From assembly GCA_016791045.1 (NCBI GenBank), contig JAEUNO010000022.1:1-64000 (forward strand): 64,000 nt of DNA, written 5' to 3'. A program made the position numbers and the translations under genes. This DNA comes from Methyloversatilis sp. (GTDB lineage: Bacteria; Pseudomonadota; Gammaproteobacteria; Burkholderiales; Rhodocyclaceae). Of the stretch, positions 1 through 64,000 are shown piece after piece. Every line of letters starts with the position of its first letter. The stretch's first letter is position 1. A model generated the notes under the pieces. It saw only the letters and a list, made by a program, of their open reading frames with translations, did not search any database and was not told the DNA's origin.

Positions 1-141
1 GTGATCGAGCACGACATGGATTTCGTCAAGCGCATCGCCCACAAGGTCACCGTCATGCACCAGGGAAAGATCCTCGCCGAAGGATCGATGGACAAGGTGC
101 AGAACGATCCCAAGGTCATCGACGTTTATCTGGGCCACTGA
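1..141 (+). CDS. urtD: Urea/short-chain amide ABC transporter ATP-binding protein UrtD, C-terminal fragment
   Basis: Only the last 46 codons are present; the gene begins before the window. The visible part starts at the H-loop (VIEHDMDFVKRIA), followed by the strand read as VTVMHQGKILAEG and a stop at 139-141. This is the normal C-terminus of the LivG/UrtD class of ATPases, which power branched-chain amino acid, urea and amide importers. It lies directly upstream of urtE in the same orientation, which is the usual urtD-urtE order. A generic LivG cannot be excluded from so short a piece, but the neighbouring urtE, fmdA and urease genes favour UrtD. Confidence 0.85.
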   Translation: MIEHDMDFVKRIAHKVTVMHQGKILAEGSMDKVQNDPKVIDVYLGH

Positions 142-157
142 AATGTACACGCATAGC

Positions 158-311
158 CCCCCTCACCCGGCGCTTGCGCGCCACCCTCTCCCGCTGATGC
201 GGGAGAGGGGACAGGCAAAGCGCGTCGCTGCTTGCCGCCTTCGCGCGCCGATGCGGGCGCGGGCTGCCCTGCTCCCTCTCCCGCATCAGCGGGAGAGGGC
301 CGGGGTGAGGG
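158..311. repeat. REPIN-like element: two inverted REP hairpins between urtD and urtE
   Basis: Two near-identical hairpins face each other. Hairpin 1 (184-209) has 11-bp perfect arms CCCTCTCCCGC/GCGGGAGAGGG and the loop TGAT. Hairpin 2 (274-299) has the same arms and the loop ATCA, the reverse complement of TGAT. The outer edges are also inverted: CCCTCACCCGG near 159-170 and CCGGGGTGAGGG at 300-311. The whole unit is therefore one large imperfect palindrome, the architecture called REPIN (paired REP sequences). It lies inside a co-directional operon, where it could affect urtD/urtE mRNA processing or relative expression; that role is inference. Confidence 0.75.
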
Positions 312-348
312 CCGCTGCATCGAACTTTCCCAAGCAAAGGACCCCGTC

Positions 349-1038
349 ATGCTGAATGTGAAAGACCTCCACGTTGCCTACGGTCAGAGCGAGGCCCTGC
401 ACGGCATTTCGTTCGAAGCGAACAGGAACGAAACGATCGCCATCATGGGCCGCAACGGCATGGGCAAGACCACGCTGTTCAAATCGCTGATCGGCATCCT
501 GCCGATCAAGAGCGGCCACATCGAAGTCGCCGGCAAGGAAGTGTCGAAGGACGAGAGCTACAAGCGCGTCGCCAAGGGCATCGCCTACGTGCCGCAGGGC
601 CGCATGATTTTCCCGACGCTGACGGTCGAGGAGAACATCCACACCGGCCTCGAGAATGCCAAGGTCAAGAAGGTGCCGGAAGAGATCTACGCCCTGTTCC
701 CGGTGTTGTGGGAAATGCGCAGCCGCAAGGGCGGCAACCTGTCCGGCGGCCAGCAGCAGCAGCTGGCCATCGCACGCGCACTGGTCACCGACCCCAAGGT
801 GCTGCTGCTCGACGAACCGACCGAGGGCATCCAGCCGTCGATCATCAAGGACATCGCGAAGGCGCTGAACGAGATTCGCAAGCTGCGCGAAATCACGATC
901 GTCGTGTCCGAGCAGGTCCTCAGTTTCGCCATGGACGTGGCCGACCGCCTGTTCGTCATCGAAGGCGGACGCCTTGTCCATGAAAGCACGCGCGCCGACA
1001 CGGATACCGCGCGCATCAAGCAGTTCCTGTCCGTCTGA
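349..1038 (+). CDS. urtE: Urea/short-chain amide ABC transporter ATP-binding protein UrtE
   Basis: This 229-residue LivF/UrtE-type ATPase is the second ATPase of a urea/amide importer and works on the cytoplasmic face of the membrane. Visible motifs are Walker A GRNGMGKT (residues 34-41), the signature LSGGQQQQLAIARAL near residue 133, and Walker B VLLLDEPTEGIQ near residue 155. The reading frame is open further upstream into the repeat element, but the ATG at 349 follows an AAAGGA ribosome site and begins MLNVKDLHVAYG, the normal family N-terminus. The next gene is formamidase, so the imported substrate may include formamide or related amides as well as urea. The distinction from the homologous FmdF-type ATPases cannot be made from sequence alone. 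Confidence 0.9.
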   Translation: MLNVKDLHVAYGQSEALHGISFEANRNETIAIMGRNGMGKTTLFKSLIGILPIKSGHIEVAGKEVSKDESYKRVAKGIAYVPQGRMIFPTLTVEENIHTGLENAKVKKVPEEIYALFPVLWEMRSRKGGNLSGGQQQQLAIARALVTDPKVLLLDEPTEGIQPSIIKDIAKALNEIRKLREITIVVSEQVLSFAMDVADRLFVIEGGRLVHESTRADTDTARIKQFLSV

Positions 1039-1076
1039 GTGCCCACCATCCGCCCACACATCCAAAGGAGATCAAC

Positions 1077-2306
1077 ATGGCTGAGACCCTGATCAAGGTC
1101 GACCTGAAGCAGTCGCCGTACGAGAACGACATGGTGCACAACCGCTGGCACCCGGACATCCCCATCGTCTGCTGGGTCAAGCCCGGTGACGACTTCAAGA
1201 TCGAAACCTACGACTGGACCGGCGGCTTCATCCAGAACAACGACAGCGCGGACGACGTGCGCGACATCGACCTGACGACGGTGCACTTCCTGTCCGGCCC
1301 GATCGGCGTCGAAGGCTGCGAGCCGGGCGACCTGCTGGTGGTCGACATCCTGGACATCGGTGCCAAGGAAGACAGCCTGTGGGGCTTCAACGGCTTCTTC
1401 TCGAAGAAGAACGGTGGCGGCTTCCTGACCGAGCACTTCCCGGAAGCCCAGAAGTCGATCTGGGACATCAAGGGCATGTTCACCGAATCGCGCCACGTGC
1501 CGGGCGTCAAGTACGCCGGCCTGATCCACCCGGGCCTGATCGGCTGCCTGCCGGACCCGAAGCTGCTGGCCGACTGGAACGCCCGCGAAATCGACTTCAT
1601 CAATACCGAACCCGACCGCGTGCCGCCGCTGGGCTGCCCGCCGTGCGCACCGACCGCGCACATGGGACGCATGAAGGGCGAGGCCCGCGACAAGGCGGCC
1701 GCCGAAGCCGCCCGCACCGTGCCGCCGCGCGAACACGGCGGCAACTGCGACATCAAGGATCTGTCGCGCGGCTCGCGCATCTACTTCCCGGTCTATGTGA
1801 AGGGCGGCGGCCTGTCGATGGGCGACCTGCACTTCTCGCAGGGCGACGGCGAAATCACCTTCTGCGGCGCCATCGAAATGGCCGGCTGGCTGCACCTGCG
1901 GGTGAGCCTCATCAAGGACGGCATGAAGAAGTACGCGATCAAGAATCCGATCTTCAAACCGAGCCCGATTGCACCCAAGTATGACGACTACCTGATCTTC
2001 GAAGGCATTTCGGTCGACGAGCAGGGCAAGCAGCATTACCTCGACGTGCATGTCGCCTACCGCCAGGCCTGCCTGAACGCCATCGAGTACCTGAAGAAGT
2101 TCGGCTACTCCGGCGCCCAGGCCTATTCCATCCTCGGCACGGCACCGGTGCAGGGTCACATCAGCGGCGTTGTCGACATTCCGAATGCCTGCGCCACGCT
2201 GTGGCTGCCGACCGACATCTTCGATTTCGACATCATGCCGACCGAAGCCGGCCCGGTGAAATTCATCGACGGCAGCATCCAGATGCCGCTGTCGCCGGAT
2301 CTCTGA
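1077..2306 (+). CDS. fmdA: Formamidase (acetamidase/formamidase family)
   Basis: This 409-residue enzyme of the FmdA/AmdA family hydrolyses formamide to formate and ammonia in the cytoplasm. The start at 1077 follows AAAGGAG at good spacing. Family features include the N-terminal block around HNRWHPDIP and WVKPGDDFKIET, the segment VEGCEPGDLLVVDILDIGA, and the cysteine-containing segment around PPLGCPPCAPTAHMG in the middle of the protein. Length matches Methylophilus methylotrophus FmdA. It lies 38 bp after urtE and 10 bp before fmdB, so co-transcription is likely. Formate would also be released by the dimethylformamidase encoded nearby, which fits a methylotroph gaining nitrogen from amides and energy from formate. 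Confidence 0.95.
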   Translation: MAETLIKVDLKQSPYENDMVHNRWHPDIPIVCWVKPGDDFKIETYDWTGGFIQNNDSADDVRDIDLTTVHFLSGPIGVEGCEPGDLLVVDILDIGAKEDSLWGFNGFFSKKNGGGFLTEHFPEAQKSIWDIKGMFTESRHVPGVKYAGLIHPGLIGCLPDPKLLADWNAREIDFINTEPDRVPPLGCPPCAPTAHMGRMKGEARDKAAAEAARTVPPREHGGNCDIKDLSRGSRIYFPVYVKGGGLSMGDLHFSQGDGEITFCGAIEMAGWLHLRVSLIKDGMKKYAIKNPIFKPSPIAPKYDDYLIFEGISVDEQGKQHYLDVHVAYRQACLNAIEYLKKFGYSGAQAYSILGTAPVQGHISGVVDIPNACATLWLPTDIFDFDIMPTEAGPVKFIDGSIQMPLSPDL

Positions 2307-2316
2307 GGCCGTCGCC

Positions 2317-2646
2317 ATGCCGACCTACGACTATCAGTGCGAGGCGCATGGCGGATTTTCCGCCCTGCGCAGCATCGCCCAGCGCGACGCCGCCTGCCTG
2401 TGCCCGGAATGCGGTTCGCCCGCGCAGCGGGTGCTGGTGACGGCACCGTCCTTCGCCGACATGCCGCACGAGACGCGATTCGCGCATGCCACCAACGAAC
2501 GCAGCCGCCATGAACCGGTGCTTGCCAGCCGCAAGCACGGTCCCGGGTGTTCGTGCTGCAGCAGCAAACCCAGCCGAACGACCGCGGTAGGCAAGGACGG
2601 TTCGAAGGCATTCCCCACCAAACGTCCCTGGATGATCAGTCACTGA
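2317..2646 (+). CDS. fmdB: FmdB family zinc-ribbon protein
   Basis: This 109-residue protein has the FmdB N-terminal ribbon: MPTYDYQC (Cys8), His11 in place of the usual second Cys, and Cys29-x2-Cys32. A second cysteine cluster (GPGCSCCSSKP) lies in the C-terminal half. FmdB was named as a putative regulator encoded downstream of formamidase in Methylophilus; its biochemical role is not established. It starts 10 bp after fmdA, consistent with one transcript. The C-X-X-H first knuckle is a small departure from the usual C-X-X-C arrangement and may weaken or alter zinc binding. Confidence 0.85.
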   Translation: MPTYDYQCEAHGGFSALRSIAQRDAACLCPECGSPAQRVLVTAPSFADMPHETRFAHATNERSRHEPVLASRKHGPGCSCCSSKPSRTTAVGKDGSKAFPTKRPWMISH

Positions 2647-2714
2647 TTACCGGGTTTTCGTAACCAGCCCCCTCCACCTTCAACCTGCACTTCAACAACC
2701 GGGAGTCCTGCACC

Positions 2715-3881
2715 ATGAAAAGCACCCTGAAAACCCGTCTGCGGAGCGTGTCGTCCCTTCCGCGCCTCGGCGCGCTCGCCGTCGCCCTGGCGACTGCCGG
2801 CACCGCAAATGCCGGCGTCACCGTATCCGGCCCCGGCGAGAGCTATCTCACACTCGGTCTGTGGATGCGTACATCCTTCACCAGCGCGGATGACGGCGCC
2901 CCGAACGGCACGTCGCGCTCGAAGGATTTTGCGGTTGATTCCATCCGTATCATCACCAGCGGCAAGATCACCAAGCAGATCGGCGGCATGGTGAATTTCG
3001 AGCGCCAGTCGGATGAATCGATGCGCCTGCTCGACGTCGTCGCCCAGTTCGAACTGATGGACGGCCTCAACCTGTGGTTCGGCCGCATGCTGCCGCCGAC
3101 CGACCGCGCCAACCTCGCCGGCCCCTACTTCGCCAACGTCTGGGAATACCCGATGGTGTCGCAGTACCCGAACGCCTTCACCGGTCGTGACGACGGCGCG
3201 CTGCTGTGGGGCAATGTGCTCGGCGGCAAGCTGCTGTACGCCGTCGGCGCCTACCAGGGCAAGAACCGCGGCGCCGGCCTGTCGAACGATTCCGACAAGC
3301 TGCTGTACGCCGGTCGTCTGGCCTACAGCTTCTGGGATCCGGAACTGGGCTACTACGGCACCAACACCTACTACGGCGGCAAGGAAATCCTGACCATTGG
3401 CGCGGCTGTGCAGACGCAGAAGAACGGTGTCGGCATCGCCGGTGCCTCGGGTGACTACACGGCGTGGAACGTCGATGCGCTGATGGAAACCAAGTTCTCG
3501 AACGGCGGCGTGCTGACGCTCGAAGGCGCCTACTACGACTACGACACGGACGGCGTTGCCGACACGGGTCCGGCCGTCGCAGCCGCCTGCGGTCTGGTCA
3601 ATGTCAACAACTGCGGCGGTGCAACCGAAGGCGAAGCCTACCTGCTGACAGCCGCCTACCTGATTCCGGGCAAGTTCGGCATCGGTCAGTTCCAGCCGTA
3701 CGCGCGCTTCCAGGAATTCGATCCGCAGAACGGCTCGAAGGCCGATCAGTGGGACCTGGGCGTCACCTACGTGATGGCCGGCCACAACGCGCGCATCACC
3801 GCGGTGTACTCGGACATGGATCCGGGCGGTGCAGCCCAGTCCATCGACAAGTTCATCGTCGGCGTGCAGCTGATGTATTGA
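2715..3881 (+). CDS. fmdC: Outer-membrane porin, FmdC-like (short-chain amide/urea porin candidate)
   Basis: This 388-residue protein has a Sec signal peptide (basic start, hydrophobic stretch LGALAVALATAGTANA, cleavage near residue 34) and a C-terminus ending in an aromatic residue (VGVQLMY), typical of beta-barrel outer-membrane proteins. The body alternates aromatic and polar residues, as in porins. In Methylophilus, formamidase is co-expressed with the amide/urea porin FmdC, and the position here right after fmdAB supports the same role, although specificity cannot be read from sequence. A close paralogue lies at 18162-19295; both share FANVWEYPMVS, YTGRDDGA-type and YDYDTDGVAD segments. 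A strong terminator follows at 3929-3954. Confidence 0.75.
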   Translation: MKSTLKTRLRSVSSLPRLGALAVALATAGTANAGVTVSGPGESYLTLGLWMRTSFTSADDGAPNGTSRSKDFAVDSIRIITSGKITKQIGGMVNFERQSDESMRLLDVVAQFELMDGLNLWFGRMLPPTDRANLAGPYFANVWEYPMVSQYPNAFTGRDDGALLWGNVLGGKLLYAVGAYQGKNRGAGLSNDSDKLLYAGRLAYSFWDPELGYYGTNTYYGGKEILTIGAAVQTQKNGVGIAGASGDYTAWNVDALMETKFSNGGVLTLEGAYYDYDTDGVADTGPAVAAACGLVNVNNCGGATEGEAYLLTAAYLIPGKFGIGQFQPYARFQEFDPQNGSKADQWDLGVTYVMAGHNARITAVYSDMDPGGAAQSIDKFIVGVQLMY

Positions 3882-3928
3882 TCCGGTCACGGCCCGGCCG
3901 CACAGCGCGCCGGGTCGCGGTTGCTTCA

Positions 3929-3954
3929 GGGGCACGCTCGGGCGTGCCCCTTTT
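3929..3954 (+). terminator. Rho-independent terminator after the fmdC-like porin gene
   Basis: Nine-bp perfect arms GGGGCACGC (3929-3937) and GCGTGCCCC (3942-3950) enclose the loop TCGG and are followed by TTTT. It ends the urtDE-fmdAB-fmdC transcript and lies 4 bp from the 3' end of the convergent ureD gene. Confidence 0.8.
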
Positions 3955-3957
3955 CGT

Positions 3958-4803
3958 TCACCGATGCAATGCCCCGAGCGCGGCGACCCTCGCTGCGGCC
4001 ATCGCCTTGCCGACCTCGATCGCATCGGCACCCAGCGCACGGAACACCCACCCGGCCTCGCCCGGCAACGCCGAGGCGCCCGCGTACAGCCCTTCGCCGG
4101 AAATCGCGCGCAGCGCCTCCTGCAAGCCGGCGCATGCAGTGTGCGTCAGTATCCAGAGGCTGCCCTGCACGCTGAAGTCGCCCGACACGCCGGGCTGCGC
4201 ACCGATCCAGTCAGCGCCGCGGATGCGCATCCGTTCGCGGGCACGCAGGCGCCCGTCGCGGCCGGTGATGTCGATCGCCGAATCCATCCGCTCGAACGAC
4301 GCGCCACAGGAAGTGGGGTCGTGCGCGAGAAAGGTTTCCGACACCAGTACGAGGGCGCCCTCACCCAGCCTGACCGAGATGCGGGCGTGCAGGTGACTGC
4401 CCGGAAAGAGGATCTGCGGCGCCGGCAGGTATTCGAGCTGCGCACCGTCAGCGGCGTCGATGTCGACGGTCTGCGTCGCGCAGCCCCCCCGCATGGTGTG
4501 CACGATGGTCGATGCAGGCGTCGCCACGTGCGCACGCGCGCCCGGCGCCACGGCAATGCGCCCGGTCACCGTGTCGTGTTCGAACAAGCCGCCCGACACC
4601 GACTGCAGGAAGACCGTGCAGCGACCGCGATCGAGCGGGTCCGTGTACAGCGCACGGCCGACATGTACCGGGTAACGAACGTACTGCCGGGCGACGAAGC
4701 TGCGATCGTCCGCCGAACCGAAATCCAGCTCGAAGCTGTGCCGTTCAGTCAAACAGAACCCCGCGCACGATGGCGTCGACCACGGCATCGACGCCTTCGC
4801 CAC
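3958..4803 (-). CDS. ureD: Urease accessory protein UreD
   Basis: UreD is a scaffold that binds apo-urease and, with UreF and UreG, delivers nickel to the active site. The sequence carries the family core with [24 protein letters not shown] and [10 protein letters not shown], followed by [26 protein letters not shown]. The upstream ATG at 4803 gives 281 residues but overlaps ureG by 59 nt. A TTG at 4752, overlapping the ureG stop, would give 264 residues ([13 protein letters not shown]) and is an attractive alternative start. It is the last gene of the operon, after ureG, whereas in many bacteria ureD comes first. Confidence 0.88.
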
Positions 4804-5386
4804 TGGCGCAGTTGGTGAGCAGGGTCGGCTTGCCGGCCCGCACCTCTTCGGCTTCGCGCGTCATGCGCGCCAGATCCACGCGCACGAATGGCGCCAGGTC
4901 GGTCTTGTTGATGACCAGCAGATCGCACTGCAGGACGCCCAGACCGCGCTTGCGCGGAATGTCGTCGCCGCCGGCCACGTCGATGACGAACAGCCAGTAA
5001 TCGACCAGATCGAGCGAAAACGACGACGCGAGGTTGTCGCCGCCGCTTTCCACCAGGATCAGTTCGAGGCCCGGCCAGGTCCGGTCAAGTTCGTCTGCCG
5101 CGGCAAGGTTGAGCGTCGGGTCTTCGCGGATCGCGGTGTGCGGACAGGCGCCGGTTTCGACCGCCAGCACGCGCTCCGGCGCGATGATGCCGCTGCGCCG
5201 GATACGTTCGGCGTCTTCCGCGGTGACCAGATCGTTGGTGATGACGGCGATGTCGGTGCCGCGCGCGATGAAGCGTGGAATGAGCTGTTCGAGCAGCGCC
5301 GTCTTGCCCGATCCGACCGGGCCACCGACACCGACACGCGCCGCACCGCGCGGCTTCGGGTACTGCAGGGGCATGACTGATGGCAT
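4745..5386 (-). CDS. ureG: Urease accessory GTPase UreG
   Basis: This 213-residue SIMIBI GTPase supplies nickel and energy for urease maturation. Visible motifs are the P-loop [11 protein letters not shown] near residues 20-30, the metal-binding Cys-Pro-His in [13 protein letters not shown], the switch region [12 protein letters not shown], and the base-specificity motif NKTD in [13 protein letters not shown]. Length and motifs match functional UreG. It starts 8 bp after ureC and overlaps the 5' end of ureD, indicating translational coupling within the urease operon. Confidence 0.95.
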
Positions 5387-5393
5387 ATGGGGC

Positions 5394-7106
5394 TTACCTC
5401 ATCATGTAAAGGCGATTCAGCGGCACGTGGGTTGCCGGTGCGCAGCCGATCACATGGTTGTCCACGCTGACCTCGAAGGTTTGCGGATTGACCGTGATGT
5501 TCGGCAAGGTGCTGTTGCGCACCATGTCGGCCTTGCTTAACGTGCGCGTGCCGTGCACCGGCAGCAGCGTCTTGCGCAGATCGAGCCGGCCTTCCAGGTC
5601 GCGGCCGAGCGAAGCGGCGCAGACGAAGTTGGCCGACAGCGCCTGCGGTGCGCGGCCGAAGGCGCCCCACTGCGGACGCATGATGAGCGGCTCGCAGGTC
5701 ATCAGCGACGCAGCCGAATCGCCCATCGCGCCATACGCAATGAAGCCGCCCTTGACGACGATTTCCGGCTTGATGCCGAAGAAGGCGGGACGCCACAGCA
5801 CGATGTCGGCCAGCTTGCCCGGTTCCAGCGAACCGACGTGCTGGTCGACGCCGAAGGAGCGCGCGGCATTGATCGTGTACTTCGCGATGTAGCGCAGGAT
5901 GCGTTCGTTGTCGGCGCTGCGTGTGCGTTCCTCGGGCAGGCGGCCGAACTGGTCCTTCATCTTGCTGGCCAGCTGCCAGGTGCGGCAGATGACTTCATTG
6001 ATGCGACCCATGCCCTGGCTGTCCGAACCCAGCATCGATATCGCACCCATGTCGTGCAGCACGTCTTCGGCGGCGATCGTCTGCGCGCGGATGCGGCTTT
6101 CGGCGAACGCCACGTCCTCCGGCACCGCCGGGTTCAGGTGATGGCACACCATGATCATGTCGAGGTGTTCGTCGAAGGTATTCACCGTGTAGGGATTGGT
6201 CGGATTGGTCGATGACGGCAGGCAGTTGGCCTGGCCGACGACGCTGATCACGTCCGGTGCATGGCCGCCGCCCGCCCCCTCGGTGTGATACATGTGGATG
6301 GTGCGACCCTTCGTCGCCGCCAGCGTGTCTTCGAGAAAACCGGATTCGTTCAGCGTGTCGGTGTGCAGCTGCACCTGGAAATCCATGTCGTCGGCGACCG
6401 ACAGGCAGGTGTCGATGGTGGCCGGCGTGGCGCCCCAGTCCTCGTGGATCTTCAGGCCGATGCAGCCGGCCTGCATCTGTTCGACCAGCGATTCGGGACG
6501 CGACGAATTGCCGCGGCCGAGAAAGCCGAAGTTCATCGGCCACTGCTCCGACGCCTGCAGCATGCGCGCGACGTTCCACGCGCCGCCGCAGTCGATGCCG
6601 ACCGTGATCGGGCCGAGCGAGCCGCCGAACATCGTCGTGATGCCGGACGCCAGCGCGTGCTCGACCAGTTGCGCCGAGTCGAAATGCACATGCACGTCGA
6701 GCCCGCCCGCCGTGGCGATCAGCCCTTCGCCGTCGCGCACCGTCGTCGCGTTGCCGACCAGCAGCTGCGGATGCACGCCGTCCATCACATGCGGGTTGCC
6801 CGCCTTGCCGATGGCGACGATGCGCCCGTCCTTGATGCCGATGTCGCCCTTCACGATGCCGACCACCGCGTCGATCACCACGACATTGCTGATGAGCATG
6901 TCGAGTGCGCCCTGCGCGGACGTCAGCCCGCCCATCATGCCCAGTCCGTCACGCAGTGTCTTGCCGCCACCGTGCAGGCATTCGTCGCCGGGTACGGCGA
7001 AGTCGTGTTCGATTTCGGCCAGCAGCGAGGTGTCGCCGAGACGCACCATGTCGCCCCGGGTCGGTCCGTACATCGCCGCATAATCGCGACGGGTCAGCCA
7101 TGCCAT
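5394..7106 (-). CDS. ureC: Urease subunit alpha UreC (divergent)
   Basis: This 570-residue catalytic subunit hydrolyses urea to ammonia and carbamate. All nickel-site residues of the family can be placed: His139 and His141 (GLDVHVHF), the carbamylated Lys219 (GLKIHEDWG), His221, His248 (QLHTDT), His274 ([10 protein letters not shown]), the flap Cys321-His322 (MVCHHL) and Asp362 (GSDSQGMGR). The surroundings are unusual. The usual GGGTGPA...ATTCTPGPW segment reads [17 protein letters not shown], and the first metal-ligand motif is HVHF rather than HIHx followed by CPQQ. It should be active but belongs to a divergent urease clade, consistent with the fused gamma/beta subunit next to it. Confidence 0.95.
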
Positions 7107-7139
7107 GTCAATCCTCCCGGCAGTTCCTGTTCATGTCGG

Positions 7140-7850
7140 TCACGCGCCCCTGAAGCCCGCCTGACGCGCGCGCAGCAGCGCATCGGCCAGCCCGGCTTCG
7201 GAGTTGCTCGCGCCATCGGTCAGCCGGTTCAGGCCGAACACCTCGCCCGTGCCGCCGAAGGCCACCAGCGTGACCTCCTTCGATTCGCCCGGCTCGAAGC
7301 GCACGGCGGTGCCGGCGGCGATATCCAGATGCATGCCCCAGGCCAGCGCTCGATCGAAATCGAGCGCGCGATTCACCTCGAAGAAGTGGAAGTGGCTGCC
7401 GATCTGTATCGGGCGATCTCCGGTATTGAGCGCCTTCAGCGTCGTGCTGCGGCGCCCCGCATTCACTTCGATGCGGCCTTCGGCCGGAATGATTTCGCCC
7501 GGTATGCGGGCGCGGCCGCCGCCGGCCGACATCTGCGCGCCGGGGCCGGGCCGTATCGGGTCATGCACGGTCACCAGCTTGGTGCCGTCGGGAAAGCTCG
7601 CTTCGATCTGGATCATCGGCATCAGCGCCGCGACGCCCGGCAGCACGTCGTCGGAATTGAGGATCTGCGAGCCAAACGCGATCATGTCCGCCACGGTGCG
7701 GCCATCGCGCGCACCTTCGAGAATTTCGTCGACGATGAAGGCGATCGCCTCCGGACAATTGAGCTTGAGCCCACGCGCGCGTCGGCGTCGCGACAGCTCC
7801 GCCGCATTGAAGATGGTGAGGCGCTCCAGTTCGGTCGGGGTCAGCAGCAT
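7140..7850 (-). CDS. ureAB: Fused urease gamma/beta subunit (UreA-UreB)
   Basis: A single 236-residue reading frame joins the gamma subunit and the beta subunit. Residues 1 to about 100 are gamma ([37 protein letters not shown], then [32 protein letters not shown]). The beta part starts near residue 115 ([16 protein letters not shown], then [11 protein letters not shown] and [18 protein letters not shown]). Separate ureA and ureB genes are usual in betaproteobacteria; fusions are known in Helicobacter and some others. No internal stop or frameshift separates the two. It lies 33 bp before ureC and 59 bp after ureF. The linker is short and glycine-rich ([10 protein letters not shown]). Confidence 0.95.
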
Positions 7851-7909
7851 GGTGTGCTCCTTCGCAGTTCAGTCATCCGGTCGGTCCATGTGTGTGGTGC
7901 CATCAGGGG

Positions 7910-8620
7910 TCAATTGGCAAACAGACGCGCGCTGCGCGCTTCGTGGCGCATGGCGGCGATGTCGAGCGCGGGCGTGCCGCTGCCCATGTCCTCGCGTGCC
8001 GGCGGTGGCTGCGACAGCACGCCGGCGATGACCGGCCGCATGCGGGTCAGCAGGCGCTGGCCATCGACGTGTCCGATCATTCCCATGCGCAGCGCAGCAC
8101 CGATGATCGACGTGCACAGGCCGCCCACCGCCATCGCATCGCAACTGCCCGTCGGCAAGCGGTACGCCGCCCACAGAGCGCCCTGCACCACCGGCAGGTG
8201 ACCCGGCGCGTGTGAACCGCGTACGGACTCCAGATAGCGTTGCGCACACGCGACGCCCAGGTCGGCGTGTATGCGAAGCTGCGTGAAGCCCAGTCGGCGA
8301 CTGGCTTCGCGCCAGCCGCGCGTGAGCGACATCGCCTCGCACAGTCGGTCGAGATCGGCCAGGGCCTCCATCAGCGCCGGGCTGTCGCCGCAGTCCGTGC
8401 AGGCCTGATGGGCCAGATGCATCAACGGCCGGTCCAGGCCGGCCCAGCGATGGGTCACCTGCGCCTGCAGAAGCCCGAACACCTGTTCGACATCGCTGAC
8501 CTGACTGTCCAGACGCAGCGATTCCAGCCCCCACGAAAAGGAGGCGGCACCACCGGGGAAGAAGCTGTCGGAAAACTGCAGCATCGCCAGCTGCTGGTCG
8601 ATGCCTGATTCAATGTGCAT
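7910..8620 (-). CDS. ureF: Urease accessory protein UreF
   Basis: This 236-residue UreF forms the UreD-UreF-UreG complex that gates GTP hydrolysis during nickel insertion. The N-terminus LAMLQFSDSFFPGGAASFSWGLESL matches the family signature, where the usual pattern is L..SDS.FP.G.F..S.GLE. The rest is alpha-helical, with LPVVQGALWAAYRLP in the middle as expected. The start codon overlaps the 3' end of ureE by 11 nt. The C-terminal tail after residue 215 (PPPAREDMGSGTPALDIAAMRHE) resembles the C-terminal extension needed for UreD binding in other UreF proteins. Confidence 0.92.
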   Translation of the reverse strand: MHIESGIDQQLAMLQFSDSFFPGGAASFSWGLESLRLDSQVSDVEQVFGLLQAQVTHRWAGLDRPLMHLAHQACTDCGDSPALMEALADLDRLCEAMSLTRGWREASRRLGFTQLRIHADLGVACAQRYLESVRGSHAPGHLPVVQGALWAAYRLPTGSCDAMAVGGLCTSIIGAALRMGMIGHVDGQRLLTRMRPVIAGVLSQPPPAREDMGSGTPALDIAAMRHEARSARLFAN

Positions 8621-9137
8621 GCGGCACCGGGATGTAACGCACGGTGCCGTGGGCGGCCGGCGGCGGCGGTTCGGATCCGGCGCCCGGCCCGGCCTCGTCC
8701 GGGACCGTCACGCAACCTCGCTGGATCAGGTGGGCAAGGCGCTGCAGATAGGTGTCGCGCGGGCCGTCCAGTGCAATGCACAGCCGTTCGCCGTCGAACT
8801 TCACCTTCCAGTGCATGTTGCCCGCGAAATAGCCCAGTTCGAGCGCGTCCGCGGCAGTGCGGGCCTGCAGCACGAGCCAGTGCGGTTCGTCGAGCAGCAC
8901 GACCACGGCGCGCTCGTCATCGAGCCACAGCACGGAACCGTTCTGCAGCGTGGCGTCACGGTCCAGCATCAGCGCCACCGTGCTGCCGCGGTCGGTCCGC
9001 AGTTGCTGCCGGCGGCGCGCCATGTCGCTGCGCGTGAGGCGCACGGTTTCAAGGCCGCCGCGATGTTCGATGTCATGCAGTCTGTCCGCCAGCGCGGCGT
9101 CGGCGGCGCAGCCCAGAATGGTGGTCACACGAAGCAT
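8610..9137 (-). CDS. ureE: Urease accessory protein UreE (nickel chaperone)
   Basis: This 175-residue UreE begins at the ATG at 9137 (MLRVTTILG); the frame is open upstream but the extra 60 residues are low-complexity and not family-like. Segments such as TVRLTRSDMARRRQQLRTDRGSTVALMLDRDATLQNGSVL and the conserved region ending in GNMHWKVKFDGERLCIA match UreE peptide- and metal-binding domains. The C-terminal tail is short and ends PVPHAH, so the long His-rich tail of some UreE proteins is absent. It follows urtA in the same operon after a region with two strong hairpins. Confidence 0.85.
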   Translation of the reverse strand: MLRVTTILGCAADAALADRLHDIEHRGGLETVRLTRSDMARRRQQLRTDRGSTVALMLDRDATLQNGSVLWLDDERAVVVLLDEPHWLVLQARTAADALELGYFAGNMHWKVKFDGERLCIALDGPRDTYLQRLAHLIQRGCVTVPDEAGPGAGSEPPPPAAHGTVRYIPVPHAH

Positions 9138-9217
9138 GGACAGGTCCGGTTGATGTCGGGGTTGATGAATGGGCGTGGATGCGGGGTTGAAAGAGCCCGG
9201 TTTGAAGACCCGCCGTT

Positions 9218-9309
9218 GCCGGAGGCACATGACATGCCTCCGGCGTATGCCCGGGGCGGAGCTTGCCAACAACCCGCCGCCGGACGGCCGCACACCGTCC
9301 GACGGCGGG
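9218..9309 (-). promoter_or_regulatory. Two strong stem-loops between urtA and ureE
   Basis: The first structure met by the - strand transcript has 15-bp arms (9273-9287 and 9295-9309, one mismatch, loop 7 nt). The second has 10-bp perfect arms GCCGGAGGCA/TGCCTCCGGC (9218-9227 and 9235-9244). Neither is followed by a U-run, so they look less like simple terminators and more like 3'-end stabilisers or partial attenuators after the abundant binding-protein message. That function is inference. Confidence 0.6.
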
Positions 9310-9325
9310 CGCAGCAACTACCCGC

Positions 9326-10504
9326 TCAGATAGTCGGGAAAGGGTTGGGCTCGATCAGCGGTGACTCGTAAATCATGTTGACCTGGCCATCGGCGCCGAA
9401 CGCACCGATGCGCGCCTGCTTCCACAGGTGATGATTGCTGCCGTGGAATCTCACCAGGCCTTCCGGTCCGGTGAACTCGAGATTGGCCGACGCGGCAATC
9501 ACCTTGTCCACATCGAAGCTCTTGGCCTTTTCGACCGCCATCTTCCACAGATAGACGGCGGTGTAGGCGCACGCCAGGGTGTCACCGGTGACGCGCTTCT
9601 GGCCGTACTTCGCCTTGAATGCCGCCACGAATTTCTTGTTCGCCGGATTGTCCAGGCTCTGCAGGTAGCTCATGCAGGTCAGCACGTCCTGCACGTTCTC
9701 GTTGCCGATGCCCGACACCTCTTCTTCCGATACGGCGAACGCCATCACCGTCGTCTTCTTCATGTTGACGCCGGCCGCCTTCAGCTGCTTGTAGAACGCC
9801 ACGTTCGATCCGCCGACGATGGTGCTCAGGATGATGTCCGGCTTGACCGCCTTGATCTTGTTGATGGTCGAGCCGAAGGACGTGCTGCCCAGCGGCATGT
9901 ATTCCTCGCCGAGCACCGATCCGCCGCCCTTGACGATGGTCGGGCGCGCAATCTTGTTCGTAACGCGCGGCCAGATGTAGTCGGAACCGATCAGGTAGAA
10001 GGTCTTGCCGCGATTCTCGAGCAGCCAGTTGCAGCCCTGCACGCACTGCTGGGTCGCTTCGTGCGCGGTGTAGAGGATGTTCGGCGACTGCTCCTGTCCT
10101 TCGTAGTAGGTCGGGTAATACAGCAATCCCTTGGCCTGTTCGAATACCGGCAGCACCGCCTTGCGCGACGCCGACGTGTAGCAGCCGAACACAGCGGCCA
10201 CCTTGTCCTGGCCGAGCAGCTTGCGGGCCTTTTCGGCGAAGGTCGGCCAGTCGCTCGCGCCATCCTCCACCACCGGCACGATCTTCTTGCCGAGCACGCC
10301 GCCGGCGGCATTGATTTCGTCGATGGCGAGCTTTTCAGCGTCGACCACAGAGGCTTCGGCCAGCGCGATGGTGCCGGTCAGCGAATGCAGGATGCCGACC
10401 TTCACCACATCCTGCTGCGCGAACGCACCACGCATCATCGTCGGGCCCGCCACGGAAGCCAGGGCGAGTGCTTTGACCAGATCACGACGCAGATTACTTT
10501 TCAT
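9326..10504 (-). CDS. urtA: Urea/amide ABC transporter periplasmic binding protein UrtA
   Basis: This 392-residue type I periplasmic binding protein captures urea or a short-chain amide for the importer. It has a Tat-like start (MKSNLRRDLVKALALASVAG with cleavage after AFAQQ). Family hallmarks are VKVGILHSLTGTIALAE, FGCYTSASRKAVLPVFEQ, LLYYPTYYEGQEQSPNI and YLIGSDYIWPRVTN, which match UrtA/FmdD/AmiC-like proteins. The matching ATPase genes urtDE lie on the opposite strand 8 kb away, so binding protein and importer core are in separate transcripts. Its message is preceded by a 5' leader with a regulated terminator (10505-10700). Confidence 0.92.
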   Translation of the reverse strand: MKSNLRRDLVKALALASVAGPTMMRGAFAQQDVVKVGILHSLTGTIALAEASVVDAEKLAIDEINAAGGVLGKKIVPVVEDGASDWPTFAEKARKLLGQDKVAAVFGCYTSASRKAVLPVFEQAKGLLYYPTYYEGQEQSPNILYTAHEATQQCVQGCNWLLENRGKTFYLIGSDYIWPRVTNKIARPTIVKGGGSVLGEEYMPLGSTSFGSTINKIKAVKPDIILSTIVGGSNVAFYKQLKAAGVNMKKTTVMAFAVSEEEVSGIGNENVQDVLTCMSYLQSLDNPANKKFVAAFKAKYGQKRVTGDTLACAYTAVYLWKMAVEKAKSFDVDKVIAASANLEFTGPEGLVRFHGSNHHLWKQARIGAFGADGQVNMIYESPLIEPNPFPTI

Positions 10505-10700
10505 GTTTCCCTCGAAAGAATGGATGGTTAAGGTTTGGATGACTCAAGACAGCACAGCGCAGACGACAAAATTTGTTGCAACGCCACATCGCCGATTGCG
10601 AAAAAAGAACGAAAAAAAGGCCTGGCGGATCCGGAGATCCGCGCAGGCCTTTTTGCCTTTCTTTGCACCGGCAATGCTGGCGATGCGAAGAGTTACATTG
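10505..10700 (-). promoter_or_regulatory. amiL-type antitermination leader of the urtA-urease operon
   Basis: Reading the - strand from the predicted start, the leader contains three structures. P1 has stem GCATCG/CGGTGC (10681-10686 with 10665-10670), with CAGCAUUG at its apex. P2 is a small hairpin AGGC (10655-10658) with GCCU (10645-10648) around a 6-nt A-rich loop. The third is a strong terminator (10612-10654). P2 uses the 5' arm of the terminator, so the two are mutually exclusive, which is the logic of ANTAR-controlled antitermination. The same arrangement precedes dmfA1, and an amiR-like gene lies at 17265. About 100 nt of leader separates the terminator from the urtA start. Confidence 0.7.
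10612..10654 (-). terminator. Conditional terminator in the urtA leader
   Basis: On the - strand, AAGGCCTG is followed by GCGGATC, a UCCG tetraloop, GATCCGC, CAGGCCTT and seven U residues. The stem is about 15 bp with a one-nt bulge. It lies upstream of the whole urtA-ure operon, so it must be bypassed for expression; the competing P2 hairpin shares its 5' arm. Confidence 0.8.
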
Positions 10701-10729
10701 ATACTAGTGAGCCGATTACGGCGAGTCAA
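10701..10729 (-). promoter_or_regulatory. Sigma-70-type promoter of the urtA-urease operon
   Basis: The - strand shows TTGACT (10724-10729), a 17-nt spacer and TAGTAT (10701-10706). The same -10 hexamer in the same ACTAGTAT context occurs in front of dmfA1. The first structured element of the leader starts about 15 nt downstream of the -10. Confidence 0.65.
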
Positions 10730-10849
10730 GCACTGTTTTCAGTAAATTGACGGCGCTGAACTCACATCACTTTTGTTGCAACGCACCACCCACGCAGGGG
10801 TGATCCGCCGGGTCCCGACTCCCCCCGGCACAGCGCTGCGGGCATGCCT

Positions 10850-11143
10850 TCAGCGGCGCATCCGGTACATGAAGATGCAGCGCCCCTGCTGCCCGGCCCC
10901 AAAGCCTGCGACCGGATGAAGCCGGTGCCGGGCCACCATGAAATCGACGACGGTGCGGGCTGCGGCCGGCGACAACGTCGGCTTCCACAGCCAGATGTCA
11001 TCCCGGCTGTCGACGCCGCAGACCGAGAACAGCGCCTGTTCGGCGTCGTCCGCCATGCCGATCGCCCATTCCTCCGTCTTCGCACCGAATTCCTTGATGT
11101 AGCTGAGGCATTCGAATTTGATCTGCTGCACGCTGAAGGTCAT
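10850..11143 (-). CDS. Hypothetical protein, last gene of the dimethylformamidase operon
   Basis: This 97-residue protein starts at the ATG at 11143, 4 nt after the Sel1 gene stop, with the ribosome site GGTGAGG overlapping that stop; the frame is open upstream but the extra residues overlap the Sel1 gene and look like a shadow. The sequence (MTFSVQQIKFECLSYIKEFG, WAIGMADDAEQALFSVCGVD, DIWLWKP, GQQGRCIFMYRMRR) is soluble and mixed alpha/beta, with no signal peptide. I do not recognise the family. Its tight coupling suggests a role linked to dimethylformamidase or the Rieske-like protein. The next transcription unit (urtA) has its own promoter about 120 bp downstream. Confidence 0.7.
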   Translation of the reverse strand: MTFSVQQIKFECLSYIKEFGAKTEEWAIGMADDAEQALFSVCGVDSRDDIWLWKPTLSPAAARTVVDFMVARHRLHPVAGFGAGQQGRCIFMYRMRR

Positions 11144-11147
11144 CGCC

Positions 11148-11828
11148 TCACCCCGGAACCGGCACCAGTCGCGCAGGCGATGACACCGCGGCCGTGCGCG
11201 TCCGCCATTGGTCGAACTGCGCCGCTCCCCGGTGCTTCTCTTCCACCGACATCTGGCCGACGATGCCTTCGAGCGCATTCAGCGCCGTGCCGACGCCATG
11301 CTGCGCGGCAAGCGAAAGCCAGGCGAAGGCCTGCGCACGGTCCTTCTCCACACCGAGTCCGTTTGCGTACATGAAACCCAGTCGCGCCTGCGACGGGTAG
11401 TGACCCTGTTCGGCCGCGCGCCGATACCAGTGTGCGGCGGCCGCTTCATCGTGCGGTACGCGGTCACCCTTGAAGTAGAGCGTGGCAAGATTGCTCTGCG
11501 CCATCGCGTCGCCCGCCTGTGCGGCACGGGTCAGCCAGTGCAGCCCGGCAACCGGATCGGCTGCGGTGCCCTGCCCCATGACGAGCATGGCGCCGACATT
11601 GGTCTGCGCCGGAACGTGATCCTGCTCGGCCGCGCGCAGATACCACGCGAAAGCCGCTTCGAGATCGGCCGGCACTCCTTCGCCATTGGCATGCAGCGAA
11701 CCGATCCAGGCCTGGGCCTCCGGATCTCCCGCCTGGGCCAGCACCGAGAAGCGTTCGTGGGCGTCGGCAAGCTGGCCTTCGCGATAGGCCGCGACGGCTG
11801 CATCGACGGGTCGTGACGACGTGTTCAT
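11148..11828 (-). CDS. Sel1-repeat (TPR-like) protein
   Basis: This 226-residue protein consists of Sel1-like repeats, with units such as AQAWIGSLHANGEGVPADLEAAFAWY, AQTNVGAMLVMGQG, AQSNLATLYFKGDRVPHDEAAAAHWY and AQARLGFMYANGLGVEKD, so about four to five repeats from residue 35 to 180. Such arrays act as protein-interaction scaffolds. No signal peptide is visible, so it is probably cytoplasmic. The start at 11828 (MNTSSRPVD) follows AAGGAC and lies 10 nt after the upstream Rieske-like gene. Its place in the dimethylformamidase operon suggests an assembly or regulatory role, but nothing in the sequence proves it. Confidence 0.8.
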   Translation of the reverse strand: MNTSSRPVDAAVAAYREGQLADAHERFSVLAQAGDPEAQAWIGSLHANGEGVPADLEAAFAWYLRAAEQDHVPAQTNVGAMLVMGQGTAADPVAGLHWLTRAAQAGDAMAQSNLATLYFKGDRVPHDEAAAAHWYRRAAEQGHYPSQARLGFMYANGLGVEKDRAQAFAWLSLAAQHGVGTALNALEGIVGQMSVEEKHRGAAQFDQWRTRTAAVSSPARLVPVPG

Positions 11829-11838
11829 GGCATGTCCT

Positions 11839-12783
11839 TCATGGGTACGTTGCAAGGTCGAGGGTGTCGAGGCGATGTGTCATTTCGTGCGCCAGCCAGG
11901 ACGCGACGGCTGCGTCGGCCCGGGTCGGCGCATCAGGCGTTGCCTCCGACAGGCGTTCGCCGATCAGCGCCCGCCAGTCGCTCAAGGGCAGCGTGTCGTC
12001 ACCCAGCACGGTGATGCGGCACAGCGTGCGCGTCAGCGCCACCGGTTGCAGCACGACGGCACATACGGCGTGCTGCAGCGCCAGCAGTACAAGATTCGGA
12101 AAAAACCAGAGCGCCCTGGCCGGCAGGCCGGCCAGGGTGGTGTCAGCCACCAGTACCGAGGCACCGAAGACACGCGGCAATTGTTCCGCGGCGAGCAGAC
12201 GCTGAGCCACGCGCTTCCAGTTGCCGTCGACCTCCTGCCAGTGACTGCCCTGCAGCGGCATGTCCTGCCGCGAAAGCACCGGAACCGCGACCTGCAGCGA
12301 TCTGGCCGTGTCGGTGATCGCCGCACCGTGCGGATCGAGATTGACGCACAGCAGCGGCCCGATCCGGTCGACGCGGACCGGCAGCAGGCGCTCCGGTCGC
12401 AGACCGAGATACTGGTGCATTTCAGGCGTCGCATCGCCCAGTTCCGACGCTGCAATGACCGGCCGGTCGCGGCTGTGTCCGCACGACGTGAACGAGCATG
12501 GCGTCTTCGTGCCCTGCTGGCATTGCACCGGGACGACTCGGCAACCGCCATGCTGTGCCTTGTTGAACCGGCCGGTGAAGCTGTCGTCGGCCATCCTCTG
12601 GATGTGGATGGCGTGGTCACCTGCAGTGAACGGCAGCAGGTCACCGACGCCCGCCAGTTCATGCGTCGTTCCGACGCACACCCAGTCGCGCGTCCAGATC
12701 GTCTCGTCTTCGCGCCGGGCCATGCGCAGCGACCGGAACGCCAAGTCATCGAGACCGGGGGATCGGATCATTTCATCGAGCAT
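11839..12783 (-). CDS. Degenerate Rieske oxygenase alpha-subunit-like protein
   Basis: This 314-residue protein resembles ring-hydroxylating oxygenase alpha subunits: ETIWTRDWVCVGTTHEL, GDLLPFTAGDHAIHI, FNKAQHGG, FTSCGH, VDGNWKRV and ALWFFPNLVLLA align in order with family landmarks. The Rieske ligands are altered. The CxH position reads Ala76-Gln-His78 and the CxxH position reads Ser100-Cys-Gly-His103, so both cysteines are replaced while both histidines stay. No D/E..HxxxxH iron site follows NWK. Other cysteines (81, 88, 96, 101) lie close by. The start at 12783 has GGAGG upstream; an ATG at 12825 lies inside a hairpin and is less likely. A catalytically dead or repurposed fold is inferred. 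Confidence 0.65.
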   Translation of the reverse strand: MLDEMIRSPGLDDLAFRSLRMARREDETIWTRDWVCVGTTHELAGVGDLLPFTAGDHAIHIQRMADDSFTGRFNKAQHGGCRVVPVQCQQGTKTPCSFTSCGHSRDRPVIAASELGDATPEMHQYLGLRPERLLPVRVDRIGPLLCVNLDPHGAAITDTARSLQVAVPVLSRQDMPLQGSHWQEVDGNWKRVAQRLLAAEQLPRVFGASVLVADTTLAGLPARALWFFPNLVLLALQHAVCAVVLQPVALTRTLCRITVLGDDTLPLSDWRALIGERLSEATPDAPTRADAAVASWLAHEMTHRLDTLDLATYP

Positions 12784-12817
12784 GCAGCCTCCGTGATCGA
12801 CATGGGTCGGATACTGC

Positions 12818-12851
12818 CTGACCATCCGCCGACGCTGCGGCGGATGGTCAG
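12818..12851 (-). promoter_or_regulatory. 13-bp perfect stem-loop between dmfA2 and the Rieske-like gene
   Basis: CTGACCATCCGCC (12818-12830) and GGCGGATGGTCAG (12839-12851) form a perfect 13-bp stem with an 8-nt loop. It lies between the dmfA2 stop and the GGAGG of the next gene. There is no U-run on the - strand side, so it may act as an mRNA processing or stability element that sets dmfA2 above the downstream genes. Confidence 0.65.
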
Positions 12852-12858
12852 ACGGGTG

Positions 12859-15255
12859 TCAGGTGGATGACGCCAGCGCCGGCGACTCGTAATCCGCGCG
12901 ACCGCGATGCTTGAACGCTTCCTTCGGCGCGGCCGGCAGCGGGCCGTCCTGCATGAAGCGGTCGAGCACGTTCTTGGTCAGGCGCGAAATGTTGTTGTCG
13001 CAGTTGTTCCACGGCAGCGATCCGCAGTAGGCGATCGAGCTGAACGCGAAGCAGCCACCGCCGTTCGGCGTCTCGTGGAAGGTCACGTCGGCACGCACAC
13101 GCGGATGCACGGTGCCGTCCAGACCTTGCTGGTTGAAGCCGAAATCCTCCATCACCAGCAGGTAGGCCTCGGTATGGCGGCCGGCCGACGTGGCGACGGT
13201 GAGGATGTGCGGCGGCGAACCGAGCATCGTGTCGACGATGTCCAGTTCCAGACCGGCCGCGCCACCGCCTACCAGGCCGAAGTTGCCCAGGTTCTCTTCG
13301 TAGGTGATGCCGTCGAACGCCCAGCTCACGCGCGGGTCCAGACTTTCCGGCGTCCGCGTGAAGTAGGACGAAATGTCGAACCCTTCGGACGACATGCCGG
13401 TCCCGGCCACCGAATGGAGATAGCGGCCGCGATAACGCCACATGCCGCCCAGCTCACCGGTGCCCTGATGGTAGTACTCGCCCGGATCGGCGCGCCAGGT
13501 GCGGATGCCGGATTCGCAGCGGCGCATTTCGGTGACCACGCCGCGGCCCAGACCGTCGTAGGCCGGGTGGAAGGAATGCACCCAGTACCAGGCGTCGGCG
13601 CCCATGTACATCAGGCGACCGCCGCGCTGCGTGTAATTGTGCAGGGCGTCGAGCTGGGTGCCCGAGTTGTGCTCCGGGTGCGAGCCGGTGATGATGACGT
13701 TGTAGTTCTCCAGCCGTGCCAGACCGTCGTAGGTCGCGTCCTCGTCGGTGAACACGTCGTACTCGTAGCCCATCTGCTCGAGCCAGCAGATCAGGTGCAG
13801 GTCGGCCGGGTACTGCCACGGCGCCTGGGCCAGGAAGTGGTCGTACTTGGGACGGATACTCAGGATGGGGCGCAGCCGCGACGACAGGCAGATGCCGCTG
13901 CCGTCGGTATGGGTGTCGTAGATCGAACCGCCGTATTCGCGGTGCTCGGCGAGGAACATGTTCTGCTGCTGCATGATGGGTACGCGATAGATGAACAGTT
14001 CAGCGCCACCGGCGTTGCACGCCACGTGTTCGTTCGCGTAGGCCATGTAGCTGATCGTCGGCACCATGACCGCGATCTTCGACTGTTCCTGGCCGATCTT
14101 CGGCACGATCCAGAACGGGATGTAGTCCTCGTCGCCCTCGGGCGTGGTCAGCTTGGCGGCATAGAAGCGGCTCTTGATGTCGGTCGGCACCGTCCATTCG
14201 AAACTCACGTCCCAGCGTGCGTTGTCGAGGTCGTCGTCGTGGAAGTGGATGGCCCCGTATTCCTTCGGCGACACCTTCCAGTCGAAGGTCTGGCCGGCCC
14301 AGTTGTAGCCGGTCAGCGCGCGCGTCGGGCAATTCACGAGCGTGGCGTTGAAGCGGTACGGGCCGGCGTCCTTCGCCACCAGCGTATCGATGCCATCGGA
14401 AAAGTCCCAGGCGGCCACGATGGCTTCCGACAGCGCGCCGGTCGGACCGGCGTTGCGGCGTTCGGTCAGTCCCGGCTGCGCGCCGCCCTTCATCATTTCG
14501 ATCTCGAAGCGCGACAGGGCGCGGTTGCACAGGCGCGGGCTGTCGATCTTGCCGTTGTAATGACCACCGACGATGACACCCTGCGGCAGCGACGACAGCC
14601 CCAGCGGGCCCGGTTCGAGGTGATCGACGTAGCCGGCGATCACCAGCGGCTGGTCGGTGTGTTCCACCTTGCCCTTGAAGGTCGCCTTGACCGGCGCAAT
14701 CTCCGGGTCCAGCGCATAGACCACCTGCGGCTCGTGATGCAGCACCACTTCGCCGGTCAGCGCGTCGAAGCTGGCGGCGATGAAGTGCCAGGCGTGGTCG
14801 CGCAACGGCGCACCGTTCGTGTACGTCTCGCCATTGATGCGCAGTTCGACGCAGCCGTCGGTGTTGATGAACAGGCCATAGCCCTTGCCACCGGACCACT
14901 TGGTCACCAGCCCCTGTGCGCCGTGCTTCCAGTAGCGCTTGTCGGTCTTGGGCGTCGTCGGCCAGATCCAGCACTGCAGCGTGAAACTGTCCGGCCTGAG
15001 TTGCGGTGCATCGGCCACGAAGCCGTACGAACCGCCGTAGACGACCTGCTTGATGCCGTCATACACGCCTTCGCAGTCCGCCTTCACTGCCTTTTCGATG
15101 AAACCCGGACCACGCGGGTTGGTATCGCCGTTGATCATCTGCACGACGGATGCCTGGTACTTCGCGGGACCGTCGCAATTGACGTAGAACCTGATCGTGT
15201 CGCCCGGATGGACGCCGAACTTGTCGGCGTATCCGGTCAGTCGCATTGCACACAT
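12859..15255 (-). CDS. dmfA2: N,N-dimethylformamidase large (beta) subunit
   Basis: This 798-residue protein matches the large subunit of N,N-dimethylformamidase, which hydrolyses DMF to dimethylamine and formate. The part from about residue 80 to 250 reads like a LamG/concanavalin-type fold (SFTLQCWIWPTT, GYGLFINTDGCVELRINGE, WHFIAASFDALTGEVVL). The C-terminal half carries YGGSIYDTHTDGSG, RPKYDHFLAQAP and VIITGSHPEHNSG. The published enzyme binds iron through two tyrosines and a glutamate. Tyrosines near 403-446 and Glu526 in GSHPEH are the candidates, but alignment is needed. The ATG at 15255 follows GGAGAG. The small-subunit gene is directly upstream. Confidence 0.9.
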   Translation of the reverse strand: MCAMRLTGYADKFGVHPGDTIRFYVNCDGPAKYQASVVQMINGDTNPRGPGFIEKAVKADCEGVYDGIKQVVYGGSYGFVADAPQLRPDSFTLQCWIWPTTPKTDKRYWKHGAQGLVTKWSGGKGYGLFINTDGCVELRINGETYTNGAPLRDHAWHFIAASFDALTGEVVLHHEPQVVYALDPEIAPVKATFKGKVEHTDQPLVIAGYVDHLEPGPLGLSSLPQGVIVGGHYNGKIDSPRLCNRALSRFEIEMMKGGAQPGLTERRNAGPTGALSEAIVAAWDFSDGIDTLVAKDAGPYRFNATLVNCPTRALTGYNWAGQTFDWKVSPKEYGAIHFHDDDLDNARWDVSFEWTVPTDIKSRFYAAKLTTPEGDEDYIPFWIVPKIGQEQSKIAVMVPTISYMAYANEHVACNAGGAELFIYRVPIMQQQNMFLAEHREYGGSIYDTHTDGSGICLSSRLRPILSIRPKYDHFLAQAPWQYPADLHLICWLEQMGYEYDVFTDEDATYDGLARLENYNVIITGSHPEHNSGTQLDALHNYTQRGGRLMYMGADAWYWVHSFHPAYDGLGRGVVTEMRRCESGIRTWRADPGEYYHQGTGELGGMWRYRGRYLHSVAGTGMSSEGFDISSYFTRTPESLDPRVSWAFDGITYEENLGNFGLVGGGAAGLELDIVDTMLGSPPHILTVATSAGRHTEAYLLVMEDFGFNQQGLDGTVHPRVRADVTFHETPNGGGCFAFSSIAYCGSLPWNNCDNNISRLTKNVLDRFMQDGPLPAAPKEAFKHRGRADYESPALASST

Positions 15256-15389
15256 GGTGTTCGTCTCTCCTGGTCGAGCGCCGCCCTCCGGGGGTCCGGA
15301 TGCGTTGCTTGAAATTTGCGGGAACTGCGTACCCGGGCGTCAGTGCCGGGGTCGCTGGCTGAATGGCTTTCGGCGCGACAGGCGCGGTA

Positions 15390-15830
15390 TCAGGTGACCG
15401 GCCAGTTGTCGTCGCGGCGCTTGTAGCCCTCGTGGTAATGCTCCGGGAATCCGTCGGACTCGGGCATTTCATCGAGGCGCATCAGGAAGATGGCGTGCTG
15501 GATGTCCTGCTCGCTGGTGTAGACATCGTCGGTGGCGAATACCGGCGGCACGCCGCGGATGCCCGACAGGCGCCCGATGCGCCACTCCGCATCGACACGG
15601 GTACAGATCACGACCAGCTTGCCCTTCGTCGAGGCACCCCGCATGCGCAGCAGCACGCGCTTGAGCAGCGGGTCTTCATGCACGCCGCCGCCGATGACGG
15701 TGGTGTCGCCCGGCGTGGCGCACTTGAGCACCGAAAAACCCGCGACGCCGGCCATCGACTGCACGCACTCCAGATGCTCCCGGATCAGGCGATCGCGCTC
15801 AGGCGTGCCTTTCTTCGGTATCGAAATCAT
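15390..15830 (-). CDS. dmfA1: N,N-dimethylformamidase small (alpha) subunit
   Basis: This 146-residue protein matches the small subunit of N,N-dimethylformamidase in size and position, with the characteristic tail MPESDGFPEHYHEGYKRRDDNWPVT. Its N-terminal segment SIPKKGTPERDRLIREHLECVQSMAGVAGF is helical. The ATG at 15830 has AAGGAG 8 nt upstream. It is the first gene of the operon, preceded by a 185-nt leader holding a conditional terminator, and dmfA2 follows after 134 bp. The assignment rests mainly on the partner gene and on length; the subunit alone has few recognisable motifs. Confidence 0.85.
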   Translation of the reverse strand: MISIPKKGTPERDRLIREHLECVQSMAGVAGFSVLKCATPGDTTVIGGGVHEDPLLKRVLLRMRGASTKGKLVVICTRVDAEWRIGRLSGIRGVPPVFATDDVYTSEQDIQHAIFLMRLDEMPESDGFPEHYHEGYKRRDDNWPVT

Positions 15831-16016
15831 CGGTCAGACTCCTTCAGAACACGGAAATTGGATGGAAAGCCGATCATCAATCCCTCGACGCCGCAGCAAA
15901 TCTGTTGCAGCGCGGCAAGACAAAAGACGAAAAAAAAAGGGCCTGCCGAATCCGGAGATTCGAGCAGGCCCTTTTGCCTTGCCTCACATCGGCAGTGCTG
16001 GCGATGTGAAGAGATG
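15831..16016 (-). promoter_or_regulatory. amiL-type antitermination leader of the dmfA operon
   Basis: The - strand leader has P1 with stem CACAUCG/CGAUGUG (16002-16008 with 15985-15991) and CAGCACUG at the apex. P2 pairs AGGC (15976-15979) with GCCU (15966-15969) around the 6-nt loop AAAAGG. A terminator follows at 15930-15971. P2 uses the terminator's 5' arm, so formation of P2 would prevent termination. Order, spacing and apical sequence match the urtA leader, while the flanking leader sequence differs. The amiC and amiR genes that would encode sensor and antiterminator start 84 bp away on the other strand. Confidence 0.72.
15930..15971 (-). terminator. Conditional terminator in the dmfA leader
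   Basis: On the - strand, GGGCCUGC, one unpaired U, CGAAUC, the UCCG tetraloop, GAUUCG and GCAGGCCC form a 14-bp stem followed by nine U residues (15938 down to 15930). It is one of the strongest terminators in the window and lies in front of, not behind, a gene. Confidence 0.85.
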
Positions 16017-16021
16017 ACTCA

Positions 16022-16051
16022 ATACTAGTCACGCCCGCTGCACCGCGTCAA
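16022..16051 (-). promoter_or_regulatory. Sigma-70-type promoter of the dmfA operon
   Basis: The - strand reads TTGACG (16046-16051), an 18-nt spacer and TAGTAT (16022-16027). The ACTAGTAT context equals that of the urtA promoter. Confidence 0.62.
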
Positions 16052-16054
16052 GCT

Positions 16055-16066
16055 CTGTTAGTATCA
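16055..16066 (+). promoter_or_regulatory. Possible extended -10 promoter for amiC-amiR
   Basis: The + strand shows TGTTAGTATC, an extended -10 (TGn then TAGTAT at 16059-16064), 35 nt before the GTG of the amiC-like gene. No good -35 is visible. The same TAGTATCAAT string occurs at the urtA promoter. Low confidence. Confidence 0.35.
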
Positions 16067-16099
16067 ATTTCGTTTTTCGTTCTCCGCTTTCACTGTCCT

Positions 16100-17272
16100 G
16101 TGTCCAACTCCGATCCGGTCAAGGTCGGCGTCCTGTTTTCGCGCGAGGGTGTGACCTCGCGCATCGAAAATTCGATGCTGCTCGGCACGCTCTTCGCAAT
16201 ACGTGAAATCAACGATGCCGGCGGCCTGAACGGCCGCGAACTCGTTCCGGTGTACTACGACCCGCACTCCAGCCCGCAGATGTTCAAGTCACTCGCCACG
16301 CGGCTGGTGCTTGAAGACAAGGTGAATGTCATCTTCGGCTGCTACATGTCGAGCACGCGCAAGGCGATACTTCCGGTGGTCGAGAAGTGGAACCGCCTGC
16401 TGTTCTGTCCGACGATGTACGAAGGTTTCGAGTTTTCCGGCAACGTGATCTACACCGGCGGCGCACCGAACCAGAACAGTGCGCTGCTGGCCGACTACAT
16501 GGCGAGCCGCTTCGGTGCACGCGTCTACATGGTGGGCAGCGACTACATCTTTCCGTACGAGTCGAACCGCATCATGAGTGACTTCGTACACCAGCGGCAG
16601 GGCGGCGCGAAGCTGGGCGAACGCTATGTACGGCTGGATGCGCAGGAAAGCGCCTTTGCGCCCATCATCAAGGACATCCAGGCCAAGCAGCCGGATTTCA
16701 TCTTCTCGACCGTCGTCGGACGGACGACCCGGATGTTCTATCAGGCCTTTGCCGATGCAGGGCTCGATCCGGCGCGCATGCCGATCGCCAGCCTGTGCAC
16801 CAGCGAAGAGGAAATCGCCGAAATGGGCAAGCGCATCGCCGAAGGTCACTACACGGCGGGCCCCTATTTCCAGTCGATCGACACCGAACGCAACCGCAGC
16901 TGCCTGGCGCACTTTCGCAAGCTTTTCGGTTCTCAGGTCGAGCCCAACATGAGCTGGGAATCCTCTTACAACCAGGTACACCTGTTCGCCGGCGCCTTCG
17001 TCGCCGCCAACAGCGATGAACGCGATGTGCTGCTGCCTCACCTGCTGGGCATGGAATTCGATGCGCCGCAGGGCCGCATCCGCGTCAATCCGAACAATCA
17101 CCACACGCGGCTTTTTCCGCGCATCGGCCGCGTCAACGACAGCGGGCAATTCACGATACTCGCGGAAACGCTGTCGGGCGTCGAACCCGATCCCTATCTG
17201 GTCAGTCATTCGTTCGACGACTGGAGCAATCGCCTGCGCGTGCCTGCCGACGAGCAGACCCGCCGTGAGTAG
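16100..17272 (+). CDS. amiC: AmiC-like amide sensor (negative regulator of AmiR)
   Basis: This 390-residue protein is a type I periplasmic-binding fold without a signal peptide, as in cytoplasmic AmiC, which binds short-chain amides and releases AmiR. Shared landmarks include VGVLFSREGVTSRIE, FGCYMSSTRKAILPVVEKW, CPTMYEGFEFSGNVIYTGG, APNQNS, VGSDYIFPYESN, FSTVVG, ASLCTSEEEIAEM and a C-terminal DDWSNRL block. It starts at a GTG with no clear ribosome site, so translation may be leader-poor. It overlaps the amiR-like gene by 8 nt and diverges from dmfA1. Ligand preference (formamide, DMF, urea) cannot be read from the sequence. Confidence 0.88.
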   Translation: MSNSDPVKVGVLFSREGVTSRIENSMLLGTLFAIREINDAGGLNGRELVPVYYDPHSSPQMFKSLATRLVLEDKVNVIFGCYMSSTRKAILPVVEKWNRLLFCPTMYEGFEFSGNVIYTGGAPNQNSALLADYMASRFGARVYMVGSDYIFPYESNRIMSDFVHQRQGGAKLGERYVRLDAQESAFAPIIKDIQAKQPDFIFSTVVGRTTRMFYQAFADAGLDPARMPIASLCTSEEEIAEMGKRIAEGHYTAGPYFQSIDTERNRSCLAHFRKLFGSQVEPNMSWESSYNQVHLFAGAFVAANSDERDVLLPHLLGMEFDAPQGRIRVNPNNHHTRLFPRIGRVNDSGQFTILAETLSGVEPDPYLVSHSFDDWSNRLRVPADEQTRRE

Positions 17273-17900
17273 CCCGGCGCGCCCCACCAGCCGCGGTGCG
17301 CGGCTCACTCCGGAATTCCTCAGGCAGTTGCGCAGCCTGCGCGTCGCCGTGCTGCACCCGAAGGACGAAGACGGCGAAACCCTGACCCAGCAGTTGCAGC
17401 GCATCGGCTGCCAGGTGCAGACCTTCTGGCCACCGGTGCCCGATCTGCCGGACAACGTTGACCTGGTGTTCTGTGCCGTCGACCACGATGCCATGGGCAT
17501 GTCGTTCAGCTGGGTCCGTCAGGAACAGCCGCCCGCGGTGATTGCCATCATCAGCTACGAAAACCCGACCATCTTCGATGCGATGATCAAGCTGGGTGCG
17601 ACGGGTGTGCTCACGGCGCCGATCCGCTCGACGGGCATCCTGTCGACGCTGGTGCTGACGGTGGGTCTGAACGAAGCGATGCGCAAGGCCGAGAAGCGTG
17701 TGCTCAGGCTCGAGCAGAAGCTGCTGGGCATCAACCAGATCAACGAAGCGAAATCCATCCTGATGCGCACGCGCAATGTCGGCGACAGCGAGGCCTACCG
17801 CATCATCCGCGAGCAGGCGATGAGCCGCCGCGTGTCGACCGAGGAAATCGCACGCGCCATCATCCACGCCAATTCCATCCTGTCGGGGCCGACCGGTTAG
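17265..17900 (+). CDS. amiR: AmiR-like ANTAR-domain antitermination regulator
   Basis: This 211-residue protein has a receiver-like N-terminal domain (LRVAVLHPKDEDGETLTQQLQRIGC, DLVFCAVDHD) of the AmiR type. A coiled coil follows (MRKAEKRVLRLEQKLLGI), then a C-terminal ANTAR domain from about residue 150 (INEAKSILMRTRNVGDSEAYRIIREQAMSRRVSTEEIARAII). ANTAR domains bind paired RNA hairpins and block termination. The GTG at 17265 overlaps the amiC stop region by 8 nt, as expected for a sensor-regulator pair made in stoichiometric amounts. The two leader terminators at 10612 and 15930 are the obvious targets. A perfect bidirectional terminator follows the gene. Confidence 0.9.
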   Translation: MSSPARPTSRGARLTPEFLRQLRSLRVAVLHPKDEDGETLTQQLQRIGCQVQTFWPPVPDLPDNVDLVFCAVDHDAMGMSFSWVRQEQPPAVIAIISYENPTIFDAMIKLGATGVLTAPIRSTGILSTLVLTVGLNEAMRKAEKRVLRLEQKLLGINQINEAKSILMRTRNVGDSEAYRIIREQAMSRRVSTEEIARAIIHANSILSGPTG

Positions 17901-17927
17901 CCAGGCGCCCTTGGGGGGCGCATCCCC

Positions 17928-17969
17928 GGAAACGAAAAGGGCGTGCGCGAGCACGCCCTTTTCGTTTCC
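17928..17969. terminator. Bidirectional terminator after amiR
   Basis: Perfect 19-bp arms (17928-17946 and 17951-17969) with the loop GCGA. The core GGGCGTGC/GCACGCCC is flanked by AAAA and TTTT on the two sides, so it can end transcription from either direction. Confidence 0.85.
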
Positions 17970-18015
17970 GCACGCGCGGTGACGCCAGACATCCCCTGGC
18001 GCCACCCGACCCCGT

Positions 18016-18032
18016 TGCACCATTTTGGTGCA
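18016..18032 (+). promoter_or_regulatory. NtrC-type palindrome upstream of the second porin gene
   Basis: TGCACCA-TTT-TGGTGCA is a perfect inverted repeat and matches the enteric NtrC consensus (TGCACC-N5-GGTGCA). It lies 130 bp before the porin start. No -24/-12 sigma-54 element with correct GG-N10-GC spacing was seen between it and the gene, so how it would act is unclear. Confidence 0.55.
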
Positions 18033-18161
18033 CAATGCGCCGCGCATGACCCGGCTGCCCCTGTCCGCCCCAGGATGGGGCATGGCCGGTTGCATCAAGC
18101 GGACACCCGACAAAGACCAGGGCCCGTACCGAGCCACTGCACACCAAAGGACACTCACCCC

Positions 18162-19295
18162 ATGACGAAGAGGACTTCCCGCCTGCGACGCGGGCCGCTC
18201 GCCTTCACGCTCGCCGCCGGTGTCGCTGCCGCGGGCAATGCCTTCGCCGGTCCGACCTTCACCGGACCGGGCGACAGTTCGCTGACGCTCGGCATCTGGT
18301 CAAGCGCCGCATACACGAGCGCCGAACAGGCCGACGGGTCGCACGACAGCGACCTGCGGCTCGATTCCTTCCGCATCATCACGGTCGCGAAGTTCACGAA
18401 ACAGATCGGACTCATGACCAACTTCGCGCGCCTGTCGGGTGAGTCGATGCGCCTGCTCGATCTGGTCGGCCAGTTCACCCTCACCGACAACATCAACCTG
18501 TGGGTCGGCCGCCACGTCGTGCCAGGTGACCGTCAGCAGATGGCGGGGCCCTACTTCGCCAATGTGTGGGAATACCCGATGGTGTCGCGCAATCCCAACG
18601 CCTACACCGGCCGCGATGATGGCGCAACGCTCTGGGGCAGCGTGTTCGACCGGCGCTTGCAGTACATGGTCGGCGCGTTCCAGGGGAAGAACCGCGGCGA
18701 GGACATGTCGAACGCGTCGCACCAGCTGCTGTACGCGACCCGTCTCGCGTGGAGCTTCCGTGACCGGGAATCGGAGTACTTCAACAGCAACCACTACTAC
18801 GGTGAAAAGGAAATACTGACCATCGGCGCCGCCTGGCGGACTCAGAAGGATGGCGTCGGCACTGCGCTGACCCGCGGCGACTACACCGCCTGGAGCCTCG
18901 ATGCACTGATGCAGACACGCCTGTCCACCGGCGCCGTCGTGACGCTCGAAGGCGCCTGGTACGACTACGACACCGACGGCGTCGCCGACATCTCGCCGGC
19001 CGACCCGGGCTGCAGCCGTGTCACGAACTGTGGCGGCGCCACCCAGGGCGACGCCTGGTTCGTGACGGCCGCCTACCTGTTCCCGACGAAGATCGGCATC
19101 GGCCGTTTCGAGCCGAACATCCGCTATCAGGAATTCCGGCCGGACACAGGCGCCCGCAACGACCAGTGGGACGTCGGCGTGAATTACGTCATTTCGGGTC
19201 ATAACGCGCGGCTGAGTGCCGTTTACTCGGAGATGGGCAGCGACGGCGCACGCTCGCTCAACCGCTTCATCCTCGGGTTGCAACTGATGTACTGA
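18162..19295 (+). CDS. Outer-membrane porin, FmdC-like paralogue
   Basis: This 377-residue protein is a paralogue of the porin at 2715-3881. The shared blocks are DSFRIIT.(S/A)KITKQIG-like segments, GPYFANVWEYPMVS, YTGRDDGA, GAFQGKNRG, KEILTIGAA, GDYTAW, LEGA.YDYDTDGVAD and a terminal LQLMY. A signal peptide (basic RLRRGP, then hydrophobic LAFTLAAGVAAAGNAFA) precedes the barrel. The start at 18162 has AAAGGA upstream; the frame is open further but the extra residues cross the NtrC-type site. The position next to amiCR and the NtrC-like box suggest expression under nitrogen limitation or amide induction. Substrate specificity is inferred. Confidence 0.78.
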   Translation: MTKRTSRLRRGPLAFTLAAGVAAAGNAFAGPTFTGPGDSSLTLGIWSSAAYTSAEQADGSHDSDLRLDSFRIITVAKFTKQIGLMTNFARLSGESMRLLDLVGQFTLTDNINLWVGRHVVPGDRQQMAGPYFANVWEYPMVSRNPNAYTGRDDGATLWGSVFDRRLQYMVGAFQGKNRGEDMSNASHQLLYATRLAWSFRDRESEYFNSNHYYGEKEILTIGAAWRTQKDGVGTALTRGDYTAWSLDALMQTRLSTGAVVTLEGAWYDYDTDGVADISPADPGCSRVTNCGGATQGDAWFVTAAYLFPTKIGIGRFEPNIRYQEFRPDTGARNDQWDVGVNYVISGHNARLSAVYSEMGSDGARSLNRFILGLQLMY

Positions 19296-19841
19296 TCGCG
19301 TTCGACATGCCGGCACGCAAGGTGCCGGACAGGTCGCCCGCAGGGCACGCTGCGGTGTGCCCATCTCCCGGCTGCCGCAAGGCCGGCACGGGACCCGCCC
19401 CGTCCATGCCTCCGTTTGTGTGGAGAAGTGTATCCGGCCACGGCGTCTCGAACATCGATCCGAACGACGGAGCGTGCCCGCTTTGCCGCGCCTGCCGGGC
19501 CTCCACCTGCCGCGAACGGGCCGCCCCGACATCCGGATGGTGGCGCCGCGACCAGGCGAAAAGTCGTTGAAAGACAATTAAAATTGATTTCCGATCAATT
19601 ACTTGCATTCTTTCACCCTCAATCTGCTCGGCCATCGGGCTTCCGCCCCCCGGTCACCGACGACAGTCCGACCGACGGCCGTGGCGAAGCAGACCGGCAC
19701 TGCCTCCGCTGTGGCCGCCCCCGACCGCCCCCCCCGGGGACGCACCGGCCGGACACCTTCGCCCGCTCAAGCCGTCGCCTCAGTCAGCCGATACACACCG
19801 ACCATCAACTGAACAACCGGGTCACACCGCCCGCCGACTCG
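19296..19841 (+). other. 546-bp region without a convincing gene
   Basis: The region begins with two short stem-loops after the porin (CCGGCAC/GTGCCGG near 19309-19327 and GGGCAC/GTGCCC near 19343-19362), neither with a U-run. An AT-rich island at 19564-19617 contains a perfect inverted repeat AATTGAT-TTCCG-ATCAATT (19582-19600), a possible operator or promoter region for the GGDEF-EAL gene. The GGDEF-EAL frame is open through most of this stretch, but the translated part is proline- and arginine-rich and not domain-like. Confidence 0.5.
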
Positions 19842-22316
19842 ATGGACGTGGATCCCCCGTCACCTGCGACGACCGCTCGCTGCCCGTCCAGTCCTGCAGC
19901 GACGAAGACCCGCGCAGGCATGCTGACCCGAGCCCGCGATGCCATCAGGCGCTTCTTCCGCCTGTACGCACCCGATGATGTCCTGGCCGCGCGCTATCGC
20001 GGTCGTCAGATCGAAGCGATGCTGCGCTTCACACCCGTGGCGATGACCATCAATGTCACCAACGCCATTGTGGTGGTACTGACCGCCTGGTCCTACGGCG
20101 TGCGCCTTTTCCTCGTCTGCTGGGCGCTCGCGGTGACGATTGCCGCCTGCCTCGGTCTGCGCGGCTGGCTGCGTGCCCGTTGCCGCAGTATCGAAACCGC
20201 TTCGCCCAGAACATTCCGACATGCCAGCATGCAGGCCGGCGTACTCGCGGCACTGTGGGCAAGCATGGCCATCGTGCTGTTCCCGTCACCGGATGATTCG
20301 CTGCGGCTGTTCGTAGGCCTGGTGGCCACCGGCATGATCTGCGGCGGGGGCTTCGCATTGTCCACCGTACCCGGCGCCGCGACCAGCTACGTGGCCGTAC
20401 TGGGCACCGGCAGCGCCATCGCCGTGGCACTGTCCGACATGAATCATGCTCCGGGCATCGGCATCATGCTTGCGGCGTACAGCCTGATCGTCATCTTCAG
20501 CGCGTGGACGACGGCGCGCAACTTCGTCGCACGACTCGTCGCCGAAATGAAGGCCGATCAGCAAAGCGAAGTCATCGCCTTGCTGTTGCGCGATTTCGAG
20601 AACCACGCCAGCGATGTGCTCTGGGAGCTCGATCGACACGGACGCTTCATCCATGCGTCGAAGCGGCTCGAGGCCTGTCTGCACCTGACGTCCGCAGAGG
20701 CGCTCAGCAAGAGGGCTGCGCAACTGCTCCGGCATCGGCTCGGGCGCTCGCGCGAAGAGCGTGCAGCGGCCTGGGAGCGCCTTCGTCACGTTTTTTTCGG
20801 TCGCAAACCCTTTCGGGATGAAATCATTCATCTCGTTGGCAAGGGCGGTGTGCAGAGCTGGTCGCTGAGCGCCAGTCCGCTGTACGACAGCCGCGGAAAG
20901 CTGGACGGATGGCGGGGCGTGGCGACCGAGATCACGGCGCGCCAGATGGCTGTGGAACGCATGGAATGGCTGGCCCATCACGACACGCTGACCGGTCTGT
21001 TCAACCGTGCCTACGTGCGTTCGGCACTGCGCGAACGTCTGACCTGCGCCACCGGCAAACGCCTTGCGGTCGTATGTTTCGACCTGGACGGCTTCAAGAA
21101 GGTCAACGATACGCTGGGCCATGCGGCCGGAGACAGCTTCCTGCAGGAATTCAGTCGGCGGCTGAAGGCCTGCCTGACGAGTGAGGACGTCGCAAGTCGA
21201 ACCGGCGGCGACGAATTCGCGCTCCTGCTGCCCGATCTGTGCCGGGAGGAGGACATCGCGGCAAGACTTGAGGCGCTGAACGCCTTGCTGGCAGCACCCT
21301 GCCGGATTGCCGGCCAGATGGTGCCGATGCGCACCAGCATGGGCATCGCGATCGCGCCAAAGGACGGACATGACGTCGACAGCCTGCTCGGCTCCGCTGA
21401 TCTTGCGCTCTACGCCGCCAAGCGCGATGGCGGCGCCTGCTGGCGATTCTTCGACCTGTCGATGAGCGAACAGGCCCGTCGCCGGACGGTGCTCGAAATG
21501 GCCTTGCGCGATGCCATCACCGACCGGCAGCTGCATCTTGCCTTCCAGCCACAGCTGACCTTGAGCACCGGCTCCATCTGCGGCTTCGAGGCCTTGCTGC
21601 GCTGGCGCCATCCGGAGCTCGGAGACATCTCTCCGGCCGAATTCATTCCGATTGCAGAAGCGAGCGGTCAGATGGAAGGCATCGGCAACTGGGTGCTGGA
21701 CGAAGCGAGCCGGCAGGCGGCCACCTGGCCCGACTCCATTTCCGTCTCCATCAATGTGTCCGCGGTGCAGCTGGGCACCGACAGTTTTCTGCACCATGTG
21801 CGGCAGTCATCGGCCGTGCTCGCACCGCAGAGGGTCGAATTCGAGATCACCGAATCGCTGCTGCTCGAATGCACCGAATCTGCCGCCACGCAGTTGCGCG
21901 ATCTGCGCGCAATGGGCTACCGCATCGCGCTCGACGACTTCGGGACCGGCTATTCGGCACTCACCTATCTGCGCACCTTCTCCTTCGACACGCTGAAGAT
22001 CGACCAGAGCTTCGTGCGCGACATGGGCACGTCGGACAAGGCATGTGCCATCGTCGATACGCTGCTGGCGATGTCGGTCGCGCTGGACATGCAGACGGTC
22101 GCCGAAGGCGTCGAAACCCTGTCGGATTTCCAGACCCTGAGCCGGAAGAAATGCGGAATCGTGCAGGGCTATCTCGTCAGTCGCCCGCTCCCCCCGACGG
22201 ACGTCGCCGGGTTTCTTGCCACATGGCGCGGCATCGAAGGCGTTCCTGCCGTGGCGGACGCACATGGAAGGGCACGGCCGAAAAGCGCTCCGAATCGCAT
22301 CCCGATCGCCTTGTGA
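19842..22316 (+). CDS. Membrane-bound PAS-GGDEF-EAL protein (c-di-GMP turnover)
   Basis: This protein of about 824 residues has several hydrophobic segments between residues 65 and 230 (VAMTINVTNAIVVVLTAW, LFLVCWALAVTIAACLGL, AGVLAALWASMAIVLF, GIMLAAYSLIVIFSA). A PAS-like domain (VLWELDRHGRFIHASKRLEACL, then WRGVATEITARQ) follows. The GGDEF domain has the active-site motif GGDEF at 455-459. The EAL domain has EALLRWRHP at 583, NVSAVQL, DDFGTGYS and EGVET. Both catalytic motifs are intact, so it could make and degrade c-di-GMP. The ATG at 19842 or at 19920 is likely; no strong ribosome site decides. No flagellar or nitrogen gene is adjacent in the same transcript. Confidence 0.88.
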   Translation: MDVDPPSPATTARCPSSPAATKTRAGMLTRARDAIRRFFRLYAPDDVLAARYRGRQIEAMLRFTPVAMTINVTNAIVVVLTAWSYGVRLFLVCWALAVTIAACLGLRGWLRARCRSIETASPRTFRHASMQAGVLAALWASMAIVLFPSPDDSLRLFVGLVATGMICGGGFALSTVPGAATSYVAVLGTGSAIAVALSDMNHAPGIGIMLAAYSLIVIFSAWTTARNFVARLVAEMKADQQSEVIALLLRDFENHASDVLWELDRHGRFIHASKRLEACLHLTSAEALSKRAAQLLRHRLGRSREERAAAWERLRHVFFGRKPFRDEIIHLVGKGGVQSWSLSASPLYDSRGKLDGWRGVATEITARQMAVERMEWLAHHDTLTGLFNRAYVRSALRERLTCATGKRLAVVCFDLDGFKKVNDTLGHAAGDSFLQEFSRRLKACLTSEDVASRTGGDEFALLLPDLCREEDIAARLEALNALLAAPCRIAGQMVPMRTSMGIAIAPKDGHDVDSLLGSADLALYAAKRDGGACWRFFDLSMSEQARRRTVLEMALRDAITDRQLHLAFQPQLTLSTGSICGFEALLRWRHPELGDISPAEFIPIAEASGQMEGIGNWVLDEASRQAATWPDSISVSINVSAVQLGTDSFLHHVRQSSAVLAPQRVEFEITESLLLECTESAATQLRDLRAMGYRIALDDFGTGYSALTYLRTFSFDTLKIDQSFVRDMGTSDKACAIVDTLLAMSVALDMQTVAEGVETLSDFQTLSRKKCGIVQGYLVSRPLPPTDVAGFLATWRGIEGVPAVADAHGRARPKSAPNRIPIAL

Positions 22317-22431
22317 ATCCTGTCGCCGTGCAAGCCCGCTGCCGCGGATAAGCGACGGCGCGCATGGCCCACCCCGAAAAAACCTGCCGGACGTCACTGC
22401 CCTGTCACACGTACAGGCTTGAATCCATGGC

Positions 22432-23247
22432 GTGAATGCTCCCGACCCCCTCGTGCGCCACGTCCGGGCCATCTTCCTTTCGGACATCCATCTGGGTACG
22501 CGCGGATGTCAGGCCGATGCGCTGCTCGACTTCCTGCGCCACCACGAATCCGATTATCTCTATCTGGTCGGCGACATCATCGACTTCTGGGCGATGAGCC
22601 GCTCGATCCACTGGACGCCCGCACAGAACACCGTGGTGCAGAAGGTGCTGCGGCGCGCGCGCAAGGGCACGCAGGTCGTCTTCATCCCGGGCAATCACGA
22701 CGAGGCGCTGCGCGAGTATGCCGGCACGGTGTTCGGCGACATTGCGGTCCGGCTCGATCACATCCATGTCGCGGCGGACGGCAAGCGCTACTGGCTCGTG
22801 CATGGCGACGACTTCGATCAGGTGACGCGCCATCACCGCTGGGTCGCCCTGCTCGGCGACGTGGCCTACAACGCGCTCGTACGGATCAATGCATGGATGT
22901 CGCGCGTGCGCCGCCGGCTCGGCATTGCCGGCTACTGGTCACTGGCGGGCTATGCCAAACGCAAGGTGAAGAGCGCAGTCAGCTTCATCTACGATTTCGA
23001 GGATTCGGTCATGCACGAAGCGCGCAGCCGGGGCGTCGATGGCGTCATCTGCGGTCACATCCATGCGGTCGCCCAGCGCACCCTCGACGGGCTCGTCTAC
23101 ATGAACTGCGGTGACTGGGTGGACAGCTGCACCGCCATCGTCGAACACGCCGACGGCCGGTTCGCCATCGTCGACTGGGGCCAGTTCCTGCGCACGCCGG
23201 GTGCCCGCATGACGGTGCCGGTGGCGGAGGAAGTGCTGGGTCACTGA
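22432..23247 (+). CDS. LpxH-like metallophosphoesterase (UDP-2,3-diacylglucosamine diphosphatase family)
   Basis: This 271-residue calcineurin-fold phosphoesterase has the full metal-binding set: FLSDIHLG, LVGDIIDFW, IPGNHDE, VHGDDFD and ICGHIHA. The family (COG2908) includes LpxH of lipid A synthesis, but members in this size class with a helical insert (RINAWMSRVRRRLGIAGYW) form a separate branch with unproven substrate. The start is GTG at 22432. A gap of 115 bp follows the GGDEF-EAL gene, so it may be in its own unit. The cytoplasmic or membrane-peripheral location is inferred from absence of a signal peptide. Confidence 0.8.
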   Translation: MNAPDPLVRHVRAIFLSDIHLGTRGCQADALLDFLRHHESDYLYLVGDIIDFWAMSRSIHWTPAQNTVVQKVLRRARKGTQVVFIPGNHDEALREYAGTVFGDIAVRLDHIHVAADGKRYWLVHGDDFDQVTRHHRWVALLGDVAYNALVRINAWMSRVRRRLGIAGYWSLAGYAKRKVKSAVSFIYDFEDSVMHEARSRGVDGVICGHIHAVAQRTLDGLVYMNCGDWVDSCTAIVEHADGRFAIVDWGQFLRTPGARMTVPVAEEVLGH

Positions 23248-23938
23248 CCGTCACATACCCGCCGGCCGGGTTGTCGGCACGCTTTGCATTGCATCACGCG
23301 GCAGTGGCTCCGGTTTGTGCGAGCAACGCACCAACCATTGCTCGCAGGAGGCTGAACGCCGAACGCCCGGATCCGGCATGAAGGTGCGGTTGCTTCGCGC
23401 ACTCACGGAATGCCGTGCGTGCGCACCGGAAGCATCTTCTTTCAGCCAACCGGGATGACCTTCATGACATCGGCGATATGCACCTGTGGAATCAACGCTC
23501 CAACCATATCGCAAACCACGCCTTCCACGCCGTTACCCCGTTTGATCTGATCCTGCGTGACGCAACGGCGATGCGCGGTTCGCACGGCCGGATCAGGCCC
23601 CCGGCGTGCGCAGCATGCTGTTCCGCATCGATGCCAACAGCACGCCGCCGAACCACGTCGGCGTCAGTGGCATCGGTGTCGCTGAAGTGGCCGTTCCGAC
23701 AGGGGGTGCCGGCCATTCCGGAGCCAGCGACCTGCTGGATAACGGGCGCCGGACTCGCGGACGTTCCTGTCGAGGCGCGTCGTCGCAACGCCTGAGGCGG
23801 GGGATCCGCCCGTGCAGTTCTCGCCGACCGGGGCCGGTCACCACGGCCGCGCTGGCCGGATGGCGGCAATCGCGCTAAGGTCTGATGCCGGCTTGTCCTT
23901 ACGGACATGCGGCATTGATCGTCGCGAATGTAATCGAC
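23248..23938. other. 691-bp region without a recognisable gene
   Basis: Open frames in this stretch give arginine- and alanine-rich translations without family resemblance. The only structure noted is the inverted repeat TGCGAGCAA/TTGCTCGCA (23318-23326 and 23338-23346). It may hold decayed coding sequence or regulatory DNA; nothing decisive is visible. Confidence 0.4.
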
Positions 23939-24685
23939 ATGAACCGAATCATCGTCATCACCGGCGGCAGTCGCGGCATCGGCGCGGCGACTGCGCGTCT
24001 GGCCGCCGCGCAGGGGGATGCCGTGGTGATCAGCTACCTGCGCCGGCGCGATGCAGCCGAAGCACTGGTCCGCGATATCACCCGGGCCGGCGGCACGGCG
24101 CTCGCACTGGCGGCAGACGTCGGCATCGAGGCGGACGTCGAGCGACTGTTCCGTGACGTCGACAGCGCCTTCGGCCGCCTGTCGGCGCTGGTGAACAATG
24201 CCGGCATGCTTGAAGCGCAGAGCCGGGTCGAAGACATGAGTGCGGCGCGACTGGGCCGCATCTTCGCAACCAATGTGATCGGCAGCATGCTGTGCGCGCG
24301 GGAAGCGGTGCGCCGCATGTCGCGCCGGCATGGCGGCGCGGGTGGCGCCATCGTGAATGTGTCGTCGGCAGCGTCCAGGCTGGGCTCGCCCGATGAATAC
24401 GTCGACTACGCCGCGTCGAAGGGCGCCATCGACACCTTCACGATCGGTCTGGCGAAGGAGGTGGCGGCCGATGGCATCCGCGTGAATGCCGTCCGGCCCG
24501 GCGTGATCCGGACGGACATCCACGCCGCCGGCGGCGAACCGGACCGGGTCAACCGGGTGAAATCATCGGTGCCGCTGCAGCGCGGCGGCGAACCGGTCGA
24601 AGTGGCACGCGCCATCCTGTGGTTGCTGTCGGACGACGCGTCCTACACCACCGGCGCATTGCTGGACGTCAGCGGCGGCCGCTGA
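23939..24685 (+). CDS. Short-chain dehydrogenase/reductase (FabG-like SDR)
   Basis: This 248-residue classical SDR has the nucleotide-binding motif TGGSRGIG at residues 8-15, NNAG in LVNNAGML, the catalytic Ser in VNVSSAAS and Tyr-x3-Lys in YVDYAASKGA. RVNAVRPGVIRTDIHA and the terminal YTTGALLDVSGGR are typical. It would oxidise or reduce a small alcohol or carbonyl with NAD(P)(H), but the substrate is not predictable. The ATG at 23939 directly precedes NRIIVITGGSRG; a frame extension upstream adds 18 residues and is not needed. No operon partner is evident. Confidence 0.85.
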   Translation: MNRIIVITGGSRGIGAATARLAAAQGDAVVISYLRRRDAAEALVRDITRAGGTALALAADVGIEADVERLFRDVDSAFGRLSALVNNAGMLEAQSRVEDMSAARLGRIFATNVIGSMLCAREAVRRMSRRHGGAGGAIVNVSSAASRLGSPDEYVDYAASKGAIDTFTIGLAKEVAADGIRVNAVRPGVIRTDIHAAGGEPDRVNRVKSSVPLQRGGEPVEVARAILWLLSDDASYTTGALLDVSGGR

Positions 24686-25219
24686 GTCCGCTCCGACCGA
24701 CCGATCAACACGTCGACAAGCGCCCTGCGACCGGTCGCGGAACCGCGCGTTGATGACGCGACGCAGCAGCCCTCTGCGCCCCCGGCAAAATCGAGGCAGA
24801 TCCACGCGTATCAACGCGTTCGCGATAAATTACGGCGCTAATCTTTTGCTGGCAACAAAGAATCCCCTGATGTGCAATACCCGCGCGCCTTTGCGGACGG
24901 TGCACCGGGCACTGCGGACGAGGCGCCTGCCCCGGATGCTGCGCCGCAGAAGAAAAACTCTTCAACACATTGTTTTGACGTGAGAAAACAGATTCAAAAA
25001 TTCCTTGAAACGTCTTGATTGATGTCTTACTTTGAAGCTGGCAGTTCGCATATCGCGGGCTGACTCAACCCAAGGAGAGCAGGTAGCGGGGCCCAAGGGA
25101 CACAAGAAAAGCCGCGCGCGATACAGCGCTGACGGCGTAACTGGAAGCATCAGTCGTCAAAGGTTGCACTCAGTTTCTAATCAAGGCTCACGTCGCGAAC
25201 ATCTCAATGGAGGTTGGTT
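24686..25219 (+). other. 534-bp intergenic region before a small-gene pair
   Basis: No gene is supported. Base composition drops in GC around 24830-25035. A possible promoter is TTGAAA (25005-25010), 17 nt, TACTTT (25028-25033), which would give a leader of about 180 nt for the small genes at 25220-25587. The leader contains GGTAGCGGGG near 25081-25091, but no complete known riboswitch could be drawn. Confidence 0.4.
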
Positions 25220-25426
25220 ATGACAATGCTCACACTGGATCAGGCAAAGGCACTTTTCAACAGCGGCAAGGCGGCACAGATGTCGACGATGTACAACCAC
25301 CACAGCAACAAGACCTTCGGGGTGGTCGACAATCGTTCGGCAAAACGCACCGATCACTACCTCATCGGCGAAGGTGATCTCACCCATGTCGTTCCGGAGA
25401 AGTCTCCGACCTTCGATCGGAAGTGA
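25220..25426 (+). CDS. Small hypothetical protein
   Basis: This 68-residue protein starts at an ATG with GGAGG 6 nt upstream, a strong translation signal. The sequence is hydrophilic (MTMLTLDQAKALFNSGKAAQ, then TFGVVDNRSAKRTDHYLIGEG and HVVPEKSPTFDRK), with no membrane segment or signal. I do not recognise it. Its stop codon overlaps the start of the next small gene, so the two are translationally coupled, and a good terminator follows the pair. The long leader suggests regulated expression. Confidence 0.6.
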   Translation: MTMLTLDQAKALFNSGKAAQMSTMYNHHSNKTFGVVDNRSAKRTDHYLIGEGDLTHVVPEKSPTFDRK

Positions 25427-25587
25427 TGTCGCGGTCACCGCACGGCGGCACCCGTGTCGGTGCCGGCCGAAAACCCGTTGATCCGACGGTACCTGTCACC
25501 ATCCGGCTCACACCGGAACAACGCGAGGTACTGAGGCGACGCGGCGTCGCAAAGTGGTTGCGACCGCTGCTCGACAAGACAGGCTGA
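25426..25587 (+). CDS. 53-residue GAGRKP/ribbon-helix-helix-like protein
   Basis: The ATG at 25426 shares its A with the TGA of the preceding gene (TGATG). The product has GGTRVGAGRKP at residues 7-17 and then VPVTIRLTPEQREVLRRRGVAKWLRPLLDKTG. The second part looks like the small ribbon-helix-helix type where a basic beta strand (VTIRLTP) precedes two helices, with a closing KWLR..LD common to small phage- and plasmid-associated DNA-binding proteins. DNA binding is inferred. It could autoregulate the pair. Its stop lies 19 nt before the terminator hairpin. Confidence 0.55.
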   Translation: MSRSPHGGTRVGAGRKPVDPTVPVTIRLTPEQREVLRRRGVAKWLRPLLDKTG

Positions 25588-25605
25588 CAGGTTTCCTGCT
25601 TCATT

Positions 25606-25639
25606 CGCCGCCGGCGCAACCCACGCCGGCGGCGTTTTT
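25606..25639 (+). terminator. Rho-independent terminator after the small-gene pair
   Basis: Perfect 11-bp arms CGCCGCCGGCG (25606-25616) and CGCCGGCGGCG (25624-25634), a 7-nt loop and TTTTT. It confirms that a real + strand transcription unit ends here. Confidence 0.85.
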
Positions 25640-25895
25640 CATTTCGGGGGGCGCATTCGAACTGCAAGCCCTGGATGATCGGCGTGGCGGACAGGCTTGA
25701 CAGGGTGAGCCCGGCAAGGCGCGAGGACGCGTCGGGATGGCGCCAGGCACGAACGCGCGGCGCCGCCGGGCGCCCTGCCGGCCGTGACTGCGACGTCGAA
25801 GCGGTCTCAGCTCGAGAAAGGGCGCGACACCCAGCGGCCCCATGATGCGCGAGGCACGCGGCACCATGGCAAGCGACCCGTCGGGCTTTTCAGGT

Positions 25896-26420
25896 TCAAC
25901 CCATGGCAGGTGGCGGTGGCGCAATCAGCAGGGCCACAGCCTGCGCGGCGATGCCCTCGCCGCGCCCCGTGTAGCCGAGCTTTTCCGAAGTCTTGCCTTT
26001 CACATTCACGGCGCCCGGCGTGATGCCGCAGTCCGCCGCGATGTGCGCTGCCATCTGTGCCGCATGCGGCGTGATCTTCGGCTGTTCGCAGATCACCGTC
26101 GCGTCGATGTTGCCGATCACCCAGCCGGTCAGGCGCACCCGCCTGACCGCCTCGCGCAGCAGTACGCGACTGTCGGCGCCTGAGTAGGCCGGATCGGTGT
26201 CCGGGAACAGCCGCCCGATGTCGCCGAGGCCGGCCGCTCCGAGCAAGGCATCGGTGATCGCGTGCAGCAGCACATCCGCGTCGGAATGACCGAGCAGGCC
26301 CTTGTCATGCGGAATGTCGACGCCGCCGATGATGCATTTCCGGCCCTCGACGAGTCGATGGACGTCGAAGCCCTGACCGATGCGGAATGGCAACGGCGCG
26401 GCAGGTATCAGGGGATTCAT
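25896..26420 (-). CDS. ispF: 2-C-methyl-D-erythritol 2,4-cyclodiphosphate synthase
   Basis: IspF closes the cyclodiphosphate ring in the non-mevalonate isoprenoid pathway. The 174-residue protein carries the zinc-site start [11 protein letters not shown], then [38 protein letters not shown] and the closing [23 protein letters not shown]. The ATG at 26420 overlaps the ispD stop (ATGA), so the two are translationally coupled. It is the last gene of the unit on the - strand. Confidence 0.97.
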
Positions 26421-27112
26421 GGCGATGCCTCCCGGGTGCGCAGGATCAGTTCGGCCAGCTTCATGTCTTCCGGCCAGGTCACCTTCAGGTTGCCCGCGCT
26501 CGATGCAACCAGTTTCGGCGCCAGCCCCGCCGCCTCGATCGCCGAAGCCTCGTCGGTGACATCCGTGCCGCGGTCCAGTGCGTCGTGCAGCAGCGCAAGC
26601 CGGAACATCTGCGGTGTCTGTGCCTGCCACATGGCCGCACGCGGCACGGTGGATGCCACCCGGCCCTGGTCATCGGCGCGCTTGAGCGTGTCCGCGACCG
26701 GCACGGCGAGCAGGCCGCCGACCGCATCGTCGGCCAGTCCGGTGATCAGCGTATCGAGCAGCGCACCGCTCAGACAGGGCCGCGCGGCGTCGTGCACCAG
26801 CACCCAGTCGTCCGGCCGCGCCCAGCCGGTCAGTTCGAACAGGCCGTTGCGCACCGACACCGCCCGGCTGGCACCGCCGCAATGAACGGGCATCAGTTTC
26901 GGCCCGAGCGCCGACCAGTCGTGGTCGCGCCAGTACAGGTCGTCCGGCGACAGCACGACGACCACGCGGTCGATGCGCGGATGTGCACACAGGGTGGCCA
27001 GCGCATGGTGGATCAGCGGTTTGCCGGCCAGCGGCAGATACTGCTTCGGCAGGTGCGCCCCGAAACGGCTGCCGCTGCCTGCAGCGGGGACGAGTGCGAT
27101 GTGACGCGGCAC
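26417..27112 (-). CDS. ispD: 2-C-methyl-D-erythritol 4-phosphate cytidylyltransferase
   Basis: IspD transfers CMP to methylerythritol phosphate. The 231-residue protein has the nucleotide-binding loop [10 protein letters not shown], then [29 protein letters not shown], and [14 protein letters not shown] followed by [12 protein letters not shown] and [13 protein letters not shown], all standard. It lies 9 nt after metZ and overlaps ispF by 4 nt. Pathway context is isoprenoid and quinone supply. Confidence 0.97.
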
Positions 27113-27121
27113 CGGCAGCCC

Positions 27122-28336
27122 CTAGACCGCCAGCCAGCGCGACAGGTCGCGCTGCATGTCGGCGACCGACTCAAGCCCGATCGCGAGCCGGATCAGGCTG
27201 TCACGGATGCCCGACGCGTCGCGCGCCTCCTGCGAAATGCGCCCGTGCGTCGTCGTTGCCGGATGCGTGATCGTCGTTTTGGTGTCACCCAGGTTGGCCG
27301 TGATCGACAGCATGCGGGTCGAGTCGATCAGCTTCCACGCCTCGTCGCGCCCGCCCTTCACCTCGAACGCCACCACGGCGGCGCCGGAACTCTGCTGGCG
27401 CATCGCGATGGCGTGCTGCGGATGCGATTCGAGGCCCGGATAGAACACCCGGTCGACCCAGGCCTGCTTTTCGAGCCAGCGCGCCAGTTCGAGCGCCCGG
27501 GCCGACTGCGCCTCCATGCGGATGGACAGCGTTTCCAGCCCCTTCAGAATGATCCAGGCGTTGAACGGCGACAGCGTGGGGCCGGCGGTGCGCAGGAAGC
27601 GCAGCACCTCGTCCATCTCCGCCTTGCGGCCGCACACCGCACCTCCCAGTACGCGGCCCTGCCCGTCCAGATACTTGGTGGCCGAGTGGATGATGATGTC
27701 AGCCCCGAGTTCGAGCGGCTTCTGGAGCGCCGGCGAACAGAAGCAGTTGTCGACCGCCAGCAGCGCGCCGGCGTCGTGTGCCACCCCTGCGACCGCTGCG
27801 ATATCGATCACCTCGGTCAACGGGTTCGACGGCGTTTCGATGAAGAACAGACGGGTGGTCGGCCGCACGGCCGCACGGTAGGCCGCGATGTCCGTCGCAT
27901 CCACCAGCGTGGTCGAAATGCCGAACTTCTCGAAGTAGTTGGCGAACAACTGCTGGGTCGAGCCGAAAATGCTGCGCGAGGCGATGATGTGGTCGCCGCT
28001 CTTGAGCAGCGCCATCACCATCGACAGGATGGCCGACATGCCGGAACTGGTGGCCACGCACGCCTCGGCGCCCTCCAGCGCGGCGAGGCGGTCCTGCATC
28101 ATCGTGACGGTCGGATTGGTGAAGCGCGCATACACGTTGCCCGGCGTGACCCCGGAAAAGCGCGCCGCCGCCTCGGCGGCGTTGTTGAACACGAAGCTCG
28201 ACGTCAGGTACAGCGCTTCGCTGTGTTCGCCGAACTGGCTGCGCTCGATGCCGGCGCGTACGGCCAGTGTTTCCGGATCGTACTGATCCGGATCGAATGC
28301 CGCCCGGGCGGACGACGGATGTTCAGGACTGCTCAT
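27122..28336 (-). CDS. metZ: O-succinylhomoserine sulfhydrylase
   Basis: This 404-residue PLP enzyme of the Cys/Met metabolism family makes homocysteine from O-succinylhomoserine and sulfide in methionine synthesis. Landmarks are the N-terminal ETLAVRAGIERSQFGEHSEALYLTSSFVF, the cofactor-binding SSGMSAIL, DNCFCSPALQKPLELGADIIIHSATKYLDGQGRVLGG with the Schiff-base lysine in SATKY, and the C-terminal LSITANLGDTKTTITHPATTTH. The order purF-metZ is usual in betaproteobacteria. A purF terminator separates it from purF upstream. Confidence 0.95.
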   Translation of the reverse strand: MSSPEHPSSARAAFDPDQYDPETLAVRAGIERSQFGEHSEALYLTSSFVFNNAAEAAARFSGVTPGNVYARFTNPTVTMMQDRLAALEGAEACVATSSGMSAILSMVMALLKSGDHIIASRSIFGSTQQLFANYFEKFGISTTLVDATDIAAYRAAVRPTTRLFFIETPSNPLTEVIDIAAVAGVAHDAGALLAVDNCFCSPALQKPLELGADIIIHSATKYLDGQGRVLGGAVCGRKAEMDEVLRFLRTAGPTLSPFNAWIILKGLETLSIRMEAQSARALELARWLEKQAWVDRVFYPGLESHPQHAIAMRQQSSGAAVVAFEVKGGRDEAWKLIDSTRMLSITANLGDTKTTITHPATTTHGRISQEARDASGIRDSLIRLAIGLESVADMQRDLSRWLAV

Positions 28337-28414
28337 GCTGTGCTCCAGCCGACGCGAGTGCCGGCAACCAGGTATCGAAAATGCAGAAGACGGACAAGCG
28401 AAAACACGGGCCCC

Positions 28415-28453
28415 AAACGAAAAACCCGCTTTGCCGACAGGGCAAAACGGGTT
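28415..28453 (-). terminator. Rho-independent terminator after purF
   Basis: On the - strand a stem built from AACCCG and CGGGTT with inner pairing of TTTGCC and GGCAAA is followed by UUUUUCGUUU. It lies between purF and metZ, so metZ needs its own promoter or read-through. Confidence 0.75.
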
Positions 28454-28628
28454 CGGGAATGCATTCGTTTCGCCGCTTTAGCCGTATTTGTCCGGGTCGC
28501 TGCCTCGACGAGACTTCGACCCGCGCGCCCGCAAGCTGGATTCAAATCGGCGCGTATCCGGACATTACTGCCGGTGCGCCGGGCAGGTCAAGCCGGATGT
28601 CGGGAAAGCGCATGAACCGGAGTCACGC

Positions 28629-30158
28629 TCAGGCGTTCTCTTCCGACGTGACCAGATTCAGGTCGAGCTGGCCGCTGTCGTCCTCGGTCTGCCGTGGCGC
28701 GCCCTTGCGCTGGTTCTCGACGCCATCGAGATAGGCGGCGGTCACGTCGCCAGTGACGTAGCAGCCGTCGAAGCAGGACGTTTCGAACTGTTCGATCGAC
28801 GGGTTGCAGGCGGTGATCGAGGCCTTGAGCATGTCCAGCGTCTGGTAGATCAGTTCGTCGGCCCCGATGGCGACGCGGATTTCCTCGTCCGAGCGGTTGG
28901 CCGCGATCAGTTCGTCGCGGGTCGGCATGTCGATCCCGTACACGTTGGCGAAACGCACCGGTGGCGCAGCCGACGCGAAGTACACCTTCAGCGCGCCGGC
29001 TTCGCGCGCCATCGCGACGATTTCCTGGCTGGTCGTGCCGCGCACGATCGAGTCGTCGACCAGCAGCACGTTCTTGCCGCGGAACTCCTGCGTGATCGCA
29101 TTCAGCTTCTGGCGCACCGATTTCCGGCGTACCGCCTGGCCCGGCATGATGAAGGTGCGGCCGATGTAGCGGTTCTTCACGAACCCCTCGCGGTAAGGCA
29201 CGTCGAGCACGCGGGCCAGTTCCATCGCCGACGGGCGGCTGGAATCCGGGATCGGGATGACGGCGTCGATCTGCAGCCCGCCGTGGTCGCGCTGGATCTT
29301 CTGGGCGAGGAATTCACCCATCTTCACCCGTGATTCGTACACCGACACGCCATCCATCAGCGAGTCGGGGCGCGCCAGATAGACGTATTCGAACAGACAG
29401 GGCGCCTGCGTCGGGTGCGCGGCGCATTGCAGCGACTGCATCGTGCCTTCCGGCGAGATCAGCACGGCTTCACCCGGCGCGATGTCGCGCAGCAGCGTGA
29501 AGCCCAGGGTATCGAGCGCAACGCTTTCCGAGGCGACCAGCCATTCGGTGCCCTGTTCGGTCTCATGCGTGCCGATGACCAGGGGGCGGATGCCGTAGGG
29601 GTCGCGGAACGCCAGCAGGCCGAAACCGGCAATCATCGCGACCACGGCGTAGGCCCCGCGGCAGCGGCGATGCACGCCGGCCACGGCGCGGAACACCGTC
29701 TGCTCATCGAAGGTCGGCCGCTCGCGCAGCGACTGCATCATTTCGTGCGCCAGTACGTTCAGCAGCACTTCGGAATCGGATGTGGTGTTGATGTGCCGCA
29801 GGTCGGTGCGGAACATGTCGACCTTCAGCTCTTCGGAATTCGTCAGGTTGCCGTTGTGCGCCAGCACGATGCCGAACGGCGAATTGACGTAGAAGGGTTG
29901 CGCCTCGGCCGCGTTGTAGGCCGATCCGGCAGTCGGGTAGCGCACGTGCGCGATGCCCCAGTCACCGAGCAGGGTACGCATGTTGCGCGTGCGGAACACG
30001 TCGCGCACCAGCCCGGAACTCTTGTGCATGTGGAATTTCTGGCCCTGCGCGGTGGCGATGCCGGCCGCGTCCTGGCCACGGTGCTGCAGCACGAGCAGTC
30101 CGTCGTACAGGAGCTGATTGACGGGAGAGGTGGCAACGACGCCGAGTATTCCGCACAT
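28629..30158 (-). CDS. purF: Amidophosphoribosyltransferase
   Basis: PurF makes phosphoribosylamine from PRPP and glutamine, the first step of purine synthesis. The 509-residue protein starts MCGILGVVA, so the N-terminal Cys nucleophile is exposed after methionine removal. Glutaminase segments ([28 protein letters not shown]) precede the PRPP-binding loop [18 protein letters not shown]. Length and motifs are normal. It follows cvpA by 5 nt, as in many proteobacteria. Confidence 0.98.
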
Positions 30159-30163
30159 GATGG

Positions 30164-30658
30164 TCAGGCCTTAAATCGAATCTTCTTTGCCACTGCATCC
30201 GGCAGCCACGGGCGCAGGGCGATTGCTGCGGTTTCCAGCGGCGGCGTCAGCGCCGCCGCGCGCCACCACGGTTGTTCGGGGGCGGGCGTGAACGCTGCAC
30301 CGACCACGATTAGAAGCAGTATAAATGCGGCCCGAGCCAGCCCAAACAAGCCCCCGAGCACCCGATCGGGAAAATCGAGTCCGGTGGCCTTGATCAGCGA
30401 GCGCAGAACCCAGCGCAGTACGCCGCACAACAGCAGCACCGCGACGAAGGCGAGCGCGAAACCGCTGACCATGCGCAAGCCCGGATCCTGCAGGCCGGCC
30501 GGCAGCAGCGTGGCGACGTCGCCACCGAACTGTCGGGCGACAATGAAGGCGAGCACCCACGCCGCCAGGGCAATCACTTCGCTGACCAGACCGCGCATCA
30601 ACCCGATTGCCGTGGACACCGCCACGATGGCGATCAGGATGTAGTCCAGCACGGTCAT
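30164..30658 (-). CDS. cvpA: CvpA family membrane protein
   Basis: This 164-residue inner-membrane protein has four predicted hydrophobic segments ([76 protein letters not shown]). The start overlaps the stop of the SPOR gene by 4 nt. CvpA homologues are named for colicin V production and are linked to envelope homeostasis; the molecular role is unsettled. Location directly before purF is conserved. Confidence 0.9.
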
Positions 30659-31317
30659 GCAGCCGGCGCCACCATGGAACGCATGCCGGCACCTTCAAGC
30701 TTGCGCTGCGCGGCTTCGGCTGCAGCGCGCGTCGGGAACGGGCCGACCTTGACGCGCGTCCGGGACTGGCCGTTCTCCAGCTTCACCGGCTCGGTGAAGG
30801 TGGGGAAGCCCAGTTCCTTCGCGCGCGCCCGGAGTTTGGCCACATTCGCGGCGTCGCTGAACACGCCCAGCTGCAGAGCGAAGGACCCCGACTTGCCATC
30901 GAGCAGGGCCGCCACACGCGACGCTTCGCTCGCTGCAGCGGGCGCGGACGCCGGTTTGGGCGGCTCGGCCTTCGGTGGCGGCGCGGGAATGGGCGCAGGA
31001 ACGGGCGCAGCTGGTGCGGGCGGTGCGACGGGGGCTGACCCGGTCGTCGCCGGTGCGGTGGATTCGGTATCCGGCGGCGCGGGCGGAATCATCACGTCGG
31101 TATCCGCCGGCTCGGGGCGCACCGGCTGGGCGAGCGCCGGCAGACTGTCACGCGGCGGAATGCGCACTGCGATGTCCTGCGCCGGGGCGCGCGGCTCATG
31201 GTCCATCACGACCGGCAGCACAATGGCCGCGGTCAGCGCGAGCGCGATGGCGCCGAGCAGGCGCCGGCGGGCGCGCTTGCGCAATTCAGTCTGGAGATCG
31301 GGTGCGGTAGAAGCCAC
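30655..31317 (-). CDS. SPOR-domain inner-membrane protein (DedD-like)
   Basis: This 220-residue protein has one membrane segment near residues 19-37 (LLGAIALALTAAIVLPVVM). A long proline- and alanine-rich periplasmic linker follows, then a C-terminal SPOR domain from about residue 140 (SGSFALQLGVFSDAANVAKLRARAKELGFPTF, then TRVKVGPFPTRAAAEAAQRKL). SPOR domains bind denuded peptidoglycan at the septum, and DedD takes part in cell division. The operon position between folC and cvpA is the same as that of dedD in other bacteria. Confidence 0.85.
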   Translation of the reverse strand: MASTAPDLQTELRKRARRRLLGAIALALTAAIVLPVVMDHEPRAPAQDIAVRIPPRDSLPALAQPVRPEPADTDVMIPPAPPDTESTAPATTGSAPVAPPAPAAPVPAPIPAPPPKAEPPKPASAPAAASEASRVAALLDGKSGSFALQLGVFSDAANVAKLRARAKELGFPTFTEPVKLENGQSRTRVKVGPFPTRAAAEAAQRKLEGAGMRSMVAPAA

Positions 31318-31341
31318 GTCGGGCGCATCCTGCGGGTGGGT

Positions 31342-32634
31342 TCAGCCTTTTGAAGGCAGGGGCGAGCGCGCGTATTCGCGCATGACTTCGGCGACGGTGA
31401 GGAAGGATCCGAACACAACGATTCTATCATCTGCACCCACCCGTTCCCGGGTGGCCTGCCATGCGTCGACCGGGCTGGCAAAGGTCGACACGCTGCCCGG
31501 AATACCCTGTCCGGCAATCATTTCGGCGATGTCGCCGGCCAGCGTACCGCGCGGGCCGCCGAGGTCGCACAGCATCCAGTGGTCGATGCGCCCCTTGAGC
31601 CGGTCAAGCACGCCGGCGATGTCCTTGTCGCGCAACATGCCCAGCACGGCCCAGGTTTCCGGGTAGAACCCCATGCTCGACAGGTTTTCGTTCAGCACCG
31701 AGGCGGCATGCGGGTTGTGCGCGACGTCGAAGATGACCGACGGACGGCCGGGCATCACCTGGAAGCGGCCGGGCAGTTCGACCGTCGCCAGCCCGAGCCG
31801 GATGTCGCCGACGGATACCGGAACCTGGTCGGACATGGCGTCCAGCGCGGTGATCACCGCCGATGCATTGAGCAGCTGGTTGGCACCGCGCAGCGCCGGA
31901 TAGCCCAGCCCGCCACGCTTGACCAGTCGTTCCGGCTCGCGCCGCCAGTACCCCCACTGCTGCCGGTCACCGGCAAAGCCGAAATCGCGGCCGGACACCT
32001 TCAGTACTGCGCCGATGGCCTGCGCGTACTCGATCACCGTGGCAGGCGGCATCGGATCACCGACGATGGCAGGACGCCCCGCACGGAAGATGCCGGCCTT
32101 CTCGCGGCCGATCAGCTCCCGCGTGTCACCGAGATATTCCATGTGGTCGAGATCGACGCTGGTGACGATGGCGCAATCGGCATCGAACGCGTTCACCGCA
32201 TCAAGACGGCCGCCCAGCCCCACTTCCATCACGATCACATCGAGGTCGGCGCGCTCGAACACCTGCCACGCCCCCAGGGTGCCGAACTCGAAATAGGTCA
32301 GCGCGGTGTCGCCGCGCGCCTGTTCGACCTCGGCAAATCCGGCGCACAGGGCGTCATCGCTGGCCGGCTCGCCGTTGATCCGGACGCGTTCGTTGTAGGC
32401 CAGCAGATGCGGCGACGTGTAGGTGCCGACACGATATCCGGCGCAGCGCAGGATGCGTTCGAGCATCGCACAGGTCGAGCCCTTGCCGTTGGTGCCGCCG
32501 ACGATGAACAGCGGGATGGTCTGCGTGATGCCGAGCGCCGCCTTGACGCTGAGCACGCGGTCCAGCCCGAGCTGGATCACCTTCGGATGCAGGCTTTCAA
32601 GGTGCTGCAGCCACTCGGTCAGCGTCAGCGGCAT
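31342..32634 (-). CDS. folC: Bifunctional folylpolyglutamate/dihydrofolate synthase
   Basis: FolC adds glutamate to folates and makes dihydrofolate from dihydropteroate. The 430-residue Mur-ligase-type protein has the P-loop GGTNGKGSTCAMLE near residue 46, then TYTSPHLLAYNERVRING, MEVGLGGRLDAVNAFDAD, TSVDLDHMEYLGDTRELIGREKAGIFR and FDVAHNPHAA. All expected motifs are present. It follows accD by 58 bp in the usual accD-folC order. Confidence 0.96.
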   Translation of the reverse strand: MPLTLTEWLQHLESLHPKVIQLGLDRVLSVKAALGITQTIPLFIVGGTNGKGSTCAMLERILRCAGYRVGTYTSPHLLAYNERVRINGEPASDDALCAGFAEVEQARGDTALTYFEFGTLGAWQVFERADLDVIVMEVGLGGRLDAVNAFDADCAIVTSVDLDHMEYLGDTRELIGREKAGIFRAGRPAIVGDPMPPATVIEYAQAIGAVLKVSGRDFGFAGDRQQWGYWRREPERLVKRGGLGYPALRGANQLLNASAVITALDAMSDQVPVSVGDIRLGLATVELPGRFQVMPGRPSVIFDVAHNPHAASVLNENLSSMGFYPETWAVLGMLRDKDIAGVLDRLKGRIDHWMLCDLGGPRGTLAGDIAEMIAGQGIPGSVSTFASPVDAWQATRERVGADDRIVVFGSFLTVAEVMREYARSPLPSKG

Positions 32635-32692
32635 GTGATCGACGGGCCGGGCACGGTGGTCATGCGACGCAGCGGTCGCGGAGCGGTCCGGT

Positions 32693-33562
32693 TCAGCACG
32701 TCAATGCCGGCATGCGTTGCAGCGCGGACAGCAGGCCGGCGATGCGGTCGGGCATTTCGCGGCGATCGACAATCATGTCGACAGCGCCCTTCTCGACCAG
32801 GAATTCGGCGCGCTGGAAGCCTTCAGGCAGCTTTTCGCGCACGGTCTGCTCGATCACGCGCGGGCCGGCGAAGCCGATCAGCGCGCCCGGTTCGGCGATG
32901 ACGATGTCGCCCATGAAGGCGAAGCTGGCGGACACCCCGCCCATGGTCGGGTCGGTCAGCACCGAAATGAAGGGCAGCTTGTGCTGGGCCAGCTGGGTCA
33001 GGGCAGCGGTGGTCTTGGCCATCTGCATCAGGGAAAAGAGGCCCTCCTGCATGCGCGCGCCGCCACTCGCCGCAATGCAGACGAAGGGAAGGCGCTGTTC
33101 GACCGCGACGCGCACGCCGCGCACGAAGCGTTCGCCAACGACCGAACCCATTGATCCGCCCAGAAATTCGAACTCGAAACAGGCGACCACCACCGGCACG
33201 GTCCGGATCGCGCCCTGCAGCACGATGAGTGCGTCACCTTCGCCGGTTTCGTCGGCGGCCGCGTTCAGACGGTCGGCGTAGCGCTTGCTGTCGCGGAACT
33301 TCAGCGGATCGACCGGCATGACCTCGGCACCGATCTCGAAGCGGCCTTCACGGTCGAGCAAGGCATCCAGCCGCACGCGGGCGCGCACCCGCGAGTGGTG
33401 ATTGCACTTCGGGCAGACGCCGGTATTGGCCGCCAGATCGGCGGTGTAGAGCACGGCTTCGCAGGCCGGGCACTTCGACCACAGGCCTTCCGGAACCGAC
33501 TTGCGTCCGGCGGCCTCGCTGCGGTTGATCTTCGGCGGCAGAAGTTTCTGCAGCCAGCTCAT
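32693..33562 (-). CDS. accD: Acetyl-CoA carboxylase carboxyltransferase subunit beta
   Basis: AccD and AccA transfer the carboxyl group from biotin to acetyl-CoA in fatty acid synthesis. The 289-residue protein has the N-terminal Cys4 zinc ribbon (CPACEAVL...CPKCNHH) near residues 33-55. The crotonase-fold core follows, with [32 protein letters not shown] and [38 protein letters not shown]. The start overlaps the trpA stop by 4 nt, as in many beta- and gammaproteobacteria. Confidence 0.97.
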
Positions 33563-34371
33563 GCCGCCACCTCGACGCTGTCCATCGCCGCGCGGATGCC
33601 GCTCAGCAGCGTCTTCACGCGCGGCAGTATCTCGTCTGCCGGACTGTTCTCGATTTCCTCGATGATGCGGCTGCCGATGACGACCGCGTCCGCCACGGAA
33701 GCCAGCGCCTTCGCCGAGGCGCCGTCACGTACGCCGAAACCGACGCCGACCGGCAGGCCGACCATGTCGCGGATCAGCGGAATGCGCTTCGATACGGCAT
33801 CGATGTCGATGTGGCCGGCGCCGGTCACGCCTTTCAGCGACACGTAATAGATGTAGCCGCTGCCGATTTCGCCGACGGCGCGGATCCGCGCGTCAGTCGA
33901 GGTCGGCGCCAGCAGGAAGATGACGTCCAGACCGGCCGCGCGTACCACCCTGGCGAATTCGCGCGATTCTTCCGGCGGGTAATCCACGACCAGCACACCA
34001 TCTGCACCGGCGGACGACGCCGCGTCGGCGAACGCGTCGACACCCATGGCCTCGATCGGGTTGGCATAGCCCATCAGCACCACCGGCGTCGTCGTGTTGC
34101 GGGTGCGGAACTCGGCCACCGCCGCGATCACCTGGCGCAGGGACACCTTCTTGAGCAACGCCCGCTCGGAGGCGCGCTGTATCGTCGGACCATCGGCCAT
34201 CGGGTCGGAAAAAGGCACCCCGAGTTCGATGATGTCGGCGCCCGCCTCGACCAGCGTGTGCATCAGGGGCACCGTGACCGACAGGTCGGGGTCGCCCGCG
34301 GTGACGAATGGAATCAGCGCCTTGCGACCGGCGGCGTCCAGCGCGGACAGTGTTTGAGTGATTCGGGACAT
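33559..34371 (-). CDS. trpA: Tryptophan synthase alpha subunit
   Basis: TrpA releases indole from indole-3-glycerol phosphate and channels it to TrpB. The 270-residue protein starts at [13 protein letters not shown]; the frame extends 11 residues further but that start is less likely. Catalytic Glu and Asp are in [20 protein letters not shown], with phosphate-binding [10 protein letters not shown] near the C-terminus. It follows trpB after 64 bp and overlaps accD by 4 nt. Confidence 0.96.
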
Positions 34372-34435
34372 TTTCGGAAACCGTCGCCGGGCGGCTTCCG
34401 CCACCCGGCCGACAACAGGATGGTGGAAAAGCAGG

Positions 34436-35668
34436 TCAGAACTTGATGCCGGACTTCTCGGCCACGGTATGCATGTCCTTGTCGCCGCGGCCGGACAGGT
34501 TGACCAGCAGCACCGCGTCCTTCGACATGCCCGCCGCCATCTTCATGGCGTAGGCGACGGCATGGGACGATTCGAGCGCCGGAATGATGCCTTCCATGCG
34601 GCAGGTCTTGTGGAAGGCGGCGAGCGCTTCCTCGTCGTCGATCGCCACGTACTCGGCGCGGCCACAGTCCTTCAGCCAGGCGTGTTCCGGGCCGACGCCC
34701 GGGTAGTCGAGACCGGCCGACACCGAATGCGTCTCGATGATCTGGCCGTTCTCGTCCTGCAGCAGATAGGTGCGATTGCCATGCAGCACGCCCGGACGCC
34801 CGGCACACAGCGACGCCGAATGCATGCCGGTCGAAATACCGTGTCCCGCTGCCTCGACGCCGATCAGGCGCACGTCCGGATAGGGAATGTAGGGATAGAA
34901 GATGCCCATCGCATTCGATCCGCCACCGACACAGGCGATCACCGCGTCCGGCTGACGGCCGATCATTTCCGGCATCTGCCACTTGCACTCTTCGCCGATG
35001 ACCGACTGGAAGTCGCGCACCATCATCGGGTAGGGATGCGGGCCGGCCACGGTACCGATGATGTAGAAGGTGTTGGCGACGTTGGTCACCCAGTCGCGCA
35101 TCGCTTCGTTCAGCGCGTCCTTCAGGGTCTTCGAGCCGCATTCGACGGGAACCACCGTCGCGCCCAGCAACTTCATGCGATAGACGTTGGCGGCCTGGCG
35201 CTTCACATCCTCGCTGCCCATGTAGACGACGCATTCCATGCCGAGCCGGGCGGCGATCGTCGCGGTGGCCACGCCGTGCTGGCCGGCACCGGTTTCAGCG
35301 ATCACACGCGGCTTGCCCATGTGCTTGGCCACCATGGCCTGGCCGATCACGTTGTTGATCTTGTGGGCGCCGGTGTGGTTCAGGTCTTCACGCTTGAGGT
35401 AGATCTGCGCGCCACCCGCCGCTTCGGACAGGCGACGGGCGTGGAAGATCGGGCTCGGGCGACCGACGTAGTGCTTCAGTTCGTACTCGAATTCAGCGCG
35501 GAACGCCGGTTCGTCCTTCAGTGATTCGTAGGTATCCCGCAGCTCATCGAGCGCGGCAATCAGGGTTTCGGCGACGAATGTGCCGCCGTACGGGCCAAAA
35601 TGTCCGGTCGTGTCCGGCAGGTTGTAGGCGGAGGCAGATACCTCAGCCGGCAGGTCGAGCTTCCCCAT
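34436..35668 (-). CDS. trpB: Tryptophan synthase beta subunit
   Basis: This 410-residue PLP enzyme joins indole and serine to tryptophan. Landmarks are [15 protein letters not shown], the Schiff-base Lys in [62 protein letters not shown] and the C-terminal [10 protein letters not shown]. The ATG at 35668 has AGGAG 7 nt upstream and overlaps the end of trpF by 26 nt, supporting translational coupling. No trp leader peptide is visible nearby, as the unit is internal to a larger operon. Confidence 0.98.
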
Positions 35669-36281
35669 TTTCCACTCCTGATATGAACGCAGCCACCCTG
35701 GCCACGTCCTTGATTCCTTTGGCGGATTCCACTCCGCTGCTCACATCGACCGCGGCCGGCGCCACACGCCGAACCGCATCTGCCACAGTCTCCGGGTCCA
35801 GGCCGCCGGACAGAATGACCGGCAGTGGAAGGTCGGGCGGGATCAGCGACCAATCGAAGCTTTTGCCGGAGCCTCCCCAGGCATCGGAGTAGGCGTCCAG
35901 CAGCAGCGCACGCGCTGCGCGAAACCTGACCGCGTATTCTAGCAAATCCAGCCCCGGCCTCACCCGGACTGCTTTGATGTAGGGCAGGCCGAAACGTTCG
36001 CAGTCGTCCGGCGTCTCGTCGCCATGAAACTGCAGGCAATCGAGGCGCGCTCCGCGCGCGGCCTCGCCGATCAGCCCGGCGTCTTCATTGACGAACAGCC
36101 CGACCCGCGCCACGAACGGCGGCACCCGCGACGCCAGCGCCGCGGTCCGTTCGACGGTCACCGCACGCGGGCTGGGCGGATAAAGCACGAATCCGACGGC
36201 GTCGATACCGAGCGCCAGTGAAGCTTCGAGGTCGGTTTCGCGCGTGAAGCCACACACCTTGATACGGGTCTTGCGCACCAT
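35643..36281 (-). CDS. trpF: Phosphoribosylanthranilate isomerase
   Basis: TrpF performs the Amadori rearrangement in tryptophan synthesis. The 212-residue TIM barrel begins [39 protein letters not shown], with the catalytic Cys in KVCG, and includes [16 protein letters not shown], the catalytic Asp in [19 protein letters not shown], and [17 protein letters not shown]. Length is normal. It lies between truA and trpB in the common betaproteobacterial order truA-trpF-trpB-trpA. Confidence 0.96.
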
Positions 36282-36319
36282 GCGTCCTCGAGGTTGATCG
36301 TCGCGGCTTCAGCCGGGTG

Positions 36320-37114
36320 TCACGCCGGCCCGATGGGCGGAAGGCGCAATCCTCGCTGGGCTTCCGGCAAACGCCACTCCGCATCGTAGCCCACACCGAC
36401 CAGATAGAGGCCACTGGCAGAAAAAGTCGGCGCCCCCAGGCGCCGGTCCCGTCCTGCCAGCAGTTCGCTCACCCATGGCGGATCACGCCGGCCGCACCCC
36501 ACTTCGACCAGCGCGCCGACAATGTTTCGCACCATGTGATGCAGAAAGGCATTGGCGGTCAGGTCGAGCAGCAGCCAGTCGCCGCGGCGCGCCAGCGACA
36601 GCGCAGACAAGGTGCGTACGGGACTGTGCGCCTGGCATTCCGACGACCGGAAGGCGGAAAAGTCATGCGTGCCGACCAGATCCGCGCCAGCTGCCTGCAT
36701 GCGGAACTCGTCGAGCGGACGATGGAACCAGCCGGCAAGCGTGGCTGCCAGTGCCGGACGCACAGGATGGTTGTAGAGGCAGTAGCGGTAGCTGCGGGAA
36801 TGCGCCGAAAAGCGCGCGTTGAAATCGCTCGCGACCGGCGCGGCCCAGCGCACCGCAACTGACGGGGGCAACAGCGCATTGCAGCCGCGCACCCATGCCG
36901 TATCCGGGCGATGCGCCGACGTGTCGAAATGCACCACCTGCGCTGTCGCATGGACGCCGGTATCGGTACGGCCGGAGGCCTGCACGCGAACCGGATGCGC
37001 TGCGATGGAGGACAGGGCGGCTTCCAGCGTGTCCTGCACCGTCGGGCCGGCTGCCTGCGACTGCCAGCCACGAAAGGCCGATCCGTCGTATTCGACACCC
37101 AGTGCGAGGCGCAT
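36320..37114 (-). CDS. truA: tRNA pseudouridine(38-40) synthase
   Basis: TruA modifies the anticodon stem-loop of many tRNAs. The 264-residue protein starts at MRLALGVEYDGSAFRGWQ; the frame is open upstream but would overlap the preceding gene. The catalytic Asp is in ASGRTDTGVHATAQVVHF, and NALLPPSVAVRWAAPV, YRYCLYN and FLHHMVRNIVGALVEVG are standard. It begins one nt after the upstream EcfT-like gene ends. Confidence 0.96.
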   Translation of the reverse strand: MRLALGVEYDGSAFRGWQSQAAGPTVQDTLEAALSSIAAHPVRVQASGRTDTGVHATAQVVHFDTSAHRPDTAWVRGCNALLPPSVAVRWAAPVASDFNARFSAHSRSYRYCLYNHPVRPALAATLAGWFHRPLDEFRMQAAGADLVGTHDFSAFRSSECQAHSPVRTLSALSLARRGDWLLLDLTANAFLHHMVRNIVGALVEVGCGRRDPPWVSELLAGRDRRLGAPTFSASGLYLVGVGYDAEWRLPEAQRGLRLPPIGPA

Positions 37115-37115
37115 G

Positions 37116-37736
37116 TCAGGCCCAGTACCAGAGGGCGAGCACGGCAGCGGCCAGTACGACACGATCCATCTTGGCCAGCGGCGCACACATTTCAACCGGG
37201 ACAGACGTTGCACTGTCGCCGTCCTCCAGCCATGAACGCCAGCTGCGCCCGGGCACCTGATGGTCGATTTCGTGCAGCACCAGTTGCAGGCGCAAGGCGA
37301 AGCTTCCCGACGACGGATGATCCGCCGACAAGGGATGAACCAACCGGTGGATGGCTCCGGTCAGCCGGGCCGGCGTCATCCGGTCCAGCAGCACGGCAAC
37401 GGCAGCGGCCATCCCGGTGAGCTTGCTCATGGCCGACAGGGCGGCCAGCAGACCTTCGACACTCGGCCCCGCCGGGAAATCAGGTATCAGCAGACGCCCG
37501 GGCGTAGCGAGCGCAAAGGTGAACAGGATGGCAAGCAGCAGCCAGCGCAGGCGGCGCAGCAGGCGGAGGAAAGGTCGTGCCGCCAAAAGAAGGGCGCACG
37601 TGATGGATAGGGCCGACCACAGCTCGTGCCATGGCGAGCCCGCCACCTGTCCGGCAAGCAGCCAGACCAGCCAGAGCGCGAGCAATGTCGCCGCATGCAG
37701 GCGGGGTGCGGCAGGTTCAGTGTCGGTGGCGTACAT
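37116..37736 (-). CDS. EcfT/CbiQ-like integral membrane protein
   Basis: This protein of about 206 residues has five or so hydrophobic segments (LLALWLVWLLAGQVAG, ALSITCALLLAARPFLRLL, WLLLAILFTFALATPGRLL, AMSKLTGMAAAVAVLLDRM, VVLAAAVLALWYWA). The arrangement resembles the transmembrane T component of energy-coupling-factor importers. No ATPase or substrate-specific S component is seen nearby, so it may act with components encoded elsewhere or have another role. The start at 37736 (MYATDTEPAAP) has no clear ribosome site; a longer form from 37877 is possible but the extra residues are arginine-rich and doubtful. Confidence 0.6.
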   Translation of the reverse strand: MYATDTEPAAPRLHAATLLALWLVWLLAGQVAGSPWHELWSALSITCALLLAARPFLRLLRRLRWLLLAILFTFALATPGRLLIPDFPAGPSVEGLLAALSAMSKLTGMAAAVAVLLDRMTPARLTGAIHRLVHPLSADHPSSGSFALRLQLVLHEIDHQVPGRSWRSWLEDGDSATSVPVEMCAPLAKMDRVVLAAAVLALWYWA

Positions 37737-37885
37737 GGGGGTGACGCAGGAAATTTGCGTCAAGCATAGCGCCCGGCGAGGCCGGGACATACGGGACAGC
37801 GTGGAGTCTTCAGCCGGCGCGCGGATGTGCGTGCCGCAGGGAGCGGATCGGCGCGAAGGCCGATCCATCCGCTGCAATGCCCCGT

Positions 37886-40759
37886 TCAGGCAAGTTTCGC
37901 GAGCATTTCGCTCGCCTGCGACTGCTGATCCGCCGTGCCTTCACGCACCACTTCCTGCAGCAGTTCGCGCGCACCTTCCTTGTCGCCCATCTCTTCATAG
38001 GCGCGCGCCAGTTCAAGCTTGGTCTCCGCTTCTTCGGCGGCCGTTTGCGGCGGCTCTTCGGTCGCGAGCATGTCTTCCGGATTGATCACGGTGGATACCG
38101 ACGACTCGCTCAGGTCAGGCAGCGCCTGCGGCGGTGGTTCGTCGAACGCCTGCACCGCATCACCGACGACATCCGTTTCCAGTGCATGGAGCGGGTCGCC
38201 GACAATGTCGGTTTCGAGCGTGGACGGATCGGTACCCAGATCGAGATTGATATCCGACAGGTCGATCACCGGTTCGGCCGTCGCCTGCGCCGGCGCGTCC
38301 GATGCGTCGAAATTGAAGTCGATCAGATTACCCACGTCCGTGCGTTCCAGATCGACCACGGCGCCGCTGGCCGCGGCATCCGGATTGGCATCGCCCGCTG
38401 CCGGCAGTGACAGATCCAGATCGAATCCCTGCGACGACTGGGCAAGCGCTTCCGCGGTATCGGCGACGTTCTTTTCAAGAACGACCGTGCTGACGTCCTT
38501 CTTCGGTTCGTCGGACGTGAAGTCGAGCCCAAGATCGAAATCCAGCGAAGAATCCGCGTCCGACTCTTCTCCCGGCTTGGTCATCGTCGTGGCGACGCCA
38601 ACGGCGGGTGCCTCCGCCACCGGCTCCGAAGACTGCAGATCGAGATCGAAATCAAGCTCCGCATCAACCTTCGCTGCAGGCGCTTCGGGGGCCCCCTGGT
38701 CGATCTTGTTCAGATCCAGCGCAATGGTGGGTTCGCTGCCCGATGCGAGCTGGCCGATGTCGCCAGGCAAGGTCCAGGTATCGCGCATCTTGTCGGCGCC
38801 CGACACGACGACGGTCGCCGCCATCGACGCCTGTTCGTCAAAACCGTCATCCGGTGCATCGGCACCGCCGCCATACAGCGGATTGGTCGGATCAACCGAG
38901 CGGCCCAGCAAGGCAGCCTTTTCCCAGTCCGCGCCGCGACCGCCGGTCTGCGCATACAGCTCGGTCGCCATCGTTTCGAACGGCTTGACCGATTTCCGCT
39001 GAGCGTAGATCTCGAGCAGCTTCAGATGAATGGCGTGACGGCTCGGCTCGGTCTTCAGCGCTTCGAGCAGGATTTCCTCCGCCTGCGCATCGCGCCCGTA
39101 CGCCATGTAGACGTCTGCTTCCGCCACCGGATCAACACCTTCGTCAGCGTCGATCGACGACAGCGAGGACTGGCTGAAATCGGTCTGGATCGAACTGGCG
39201 CTGGTATCGACGCTCTGGCCGCCGCCCGTTGCGCCGATCACCGACGACGCGGCAGGCGCTGCTTCAAGGCCCGCCGTGGTCGAAGGCGTTGCGTCCTGAG
39301 TTGTCTGGCGGGCCTTCGACTTGCGGTACCCGAGATAACCCAGGACGAGCAGCAACACGGCCCCCAGCCCGCCCAGCGTCTTGGGATCCGAGAACAATCC
39401 TGGCTGTTCAGCTTCCACGGCGGGTTCGGGTTCCGGCGCCGGAACCGGTGCGGCGACCGGCGGCGCAGGTTCCACCGTGGGTGGCTCGACCGCCACCGGC
39501 GGCTCGACCGGCTTCTCTGCCGGCTTCTCGTCTGCGAGAGCCACCAGATCCGGCACTTCCTTGTCCTCGGGTTTGGCCGCATCGGCTGCGAGATCCGGCA
39601 CCGGCTTTTCGGCCGGCGCAACCACAGGCGCCGGAGCCGGCGCTGGGGCCGGAGCGGACGCCGGCGCAGGCGTCGGAACCGGCGGTGCTGCCGCCTGCTG
39701 CTGAGCCTGTGCCATCGGGGTGTTCTTCAGTTCGACCAGCTTCTGCAGCTCCCGCACGTTTCGTTCGAGATCGGCCAGACGGCTGTTGGCGTCCTTGAGC
39801 GCGCGTTCCTTGGCAACCACCTCTTCTTCAAGGGCACTGATCTTGCGGTCGCTTTCCGCAGCCGACTTCGACACCCTGACTTGGTCGGATGCCGCCGCTG
39901 CAGACGGTGCGCGATCGTCGACCCGCGCCTCGATCTTGCCGGAGGCGGCACGACTGCCGGTGTCTGCCGCCGATGTCGAATCGGCCACGGCACCCGCCAG
40001 TCGAGCGCGATAGGCCGCGAAGTCGCTGGTCTGGGCCATCACGATCTTGCGCGCTTCCTGCGGCGACACGGCTTGCGCAGCGGACTGATCAGGAATGGCG
40101 AGAATGCGCCCGGCACGCAGGCGATTCATGTTGCCGTTGTCGAAGGCTTCGGGATTCGCCTGGACCAGTGCCACGAGCATCTGGTCCAGGCTGACGCCGG
40201 CCGGAACGTACTCGCCTGCGATACGGCTCAGCGTATCGCCGCGTTTCACCTCATAGGCGTTGTCGGCGGGTGCGCGCGTCGGCGCGACCGGCGCCCTGGT
40301 CACTGCACGGGGCTCTGCACTCCTGACGACAACCGGGTCGACCGGCGCCTGTCGCGGCATGTCCGCCGGATCGAGCAGAAAGGTGTATTCGCGAACGAGC
40401 TTGCCGGACGACCAGTTGAGCTCGATCAGGACATCAAGATAAGGCTCGTTGACCACCCGCTCGCTGGTCACGACCAGCACCGGGCGCGCACCGCGCTTTT
40501 CCACTGCGACCTTGACGCCGCTCAGACTGGTGGCGTATTCGACGCCGGCCTGCTTGAAGGCGCTTGGCGGCGCGAGCCTTGCGGTCATCGAAGCCAGTTC
40601 GTCCGCGCTGGCGGACAACTCGACTTCGGCACGGAGGGTCTGTCCGATCGCGGACTGGACAGTAAGTTTGCCCAGACCGGCTGCGCCGGCTGTCAGCGGG
40701 AGCGCTGACAGCAACGCGGTCAACAGGCGGATCGAATGTTTTTTATCGCTATGACGCAC
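37886..40759 (-). CDS. fimV: FimV-like pilus assembly and polarity protein
   Basis: This 957-residue protein has a signal peptide (LLTALLSALPLTAGAAG). The FimV N-terminal domain follows (LGKLTVQSAIGQTLRAEVELSASADELASMTARLAP, then PYLDVLIELNWSSGKLVREYTFLLDP), then a LysM domain around residues 168-225 (YEVKRGDTLSRIAGEYV). A coiled coil (ISALEEEVVAKERALKDANSRLADLE), a proline/alanine-rich linker and one membrane segment (LGGLGAVLLLVLGYLGY) come next. The cytoplasmic tail is very acidic and ends in a TPR-like FimV C-domain (ETKLELARAYEEMGDKEGARELLQEVV). FimV organises type IV pilus assembly and cell poles. Position next to asd and truA is conserved. Confidence 0.93.
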   Translation of the reverse strand: MRHSDKKHSIRLLTALLSALPLTAGAAGLGKLTVQSAIGQTLRAEVELSASADELASMTARLAPPSAFKQAGVEYATSLSGVKVAVEKRGARPVLVVTSERVVNEPYLDVLIELNWSSGKLVREYTFLLDPADMPRQAPVDPVVVRSAEPRAVTRAPVAPTRAPADNAYEVKRGDTLSRIAGEYVPAGVSLDQMLVALVQANPEAFDNGNMNRLRAGRILAIPDQSAAQAVSPQEARKIVMAQTSDFAAYRARLAGAVADSTSAADTGSRAASGKIEARVDDRAPSAAAASDQVRVSKSAAESDRKISALEEEVVAKERALKDANSRLADLERNVRELQKLVELKNTPMAQAQQQAAAPPVPTPAPASAPAPAPAPAPVVAPAEKPVPDLAADAAKPEDKEVPDLVALADEKPAEKPVEPPVAVEPPTVEPAPPVAAPVPAPEPEPAVEAEQPGLFSDPKTLGGLGAVLLLVLGYLGYRKSKARQTTQDATPSTTAGLEAAPAASSVIGATGGGQSVDTSASSIQTDFSQSSLSSIDADEGVDPVAEADVYMAYGRDAQAEEILLEALKTEPSRHAIHLKLLEIYAQRKSVKPFETMATELYAQTGGRGADWEKAALLGRSVDPTNPLYGGGADAPDDGFDEQASMAATVVVSGADKMRDTWTLPGDIGQLASGSEPTIALDLNKIDQGAPEAPAAKVDAELDFDLDLQSSEPVAEAPAVGVATTMTKPGEESDADSSLDFDLGLDFTSDEPKKDVSTVVLEKNVADTAEALAQSSQGFDLDLSLPAAGDANPDAAASGAVVDLERTDVGNLIDFNFDASDAPAQATAEPVIDLSDINLDLGTDPSTLETDIVGDPLHALETDVVGDAVQAFDEPPPQALPDLSESSVSTVINPEDMLATEEPPQTAAEEAETKLELARAYEEMGDKEGARELLQEVVREGTADQQSQASEMLAKLA

Positions 40760-40898
40760 CGCGTTTTCCTCGCGCGCTAAAACCCAAATCTCAAAATAAC
40801 ATCATGGTCTTAGCACTGCAAGCTAAACAGTCGCTTTATGTTGCGATACTGTCTGTTACGACACGCCGCGCACGCTGTTGCGAGGTGTCGATGCGAGG

Positions 40899-42014
40899 TC
40901 AGGCTTCGATCAGGATGCGCAGCATGCGGCGTAGCGGTTCGGCGGCGCCCCACAGCAACTGGTCGCCGCACGTGAATGCACCGAGATACTCCGGCCCCAT
41001 ATTGAGTTTGCGTACGCGACCGACCGGAATGGTCAGCGAACCGCTGACCGCGGCCGGCGTCAGGTCGCGCATGCTGTCCTCTCGATGATTGGGTACGAAC
41101 TTCACCCAGGCATTCGCTTCGCGGATCATGCTTTCGATCTCGTCCAACGGCACATCGCGGCGCAACTTGATAGTGAGCGCCTGAGAATGGCAGCGCATCG
41201 CACCGACGCGAACGCAGATGCCGTCGATCGGGGTGATCGCCGATCCGCTGCGACCGAGGATCTTGTTGGTCTCAGCCTGGCCCTTCCACTCTTCCTTGCT
41301 CTGGCCGCTTTCGAGTTCCTTGTCGATGTACGGGATCAATGAACCCGCCAGCGGCGCGCCGAAATTCGCCTTCGGGAAATCGGCGCTGCGCAGGCTTTCG
41401 GTGACCGCGCGATCGATGTCGAGGATGGCCGACGAACTGTCCTTCAGCATCGGCGCGGCAACGCCGTGCAAGGTACCCATCTGCGACAGCAGTTCGCGCA
41501 TGTTCTGCGCGCCCGCACCCGACGCCGCCTGATAGGTCATGGCGCTCATCCACTCGACCAGACCGGCCGAGAACAGCGCGCCGACGCCCATCAGCATCAG
41601 GCTGACCGTGCAGTTGCCGCCGATGTAGTTCTTCACGCCGCCGGCCAGGCCGGCCTTGATCACGTCCATGTTGACCGGATCGAGGATGATGATGGCGTCG
41701 TCCTTCATGCGCAGCGCCGACGCGGCGTCGATCCAGTAGCCCTTCCAGCCGGTGGCACGCAGCTTCGGAAACACCTCGTTCGTGTAGTCGCCGCCCTGGC
41801 AGGTGATGATGATGTCCATCTTCGCCAGCTGGCCGACGTCGGCGGCATCGAGCAGCGGCGCAGTGCCCTGCCCGACGTCCGGACCGGCCGCACCGACGCT
41901 GGACGTGGTGAAGAACACCGGCTCGACCAGCGAAAAATCACCCTCCTCGCGCATGCGCTGCATGAGCACCGAACCCACCATGCCGCGCCACCCCACCATA
42001 CCCAGCTTCAACAT
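40899..42014 (-). CDS. asd: Aspartate-semialdehyde dehydrogenase
   Basis: Asd reduces aspartyl phosphate to the semialdehyde for lysine, threonine and methionine. The 371-residue protein has the NADP-binding start [18 protein letters not shown], the catalytic Cys in [15 protein letters not shown] near residue 135, and [21 protein letters not shown] with the active-site His. It belongs to the longer Gram-negative type of the enzyme. It lies between leuB and fimV, as in other betaproteobacteria. Confidence 0.97.
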
Positions 42015-42032
42015 TGTCTTGCCCTCTGAGCG

Positions 42033-43106
42033 TTACAGCGCCGCGATGACCGCGTCGCCCATTTCCTTCGTACCCACGCGCTGCGTGCCGGCTTCGTAGA
42101 TGTCACCGGTGCGGAAGCCCTGGGCCAGCACCTTGCGCACCGCATTTTCGATGCGCACCGCGTTCGCCTCGTCCTCGCCGCTGTAGCGCAGCAGCATCGC
42201 CGCCGACAGGATGGTTGCCAGCGGATTGGCCACGCCCTTGCCGGCGATGTCCGGCGCCGAGCCGTGGCTGGGCTCGTACAGCCCCTTGTTGTTCGCGTCC
42301 AGCGAGGCCGAAGGCAGCATGCCGATGGAACCGGTCAGCATCGACGCCTCGTCCGACAGGATGTCGCCGAACATGTTGCCGGTGACGATCACGTCGAACT
42401 GCTTCGGCGCCTTCACCAACTGCATCGCGGCGTTGTCGACCAGCATGTGCGACAGCTCGACATCCGGATAATCGGCGGCCATGGCCGTGATGACCTCGCG
42501 CCACAGCTGGGTGCATTCGAGCACGTTCATCTTGTCGACCGAACAGAGCTTGCCGCCGCGCTTGCGCGCCGCTTCGAAGGCGACGCGCCCGATGCGGCGG
42601 ATTTCCTCTTCAGCGTAGATCATCGTGTTCCAGCCGACACGCTGACGGCCCCATTGCGTGTCGCGCTCCTCGATGCCGCGCGGCTGGCCGAAATAGATGT
42701 CGCCGGTCAGTTCGCGCACGATCAGGATGTCCAGTCCGGACACCACCTCGGGTTTCAGCGACGAGGCGTTCGCCAGCTCCGGATACAGGATGGCCGGGCG
42801 CAGGTTGGCGAACACGCCCAGTTCGGCGCGGATGCCCAGCAAACCGCGCTCGGGGCGCTGTTCGCGCGGCAGCGTGTCCCACTTCGGACCGCCGACCGCG
42901 CCGAGCAGGATGGCGTCGGCTTCGCGCGCCAGCTTCGAGGTCGCTTCCGGGTAGGGCTTGCCGGTGGCGTCCACCGCGCAGCCGCCGAGCAGCGCCTGTT
43001 CGAATTCGATCTTCAGCCCGTCGCTGCGCAGCGCTTCGAGCACGCGCAGCGCCTCGGCCGTGATTTCGATGCCGATGCCGTCACCGGGAATAACGCAGAC
43101 TTTCAA
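42033..43106 (-). CDS. leuB: 3-isopropylmalate dehydrogenase
   Basis: LeuB oxidises and decarboxylates 3-isopropylmalate in leucine synthesis. The 357-residue protein has [63 protein letters not shown], the Asp-rich metal site in [26 protein letters not shown], and [24 protein letters not shown]. All standard. It follows leuD by 15 bp. Confidence 0.98.
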
Positions 43107-43121
43107 TGGACGCTCCAGAGT

Positions 43122-43760
43122 TCAGGCAAACAGCCAGGGTTGTTCGATGCGACGACGCGCTTCGAATTCGCGGATCTTGTCCGCCTGACGCAAGGTCAGG
43201 CCGATGTCGTCGAAGCCGTTCAGCAGGCAGTACTTGCGGAAGGCTTCGACGTCGAAGCGGATGACGTGGCCGTCCGGCCGGATCACGGTCTGGCTTTCCA
43301 GATCGATGCGCAGCCGGTAGCCCGGTGTGCCGGCGCACTGCAGGAACAATTGTTCCAGTTCGGTCTGCGGCAGACGGATCGGCAGCAGGCCGTTCTTGAA
43401 GCAGTTGTTGAAGAAGATGTCGGCGAACGTGGTGCCGAGGATGGCGCGGAAGCCGAAATCCTCGATCGCCCAGGGCGCGTGTTCGCGCGACGAGCCGCAA
43501 CCGAAGTTCTCGCGCACCAGCAGGATGCTGGCGCCCTGGAAGCGCGGCTGGTTCAGCACGAAGTCGGGATTGAGCGGCCGCTTCGAATGGTCCTGCCCCG
43601 GCTGGCCGACATCGAGATAGCGCCATTCGTCGAACAGCGTCGGGCCGAAGCCCGAACGCTTGATCGACTTCAGGTACTGCTTCGGAATGATGGCGTCGGT
43701 GTCGACGTTCGCGCGATCCAGCGGCGCGACCAGTCCGTCAAGTGTGGTGAAAGGGTTCAT
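43122..43760 (-). CDS. leuD: 3-isopropylmalate dehydratase small subunit
   Basis: LeuD is the swivelling domain of isopropylmalate isomerase. The 212-residue protein has [71 protein letters not shown] and [20 protein letters not shown], all typical. It lies downstream of leuC, separated by a small lipoprotein gene, an arrangement seen in other betaproteobacteria. Confidence 0.97.
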
Positions 43761-43805
43761 TGCGTGATTGGCCTGGTTCTTTCTCTGACTTTGCGCTGGC
43801 AGTGG

Positions 43806-43928
43806 CTATTTCGCCGACTTCTCGATGGCTTCGCCACCCTTCTTGATGTCCTTGCCCAGCCCTTCGACGGTGTTGCAACCCGCCAGCAGCAGCGCCATGG
43901 CGCTCATGCACACTACGATCAGCTTCAT
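43806..43928 (-). CDS. Entericidin A/B family small lipoprotein
   Basis: This 40-residue product has a lipoprotein signal (MKLIVVCMSAMALLLAGC, lipobox LAGC with Cys at 18) followed by NTVEGLGKDIKKGGEAIEKSAK, the entericidin pattern (GxGxDxxxxGxxxxxxA). Entericidins form a toxin/antidote lipoprotein pair in enterics; here only one small protein is present, and its role is unknown. It lies between leuC and leuD on the same strand. The short length makes it easy to miss, but lipobox and family pattern are clear. Confidence 0.85.
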   Translation of the reverse strand: MKLIVVCMSAMALLLAGCNTVEGLGKDIKKGGEAIEKSAK

Positions 43929-43946
43929 GCCCACTCTCCCGGATTT

Positions 43947-45353
43947 TCAAACGACATCGCGCACATCGGCGAAGCGGCCGGCAATCGCCGCCGCCGCCGC
44001 CATCTGCGGACTGACCAGATGGGTGCGTCCGCCGGCACCCTGACGACCTTCGAAATTGCGGTTCGAGGTCGAGGCGCAGCGCTCGCCCGGGTCGAGCCGG
44101 TCGGCATTCATGCCCAGACACATCGAACAACCCGGCTCGCGCCACTCGAAGCCGGCCGCCTTGAACACCTTGTCCAGCCCTTCGGCTTCGGCCTGCGCCC
44201 GGACCAGGCCGGAGCCCGGCACCACCATGGCCAGCTTGACGTTGTCGGCAATGTGCCGCCCCTGCACGACCTTGGCGGCCGCGCGCAGGTCCTCGATACG
44301 CGAATTGGTACAGGAACCGATGAACACCTTGTCGATCCGGATCTGATCGATCGGGGTACGCGGGGTCAGCCCCATGTACTGCAGCGCGCGCGCCACGCCT
44401 TCGCGCTGCACCGGATCAGCAAAATCCTCGGGCGCCGGCACCTGGCCACGGATGTCGGTCACCATTTCGGGTGACGTGCCCCAGGTGACCTGGGGCGTGA
44501 TCCGCCGGGCATCGATGTCGACCACGCGGTCGTGCTGTGCGCCGTCGTCGGATTTCAGCGTGCGCCAGTACTCGACCGCCCGGTCCCACTGTTCGTCGCG
44601 CGGCGCAAACGGCCGGCCGCGCAGGTAGTCGATCGTGGTCTGATCGACGGCGACCATGCCGGCCCGCGCACCGGCCTCGATCGCCATATTGCACAGGGTC
44701 ATGCGCCCTTCCATCGACAGCGCGCGGATGGCCGAGCCGCCGAATTCGATCGCGAAGCCGGTTCCGCCGGCGGTGCCGATCTGGCCGATCACGTACAGCG
44801 CGATGTCCTTGGCACTGACGCCGCGGCCCAGTTCGCCTTCGACCCGGACCAACATCGACTTCGATTTCTTCTGCAGCAGGCACTGCGTGGCCAGCACGTG
44901 TTCGACTTCCGACGTGCCGATGCCCTGCGCCAGACAGGCGAATGCGCCGTGCGTCGAGGTATGCGAGTCGCCGCACACCACGGTCATGCCGGGCAGGGTC
45001 ACGCCGTTTTCCGGTCCGATCACGTGCACGATGCCCTGCCGCTTGTCGCGGTAGGGAAAATAGGCCAGCGCGCCGTAGGTGCGGATGTTGTCGTCCAGCG
45101 TTTCGACCTGAGCACGCGAGGTCGGGTCGGCCACCGCCAGATCCGAGCCGTCGGTCGGCACATTGTGATCGGCGGTCGCCACGATGGAACCCGTGCGCCA
45201 GGGCTTGCGACCGGCCAGACGCAGACCCTCGTAGGCCTGCGGGCTGGTGACTTCATGCACCAGGTGGCGGTCGATGTAGAGCAGCGTCGTGCCGTCGTCT
45301 TCGGTATGCACGACATGGCCGGACCACAATTTGTCGTAAAGCGTTTGCGCCAT
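43947..45353 (-). CDS. leuC: 3-isopropylmalate dehydratase large subunit
   Basis: LeuC carries the [4Fe-4S] cluster of isopropylmalate isomerase. The 468-residue protein has [57 protein letters not shown], and cluster-ligand cysteines in [20 protein letters not shown] and [11 protein letters not shown], then [21 protein letters not shown]. It is the first leu gene of the - strand cluster. The MFS gene upstream ends 55 bp before it. Confidence 0.98.
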
Positions 45354-45408
45354 TGAAACGATTCCCGCTGATCAGCCAAACCGGAGATTATAACCGGCCG
45401 GCGGGCGC

Positions 45409-46566
45409 TCAGCCGTGCCCGGGCGCGCTTTCCGGGCGCCACATCCAGTGCAGCAAGGCGTAGCCGGCAACCGCGAAGAGGGCACTGACCGAGAACGCCC
45501 AGGCGCCGCCGAGCGGCGCCCACATCCAGCCGGCCAGCAAACCGCCCACCATGCCGCCGGCGCCGAAGGACACGCTGCCGTACAACGCCTGCGCCCGCGC
45601 CTGCTGGCGCGCGTCGAACCACTGGTTCAGCGCCGCCACCGAACCGGCATGAAAGGCGCCGAAGGTCAGGCCATGCAGCAGTTGCGCGCCGATCAGCCAG
45701 AGCGGTGCAGCGACCGCCCAGCCGATGACCGCGAAGCGGAGCACCGCCGCCATCAGCGCCACCAGCAACAACGCGCGCAGCGTGAAGCGGCGGAGCAGCC
45801 ACGGCATGCACAGGAAAACGCCGATCTCGGCCAGCACGCCCAGCGTCCACAGCCCGCCGATCACCCGCTTGCTGTAACCGTGTTCGTCGAGATGGATCGA
45901 ATAGAAGACATACAGCGCGCCATGCGCACAGCTCATGAAGAAGGCCGCGCCGAACAGCCCTGCAACCGGACGGCTGCGCAGGATGGCACGCAGCGACTGC
46001 GTGGCCGCCACTGCGCCGGCGTGCGCCGGCGCCTCCGGCACGCACATCGCGAACAGGAAGATGCCGGCCAGCAACAGACTGCAGGCCCACAGCACGGCAT
46101 CCAGACCGGTGCGTTCGAGTACGTCGCCCAGCAGCAGCACCGTGACGACGAAGCCGACCGATCCCCAGACCCGGATGGCGCCGTAGCGCGACACGCTGGA
46201 TTTCAGGTGTTCCAGCGTGAGCGCCTCGACCAGCGGCAGCGACGCACTCCAGAAGAAGGACATCAGCGCCATGGCGACGAAGACGCCGATGAACTGGTCG
46301 GTGGTGAAGAAGATCAGGAAACCGGCAAGACTGGCCAGCCCTGCCGCACGCACGATGGGCACCCGGGCACCGATGCGGTCGGCCAGCCAGCCCCACAGAC
46401 TGGGCGCAAGAATCCGCATGACCTGCATCAGCGACATGACGATGGCGATGTCGGCCGCGGAGAAATGGATGGAAGAGAGGTAAAGGCCGAAGTAGGGCGA
46501 AAAGGCGCCTACGAAGGCGAAATAGAAGAAGTAATAGGCGGACAGCCGCCAGTAGGGAAGAGGCAT
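45409..46566 (-). CDS. Major facilitator superfamily transporter (HcaT-like)
   Basis: This 385-residue protein has about 12 hydrophobic segments and begins MPLPYWRLSAYYFFYFAFVGAFSPYFGLYLSS, the typical start of the LacY/HcaT-like MFS branch. The loop between helices 2 and 3 reads GWLADRIGARVPIVRA. Substrate is not predictable; relatives move nucleosides or aromatic acids. The frame is open 42 residues further upstream but these are arginine-rich and not family-like, so 46566 is chosen. It precedes leuC on the same strand. Confidence 0.82.
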   Translation of the reverse strand: MPLPYWRLSAYYFFYFAFVGAFSPYFGLYLSSIHFSAADIAIVMSLMQVMRILAPSLWGWLADRIGARVPIVRAAGLASLAGFLIFFTTDQFIGVFVAMALMSFFWSASLPLVEALTLEHLKSSVSRYGAIRVWGSVGFVVTVLLLGDVLERTGLDAVLWACSLLLAGIFLFAMCVPEAPAHAGAVAATQSLRAILRSRPVAGLFGAAFFMSCAHGALYVFYSIHLDEHGYSKRVIGGLWTLGVLAEIGVFLCMPWLLRRFTLRALLLVALMAAVLRFAVIGWAVAAPLWLIGAQLLHGLTFGAFHAGSVAALNQWFDARQQARAQALYGSVSFGAGGMVGGLLAGWMWAPLGGAWAFSVSALFAVAGYALLHWMWRPESAPGHG

Positions 46567-46713
46567 CGGGCGAAGTCTACCCGAGCTGCCCGGGGCGTCG
46601 CAGGCCAGGGGCTGTGCTCGTTTGAGTCGTGCGTCACGTTGCCCCCGGCTGGACGCGTCGCGCCGCCTCGCCCTGCAATGCGCCGGCTGCACGCGTGATG
46701 TTGCGAACAGACC

Positions 46714-47163
46714 CTAGCGCGTGCCGTGCCGGAGCTGGATGGTGCCCTCGCCCACCCGCTGCGCGATCAGGTCGGACTGGATGCCTTCGCTGTAGCTGAC
46801 GATTTCGTATCCCGCGAAACCGCCCGAGCGGGCGAGTTGTTCGGCACGACGCCGGAACACCATGCGCGCTTCGCCCTCGCCACCGGAACGCATGCGCACC
46901 TTCTTCATGCCCAGGTAGTAGGTGTCTTCGGACAGTTTGGCCTCGTCGATGGCCCAGTTCGGCGCCATCGGGTCGAGTACCAGATAGGCCACGTAGGCGG
47001 CGCCGGCGAAATAGATCAGCTTTTCCGGCGTGGTGGCATAGCCGGGCGTCAGCTGCAGCTTTGTATTCGGAATGACCGAACCTGAATTCGGCAGCGTGCG
47101 ATCAAGCGACGTACATGCAGCCAGCAGGCAGGGGGCGATCAACGCGAGCATCCGTGAATTCAT
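46714..47163 (-). CDS. Hypothetical lipoprotein downstream of flgL
   Basis: This 149-residue protein has a lipoprotein signal (MNSRMLALIAPCLLAAC, Cys at 17). The mature part (TPGYATTPEKLIYFAGAAYVAYLVLDPMAPNWAIDEAKLSEDTYYLGMKKVRMRSGGEGEARMVFRRRAEQL and YEIVSYSEGIQSDLIAQRVGEGTIQLR) looks like a small mixed alpha/beta domain. The family is not identified. It starts 8 nt after flgL, so it is probably the last gene of the flagellar transcript, which raises the possibility of an envelope role linked to the flagellum. Confidence 0.75.
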   Translation of the reverse strand: MNSRMLALIAPCLLAACTSLDRTLPNSGSVIPNTKLQLTPGYATTPEKLIYFAGAAYVAYLVLDPMAPNWAIDEAKLSEDTYYLGMKKVRMRSGGEGEARMVFRRRAEQLARSGGFAGYEIVSYSEGIQSDLIAQRVGEGTIQLRHGTR

Positions 47164-47171
47164 GGCGCGCC

Positions 47172-48455
47172 TCAGATGAAGTTGAACAGCGACAGCCCCG
47201 ACACTTTAAGAAAGGACTGCTGCGCCGCCTGCAGATAGGTCTGTTGCTGCGTCAGGCGGCTGATCGCCTCGGTGTAGTTCAGCTCGCGCAGGTCGGCAAG
47301 CTGCGCCTGGAACTGCAGATCGACATCGGCACCGAGTGAATTCAGCGCATCCAGTTCGGCCGCGCGCGCGCCGATGCGCGAGCGCACGGTGAGCAGGGCT
47401 TCCTGTGCCTGATCGATATTGCCTATCGTGGCGGACAGCGTGTTGTTCAGCGCGGCGATGGCCACCGGATTGCCGTTGGTGCCGCCTTCCAGCGCCATCA
47501 CGACGTCGGAGATGGTTTCGAACACGCTTTGCGTCGCGCTGCGATCAAGCGAAAAGCTGTCGCCGGTCGCCGGCGAGCCGGTGATCGAGAAGCGCGCACC
47601 GAGGTCGAACGCCGGTTCGGCGCCCTGCGAAGCCAGCGTGATCGTGTCGCCTTCGACATAGGTCCGCGGGTAAGGCGCGGCACCCGGCGCGGCGCCGGTC
47701 AGCATCGAATTGCCCGACGTGTTGTCGATGATGTCGTAGGTGGTGACGTTGTTGGTCACATCGAACACGATGTTGAAGCTGCCTCCGTTGGTCGCGGCGT
47801 TCCAGTCGACACCGCTGGTCACGCTGCCCAGATCACTGACTGCGCTGCCTGTGTTGCCGGCACCCGGGCTCATCGTGAAATCACCGTTGCCGGTGCGCAT
47901 GCGCATGAACACCGTACTGCCGGAATCGCTGACTGCAATGCGCCGGGCGGAGCCGACCTGCGACTCGCGCTGACCGTCGTCGCCAGCGTAGGTGACGCCC
48001 GCCTCGATGCTGCCGGCGAACGGTTGCGTATCGCTGCGATAGCCCGAGAACAGGAAGTCGCCGAAGGCATCGCGCGAGTTGGCAACCCCCATCAGCCCGG
48101 CGAAGCTGCCGCGGATGTCGGTGGCGATCGATTTCAGGTCGCTGTCGCTGAGTGCGCCGTTGCCGGCCTGGATCAGACGTTCGCGGATCGAGGCGATCAG
48201 GTCGCCGGCGGTGGAAATCTGGGATTCGGCAAAGCCCAGCGCACTGGTCGCATCGCGCCGGTTCACGGCGTGCTGGTCGTTCATGGCCTTGGTCTGGTCT
48301 ATTTCCAGCGCGGTGGCCGATGCAACCGGATCGTCCGACGGCGCGAGCACACGCTTGCCGGTGGACATCTGCTGCTGTGTCCGGAACAGCTCGCTGCTCT
48401 GGCGAACCAGCCCGGCGGTGCCGGTTTCGTAGATGGTGTTGGTGGATATGCGCAT
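47172..48455 (-). CDS. flgL: Flagellar hook-associated protein 3 (FlgL)
   Basis: FlgL forms the second hook-filament junction ring. The 427-residue protein has the N-terminal helix MRISTNTIYETGTAGLVRQSSELFRTQQQMSTGKRVLAPSDDPVASATALEI and the C-terminal helix NIDQAQEALLTVRSRIGARAAELDALNS, with a central D2-like beta domain. It lies 10 bp after flgK. Confidence 0.96.
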   Translation of the reverse strand: MRISTNTIYETGTAGLVRQSSELFRTQQQMSTGKRVLAPSDDPVASATALEIDQTKAMNDQHAVNRRDATSALGFAESQISTAGDLIASIRERLIQAGNGALSDSDLKSIATDIRGSFAGLMGVANSRDAFGDFLFSGYRSDTQPFAGSIEAGVTYAGDDGQRESQVGSARRIAVSDSGSTVFMRMRTGNGDFTMSPGAGNTGSAVSDLGSVTSGVDWNAATNGGSFNIVFDVTNNVTTYDIIDNTSGNSMLTGAAPGAAPYPRTYVEGDTITLASQGAEPAFDLGARFSITGSPATGDSFSLDRSATQSVFETISDVVMALEGGTNGNPVAIAALNNTLSATIGNIDQAQEALLTVRSRIGARAAELDALNSLGADVDLQFQAQLADLRELNYTEAISRLTQQQTYLQAAQQSFLKVSGLSLFNFI

Positions 48456-48465
48456 GTGATTCTCC

Positions 48466-50409
48466 TCAGCGGCCGATCTGCAGCAGGGTGTCGAACAGTC
48501 GGCTGGCCAGTTCGATCATCTTTCCGGCGGCCTGATAGGCCTGCTGGTAGCGCAGCAGGTTGGCCGCCTCTTCATCGAGATTCACGCCGGAGAGCGATTG
48601 CTGTGACTCTTCCACGCGCGACAGCAGCACCTTCTGCGCCGTCTGGTTCACCTGCACCTCGCGCGCCTGGGCGCCGATCGATGCCACCATCTGCGCATAG
48701 GCGCCCTGGAATCCGGTCGATCCGGCGGCCAGCGTGCCGGCGTTCTGCAGCGCACCCAGTGCGAGCAGATTGCGGTTGTCGCCCTGGCCACTGCTGTTCG
48801 GTGCGATGGTGAAGGTGTCACCATTGCGCGGCAGTCCGGACATCTGGAAGGTGAATCCACCCTGGCCGACGAAGGTGAAGCTCTTGCCGGCCGACTCGGT
48901 CGCCGGGTTGTAGGCAATCGTGCCGCCGGGGCCACCCGTCACGTTGAATACGTTCGTGGTGGCATCGAAGGTGAGCGTGATCGGGCCGCCCAGCGGCAGG
49001 CCGGTGGTCGAGGTCACCGTACCGGCGCTGATGCTGCCATTGCCGGTATTGGCCAGCGCCGCCGAGGTGCTGACCGGCATCGCCAGCGCCAGCATGCGCG
49101 GATCCGTGATGACGGTACGGATGTCCGAGCCGCCGTTGCGCGTCGGCTGGATCAGGAAGCTGTCGCCGGGAGCCAGCGTGGTCGCGCCCGAGTCGAGCGT
49201 GAAGCCCTGCGGACTGCCCGGCGGTGGCAATCCGCCCAGGGTCGCCGCCGACCAGCTCTGGTTGTCGGACATGCGTGTGAGCGTGTACGTGGCGCCATCA
49301 AAGGCCAGCCGGTAATCACTGGTGGTCAGCTGCGACGAATCGCTGATCGCGACATTGACCTGCGCGGCCGCCACCGTGCTGTTGGTGCTGGCGGGCAACG
49401 CGCTGCCCACCAGCACGTTGAACACATTGGTGCCGAGCGCCCCATTGAGATCCTGACCCAGCGCGTGCTGCGCATTGAACTGTTCGGCCATGCCGATGGC
49501 GATGCGGCCGAGCGCGTTCTGAGCGCCGTCCAGCGTTTCGCGGCGAAAGGCGAGCAAGCCGCCCAGCTTGCCGCCGTTGATCGTGTCTTCCTGCAGACGC
49601 AGCACCGCACCACCCGGCGCGGTGTAGCTCACTTCGATGCGGCTGGCGTCTTCCAGCGAAGTGCTCGCCGCGAGCGTGAAGCTGCTGCCACCGACCACCA
49701 GCGGCTGACCATTGCCGATGAACAGGTTGATCGAACCGTCGCTCTGCTGCAGCTGCGTCACGCGCGCCAGCTCGTTCAGTTCGGTGATCAGTCGCTCGCG
49801 CGCATCCAGCATGTCGTTGGCGAGGCGGGTCGGGCCGGTCGTGGATTCCGCGACGGCAATCTGTTCGTTGTACTGGGCTATCTGGGTCACCAGCTGGTTG
49901 ATCAGTTCGACCGAACCGGTGATTTCGCCGTTGAGGCCGGTGCGTATCTGTTCAAGCCGCGTATCGAGCGCATTGAAGCGGGCGGTCATGGACTGGGCTG
50001 CGGAAATCGCCGACTGGCGTGACGCCAGCGAAGTCGGCGACGCCGACACGCTCTGCAGGGCGTCGAAGAAGTCGGACATGGCAGGCGACAAGCCAGCCTC
50101 AGGGTCGGCCAGCAGATTGTCGAGCGCAGCGATCTGGTCGGCGTAGGCGCCGTATTCCGCGCTCTGGGTCTTGGCTTCCATCACCTGGGCGGTCAGGAAC
50201 TGGCTGTAGATGCGGCGCACCGTTTCGATCCGTGCGCCCTGCCCGAGGAAGCCGCTGCCGGTCAGTTGCGGATCGTTGGTGCCGAGCACGACCTGCTGCC
50301 GGGTGAAGCCGGGCGTGGCCGCGTTCGAAATGTTGTGACCGGCGGTGATCAGCCCCGCCTTTGCGGCGTTCAGTCCGGTGATCCCGATGTTGTAGAGCTG
50401 CGTTCCCAT
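48466..50409 (-). CDS. flgK: Flagellar hook-associated protein 1 (FlgK)
   Basis: FlgK is the first hook-filament junction protein. The 647-residue protein begins LYNIGITGLNAAKAGLITAGHNISNAATPGFTRQQVVL, the FlgK/FlgE-type N-terminus, and ends with the FlgK C-terminal helix (VNLDEEAANLLRYQQAYQAAGKMIELASRLFDTLLQI). The middle contains long Gly/Ser/Thr-rich beta regions. flgJ lies upstream but is separated by a 600-bp gap holding an oppositely oriented gene. Confidence 0.96.
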   Translation of the reverse strand: MGTQLYNIGITGLNAAKAGLITAGHNISNAATPGFTRQQVVLGTNDPQLTGSGFLGQGARIETVRRIYSQFLTAQVMEAKTQSAEYGAYADQIAALDNLLADPEAGLSPAMSDFFDALQSVSASPTSLASRQSAISAAQSMTARFNALDTRLEQIRTGLNGEITGSVELINQLVTQIAQYNEQIAVAESTTGPTRLANDMLDARERLITELNELARVTQLQQSDGSINLFIGNGQPLVVGGSSFTLAASTSLEDASRIEVSYTAPGGAVLRLQEDTINGGKLGGLLAFRRETLDGAQNALGRIAIGMAEQFNAQHALGQDLNGALGTNVFNVLVGSALPASTNSTVAAAQVNVAISDSSQLTTSDYRLAFDGATYTLTRMSDNQSWSAATLGGLPPPGSPQGFTLDSGATTLAPGDSFLIQPTRNGGSDIRTVITDPRMLALAMPVSTSAALANTGNGSISAGTVTSTTGLPLGGPITLTFDATTNVFNVTGGPGGTIAYNPATESAGKSFTFVGQGGFTFQMSGLPRNGDTFTIAPNSSGQGDNRNLLALGALQNAGTLAAGSTGFQGAYAQMVASIGAQAREVQVNQTAQKVLLSRVEESQQSLSGVNLDEEAANLLRYQQAYQAAGKMIELASRLFDTLLQIGR

Positions 50410-50496
50410 GATGTGTCGTCTCGTTCAGAGTGCTTACGACTCATCTAAGCAAAACCTTTGCCAGCTTTTGTATTTCCGTCACACTGGCCTGCAACA

Positions 50497-50994
50497 ATGC
50501 GTCGAATGACCGGGACAACCGACCGCATACGCAGTACCGACGTGCCTTTCAAGACAATGGCCGGACGCGCCGAATTGGTCCGGCGCAGTGACCGGCTGGA
50601 TCCGTTGGCGCGCGTACTGCTGATAGTGGTGGATGGGCGGCAGGACTTTGCCGCCCTGTTTGCCGCCCTCGGCCGACCCGCTGCGGAGGGCCCGCGTCTG
50701 CTTGCCGCGGCCGCCACACTGCTCGAATTCGGATTGGTCGCGCTTGACGGTCGAGGTACTGACGGCGGCAAGCCAACGCGGCGCTCGCTCGCCATCGCGC
50801 GCCTCTATCTGATGGACGCCATGGAGCGCGCCCTGCGCGGCGATACGGCACGGATCAAGCCCGCGTTGCGTGCGGTGACCGACGAAGCGTCACTGCACGA
50901 GGCCATCGATGTGTGCGTCCACGCATTGCGCGAAGCGGGCGCAGACGGTCAGGCCGATCTCATCCGGCGGCGCTGCCTCGAATTGCTTCCTTGA
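50497..50994 (+). CDS. Hypothetical protein encoded antisense between flgJ and flgK
   Basis: This protein of about 165 residues (start ATG at 50497 or 50506; no strong ribosome site) reads RSTDVPFKTMAGRAELVRRSDRLDPLARVLLIVVDGRQDFAALFAALG, then an alpha-helical C-terminal part (IARLYLMDAMERALRGDTARIKPALRAVTDEASLHEAIDVCVHALREAGADGQADLIRRRCLELL). The composition and codon use look coding. I do not recognise the family. It is convergent with flgJ and divergent from flgK, so it interrupts the otherwise continuous - strand flg operon. Confidence 0.65.
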   Translation: MRRMTGTTDRIRSTDVPFKTMAGRAELVRRSDRLDPLARVLLIVVDGRQDFAALFAALGRPAAEGPRLLAAAATLLEFGLVALDGRGTDGGKPTRRSLAIARLYLMDAMERALRGDTARIKPALRAVTDEASLHEAIDVCVHALREAGADGQADLIRRRCLELLP

Positions 50995-51029
50995 TGCACC
51001 GCCCCGATTTCCCGACCTCGTTCAATGAC

Positions 51030-52013
51030 TCATTCGGTCAGCGCCGAACGCAGCAGCGGGCCGTTGATGATGCGTTCCAGCTTGGCGCCGTACATCGGGT
51101 CGGTCGCGTAGCCCGACTGCTGCAGGCCGCGCGCGAAGCTGCCGGCGTCCTGCGCGCCGACCACGCGCGCATAGCGCGGCTGGTCGAGGAGCAACTTCGC
51201 GTAGTCGGCAAAGCTTTCCTCGTAGGAGCCGTAGCGGCGGAAGGCGCTGTCCTCGCGGGTCCAGCGGCCATCCACGAATTCACTCGCCGAAACCTTCACG
51301 GTCGGGCCCTGCCAGTTGCTGCCTGCCTTGATGTTGAACAGGTTGTGGCTGGCCGCACCATCGGCCGCCGACAGCTCGGCGCGTCCCCAGCCGGTTTCCA
51401 GTGCAGCCTGGGCAACCAGGAACTGGGCCGGAATGCCGGTCGCGCGACTGGCCGACAGCGCCGCCGGCCACACGCGTTCGACGAAGGCCCGTGCATGTGC
51501 CGGAACATTCGGACTGCTGACCGGCGGCTGCTCCGCGGCCAGGCCGGCCAGCACCGACTGCACTGAAGAATCGACAGGTGTTGCCGCACTGCCCTGCAAT
51601 GTCTGCCTGCGCACGGCAGAGATTGCCGCTGGCGGCATCATTGCAATACCGGAAAACTGCGCCGCGTCGGACAGCGGCTTGAGATCGATCGGCATCGACG
51701 TGTCGGCGCTGCGGGCATTTGCGGACAGCTGCCGCTCAAGAACCTTGGCCAACCCGGTGCCTCCGCCCTCGCTCATGACCTGGGCCCACTGCTGGTCGAG
51801 CATGTCCTGGTACATCTTGCTTTCCTGCCCGCCGAACAGTTCGTCGCCAGGCGACGCCTCGCGCATCGACTTGATCACCACCTGCAGGAACATGGCTTCG
51901 AACTGCTTGGCCGCCGCCTTCAATGCCTCCGGCGAGTTGTCGCGCGACGCGCGGCGCAGCACGTCCAGCCCGCGCACATCGGCCGCCAGCGAGGTGAGAC
52001 CGCTGTTCTCCAT
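51030..52013 (-). CDS. flgJ: Flagellar rod assembly protein/muramidase FlgJ
   Basis: FlgJ caps the growing rod and opens peptidoglycan. The 327-residue protein has the rod-binding N-terminal domain (LKAAAKQFEAMFLQVVIKSMREASPGDELFGGQESKMYQDMLDQQWAQVMSEG) and a C-terminal glucosaminidase domain from about residue 170 (ARAFVERVWPAALSASRATGIPAQFLVAQAALETGWG, then HNLFNIKAG and FRRYGSYEESFADYAKLL). The ATG overlaps the flgI stop by one nt. Confidence 0.95.
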   Translation of the reverse strand: MENSGLTSLAADVRGLDVLRRASRDNSPEALKAAAKQFEAMFLQVVIKSMREASPGDELFGGQESKMYQDMLDQQWAQVMSEGGGTGLAKVLERQLSANARSADTSMPIDLKPLSDAAQFSGIAMMPPAAISAVRRQTLQGSAATPVDSSVQSVLAGLAAEQPPVSSPNVPAHARAFVERVWPAALSASRATGIPAQFLVAQAALETGWGRAELSAADGAASHNLFNIKAGSNWQGPTVKVSASEFVDGRWTREDSAFRRYGSYEESFADYAKLLLDQPRYARVVGAQDAGSFARGLQQSGYATDPMYGAKLERIINGPLLRSALTE

Positions 52014-53110
52014 CAGATCACTTCCAGTTCGGCGCGCAGCGCCCCGGCCGCCTTCATCGCCTGCAGGATGATGATCAGGTCCTGCGGGTTGGCGCCCAGC
52101 GCATTCAGCGCCCGCACCACCTCCGACAGGTTCGCGCCCTTCTTCACATTGATCAGTGCGCTGCCCTCCTGCTGGATGTCGATCTGGTTGCGTTCGGCCA
52201 CCACCGTCTGGCCGCCGGACAGCGGACCGGGCTGGCTGATCACCGGCTCGGCGGTGACCGTGACCGTCAGGTTGCCGTGCGCGACCGCGCAGGTGTCCAG
52301 CGTCACCGCCTGATTCATCACCACCGAACCCGTGCGCGAATTGACGACCACCTTGGCCGCCTGCTGCGCCGGCGTCACATCGATGTTTTCCAGCTGGCTC
52401 ATGAAAGCCACGCGTTCGCCCGGATCGAGCGGTGCGCGTACGCGGATGCGCCGGGCATCGGCAGCCACGGCCGTGCCGGGCAGCATGGCCTTGTTGATGG
52501 CGTCGACCATGCGCTGGGCCGTGCCGAAATCGGTCGTGTTGGTTTCCAGTTCGACAAACCCACCCTCGCCGACAGTGGTCGGCACCGCGCGTTCGACCGT
52601 TGCCCCGCCAGCGATGCGACCGACCGACAAGTGATTGACGGTGACCGAAGCGCCACCCGCGGAAGCGCCCACGCCGCCGACCACCACATTGCCCTGGGCC
52701 ATGCCGTACACCTGACCATCGGCACCCTTCAGCGGTGTCATCACCAATGTGCCGCCGCGCAGACTCTTTGCGTTGCCCATCGACGAAACGGTGATGTCCA
52801 GCGCCTGTCCCTGCCGCGCAAAGGGTGGCAGATTGGCGGTGACCATCACGGCCGCCACGTTCTTCAGCTGAAGGTTCTGGCCCGGCGGCAGCGTCACGCC
52901 CAGATTGCCCAGCATGTTGATCACGCTCTGCACGGTGAACGGGGTCTGGGTGGTCTGGTCACCCGAACCATCCAGACCCACGACCAGGCCATAGCCGATC
53001 AGCTGGTTGTTGCGAACGCCGGCCAGCGTCGCGAGGTCCTTGATCCGCTCGGCGTGCGCAGGCGCAACCGAAAGCAGTGCAAGCAGCAGAAAAATCGTTA
53101 TCCGTTTCAT
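52013..53110 (-). CDS. flgI: Flagellar P-ring protein FlgI
   Basis: FlgI forms the periplasmic P ring. The 365-residue protein has a signal peptide ([20 protein letters not shown]), then [39 protein letters not shown] and the C-terminal [41 protein letters not shown], matching the family. A further upstream start is possible but would precede the signal peptide with 20 unlikely residues. The ring indicates a two-membrane cell envelope. Confidence 0.97.
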
Positions 53111-53224
53111 GACAGTTCGCCCTCCGGGCGTTGCTTCCTGGGCAGCGTGACAGCTCTTTATACGGCGCATATGCCGCTTTCAATCACCGGAAAAGACGGC
53201 AAATCCCGCATCACGCAGATTGCT

Positions 53225-53923
53225 TTACAGTGGCATGAAGGTGAGGAAGAAGCGCGCCAGCCAGCCCATGACCTGCGCTTCGTCGATATAGCCATTGGCC
53301 CGGTACTCGATGCGCGCATCGGCCACCTGCGTTGATTGCACCGTATTCGCACCGGAAATCTGGGTCGCATTCACGACACCAGAGAAGCGGATGAACTCGT
53401 TGCCCTGATTGATCGCAACCTGCTTCTCGCCGGACACCACCAGGTTGCCGTTCGGCAGCACTTCGATCACCGTAACCGTGATGGTGCCGGTGAAGTTGTT
53501 GTCGGCCGACGAAGCACCCTTGCCGGAGAAAGCGTTTGCGCTGTTGGCGGCTACCGTGGCGCCCTGCAGGCTCTTGCCCGGCAGGCCCGCGATGGTCGGC
53601 ACGCCCATTTCGATATCCTGCGTGCGGTCTGCCGTACTGGCCGATTTCTTGGCCGCCTGGGTACGTTCGCTGATGTTGATGACCAGCGTATCGCCGACGT
53701 AGCGCGCGCGGCGATCCTCGAACAGCGGTCGCGCGCCGCCGGTCGGCTGGAAAATGGCACCGGCGTTCTGCACGAAATCGGGCTTCGGCGCCGGCCGCGC
53801 GGTCATCGGCTGAAGCACAGCGGTGGGCGGCGTGTTGACACAGCCGGCCAGCATGATCGCCACCACCAGCACGGTGACGAAACCGGCGGCGCGGGCGATC
53901 TGCTGGATGCGTTCGTTGTTCAT
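53225..53923 (-). CDS. flgH: Flagellar L-ring lipoprotein FlgH
   Basis: FlgH forms the outer-membrane L ring. The 232-residue protein has a lipoprotein signal with lipobox (VVAIMLAGC), then GAIFQPTGGARPLFEDRRARYVGDTLVINISERTQAAKK and the C-terminal YRANGYIDEAQVMGWLARFFLTFMPL, all typical. The start at 53923 (MNNERIQQ) is preferred to a start seven codons upstream. It lies 32 bp after flgG and 114 bp before flgI. Confidence 0.96.
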   Translation of the reverse strand: MNNERIQQIARAAGFVTVLVVAIMLAGCVNTPPTAVLQPMTARPAPKPDFVQNAGAIFQPTGGARPLFEDRRARYVGDTLVINISERTQAAKKSASTADRTQDIEMGVPTIAGLPGKSLQGATVAANSANAFSGKGASSADNNFTGTITVTVIEVLPNGNLVVSGEKQVAINQGNEFIRFSGVVNATQISGANTVQSTQVADARIEYRANGYIDEAQVMGWLARFFLTFMPL

Positions 53924-53955
53924 GACGGGTTCTCCACGGGTCATTGCACGACCGA

Positions 53956-54738
53956 TCAGAGCTGGGTCAGCCGGGCGAGCATTTCGTCCGAGGTCTGGAT
54001 GGCGCGCGAATTGATTTCGTATGCCCGCTGGGTCTGGATCATCTGCACCAGTTCCTCGACCACGTTCACGTTCGATGTCTCGACGAAGCCCTGATTCAGC
54101 AGGCCCGCACCGTTGGTGCCCGGTGTGTTGGGCGTCGGCGTGCCGCTCGATGCGGTTTCGACATAGAGGTTTTCGCCGACGCTCTGCAGACCGCCGGTAT
54201 TGACGAAGGTGGCAAGTTGCAGCTGACCGATCTGGGTCGGCGCGGCCTGGCCGGCCTGCAGTGCGCTGACCACACCGTCACGACCGATGGTCAGCGACAC
54301 CGTATCCGGAGGAATCGTGACCTGCGGCTGCACCGGAAATCCGCTCGACGTGACCATCACGCCCTGCGCGTCCTTCTGGAAGGAGCCGTCACGGGTGTAA
54401 GCCAGCGTGCCGTCCGGCATCTGGATCTGGAAGAAGCCCTCGCCCTGCACCGCCACGTCGAGCGAATTGCTGGTCTGCTGCAGATTGCCCTGGGTCTGGA
54501 TGCGCTGGGTGGCCACCGGGCGTACGCCGGTGCCGATCTGCAGACCGGAAGGAATGGTGTTCTGCTGCGTGTTGAGCGCGCCGGGCTGGCGCATCGTCTG
54601 GTAAAGCAAATCCTCGAACACGGCGCGCGCGCGCTTGAAACCGTTGGTGCTGACGTTGGCAAGGTTGTTGGTGATGACATCGAGCTGGGTCTGATGTGCA
54701 TCCATGCCGGTGCGGGCTATCCACAGCGAGCGGATCAT
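53956..54738 (-). CDS. flgG: Flagellar distal rod protein FlgG
   Basis: FlgG forms the distal rod. The 260-residue protein begins [53 protein letters not shown], contains [24 protein letters not shown] and ends with the helix [35 protein letters not shown]. It lies 15 bp after flgF. Confidence 0.98.
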
Positions 54739-54753
54739 GGTCGGGTTCTCCGG

Positions 54754-55494
54754 TTATCGGTTGGACAGCAGCTGGGTCGCCGCCTGATCATCGCGCTCTG
54801 CAGTGGTGAGCATGCGCGTCTGCATTTCGAACTGGCGCGACAGCGAAATCATCGCCACCACCTGGTCCACCACGTTCACATTGCTGCCTTCGAGAAAGCC
54901 CGCAGCGACACGCACGTTCTGTGCCTGCGGCACCGGGCCCGGCGTGGTGACGCGGAACAGGCCGTCATCGCCGCGCTTGATCGTGTTCTCGGGCGGATCG
55001 ACCAGCTTGAGCCGGCCGATCTGATTGACCTGATTGACGCCGCCGGTGCGCTGTACGGCGGACAGGGTGCCGTCGGCGCCGATGGTGACCTCGGTATCCG
55101 GCGGCACGGTGATCGGGCCGGTCTCACCCTGCACCGGGATACCGTTGTGATTCTGCAGCACCCCGGTCGGGCTGATCTGCAGATGGCCGTTGCGTGTGTA
55201 GGCCTCGGTGCCGTCAGGCATGGCCAGGGCGAACCAGCCACTGCCCTTGATGGCGACGTCGTAGGCGCCACCGGTCTGCTGCAGCGGGCCGGGCGTGAAA
55301 TCGTTCTTGACACTGGCATCCACCACGAAGGCGCGCGACGCGAACGCTTCGGTCTGCACCGGCACGGCGCGCAGCCGGTGCTCTTCGGCGCGATAGCCGG
55401 TACTCGACGCGTTCGCGAGATTCTGCGCGACCGACGCCTGACGCTCCAGCGTCCATTTGGCGCCGCTCATCGCTGTATAGATCATGCGGTCCAT
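54754..55494 (-). CDS. flgF: Flagellar proximal rod protein FlgF
   Basis: FlgF is a proximal rod subunit. The 246-residue protein begins MDRMIYTAMSGAKWTLERQASVAQNLANASSTGYRAEEHRLRAVPVQ and has AIKGSGWFALAMPDGTEAYTRNGHLQISPTGVLQNHNG. The C-terminal NVNVVDQVVAMISLSRQFEMQTRML is typical. It follows flgE by 19 bp. Confidence 0.97.
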   Translation of the reverse strand: MDRMIYTAMSGAKWTLERQASVAQNLANASSTGYRAEEHRLRAVPVQTEAFASRAFVVDASVKNDFTPGPLQQTGGAYDVAIKGSGWFALAMPDGTEAYTRNGHLQISPTGVLQNHNGIPVQGETGPITVPPDTEVTIGADGTLSAVQRTGGVNQVNQIGRLKLVDPPENTIKRGDDGLFRVTTPGPVPQAQNVRVAAGFLEGSNVNVVDQVVAMISLSRQFEMQTRMLTTAERDDQAATQLLSNR

Positions 55495-55513
55495 GGTGTG
55501 TCCTCAGTGGCGG

Positions 55514-56731
55514 TCAGCGCAGGTTGACCAGGGTCTGCATGATCTGGTCCTGCGTCTTGATCGACTGCGCATTGGCCTGATAGGCGCGCTGCTGGGTGAT
55601 CATGTTCACCAGTTCGGCCGTCAGGTCGACATTGGAGTCTTCCACAGCCGCCGGCTGCAGGCCACCACGGTTGCCGGTCCCCGGCGTGCCGACAGCCGGT
55701 GGGCCGGAGAAGGAAGTTTCGGCCCAGGCGTTGCTGCCCAGTTGTGTCATGCCATCCGGATTCTGGAACGTCGCCATGACGACCTGGCCCAGATTGCGCG
55801 ACTGGCCGTTGGTGTAGCGCCCCTGCAGCACGCCTTCCGGCGACACGCTGATACCGGACAGTCGGCCGGAGGCGAATCCGTCCTGCGCCACCGCGTTTAC
55901 GCTGAAGGCGGAGCCGAACTGGGTCGAACCTGTGAGGTCGAGATCGAACGCCAGCGGACTGGTTGCACCGGTGGTGATGGCGAAAGACTGAGGCAGCGTT
56001 GTCGGGCCGACCAGACCGCCATTGGAATTGAAGGTGACCGCCGTGGCTGCGGTCGGCGCGCCACCGTCGAGCGAGGTGTGCATGTTCCACTGGTTCGGCG
56101 TCGCGGTCTTCACGAAGTACAGCGACATGATGTGCGAATTCCCCAGCGAGTCATACGACGTCAGCGAAGTCGAGTAAGAGAAGCTGGTGGTGTCGGTCGG
56201 CGAAAACACCGGATTGACCGGCGCGGACAGGCGCGAGTCGAGGTTGACCGCCAGGTCGGCTTCCACGGTGGAACGCGGCTCGCCGCCACTCAATGCGGTG
56301 TCGATGCGCAGGTCGATCGGCGCCGTCACGACGATGTTGTCGTCGGCATCGACGCCGTAACCCGTCAGGCGGTAGCCCGTGGCATTCACGATGTAGCCGT
56401 TCTTGTCCACGGAGAACTGACCGTTGCGTGTGTAAAGCACGGAACCGTTGTCGCTCATGCGGAAGAAGCCGTCGCCGTTGATCGCAAGGTCGAGCGGATT
56501 GCTCGTCACGGTGATGTTGCCCTGACTGAACTGCTGGGCAACGCCATTGACCGTGGCGCCGATGCCGATCTGCGATTTCCCGCCACCACCGAGGGTCGAG
56601 GCATACAGGTCAGAGAACTGGGCGGCGGATTGCTTGAAGCCGACAGTGGTCGAATTCGCCACGTTGTTGCTGATGGCATCGAGTGCCTTGGACGCAATGT
56701 TCAGTCCGGAAAGTCCTTGCTGGAAGGCCAT
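55514..56731 (-). CDS. flgE: Flagellar hook protein FlgE
   Basis: FlgE is the hook subunit. The 405-residue protein begins MAFQQGLSGLNIASKALDAISNNVANSTTVGFKQSAAQFSDLYA and contains AINGDGFFRMSDNGSVLYTRNGQFSVDKNGYIVNATGYRLTGYGVD and the C-terminal NVDLTAELVNMITQQRAYQANAQSIKTQDQIMQTLVNL. The variable surface domain lies in the middle. It lies 14 bp after flgD. Confidence 0.97.
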   Translation of the reverse strand: MAFQQGLSGLNIASKALDAISNNVANSTTVGFKQSAAQFSDLYASTLGGGGKSQIGIGATVNGVAQQFSQGNITVTSNPLDLAINGDGFFRMSDNGSVLYTRNGQFSVDKNGYIVNATGYRLTGYGVDADDNIVVTAPIDLRIDTALSGGEPRSTVEADLAVNLDSRLSAPVNPVFSPTDTTSFSYSTSLTSYDSLGNSHIMSLYFVKTATPNQWNMHTSLDGGAPTAATAVTFNSNGGLVGPTTLPQSFAITTGATSPLAFDLDLTGSTQFGSAFSVNAVAQDGFASGRLSGISVSPEGVLQGRYTNGQSRNLGQVVMATFQNPDGMTQLGSNAWAETSFSGPPAVGTPGTGNRGGLQPAAVEDSNVDLTAELVNMITQQRAYQANAQSIKTQDQIMQTLVNLR

Positions 56732-56745
56732 GATTCAACTCCCGA

Positions 56746-57423
56746 TCAGTAGATCTGCTTGATGTCGTTCATCGAGACCAGCGACTGCTGGCCTACATTC
56801 AGGCGGGTCTGGCCGCCGCTGCGCTCCACGCTCTGCACCACGGCAAGTTCGAGCGGCGTGGTGACCAGCTTCTGCGTGCCCTGGATGGCGCTCACAGTGA
56901 AGGAGTACTTGCCATCCTCAGCAACTGCCGTGCCAGCCATGTCGGTGCCGTCCCAGACGAACTGCGTGATGCCGGCATCGCGTGCGTCCAGATTGATTTC
57001 CTTCACCAGCACGCCATTGGCACCCTTGACCGATACCGTGACGCGATCGGCCGGCGACGTCAGCTCGATGCCGCCCATCGACTTGCCGTTCACCAGTTCC
57101 AGCGACGACCCTTCGACCAGCACCGCCCGGCCGACCAGCGCCGCGGCCTGCAGATACTGCGAATCGGCGGAACTGCTGGTGAGCTTTTCCAGCGTGCTGT
57201 TGAGCTTGCTGATGCCATCCACCGTACTGATCTGGGCCAGCTGGGAGGTGACCTGCGCGTTGTCCATCGGATTGAGCGGATCCTGCATCTTGAGCTGTGT
57301 CGTGAGCAGCATCAGGAAGCGGTTCTGCGCCGCGTCGATTTCCGAAGTCGCCTTGGTCTGCGTCGTGTTCAGCGAGCTGTAGATGTCTGCCGCCGAGGTG
57401 TTGCCGGTCGAATTGACTGCCAT
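56746..57423 (-). CDS. flgD: Flagellar hook capping protein FlgD
   Basis: FlgD caps the hook during assembly. The 225-residue protein has the conserved N-terminal segment AQNRFLMLLTTQLKMQDPLNPMDNAQVTSQLAQISTVDGISKLNSTLEKL, followed by the Tudor- and Fn3-like part (VGRAVLVEGSSLELVNGKSMGGIELTSPADRVTVSVKGANGVLVKEINL). It lies 10 bp after flgC. Confidence 0.96.
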   Translation of the reverse strand: MAVNSTGNTSAADIYSSLNTTQTKATSEIDAAQNRFLMLLTTQLKMQDPLNPMDNAQVTSQLAQISTVDGISKLNSTLEKLTSSSADSQYLQAAALVGRAVLVEGSSLELVNGKSMGGIELTSPADRVTVSVKGANGVLVKEINLDARDAGITQFVWDGTDMAGTAVAEDGKYSFTVSAIQGTQKLVTTPLELAVVQSVERSGGQTRLNVGQQSLVSMNDIKQIY

Positions 57424-57433
57424 GACGATTCCC

Positions 57434-57844
57434 TTACTGTCCGATGGAGAGAGTCTTGAGCATCAGCTGCTTCGCGGTATTCATCATTTCCGCGTTGGTC
57501 TGATACGAGCGGGAGGCGGAAATCATGTTCACCATCTCTTCCACCACATTGACGTTGGGCATCTGTACATAGCCCTCCTTGTTCGCCGCCGGATTCGTCG
57601 GGTCGTAAGTGGTGCGCAGCGGCGCGGCGCTTTCGACGATCTGCGTCACGCGCACACCGTTGGCCTCGCCGCCTTCGCTGATCGGACGCACTTCGAACAC
57701 CACCTGCTTGGCGCGATAGGGCTGGCCATTGGCCGAGGTCACCGAATCAGCATTGGCCAGGTTGCTGGACACCGTGTTCAGGCGCACCGACTGAGCGGTG
57801 AGCGCCGACCCTGCAATGCCGAAAACGTTGAACATGTTTCCCAT
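57434..57844 (-). CDS. flgC: Flagellar proximal rod protein FlgC
   Basis: FlgC is a proximal rod subunit. The 136-residue protein begins [50 protein letters not shown] and ends [37 protein letters not shown], typical for FlgC. It lies 11 bp after flgB. Confidence 0.97.
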
Positions 57845-57855
57845 GATCGGTCTCC

Positions 57856-58263
57856 TTACTGGCCTTGTATGGCGTTCTGCATCGTGCGCAGGCGACCGTT
57901 GATGAAGGTGAGCAGCGCCTCGTACTGCACGGTGTTCTCGGCGAAGGCGGCACGCTCGACGTCCATGTCCACCGTGTTGCCGTCGAGGCTGGACTGCGTT
58001 TCGGTGCGGTACTTCAGCGAAGCGTCCATCGACGCGTCACCCTTGGCTTCGATGTGCCGCGCCGACGTGCGCGCAAGCTCGACCGGGCCGCCGAGGCGAC
58101 CGCCCATCGCGGCTTCCAGCGCGCCGCGAAAATCGACGTCGCGCGCCTTGTAGTGCGGTGTATCGGCGTTCGCGATGTTGGCGGCCAGCGTTTGCTGGCG
58201 GGTCGCCCGCACGCCGAGGGCGGCTTGCGGAAGGTCGAGCAGTTTGTCGAGAGGGTTCGGCAT
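57856..58263 (-). CDS. flgB: Flagellar proximal rod protein FlgB
   Basis: FlgB is the first gene of the flgBCDEFGHIJ(KL) transcript. The 135-residue protein has [38 protein letters not shown] and a C-terminal helix ([37 protein letters not shown]). The start at 58263 fits family length. A near-consensus sigma-54 promoter lies only about 15-30 bp upstream of the start, leaving an unusually short leader. Confidence 0.96.
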
Positions 58264-58277
58264 GATGGGTATCCCAT

Positions 58278-58293
58278 TGCAGCTATCGTGCCA
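58278..58293 (-). promoter_or_regulatory. Sigma-54 (-24/-12) promoter upstream of flgB
   Basis: The - strand reads TGGCACG-ATAG-CTGCA, matching the consensus TGGCACG-N4-TTGCA with a single mismatch and exact GG-N10-GC spacing. The -12 element is about 16 nt before the flgB ATG, so the predicted transcript start is only about 4-5 nt from the start codon. Confidence 0.6.
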
Positions 58294-58370
58294 GCCACTC
58301 TATGGCCCGATTGCCGGTCTGGATCGGCAAAAAAGGACGGTTGCAGCCCCGCCTTTCAAGGCTATCTGCC

Positions 58371-58445
58371 GCCCGGAAGCGGCAAACCTTGCCGCTTCCG
58401 GGCTCCTTGATTCACCGCAAACCCAATCCCGGAAAGGGTTTGCGG
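58371..58445. repeat. Stem-loop array between flgB and flgA
   Basis: The 309-bp divergent intergenic region carries a perfect 15-bp stem (58371-58385 with 58389-58403, loop ACC) and a perfect 10-bp stem CCGCAAACCC/GGGTTTGCGG (58415-58424 with 58436-58445). Further CCGG- and GCAAACC-like partial repeats run to about 58490. No T-run follows, so these are not clear terminators. They lie between the two divergent flagellar promoters. Confidence 0.65.
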
Positions 58446-58572
58446 GCCGGCAAGCCCGGTTTGCGGCAACCACCGGTCGACAAACCGGAACAAGGCGGTG
58501 CTTTCAGCCCTATTTGCGTCTTCGCAACGCAGGCTCGGGTGGTGCAATGGAAACCTTGCCAAGGAGCCCGCC

Positions 58573-59265
58573 ATGATCCGTCGTCTGCTGATCCCCTCAT
58601 GTATCGCGCTGTGCAGCGCCGCTCTGGCCGCGCCACCCGTGGCGCCGGCCAGCGAACAGCTGCGGCGCGCGGTGGGCGACTTCCTGCAGCAGCAGACGGC
58701 CGGGCTGCCGGGCCAGGCCAGTTTCGAGGTGGGGCAGGTTGACGCGCGACTGGCGCTGGAAAGCTGCGCCGCGCACGAGGTATTCCTGCCGACAGGCAGT
58801 CGCGCCTGGGGTCGCGTGCAGGTCGGCGTGCGCTGCGTCGCCGGCGCCAGCTGGACGATCTACGTGCCGGCGCGGGTCAAGGTCAGCGGCGACTATCTGG
58901 TCGCTGCGCGCGCGCTCGGTCGCGGCCAGATCATTGCGGACGGCGATTTCGGCTTCATGCGCGGCGAGCTGACCGAACTGCCACCCAATATGGTCAGTGA
59001 CCCGCAGCAGGTGATCGGCCAGACGGTCAATGCCGCCATCGGCGCGGGCCAGCCGCTGCGCGCAGACTGGCTGCGCGCCCCGGTCGCGGTCCAGCAGGGT
59101 CAGCAGGTGAAACTGTTCGCGCGCGGCAACGGATTTGCGATCAGTCACGACGGTCGCGCACTGGCCAGCGCCCAGCAGGGCCAGATGGTGCAGGTGCGCA
59201 CCGGGCGCGGCCAGGTCGTCAGCGGCGTCGCCCGCCCGGGCGGTCTGGTGGAGGTTGTCTATTGA
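58573..59265 (+). CDS. flgA: Flagellar P-ring assembly chaperone FlgA
   Basis: FlgA helps FlgI assemble into the P ring in the periplasm. The 230-residue protein has a signal peptide (LLIPSCIALCSAALAAP), followed by an SAF-like domain (RVKVSGDYLVAARALGRGQIIADGDFGFMRGELTELPPNMVSDPQQVIGQTVNAAIGAGQPLRADWLRAP). The C-terminal VKLFARGNGFAISHDGRALASAQQGQMVQVRTGRGQVVSGVARPGGLVEV is typical. The ATG at 58573 follows AAGGAG. It is divergent from flgB. Confidence 0.94.
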   Translation: MIRRLLIPSCIALCSAALAAPPVAPASEQLRRAVGDFLQQQTAGLPGQASFEVGQVDARLALESCAAHEVFLPTGSRAWGRVQVGVRCVAGASWTIYVPARVKVSGDYLVAARALGRGQIIADGDFGFMRGELTELPPNMVSDPQQVIGQTVNAAIGAGQPLRADWLRAPVAVQQGQQVKLFARGNGFAISHDGRALASAQQGQMVQVRTGRGQVVSGVARPGGLVEVVY

Positions 59266-59365
59266 GTCAATTCACCTGACACCAGCAGGTCGGTCGCCAC
59301 CGGCCCCTCTGCTTGGTATATTCATGAGCCTGCCGCCGTGTAGGACGGCTCCCTACAAAAAGTCC

Positions 59366-59392
59366 TAAAGTTTTGTACGGGTGCCGTCGTAA
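59366..59392 (+). promoter_or_regulatory. Candidate sigma-28 (FliA) promoter of flgMN
   Basis: TAAAG (59366-59370) is followed after 12 nt by GCCGTCGTAA (59383-59392), resembling the flagellar TAAA-N15-GCCGATAA pattern. It lies 33 nt before the flgM start. FliA itself is encoded at 61923-62639, which fits feedback through the anti-sigma factor. Confidence 0.5.
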
Positions 59393-59424
59393 TACGAGTC
59401 GAACGTCTTATGAAAGGGTTCATC

Positions 59425-59739
59425 GTGAAAATCGACGGAACTGGAAAACCGCTTGCACCGACGGCAACTTCGGCTACAAAGAGCAGCTCGGCGAACAGTT
59501 CGACGACTGCAACTTCATCTGCCGCCGCACCCGGCGCGCAGGTCGACATTTCAGGCACGTCCTCGCGACTGCGCGAACTTGAAGCGTCAGTGGCCAATGT
59601 GCCGGTGGTCGACAGCGCACGCGTCGACGAGATCAAGCAGGCCATCGCCGACGGCCGTTTCAAGGTCAATGCGGACCGCGTGGCCGACAGCCTGATCGAA
59701 AGTGTGCGTCAGATGCTGAACACACGTCCGGCAGCCTGA
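59425..59739 (+). CDS. flgM: Anti-sigma-28 factor FlgM
   Basis: FlgM holds FliA inactive until the hook is complete and is then exported. The GTG at 59425 has AAAGGG 6 nt upstream and gives MKIDGTGKPLAP, the usual FlgM start; an ATG 15 nt upstream lacks a ribosome site. The first half is Ser/Thr/Ala-rich and disordered. The C-terminal half (VPVVDSARVDEIKQAIADGRFKVNADRVADSLIESVRQML) carries the sigma-binding helices. It overlaps the flgN start by one nt. Confidence 0.9.
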   Translation: MKIDGTGKPLAPTATSATKSSSANSSTTATSSAAAPGAQVDISGTSSRLRELEASVANVPVVDSARVDEIKQAIADGRFKVNADRVADSLIESVRQMLNTRPAA

Positions 59740-60233
59740 TGGCCGCAACCGAGCCGGCGGCTCAGACCGCAGCCAGGTTGGCCGCACTGATGACCGAGGA
59801 AACGGTGACCTTGCGCACCGCCCTCGGACATTTGCACGCCGAGCGCCGCGCCCTTGAAGCGGGCGAAGTCGATACGCTCGCCGTGCTCGCGGCGCGCAAA
59901 TCCGAAGCGTACGGACGCCTGGCGCAACTGGGCGATGCACGCACGGCGTTGCTTGTGCGCGCCGGCAGCAAATCGGGGCGCGACGACATCGAAGCACTGT
60001 TCCAGAGCGCGCCCGACTGGGCCGCCTGCAGGCAGCCCTTCAAGGAACTCGTTGCGCTTGCCAGGGAAGCGCACGACCTGAACCAGGCGAATGGCGTGCT
60101 CATCCGGGCGCAGATGAAGTCCAGCCAGCAGGCGCTGGCGGTGCTGATGTCCGCATCGGAACAGGCATCGACCTACGGGCCGGACGGCCAGTCGATGGCG
60201 CGAACGACCAGCCGCTCACTCGGCAGCGCCTGA
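59739..60233 (+). CDS. flgN: Flagellar export chaperone FlgN
   Basis: FlgN chaperones FlgK and FlgL to the export gate. The 164-residue protein is almost all helical (LAALMTEETVTLRTALGHLHAERRALEAGEVDTLAVLAARKSEAYGRLAQL, then FKELVALAREAHDLNQANGVLIRAQMKSSQQALAVLM), the pattern shared by FlgN proteins. The start ATG shares an A with the flgM stop. No hook gene follows on this strand. Confidence 0.88.
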   Translation: MAATEPAAQTAARLAALMTEETVTLRTALGHLHAERRALEAGEVDTLAVLAARKSEAYGRLAQLGDARTALLVRAGSKSGRDDIEALFQSAPDWAACRQPFKELVALAREAHDLNQANGVLIRAQMKSSQQALAVLMSASEQASTYGPDGQSMARTTSRSLGSA

Positions 60234-60300
60234 ACTTTCCGGTGGTACCGACGGAGCCCGCGGCGTCTGCCGGCGGGCTTTCTGGCGTCTGCGCGACCGG

Positions 60301-61140
60301 CTACAGCTTCGGGAAGCTTGATCCCAGACTGCCTTCCGGTACGTCGGCCGGGCCGGATGGCGGCTGACCCGGCACGATGACACGCTCGGTAGAGTAGGTT
60401 TCGATGCGGATCGACACCCGGCGGTTCTTCGCCCGCCCTTCTTCCGTCGTGTTGTCGGCCACCGGGCGCTGATCGGCCAGACCCGCCGCGGTAAGCCGGG
60501 TTGCCAGGATGCCCTCGTCGGCGAATACGCGCGTCACTGCGCCCGCGCGAACCGCCGACAGTTCCCAGTTCGAGCCCAGCCTGCCGCCGGCCGGGACATT
60601 GTCGGTGTGGCCCTCGATCACCAGCGGAAAGTCGGTGTAGAGCAGTACGCGCGCAACGGCGCCGATGATGTCCCGTGCAGCGGGCTCGAGCACGCTTTCA
60701 CCCGGGCCGAACAGGAATTTCGAGTCGAGATCCACCGTGATGCCCAATGCGCCCTGGGTGACGCTGGCCTGCCCGTCACGGGTGAGTGCGGACAGCGCCT
60801 GCTGGATGTCCTTTGCCGCCTTGTCCGCCCGCTCTCGCCGCTCCTGCGCCTTCTGCGCGGCGCGATGGGCACGCAGCTCGTCGATCTCGACCTGCATGCG
60901 GGCACTCTGGTCGGTCGCCGGCAGTTCGATCAGCCGCACGCCTTCGCGCGCTGCGAAGGCGCTGTTCAGCGACTGGCTCAGCGTGCGGTATTTGCCGTCA
61001 TTGACCTGCGAAATTGCGTACATCACGACGAAGAAGGCAAACAGCAAGGTCACCAGATCGGCATACGAAATGAGCCACCGGTCGTGGTTCTCGTCCGAAT
61101 CCGGCACATAGCGACGCTTCCTCACGGTCCGCCTGCCCAC
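60301..61140 (-). CDS. motD: Flagellar motor protein MotD (MotB-like stator)
   Basis: This 279-residue stator subunit starts at a GTG one nt after motC ends. It has the single membrane helix with the proton-channel Asp in DRWLISYADLVTLLFAFFVVMYA and a periplasmic OmpA-like domain (LDSKFLFGPGESVLEPAARDIIGAVARVL, then VIEGHTDNVPAGGRLGSNWELSAVRAGAVTRVF). In the MotCD nomenclature it works with MotC. Spacing and fusion-like adjacency suggest co-translation. Confidence 0.9.
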   Translation of the reverse strand: MGRRTVRKRRYVPDSDENHDRWLISYADLVTLLFAFFVVMYAISQVNDGKYRTLSQSLNSAFAAREGVRLIELPATDQSARMQVEIDELRAHRAAQKAQERRERADKAAKDIQQALSALTRDGQASVTQGALGITVDLDSKFLFGPGESVLEPAARDIIGAVARVLLYTDFPLVIEGHTDNVPAGGRLGSNWELSAVRAGAVTRVFADEGILATRLTAAGLADQRPVADNTTEEGRAKNRRVSIRIETYSTERVIVPGQPPSGPADVPEGSLGSSFPKL

Positions 61141-61899
61141 TCAACCGGGTACCGATGCGACGTAGCCGAGCAATCGGCTTTCGATGATGCGCGGATTGTC
61201 GCCGTTGGCGATGCCGGCCAGACCGTCGACGAACATTTCGCGCAGGCTGATCAGCTGGGTGACATGCATCTGCAGTTTGCGCCCGATCGGCAGGAAGATC
61301 AGGTTCGCGCTGCCCACCCCGTAGATCGTCGCCACGAAGGCGGTGGCGATACCGGCGCCGAGCCGCGCCGGATCGCCCAGGTTTTCCATCACGTGAATCA
61401 GGCCCAGAACCGCGCCCAGAATGCCTATCGTCGGCGCGTAGCCAGCAGCGGCATCCCATACGCGGGCCGCCTGGCGCAGCGTGGTTTCGTAGGTGGTGAT
61501 CTCGACCTCCATGACCTCGCGCAGGCGTTCCGAATCGGCGCCATCGACCAGCAGCTGCACGCCCTTCCGAAAGAACGGGTCCGGCTCGCTGCCGATGTGC
61601 TTTTCCAGCACCAGAATGCCTTCTCGTCGCGACAGCGTGGCCCAGCCGACCAGTTTGCGGATCATGTCGTCGGGTACCGCTGCCGGCGCCGAAAAAGCCC
61701 AGCCGCCCATGCGCATGCCGCGCATGAAGATGGGAAAGCGGGTCTGCAGCATGGTCGCGCCCAGCGTGCCCCCGAGCACGATGACCAGCGCGGCCGGCTG
61801 GAACAGCGACGACAGGCTGCCGCCTTCGAGCACCTGGCCCGCCATGATGGCGGCGAAGCCCAGAGCCAGGCCGACGATGCTGAGACGATCGACACGCAT
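61141..61899 (-). CDS. motC: Flagellar motor protein MotC (MotA-like stator)
   Basis: This 252-residue protein has four hydrophobic segments and a cytoplasmic loop. The start is at MRVDRLSIVGLALGFAAIMAGQVLEGGSLSSLF; a 28-residue upstream extension is Arg/Pro-rich and unlikely. AGYAPTIGILGAVLGLIHVMENLGDPARLGAGIATAFVATIYGVGSANL carries the conserved channel-lining Pro region of MotA proteins. It lies between fliA and motD, as in other beta- and gammaproteobacteria. Confidence 0.92.
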   Translation of the reverse strand: MRVDRLSIVGLALGFAAIMAGQVLEGGSLSSLFQPAALVIVLGGTLGATMLQTRFPIFMRGMRMGGWAFSAPAAVPDDMIRKLVGWATLSRREGILVLEKHIGSEPDPFFRKGVQLLVDGADSERLREVMEVEITTYETTLRQAARVWDAAAGYAPTIGILGAVLGLIHVMENLGDPARLGAGIATAFVATIYGVGSANLIFLPIGRKLQMHVTQLISLREMFVDGLAGIANGDNPRIIESRLLGYVASVPG

Positions 61900-61922
61900 G
61901 GGAATATCGGGCCGGCGCGCGC

Positions 61923-62639
61923 TCAGGCGCGCGCCGAGATGCGGCTGCGCAGGCGCGCGATGGCCTGACTGTGCAGCTGGCACACGCGCGATTCCGAAAC
62001 CCCGAGAATTTCGCCGATCTCGCGCAGGTTCAGGTCTTCTTCGTAGTACAGGCCCATCACGGTCTTTTCGCGATCCGGCAGGTCACCGATGGCGCGGACA
62101 AGAACGTCGCGCATGTTCTTGTCGAGCAGCCGGGCGAGCGGATCGAGATCTTCGGTGCCGACGCTGTGACGATCCAGGTAATCGTCGTCGTCACCGTTGG
62201 TGAAATCTTCGAAATAGACGAGCTGGTAGCCACGCGCTTCCTGCAGCATCTTCTGGTACTCGCCCAGCGGCATGCCGAGCGATTCGGCCAGTTCGCCTTC
62301 GGTCGGCTGGCGACCCTTGGCCTGCTCCAGCGTGGTGATCGCGGTTTCGATGCGGCGCATGTCACGCCGCAGGCTGCGCGGCAGCCAGTCGTTCTCGCGC
62401 AGGCCGTCGAGCATGGCACCGCGTATGCGTTGCACGGCATAGGTCTCGAACTGCGCACCGAGACCTTCTTCATAGCGGTTCATCGCATCAAGCAGCCCGA
62501 GCATGCCGTTCTGGATGATGTCTTCGACCTGCACGCTGGCCGGCAACTTGGCCATCAGGTGGTAGGCGATGCGCTTGACCAGCGGCGCATAGTGCTTGGC
62601 GAGCTGGTCGCGGTCCAGTGTTCCGGATGCGGTATACAT
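61923..62639 (-). CDS. fliA: Flagellar sigma factor FliA (sigma-28)
   Basis: FliA directs late flagellar and motility gene transcription. The 238-residue protein has region 2 (HYAPLVKRIAYHLMAKLPASVQVEDIIQNGMLGLLDAMNRYEEGLGAQFETYAVQRIRGAMLDGLRENDWLPRSLR), region 3 and region 4 (LPDREKTVMGLYYEEDLNLREIGEILGVSESRVCQLHSQAIARLR). Length and motifs are normal. Its anti-sigma factor FlgM is encoded at 59425-59739. Confidence 0.97.
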   Translation of the reverse strand: MYTASGTLDRDQLAKHYAPLVKRIAYHLMAKLPASVQVEDIIQNGMLGLLDAMNRYEEGLGAQFETYAVQRIRGAMLDGLRENDWLPRSLRRDMRRIETAITTLEQAKGRQPTEGELAESLGMPLGEYQKMLQEARGYQLVYFEDFTNGDDDDYLDRHSVGTEDLDPLARLLDKNMRDVLVRAIGDLPDREKTVMGLYYEEDLNLREIGEILGVSESRVCQLHSQAIARLRSRISARA

Positions 62640-62670
62640 AGGTCGTCCTCTGCTTCGGCCGGCTGCGCGA

Positions 62671-63549
62671 TCAGGCTACGCGTGCCGAAAGCCCATCTGG
62701 CAGTCCGGCCGGATCGCCGGACTGGGTGTCGTTGTGCGGCATCAACATACCGGGTTTTTCCGTCTCGCGGGTCACGAAGAGCTTTTCGGCAAGATCGCGT
62801 CCGATCTTGAGGGCATCGTCACCCGCCACCACAAAATTCGGCCGCTGATAGCCGGCGGGCAGGCAACCCAGCCAGTGCAGCGCGCTGCCGAGGTGTTCGC
62901 TCACCACGCCATTCAGGCTGGCGAACGCCTGGCGGGCGTCCGACACCGAGCGCGCGCGGCTGACACCGACATGAACCGGGCGCACCGCCCCGGCCGACAG
63001 CGGCGCATTGCCGGTCAGATGACGCTTGATCAGCGCGTACGCAGCGGTGACGCTGACGCCGGACGCGGCAGTCACCACCGCCAGACGATCGGCGCGACGC
63101 GCCAGCGCCGACAATTGCGATTCTTCGAGCGCGCAGTCGATGATCAGCAACTCGGTTTCGCGCGTCAGTTCGATCAGTGCCTCATCCAGCGCCTCGAGTT
63201 GCAGGCGGTTCAGCTGCCGCGAGTTCTGCGCAAGACGCGCCGCCGGCACCACCGACACGCCGTGCTGCGAGAGCAGCGGTACCGACCCCAGCGGCGCATC
63301 GCGGTTGATCGCCTGCAACAGGTCGAGTCGGGAAGTCAGCCCCAGCCGGGCGGTTGCCGAACCCAGTCCCTGATGTTCGTCGATGACAGTGACGCGCAGG
63401 CCGCTGCGTGCGGCTTCGATTGCGGCGCCGAGCGCCACCGAGGTTGCACCGACGCCCGCCATGGCGCCCGCCACGCTGATGCGCTGGGTCGGGTAGCGGC
63501 GGAACATTGCGCGCAGACCGGCGGCCTGGTCCTTCATCGGATCAGCCAC
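62671..63549 (-). CDS. flhG: FlhG/FleN-like MinD family protein with degenerate Walker A
   Basis: FlhG limits flagellar number by stimulating the GTPase FlhF. The 292-residue protein begins MADPMKDQAAGLRAMF, which holds the DQxxxLR FlhF-activating motif at 7-13. The Walker A site expected as KGGVGKT reads MAGVGAT (30-36), so both conserved lysines are lost. Asp-containing strand 3 (ELLIIDCALEESQ) and LRVTVIDEHQGLGSATARLGL remain. ATP-driven dimerisation is therefore doubtful. The start overlaps the end of flhF by 8 nt, as in other flhF-flhG pairs. Confidence 0.88.
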   Translation of the reverse strand: MADPMKDQAAGLRAMFRRYPTQRISVAGAMAGVGATSVALGAAIEAARSGLRVTVIDEHQGLGSATARLGLTSRLDLLQAINRDAPLGSVPLLSQHGVSVVPAARLAQNSRQLNRLQLEALDEALIELTRETELLIIDCALEESQLSALARRADRLAVVTAASGVSVTAAYALIKRHLTGNAPLSAGAVRPVHVGVSRARSVSDARQAFASLNGVVSEHLGSALHWLGCLPAGYQRPNFVVAGDDALKIGRDLAEKLFVTRETEKPGMLMPHNDTQSGDPAGLPDGLSARVA

Positions 63550-64000
63550 GGCTCACCTCGCTGCGTGCGGCGCGACGCGACGATGCCATGACCAGTCCGG
63601 CGTCCTGCACCGACAGGTGCTGCGGCGAATCCTCACCGGCCGCGCGCAGTGCGCGATGCAGCAGATAGGCGCGATTGGGAAGGTGCAGGTCTTCCGGTAC
63701 GCGCTGGCCGTTGGCGACATAGAAGAGGGGCAGCTGGTGGCGCATCAGCACGTCGAGCACCGGCCCGAGCGTGACCGACTCATCGACCTTGCTGATGATG
63801 GCGCCCGCCAGATCGGCCCCGCCATTCGGCGCCGAATAGGCGCGCACCACGTCGTCGAGCGCATCCGCGCGGGCCACCGCATTGAGCAGCAGCAGGCGGC
63901 GTACATCACCGCTGGATGACAGCATGGCAATCTGCTCGGTCACCGCCTGGTCGCGCTGACTCATGCCGACGGTGTCGATCAGCACCATGTGCTTGTCGCG
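63542..64000 (-). CDS. flhF: Flagellar SRP-like GTPase FlhF, C-terminal part
   Basis: FlhF places the flagellum at the pole. Only the C-terminal part is present; the gene continues past position 64000. Visible GTPase motifs are LIDTVGMSQRD (G3 region) and ISKVDE (G4), with the C-terminal GQRVPEDLHLPN motif shared by FlhF and SRP GTPases. The product ends in a basic Arg/Ser-rich tail (ASSRRAARSEVSRG). It is upstream of flhG in the usual order. Confidence 0.93.
   Translation of the reverse strand, partial: RDKHMVLIDTVGMSQRDQAVTEQIAMLSSSGDVRRLLLLNAVARADALDDVVRAYSAPNGGADLAGAIISKVDESVTLGPVLDVLMRHQLPLFYVANGQRVPEDLHLPNRAYLLHRALRAAGEDSPQHLSVQDAGLVMASSRRAARSEVSRG

Follow-up and report, generated by a model that had tools for sequence, protein, structure and literature searches.

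Does a single amide-sensing regulator pair, AmiC–AmiR, control two different operons in the methylotroph Methyloversatilis sp., one for urea capture and urease and the other for a dimethylformamidase-like enzyme? The question arises within a stretch of 64,000 nucleotides (the window), where the original prediction was that both operons begin with matching cassettes. These were confirmed in place, on the minus strand, by reading of the sequence, and shuffled controls and P1 covariation agree: the urt leader spans 10729–10612 and the dmf leader 16051–15930. Both comprise a promoter, a P1 hairpin, a P2 hairpin with a hexaloop and a terminator that overlaps P2, and they are 76–77% identical across 125–140 bases. 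In the urt leader, a hexamer scan placed the promoter TTGACT-17-TAGTAT at 10701–10729; it is followed by P1 (10665–10686), with hexaloop AGCAUU and a C-C mismatch below the closing C-G pair, by the predicted antiterminator hairpin P2, AGGC-AAAAAG-GCCU (10645–10658), and by an intrinsic terminator (10612–10651; folding energy −28.6 kcal/mol). The corresponding parts of the dmf leader are the promoter TTGACG-18-TAGTAT (16022–16051; hexamer scan), P1 with hexaloop AGCACU (15982–16011), the predicted P2, AGGC-AAAAGG-GCCU (15966–15979), and the terminator (15930–15973; −29.5 kcal/mol).

In both leaders the P1 apex reads CC[AGCA(U/C)U]GC and the 5′ arm of the terminator starts with the 3′ arm of P2; from this overlap and the folding energies, P2 and the terminator are predicted to exclude one another. 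The two hairpins of each leader are closed by C-G, carry 6-nt loops and are separated by short linkers, which the caller counted as 2 and 6 nt. The C-C mismatch below the P1 closing pair is invariant in 23 of 23 leaders, while the promoter context ACTAGTAT varies in the other Methyloversatilis clade (CTATCAT, CTAAGAT and CTAGCAT, for example). All four window hairpins have A at loop position 1, and all four have A rather than G at position 4, the published consensus for ANTAR target RNAs being an A1/G4 hexaloop. The suggestion that G4 is missing, and that recognition may differ, was thus right, and it led to the residue association described below.

The promoters alone prove little, because shuffled sequence is expected to yield 1.6 such sites, and just these two occur between 9000 and 19000. 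A scan for P2 within a terminator gave no match in 3.06 Mb of mononucleotide-shuffled sequence (both strands counted), and a fuller caller combining P1, P2 and terminator called both window leaders and matched once in 2.05 Mb of shuffled sequence; a scanner that requires near-perfect terminator stems misses the window leaders. In relatives, 9 of the 14 pairs of P1 and P2 show two-sided changes, giving a covariation score of 0.444 as compared with 0.177 after shuffling and at most 0.149 when slid. Nine two-sided pairs were reached by 10 of 500 shuffles and the number of pair types by 1 of 500; none reached the other three measures. The callers demanded A1 in P1, so that its presence in the P1 of relatives is no test.

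The first gene after the urt leader is urtA (9326–10504; TIGR03407 above cut-off), encoding a urea-binding protein. It is followed, also on the minus strand, by ureE (8610–9317, true start probably further in), ureF (7910–8620), a ureAB fusion of the gamma and beta urease subunits (7140–7850), ureC of a second, cluster-borne urease (5394–7106), ureG (4745–5386) and, judged by position only, a probable ureD (3958–4803). The dmf operon, likewise on the minus strand, encodes a dmfA1-like small subunit (146 aa; 15390–15830), a dmfA2-like large subunit (798 aa; 12859–15255), orf328, with weak Rieske-oxygenase similarity (11839–12825), a Sel1-repeat protein (11148–11855) and orf142 (10850–11278). 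On the plus strand, directly adjoining the dmf leader, lies amiC (16100–17272), a probable amide sensor and AmiR partner by Pfam, and then amiR (17265–17900), encoding AmiR_N and ANTAR domains, whose in-frame GTG at 17265 overlaps the amiC stop. By Pfam, an AmiC-type binding protein thus adjoins an AmiR_N–ANTAR protein as a regulator pair. The best structural matches of both products are the Pseudomonas aeruginosa proteins of 1pea/1qo0, AmiC of that species being the nearest solved structure to AmiC here.

We propose that transcription would begin shortly before P1, from the two sigma-70-type promoters, and would by default end at the overlapping terminator. Binding of a small amide or urea-like ligand by AmiC would free AmiR, whose ANTAR dimer would bind the P1 hexaloop and then pass to, or also hold, P2, keeping the terminator from forming and letting RNA polymerase enter the dmfA1-dmfA2 and urtA-urease operons. 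Because the two leaders follow one another on the same strand, run-on dmf transcripts would also meet the urt gate. AmiR has Asp172 rather than Glu, and the loops A4 rather than G4, as if protein and RNA had changed together. AmiCR antitermination at the two operons, as originally suggested from two leader copies and one amiC-amiR pair, is well supported by sequence comparison, and we consider the proposal highly probable.

In 11 of the 13 Methyloversatilis genomes, an RNA model, R1, trained on 19 A4 and 4 G4 leaders, found two strong copies of the leader (87–105 bits, the next best match scoring 30). In each genome 150 first-look candidates were scored, and matches of 15–30 bits, some of them the leader sites themselves read on the opposite strand, were taken as probable terminators. 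AmiR and the cluster-borne urease are present in the same 11 genomes and absent from the other two, while another urease is kept in all 13. Since leaders, AmiR and cluster urease are missing from the same two genomes, their co-occurrence may reflect inheritance as one block. The further leader copy anticipated at the fmd operon was found neither by blastn in locus L041 nor by R1 in the whole of genome G005, which includes the fmd start (150 first-look candidates scored); in L042 (G118) and L043 (G070), blastn gave nothing matching the window's fmd region beside urease.

Homologous leaders adjoin amiC-amiR in other proteobacteria, ahead of urt-urease, urt-amidase or amidase operons. Downstream of the leader, urtA and urease occur in 11 of 52 AmiCR loci; in Achromobacter, Caballeronia and others an amidase takes the place of urease, and AmiCR-leader-urt-urease/amidase loci also occur on Ancylobacter and Aminobacter plasmids. 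In these loci of other proteobacteria no dmfA-like operon was seen after a leader. The P. aeruginosa amiE system has the same AmiC and AmiR domains, and its leader is described as a terminator with two hexaloops (PMC3369931); here, by contrast, there are two leaders, with A4 in place of G4 in their loops, and their targets are urt-urease and dmfA-like operons. Several leaders for one regulator are nevertheless no novelty, as had been supposed: EutV of Enterococcus faecalis is reported to have four, at eutP, eutG, eutS and eutA (PMC3369931), and the AmiR loci L155, L158, L189 and L194 carry two. The EutV regulon shares the dual hexaloop and the P2 overlapping the terminator (PMC3369931, PMC8934654). 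It differs in that EutV is phosphorylated by EutW upon ethanolamine sensing and reads A1/G4 with Glu160, which contacts G4 in the crystal; an Ala mutant is reported to bind about 60-fold worse (PMC8934654).

AmiR Asp172 (codon at 17784–17786, plus strand; residues counted from the codon at 17271) aligns with EutV Glu160, and P. aeruginosa AmiR has Glu at the equivalent position. What is new here is the A4 of the P1 loop and its association with loss of this Glu. All 65 AmiR-leader loci compared are concordant, A4 occurring with Glu lost in 31 of 31 and G4 with Glu present in 34 of 34. At strictly called sites, the P2 loop has A4 in 25 of 25 cases without Glu, and G, A or U in those with it. 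Only loci with either a strict call or a P1 that could be read at an R1 match were counted, which left out 28 of 93 AmiR loci; hand readings of loops were made knowing the residues, the strict caller alone being blind to them. In about half of those left out (L022, L027, L032–L037, L076, L091, L092, L157, L159 and L163) the upstream DNA is cut off or nearly so; the rest are L088, L090, L097, L162, L164, L166, L175, L177, L186, L187, L192, L193, L195 and L197. L097, L187 and, at a 13-bit R1 match, L166 are concordant. Away from any readable R1 site, P1 loops that would be discordant were proposed by a relaxed caller at L162 (A4 with Glu, score 21.0) and L164 (C4, 26.5; the loop at its R1 site is 7 nt long), the caller giving 4 shuffled-control matches of up to 21.5 in 0.87 Mb. 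A version run without shuffled control proposed further such loops at L192 (A4 with Glu, 22.0), L193 (C4, 21.5) and L197 (A4 with Glu, 24.5). At L191 the best-scoring relaxed call was also A4 with Glu (27.0), but a 44-bit R1 site, hand-read as G4, was preferred to it. AmiR carries Asp in L076, L163, L022 and L027, whose leaders are predicted to be A4.

The association could have been inherited rather than functional, a few old lineages carrying both characters and near relatives repeating them. Consistent with this, the AmiR N-terminal tree requires just three changes at loop position 4, two of them on well-supported branches, and a sign test of residue against base over independent pairs gives p 0.5. 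Nevertheless, residue 172 is the only column of 209 that separates the A4 and G4 classes, position 4 is the only P1 loop position with full information on class, and this same residue contacts G4 in EutV. Moreover, residue 172 changed six times among A4 rows and never among G4 rows; A4 branches make up 33–36% of tree length, so that the chance of this distribution, if changes are spread by branch length, is about 0.001–0.002. Genome G1176, with two AmiR, pairs the Asp protein with an A4 leader and the Glu protein with two G4 leaders. We therefore think inheritance alone unlikely, if worth serious attention. A residue-for-base change of specificity is a strong hypothesis only, because two or three independent switches underlie the 65 loci. 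In its general form, we incline slightly to the view that AmiR-type ANTAR proteins would fall into two RNA-specificity classes, one in which Glu reads a G4 P1 and one in which a Glu-less protein reads an A4 P1 and the residue can drift (D, N, K, A, I, R or H), with P1 as the strict discriminator and P2 tolerant.

It is improbable that AmiCR ancestrally controls urt-urease while the dmf copy is a promoter-leader acquired by capture and little regulated. Many other loci do have AmiCR-leader-urtA(-urease). The relative of the dmf operon in the Paracoccus aminophilus pAMI5 locus (dmfA1-dmfA2-orf-orf-amiS/ureI) has small and large subunits 64% and 71% identical to those here and homologues of orf328 and orf142, but no AmiR is annotated there; it has instead a histidine kinase, a response regulator and an AmiC-like binding protein, and no R1 match was found in it. 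Against capture, the dmf leader retains all its parts in 8 of 8 loci compared, has its own loop variant and directly adjoins amiC. The predicted dimethylformamide use fared less well. The large subunit matches 6lvb_A (E 5e-157) and the small one, only marginally, 6lvb_B (E 0.014), but the pAMI5 homologue, to which the enzyme is nearest, is reported as not found to be linked with DMF use (PMC4543880), and the enzyme is 39% identical to the product of a dmfA1-annotated 18.6-kb record, taken to be pAMI2, whose DMFase operon has the LuxR-type activator DmfR (PMC4543880).

Operation of the leaders by another regulator is still less probable. The genome does encode a second ANTAR protein (REC-ANTAR, G000:C40), and a ligand-binding RNA might be imagined; yet the leaders co-occur with AmiR in 11 of 11 genomes and lie beside amiCR in other genera, the second ANTAR protein keeps Glu, and an Rfam scan of the window gave no family over its threshold. 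That these are plain terminators behind two promoters, with P1 and P2 incidental, is most improbable of all: both terminators are strong, but P1 lies outside them and yet shows two-sided changes in 8 of 10 pairs, and neither the P1 apex nor the P2 core varies among 23 leaders.

AmiCR antitermination would tie urease and urea uptake to amide sensing in several proteobacterial groups, a link for which our literature search found no paper. If the residue-for-base switch exists, searches for A1/G4 loops miss a class of ANTAR targets, and the loop orientation assumed in the EutV–RNA crystal structure gains independent support. If the two classes are real, paralogous antiterminators in one cell would be insulated from each other, as in G1176, providing a natural orthogonal antitermination pair.

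Two matching antitermination cassettes had been proposed in the original prediction, and both were present as described: the urt leader (10729-10612, minus strand) and the dmf leader (16051-15930, minus strand) each begin with a sigma-70-like promoter, followed by a P1 hairpin, a small hexaloop hairpin (P2) and a strong terminator with a UCCG cap and a U tail, the 3' arm of P2 forming the start of the terminator's 5' arm. Shuffled sequence, with the strands counted apart, gave 0 such P2-in-terminator sites in 3.06 Mb and one full cassette in 2.05 Mb. Leaders at both sites were read in eight Methyloversatilis loci, window included; because the P1 loop was AGCAUU in 8/8 urt leaders and A(G/A)CACU in 8/8 dmf leaders, the two copies probably separated before these species diverged. 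When 23 leaders were aligned, 16 of them from Methyloversatilis and seven from other genera, 8/10 P1 pairs had changed on both sides, a number matched by 10 of 500 shuffles, and the covariation score of P1 plus P2 was 0.444, as compared with 0.177 when shuffled and at most 0.149 in all slid alignments. GCCA-5nt-GCC in P1, GGCAA-4nt-GCC in P2 and a C-C mismatch beneath the P1 closing pair were invariant. A further element, GATACTAACAGAG (16022-16075; GATACTAGCAGAG in locus L026), lies 5' of the dmf -35 and is kept across the dmf leaders compared; in the opposite orientation this region contains TTAGTATC, a possible -10 of the divergent amiC.

The dmf operon (dmfA1-dmfA2-orf328-Sel1-orf142) is followed on the minus strand by the urt-urease operon (urtA-ureE-ureF-ureAB-ureC-ureG and a probable ureD), while amiC-amiR diverges from the dmf leader; the AmiR loci closest to it belong to three Methyloversatilis records (97-98% identity). 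The plus-strand fmd operon, whose FmdA exceeds its NCBIfam cut-off, comes in from the left and starts beyond the contig end; a search for further leader copies had been suggested there, and no strong site for R1, an RNA model built from such leaders, was found at that operon in genome G005. Two related porin-like genes (18155-19295 and 2715-3881) flank the cluster, and a porin-like gene occupies the same position behind amiR in L019-L021.

The proposed dimethylformamide use was not supported. The large subunit is a DMFase-family protein (6lvb match), but its substrate is not fixed as DMF, because it is 71% identical to a protein of Paracoccus aminophilus plasmid pAMI5 and 39% identical to that of an 18.6-kb dmfA1-annotated record, taken to be pAMI2. 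The available text of PMC4543880 makes DMF use dependent on pAMI2, names DmfR as the activator of the pAMI2 genes, and states that no link between the pAMI5 genes and DMF use was found. The pAMI5 locus likewise has dmfA1, dmfA2, orf328-like and orf142-like genes in order, and also an AmiS/UreI transporter, but carries an AmiC-like protein and a two-component system in place of AmiR; it gave no R1 match. The 328-aa orf328 product (11839-12825) has weak similarity to Rieske oxygenase subunits (NCBIfam E 6.8e-8, far under cut-off), and its pAMI5 homologue is annotated 'biphenyl 2,3-dioxygenase'.

Searching 13 genus genomes with R1 gave exactly two strong sites in 11 (87.6-105.1 bits), the leaders of the window and seven further Methyloversatilis loci matching by construction; the next best match (30.4 bits) came from the window terminator read on its opposite strand. 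The other two genomes, G541 and G542, reached 24.7 and 18.3 bits at best, short of a strong site. Another urease is found elsewhere in 13/13 genomes (56-59% identity). Because the 11 genomes with leaders also carry AmiR and the cluster urease, and G541 and G542 lack all three yet keep the other urease, we infer that leader, regulator and dedicated extra urease are gained and lost together. The window's genome, G000, carries its second ureC at G000:C29:116600-118291 (57% identical; such a copy is in 13/13 genomes), on a contig with no strong R1 leader. A two-leader AmiCR antitermination regulon of known mechanism is well supported, every regulatory step being deduced from sequence.

R1 matches adjoin amiC-amiR in many other genomes. 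Among the loci scanned, the leader's first gene is urtA or UrtA-like in L071, L073, L074, L075, L078, L084, L087, L094 and L098, and codes for an aliphatic amidase or a nitrilase-family member in L030, L039, L077, L082 and L089; urtA and urease genes lie behind the leader in 11 of 52 compared loci. Among plasmid records, those of Ancylobacter and Aminobacter carry amiCR-leader-urt-urease, those of Caballeronia and a Klebsiella plasmid urt-amidase-amiCR, and those of Paracoccus amiCR, an ABC transporter and urease, with no leader accepted in Paracoccus. Paired leaders precede urtA and permease operons in L158, amidase and cytosine permease operons in L189, amiC and a urt operon in L194, and a HupE/UreJ gene and urtA-urease in L155, where the AmiR-type HupE/UreJ leader (11588-11729) is next to that of urtA-urease. 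The available text of PMC13209695 connects amiCR with amiE; our literature search found no paper connecting amiCR with urease. Weaker second R1 matches in L170 (8050-8149), L171 (15354-15452), L172 (11973-12051) and L173 (8140-8239) have a hairpin GGAC-AAAGGC-GUCC (A1/G4) that overlaps a terminator, distant from the AmiR leader, and are perhaps targets of another ANTAR protein.

The ANTAR target consensus has A1 and G4 in the hexaloop (PMC3369931, PMC7496416, PMC8164766, PMC8934654, as far as their available text goes), A1/G4 exceeding 50% only in actinobacteria in the part of PMC8164766 available. The remark that the window hexaloops lack this G4 was borne out, all four having A4. In EutV, the accessible part of PMC8934654 reports contacts to G4 by Glu160, Tyr164, Lys149 and Arg142, and affinity drops of ∼60-fold for E160A and ∼55-fold for Y164A; ungapped alignment equates AmiR Asp172 with Glu160 and Tyr176 with Tyr164. 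We examined P1 position 4 against residue 172 over 93 AmiR loci (75 + 18), accepting P1 in 65: 33 by a strict caller (automatic P1, P2 and terminator detection) that ignores position 4, and 32 by readings at R1 matches that were not blind; some weak calls among the loci left out would be discordant. A1 and the closing C-G were demanded by the callers and hence are not results. Across these 65 loci (41 clusters at 85% identity), G4 accompanied Glu in 34/34 and A4 a non-Glu residue in 31/31 (D 13, A 8, K 4, R 3, plus N, I and H); the strict-caller set was fully concordant (33/33 loci, 40/40 sites). Residue 172 was the only column of 209 without a residue common to both classes (next best, 0.32 of weight), and position 4 the only fully informative loop position of six (1.0 bit; next, 0.42). 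P2 was looser: at strict sites its position 4 was A in 25/25 with non-Glu, and G 7, A 6 and U 1 with Glu.

Taken alone, this association could reflect inheritance: on trees built from the AmiR N-terminal part alone, position 4 changed only three times (two on well-supported branches), and a sign test on independent pairs gave p 0.5. In favour of function, residue and base are a contact pair in the crystal structure, and residue 172 changed six times in A4 rows, which hold 33-36% of branch length, versus 0 in G4 rows (0.001-0.002 under a rough model in which residue changes fall by branch length). Furthermore, genome G1176 has two AmiR, one with Asp and an A4 leader (L156), the other with Glu and two G4 leaders (L158). 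The window genome's second ANTAR protein, a REC-ANTAR protein behind a REC-SpoIIE protein (L001 985-1683, G000:C40), retains Glu. The association of residue 172 with position 4 also lends support to the decision, in the available text of PMC8934654, to assign the flipped base to position 4 instead of position 3. No report of the association was found in the available text of the literature searched, and the apparent variation in RNA recognition is new and testable.
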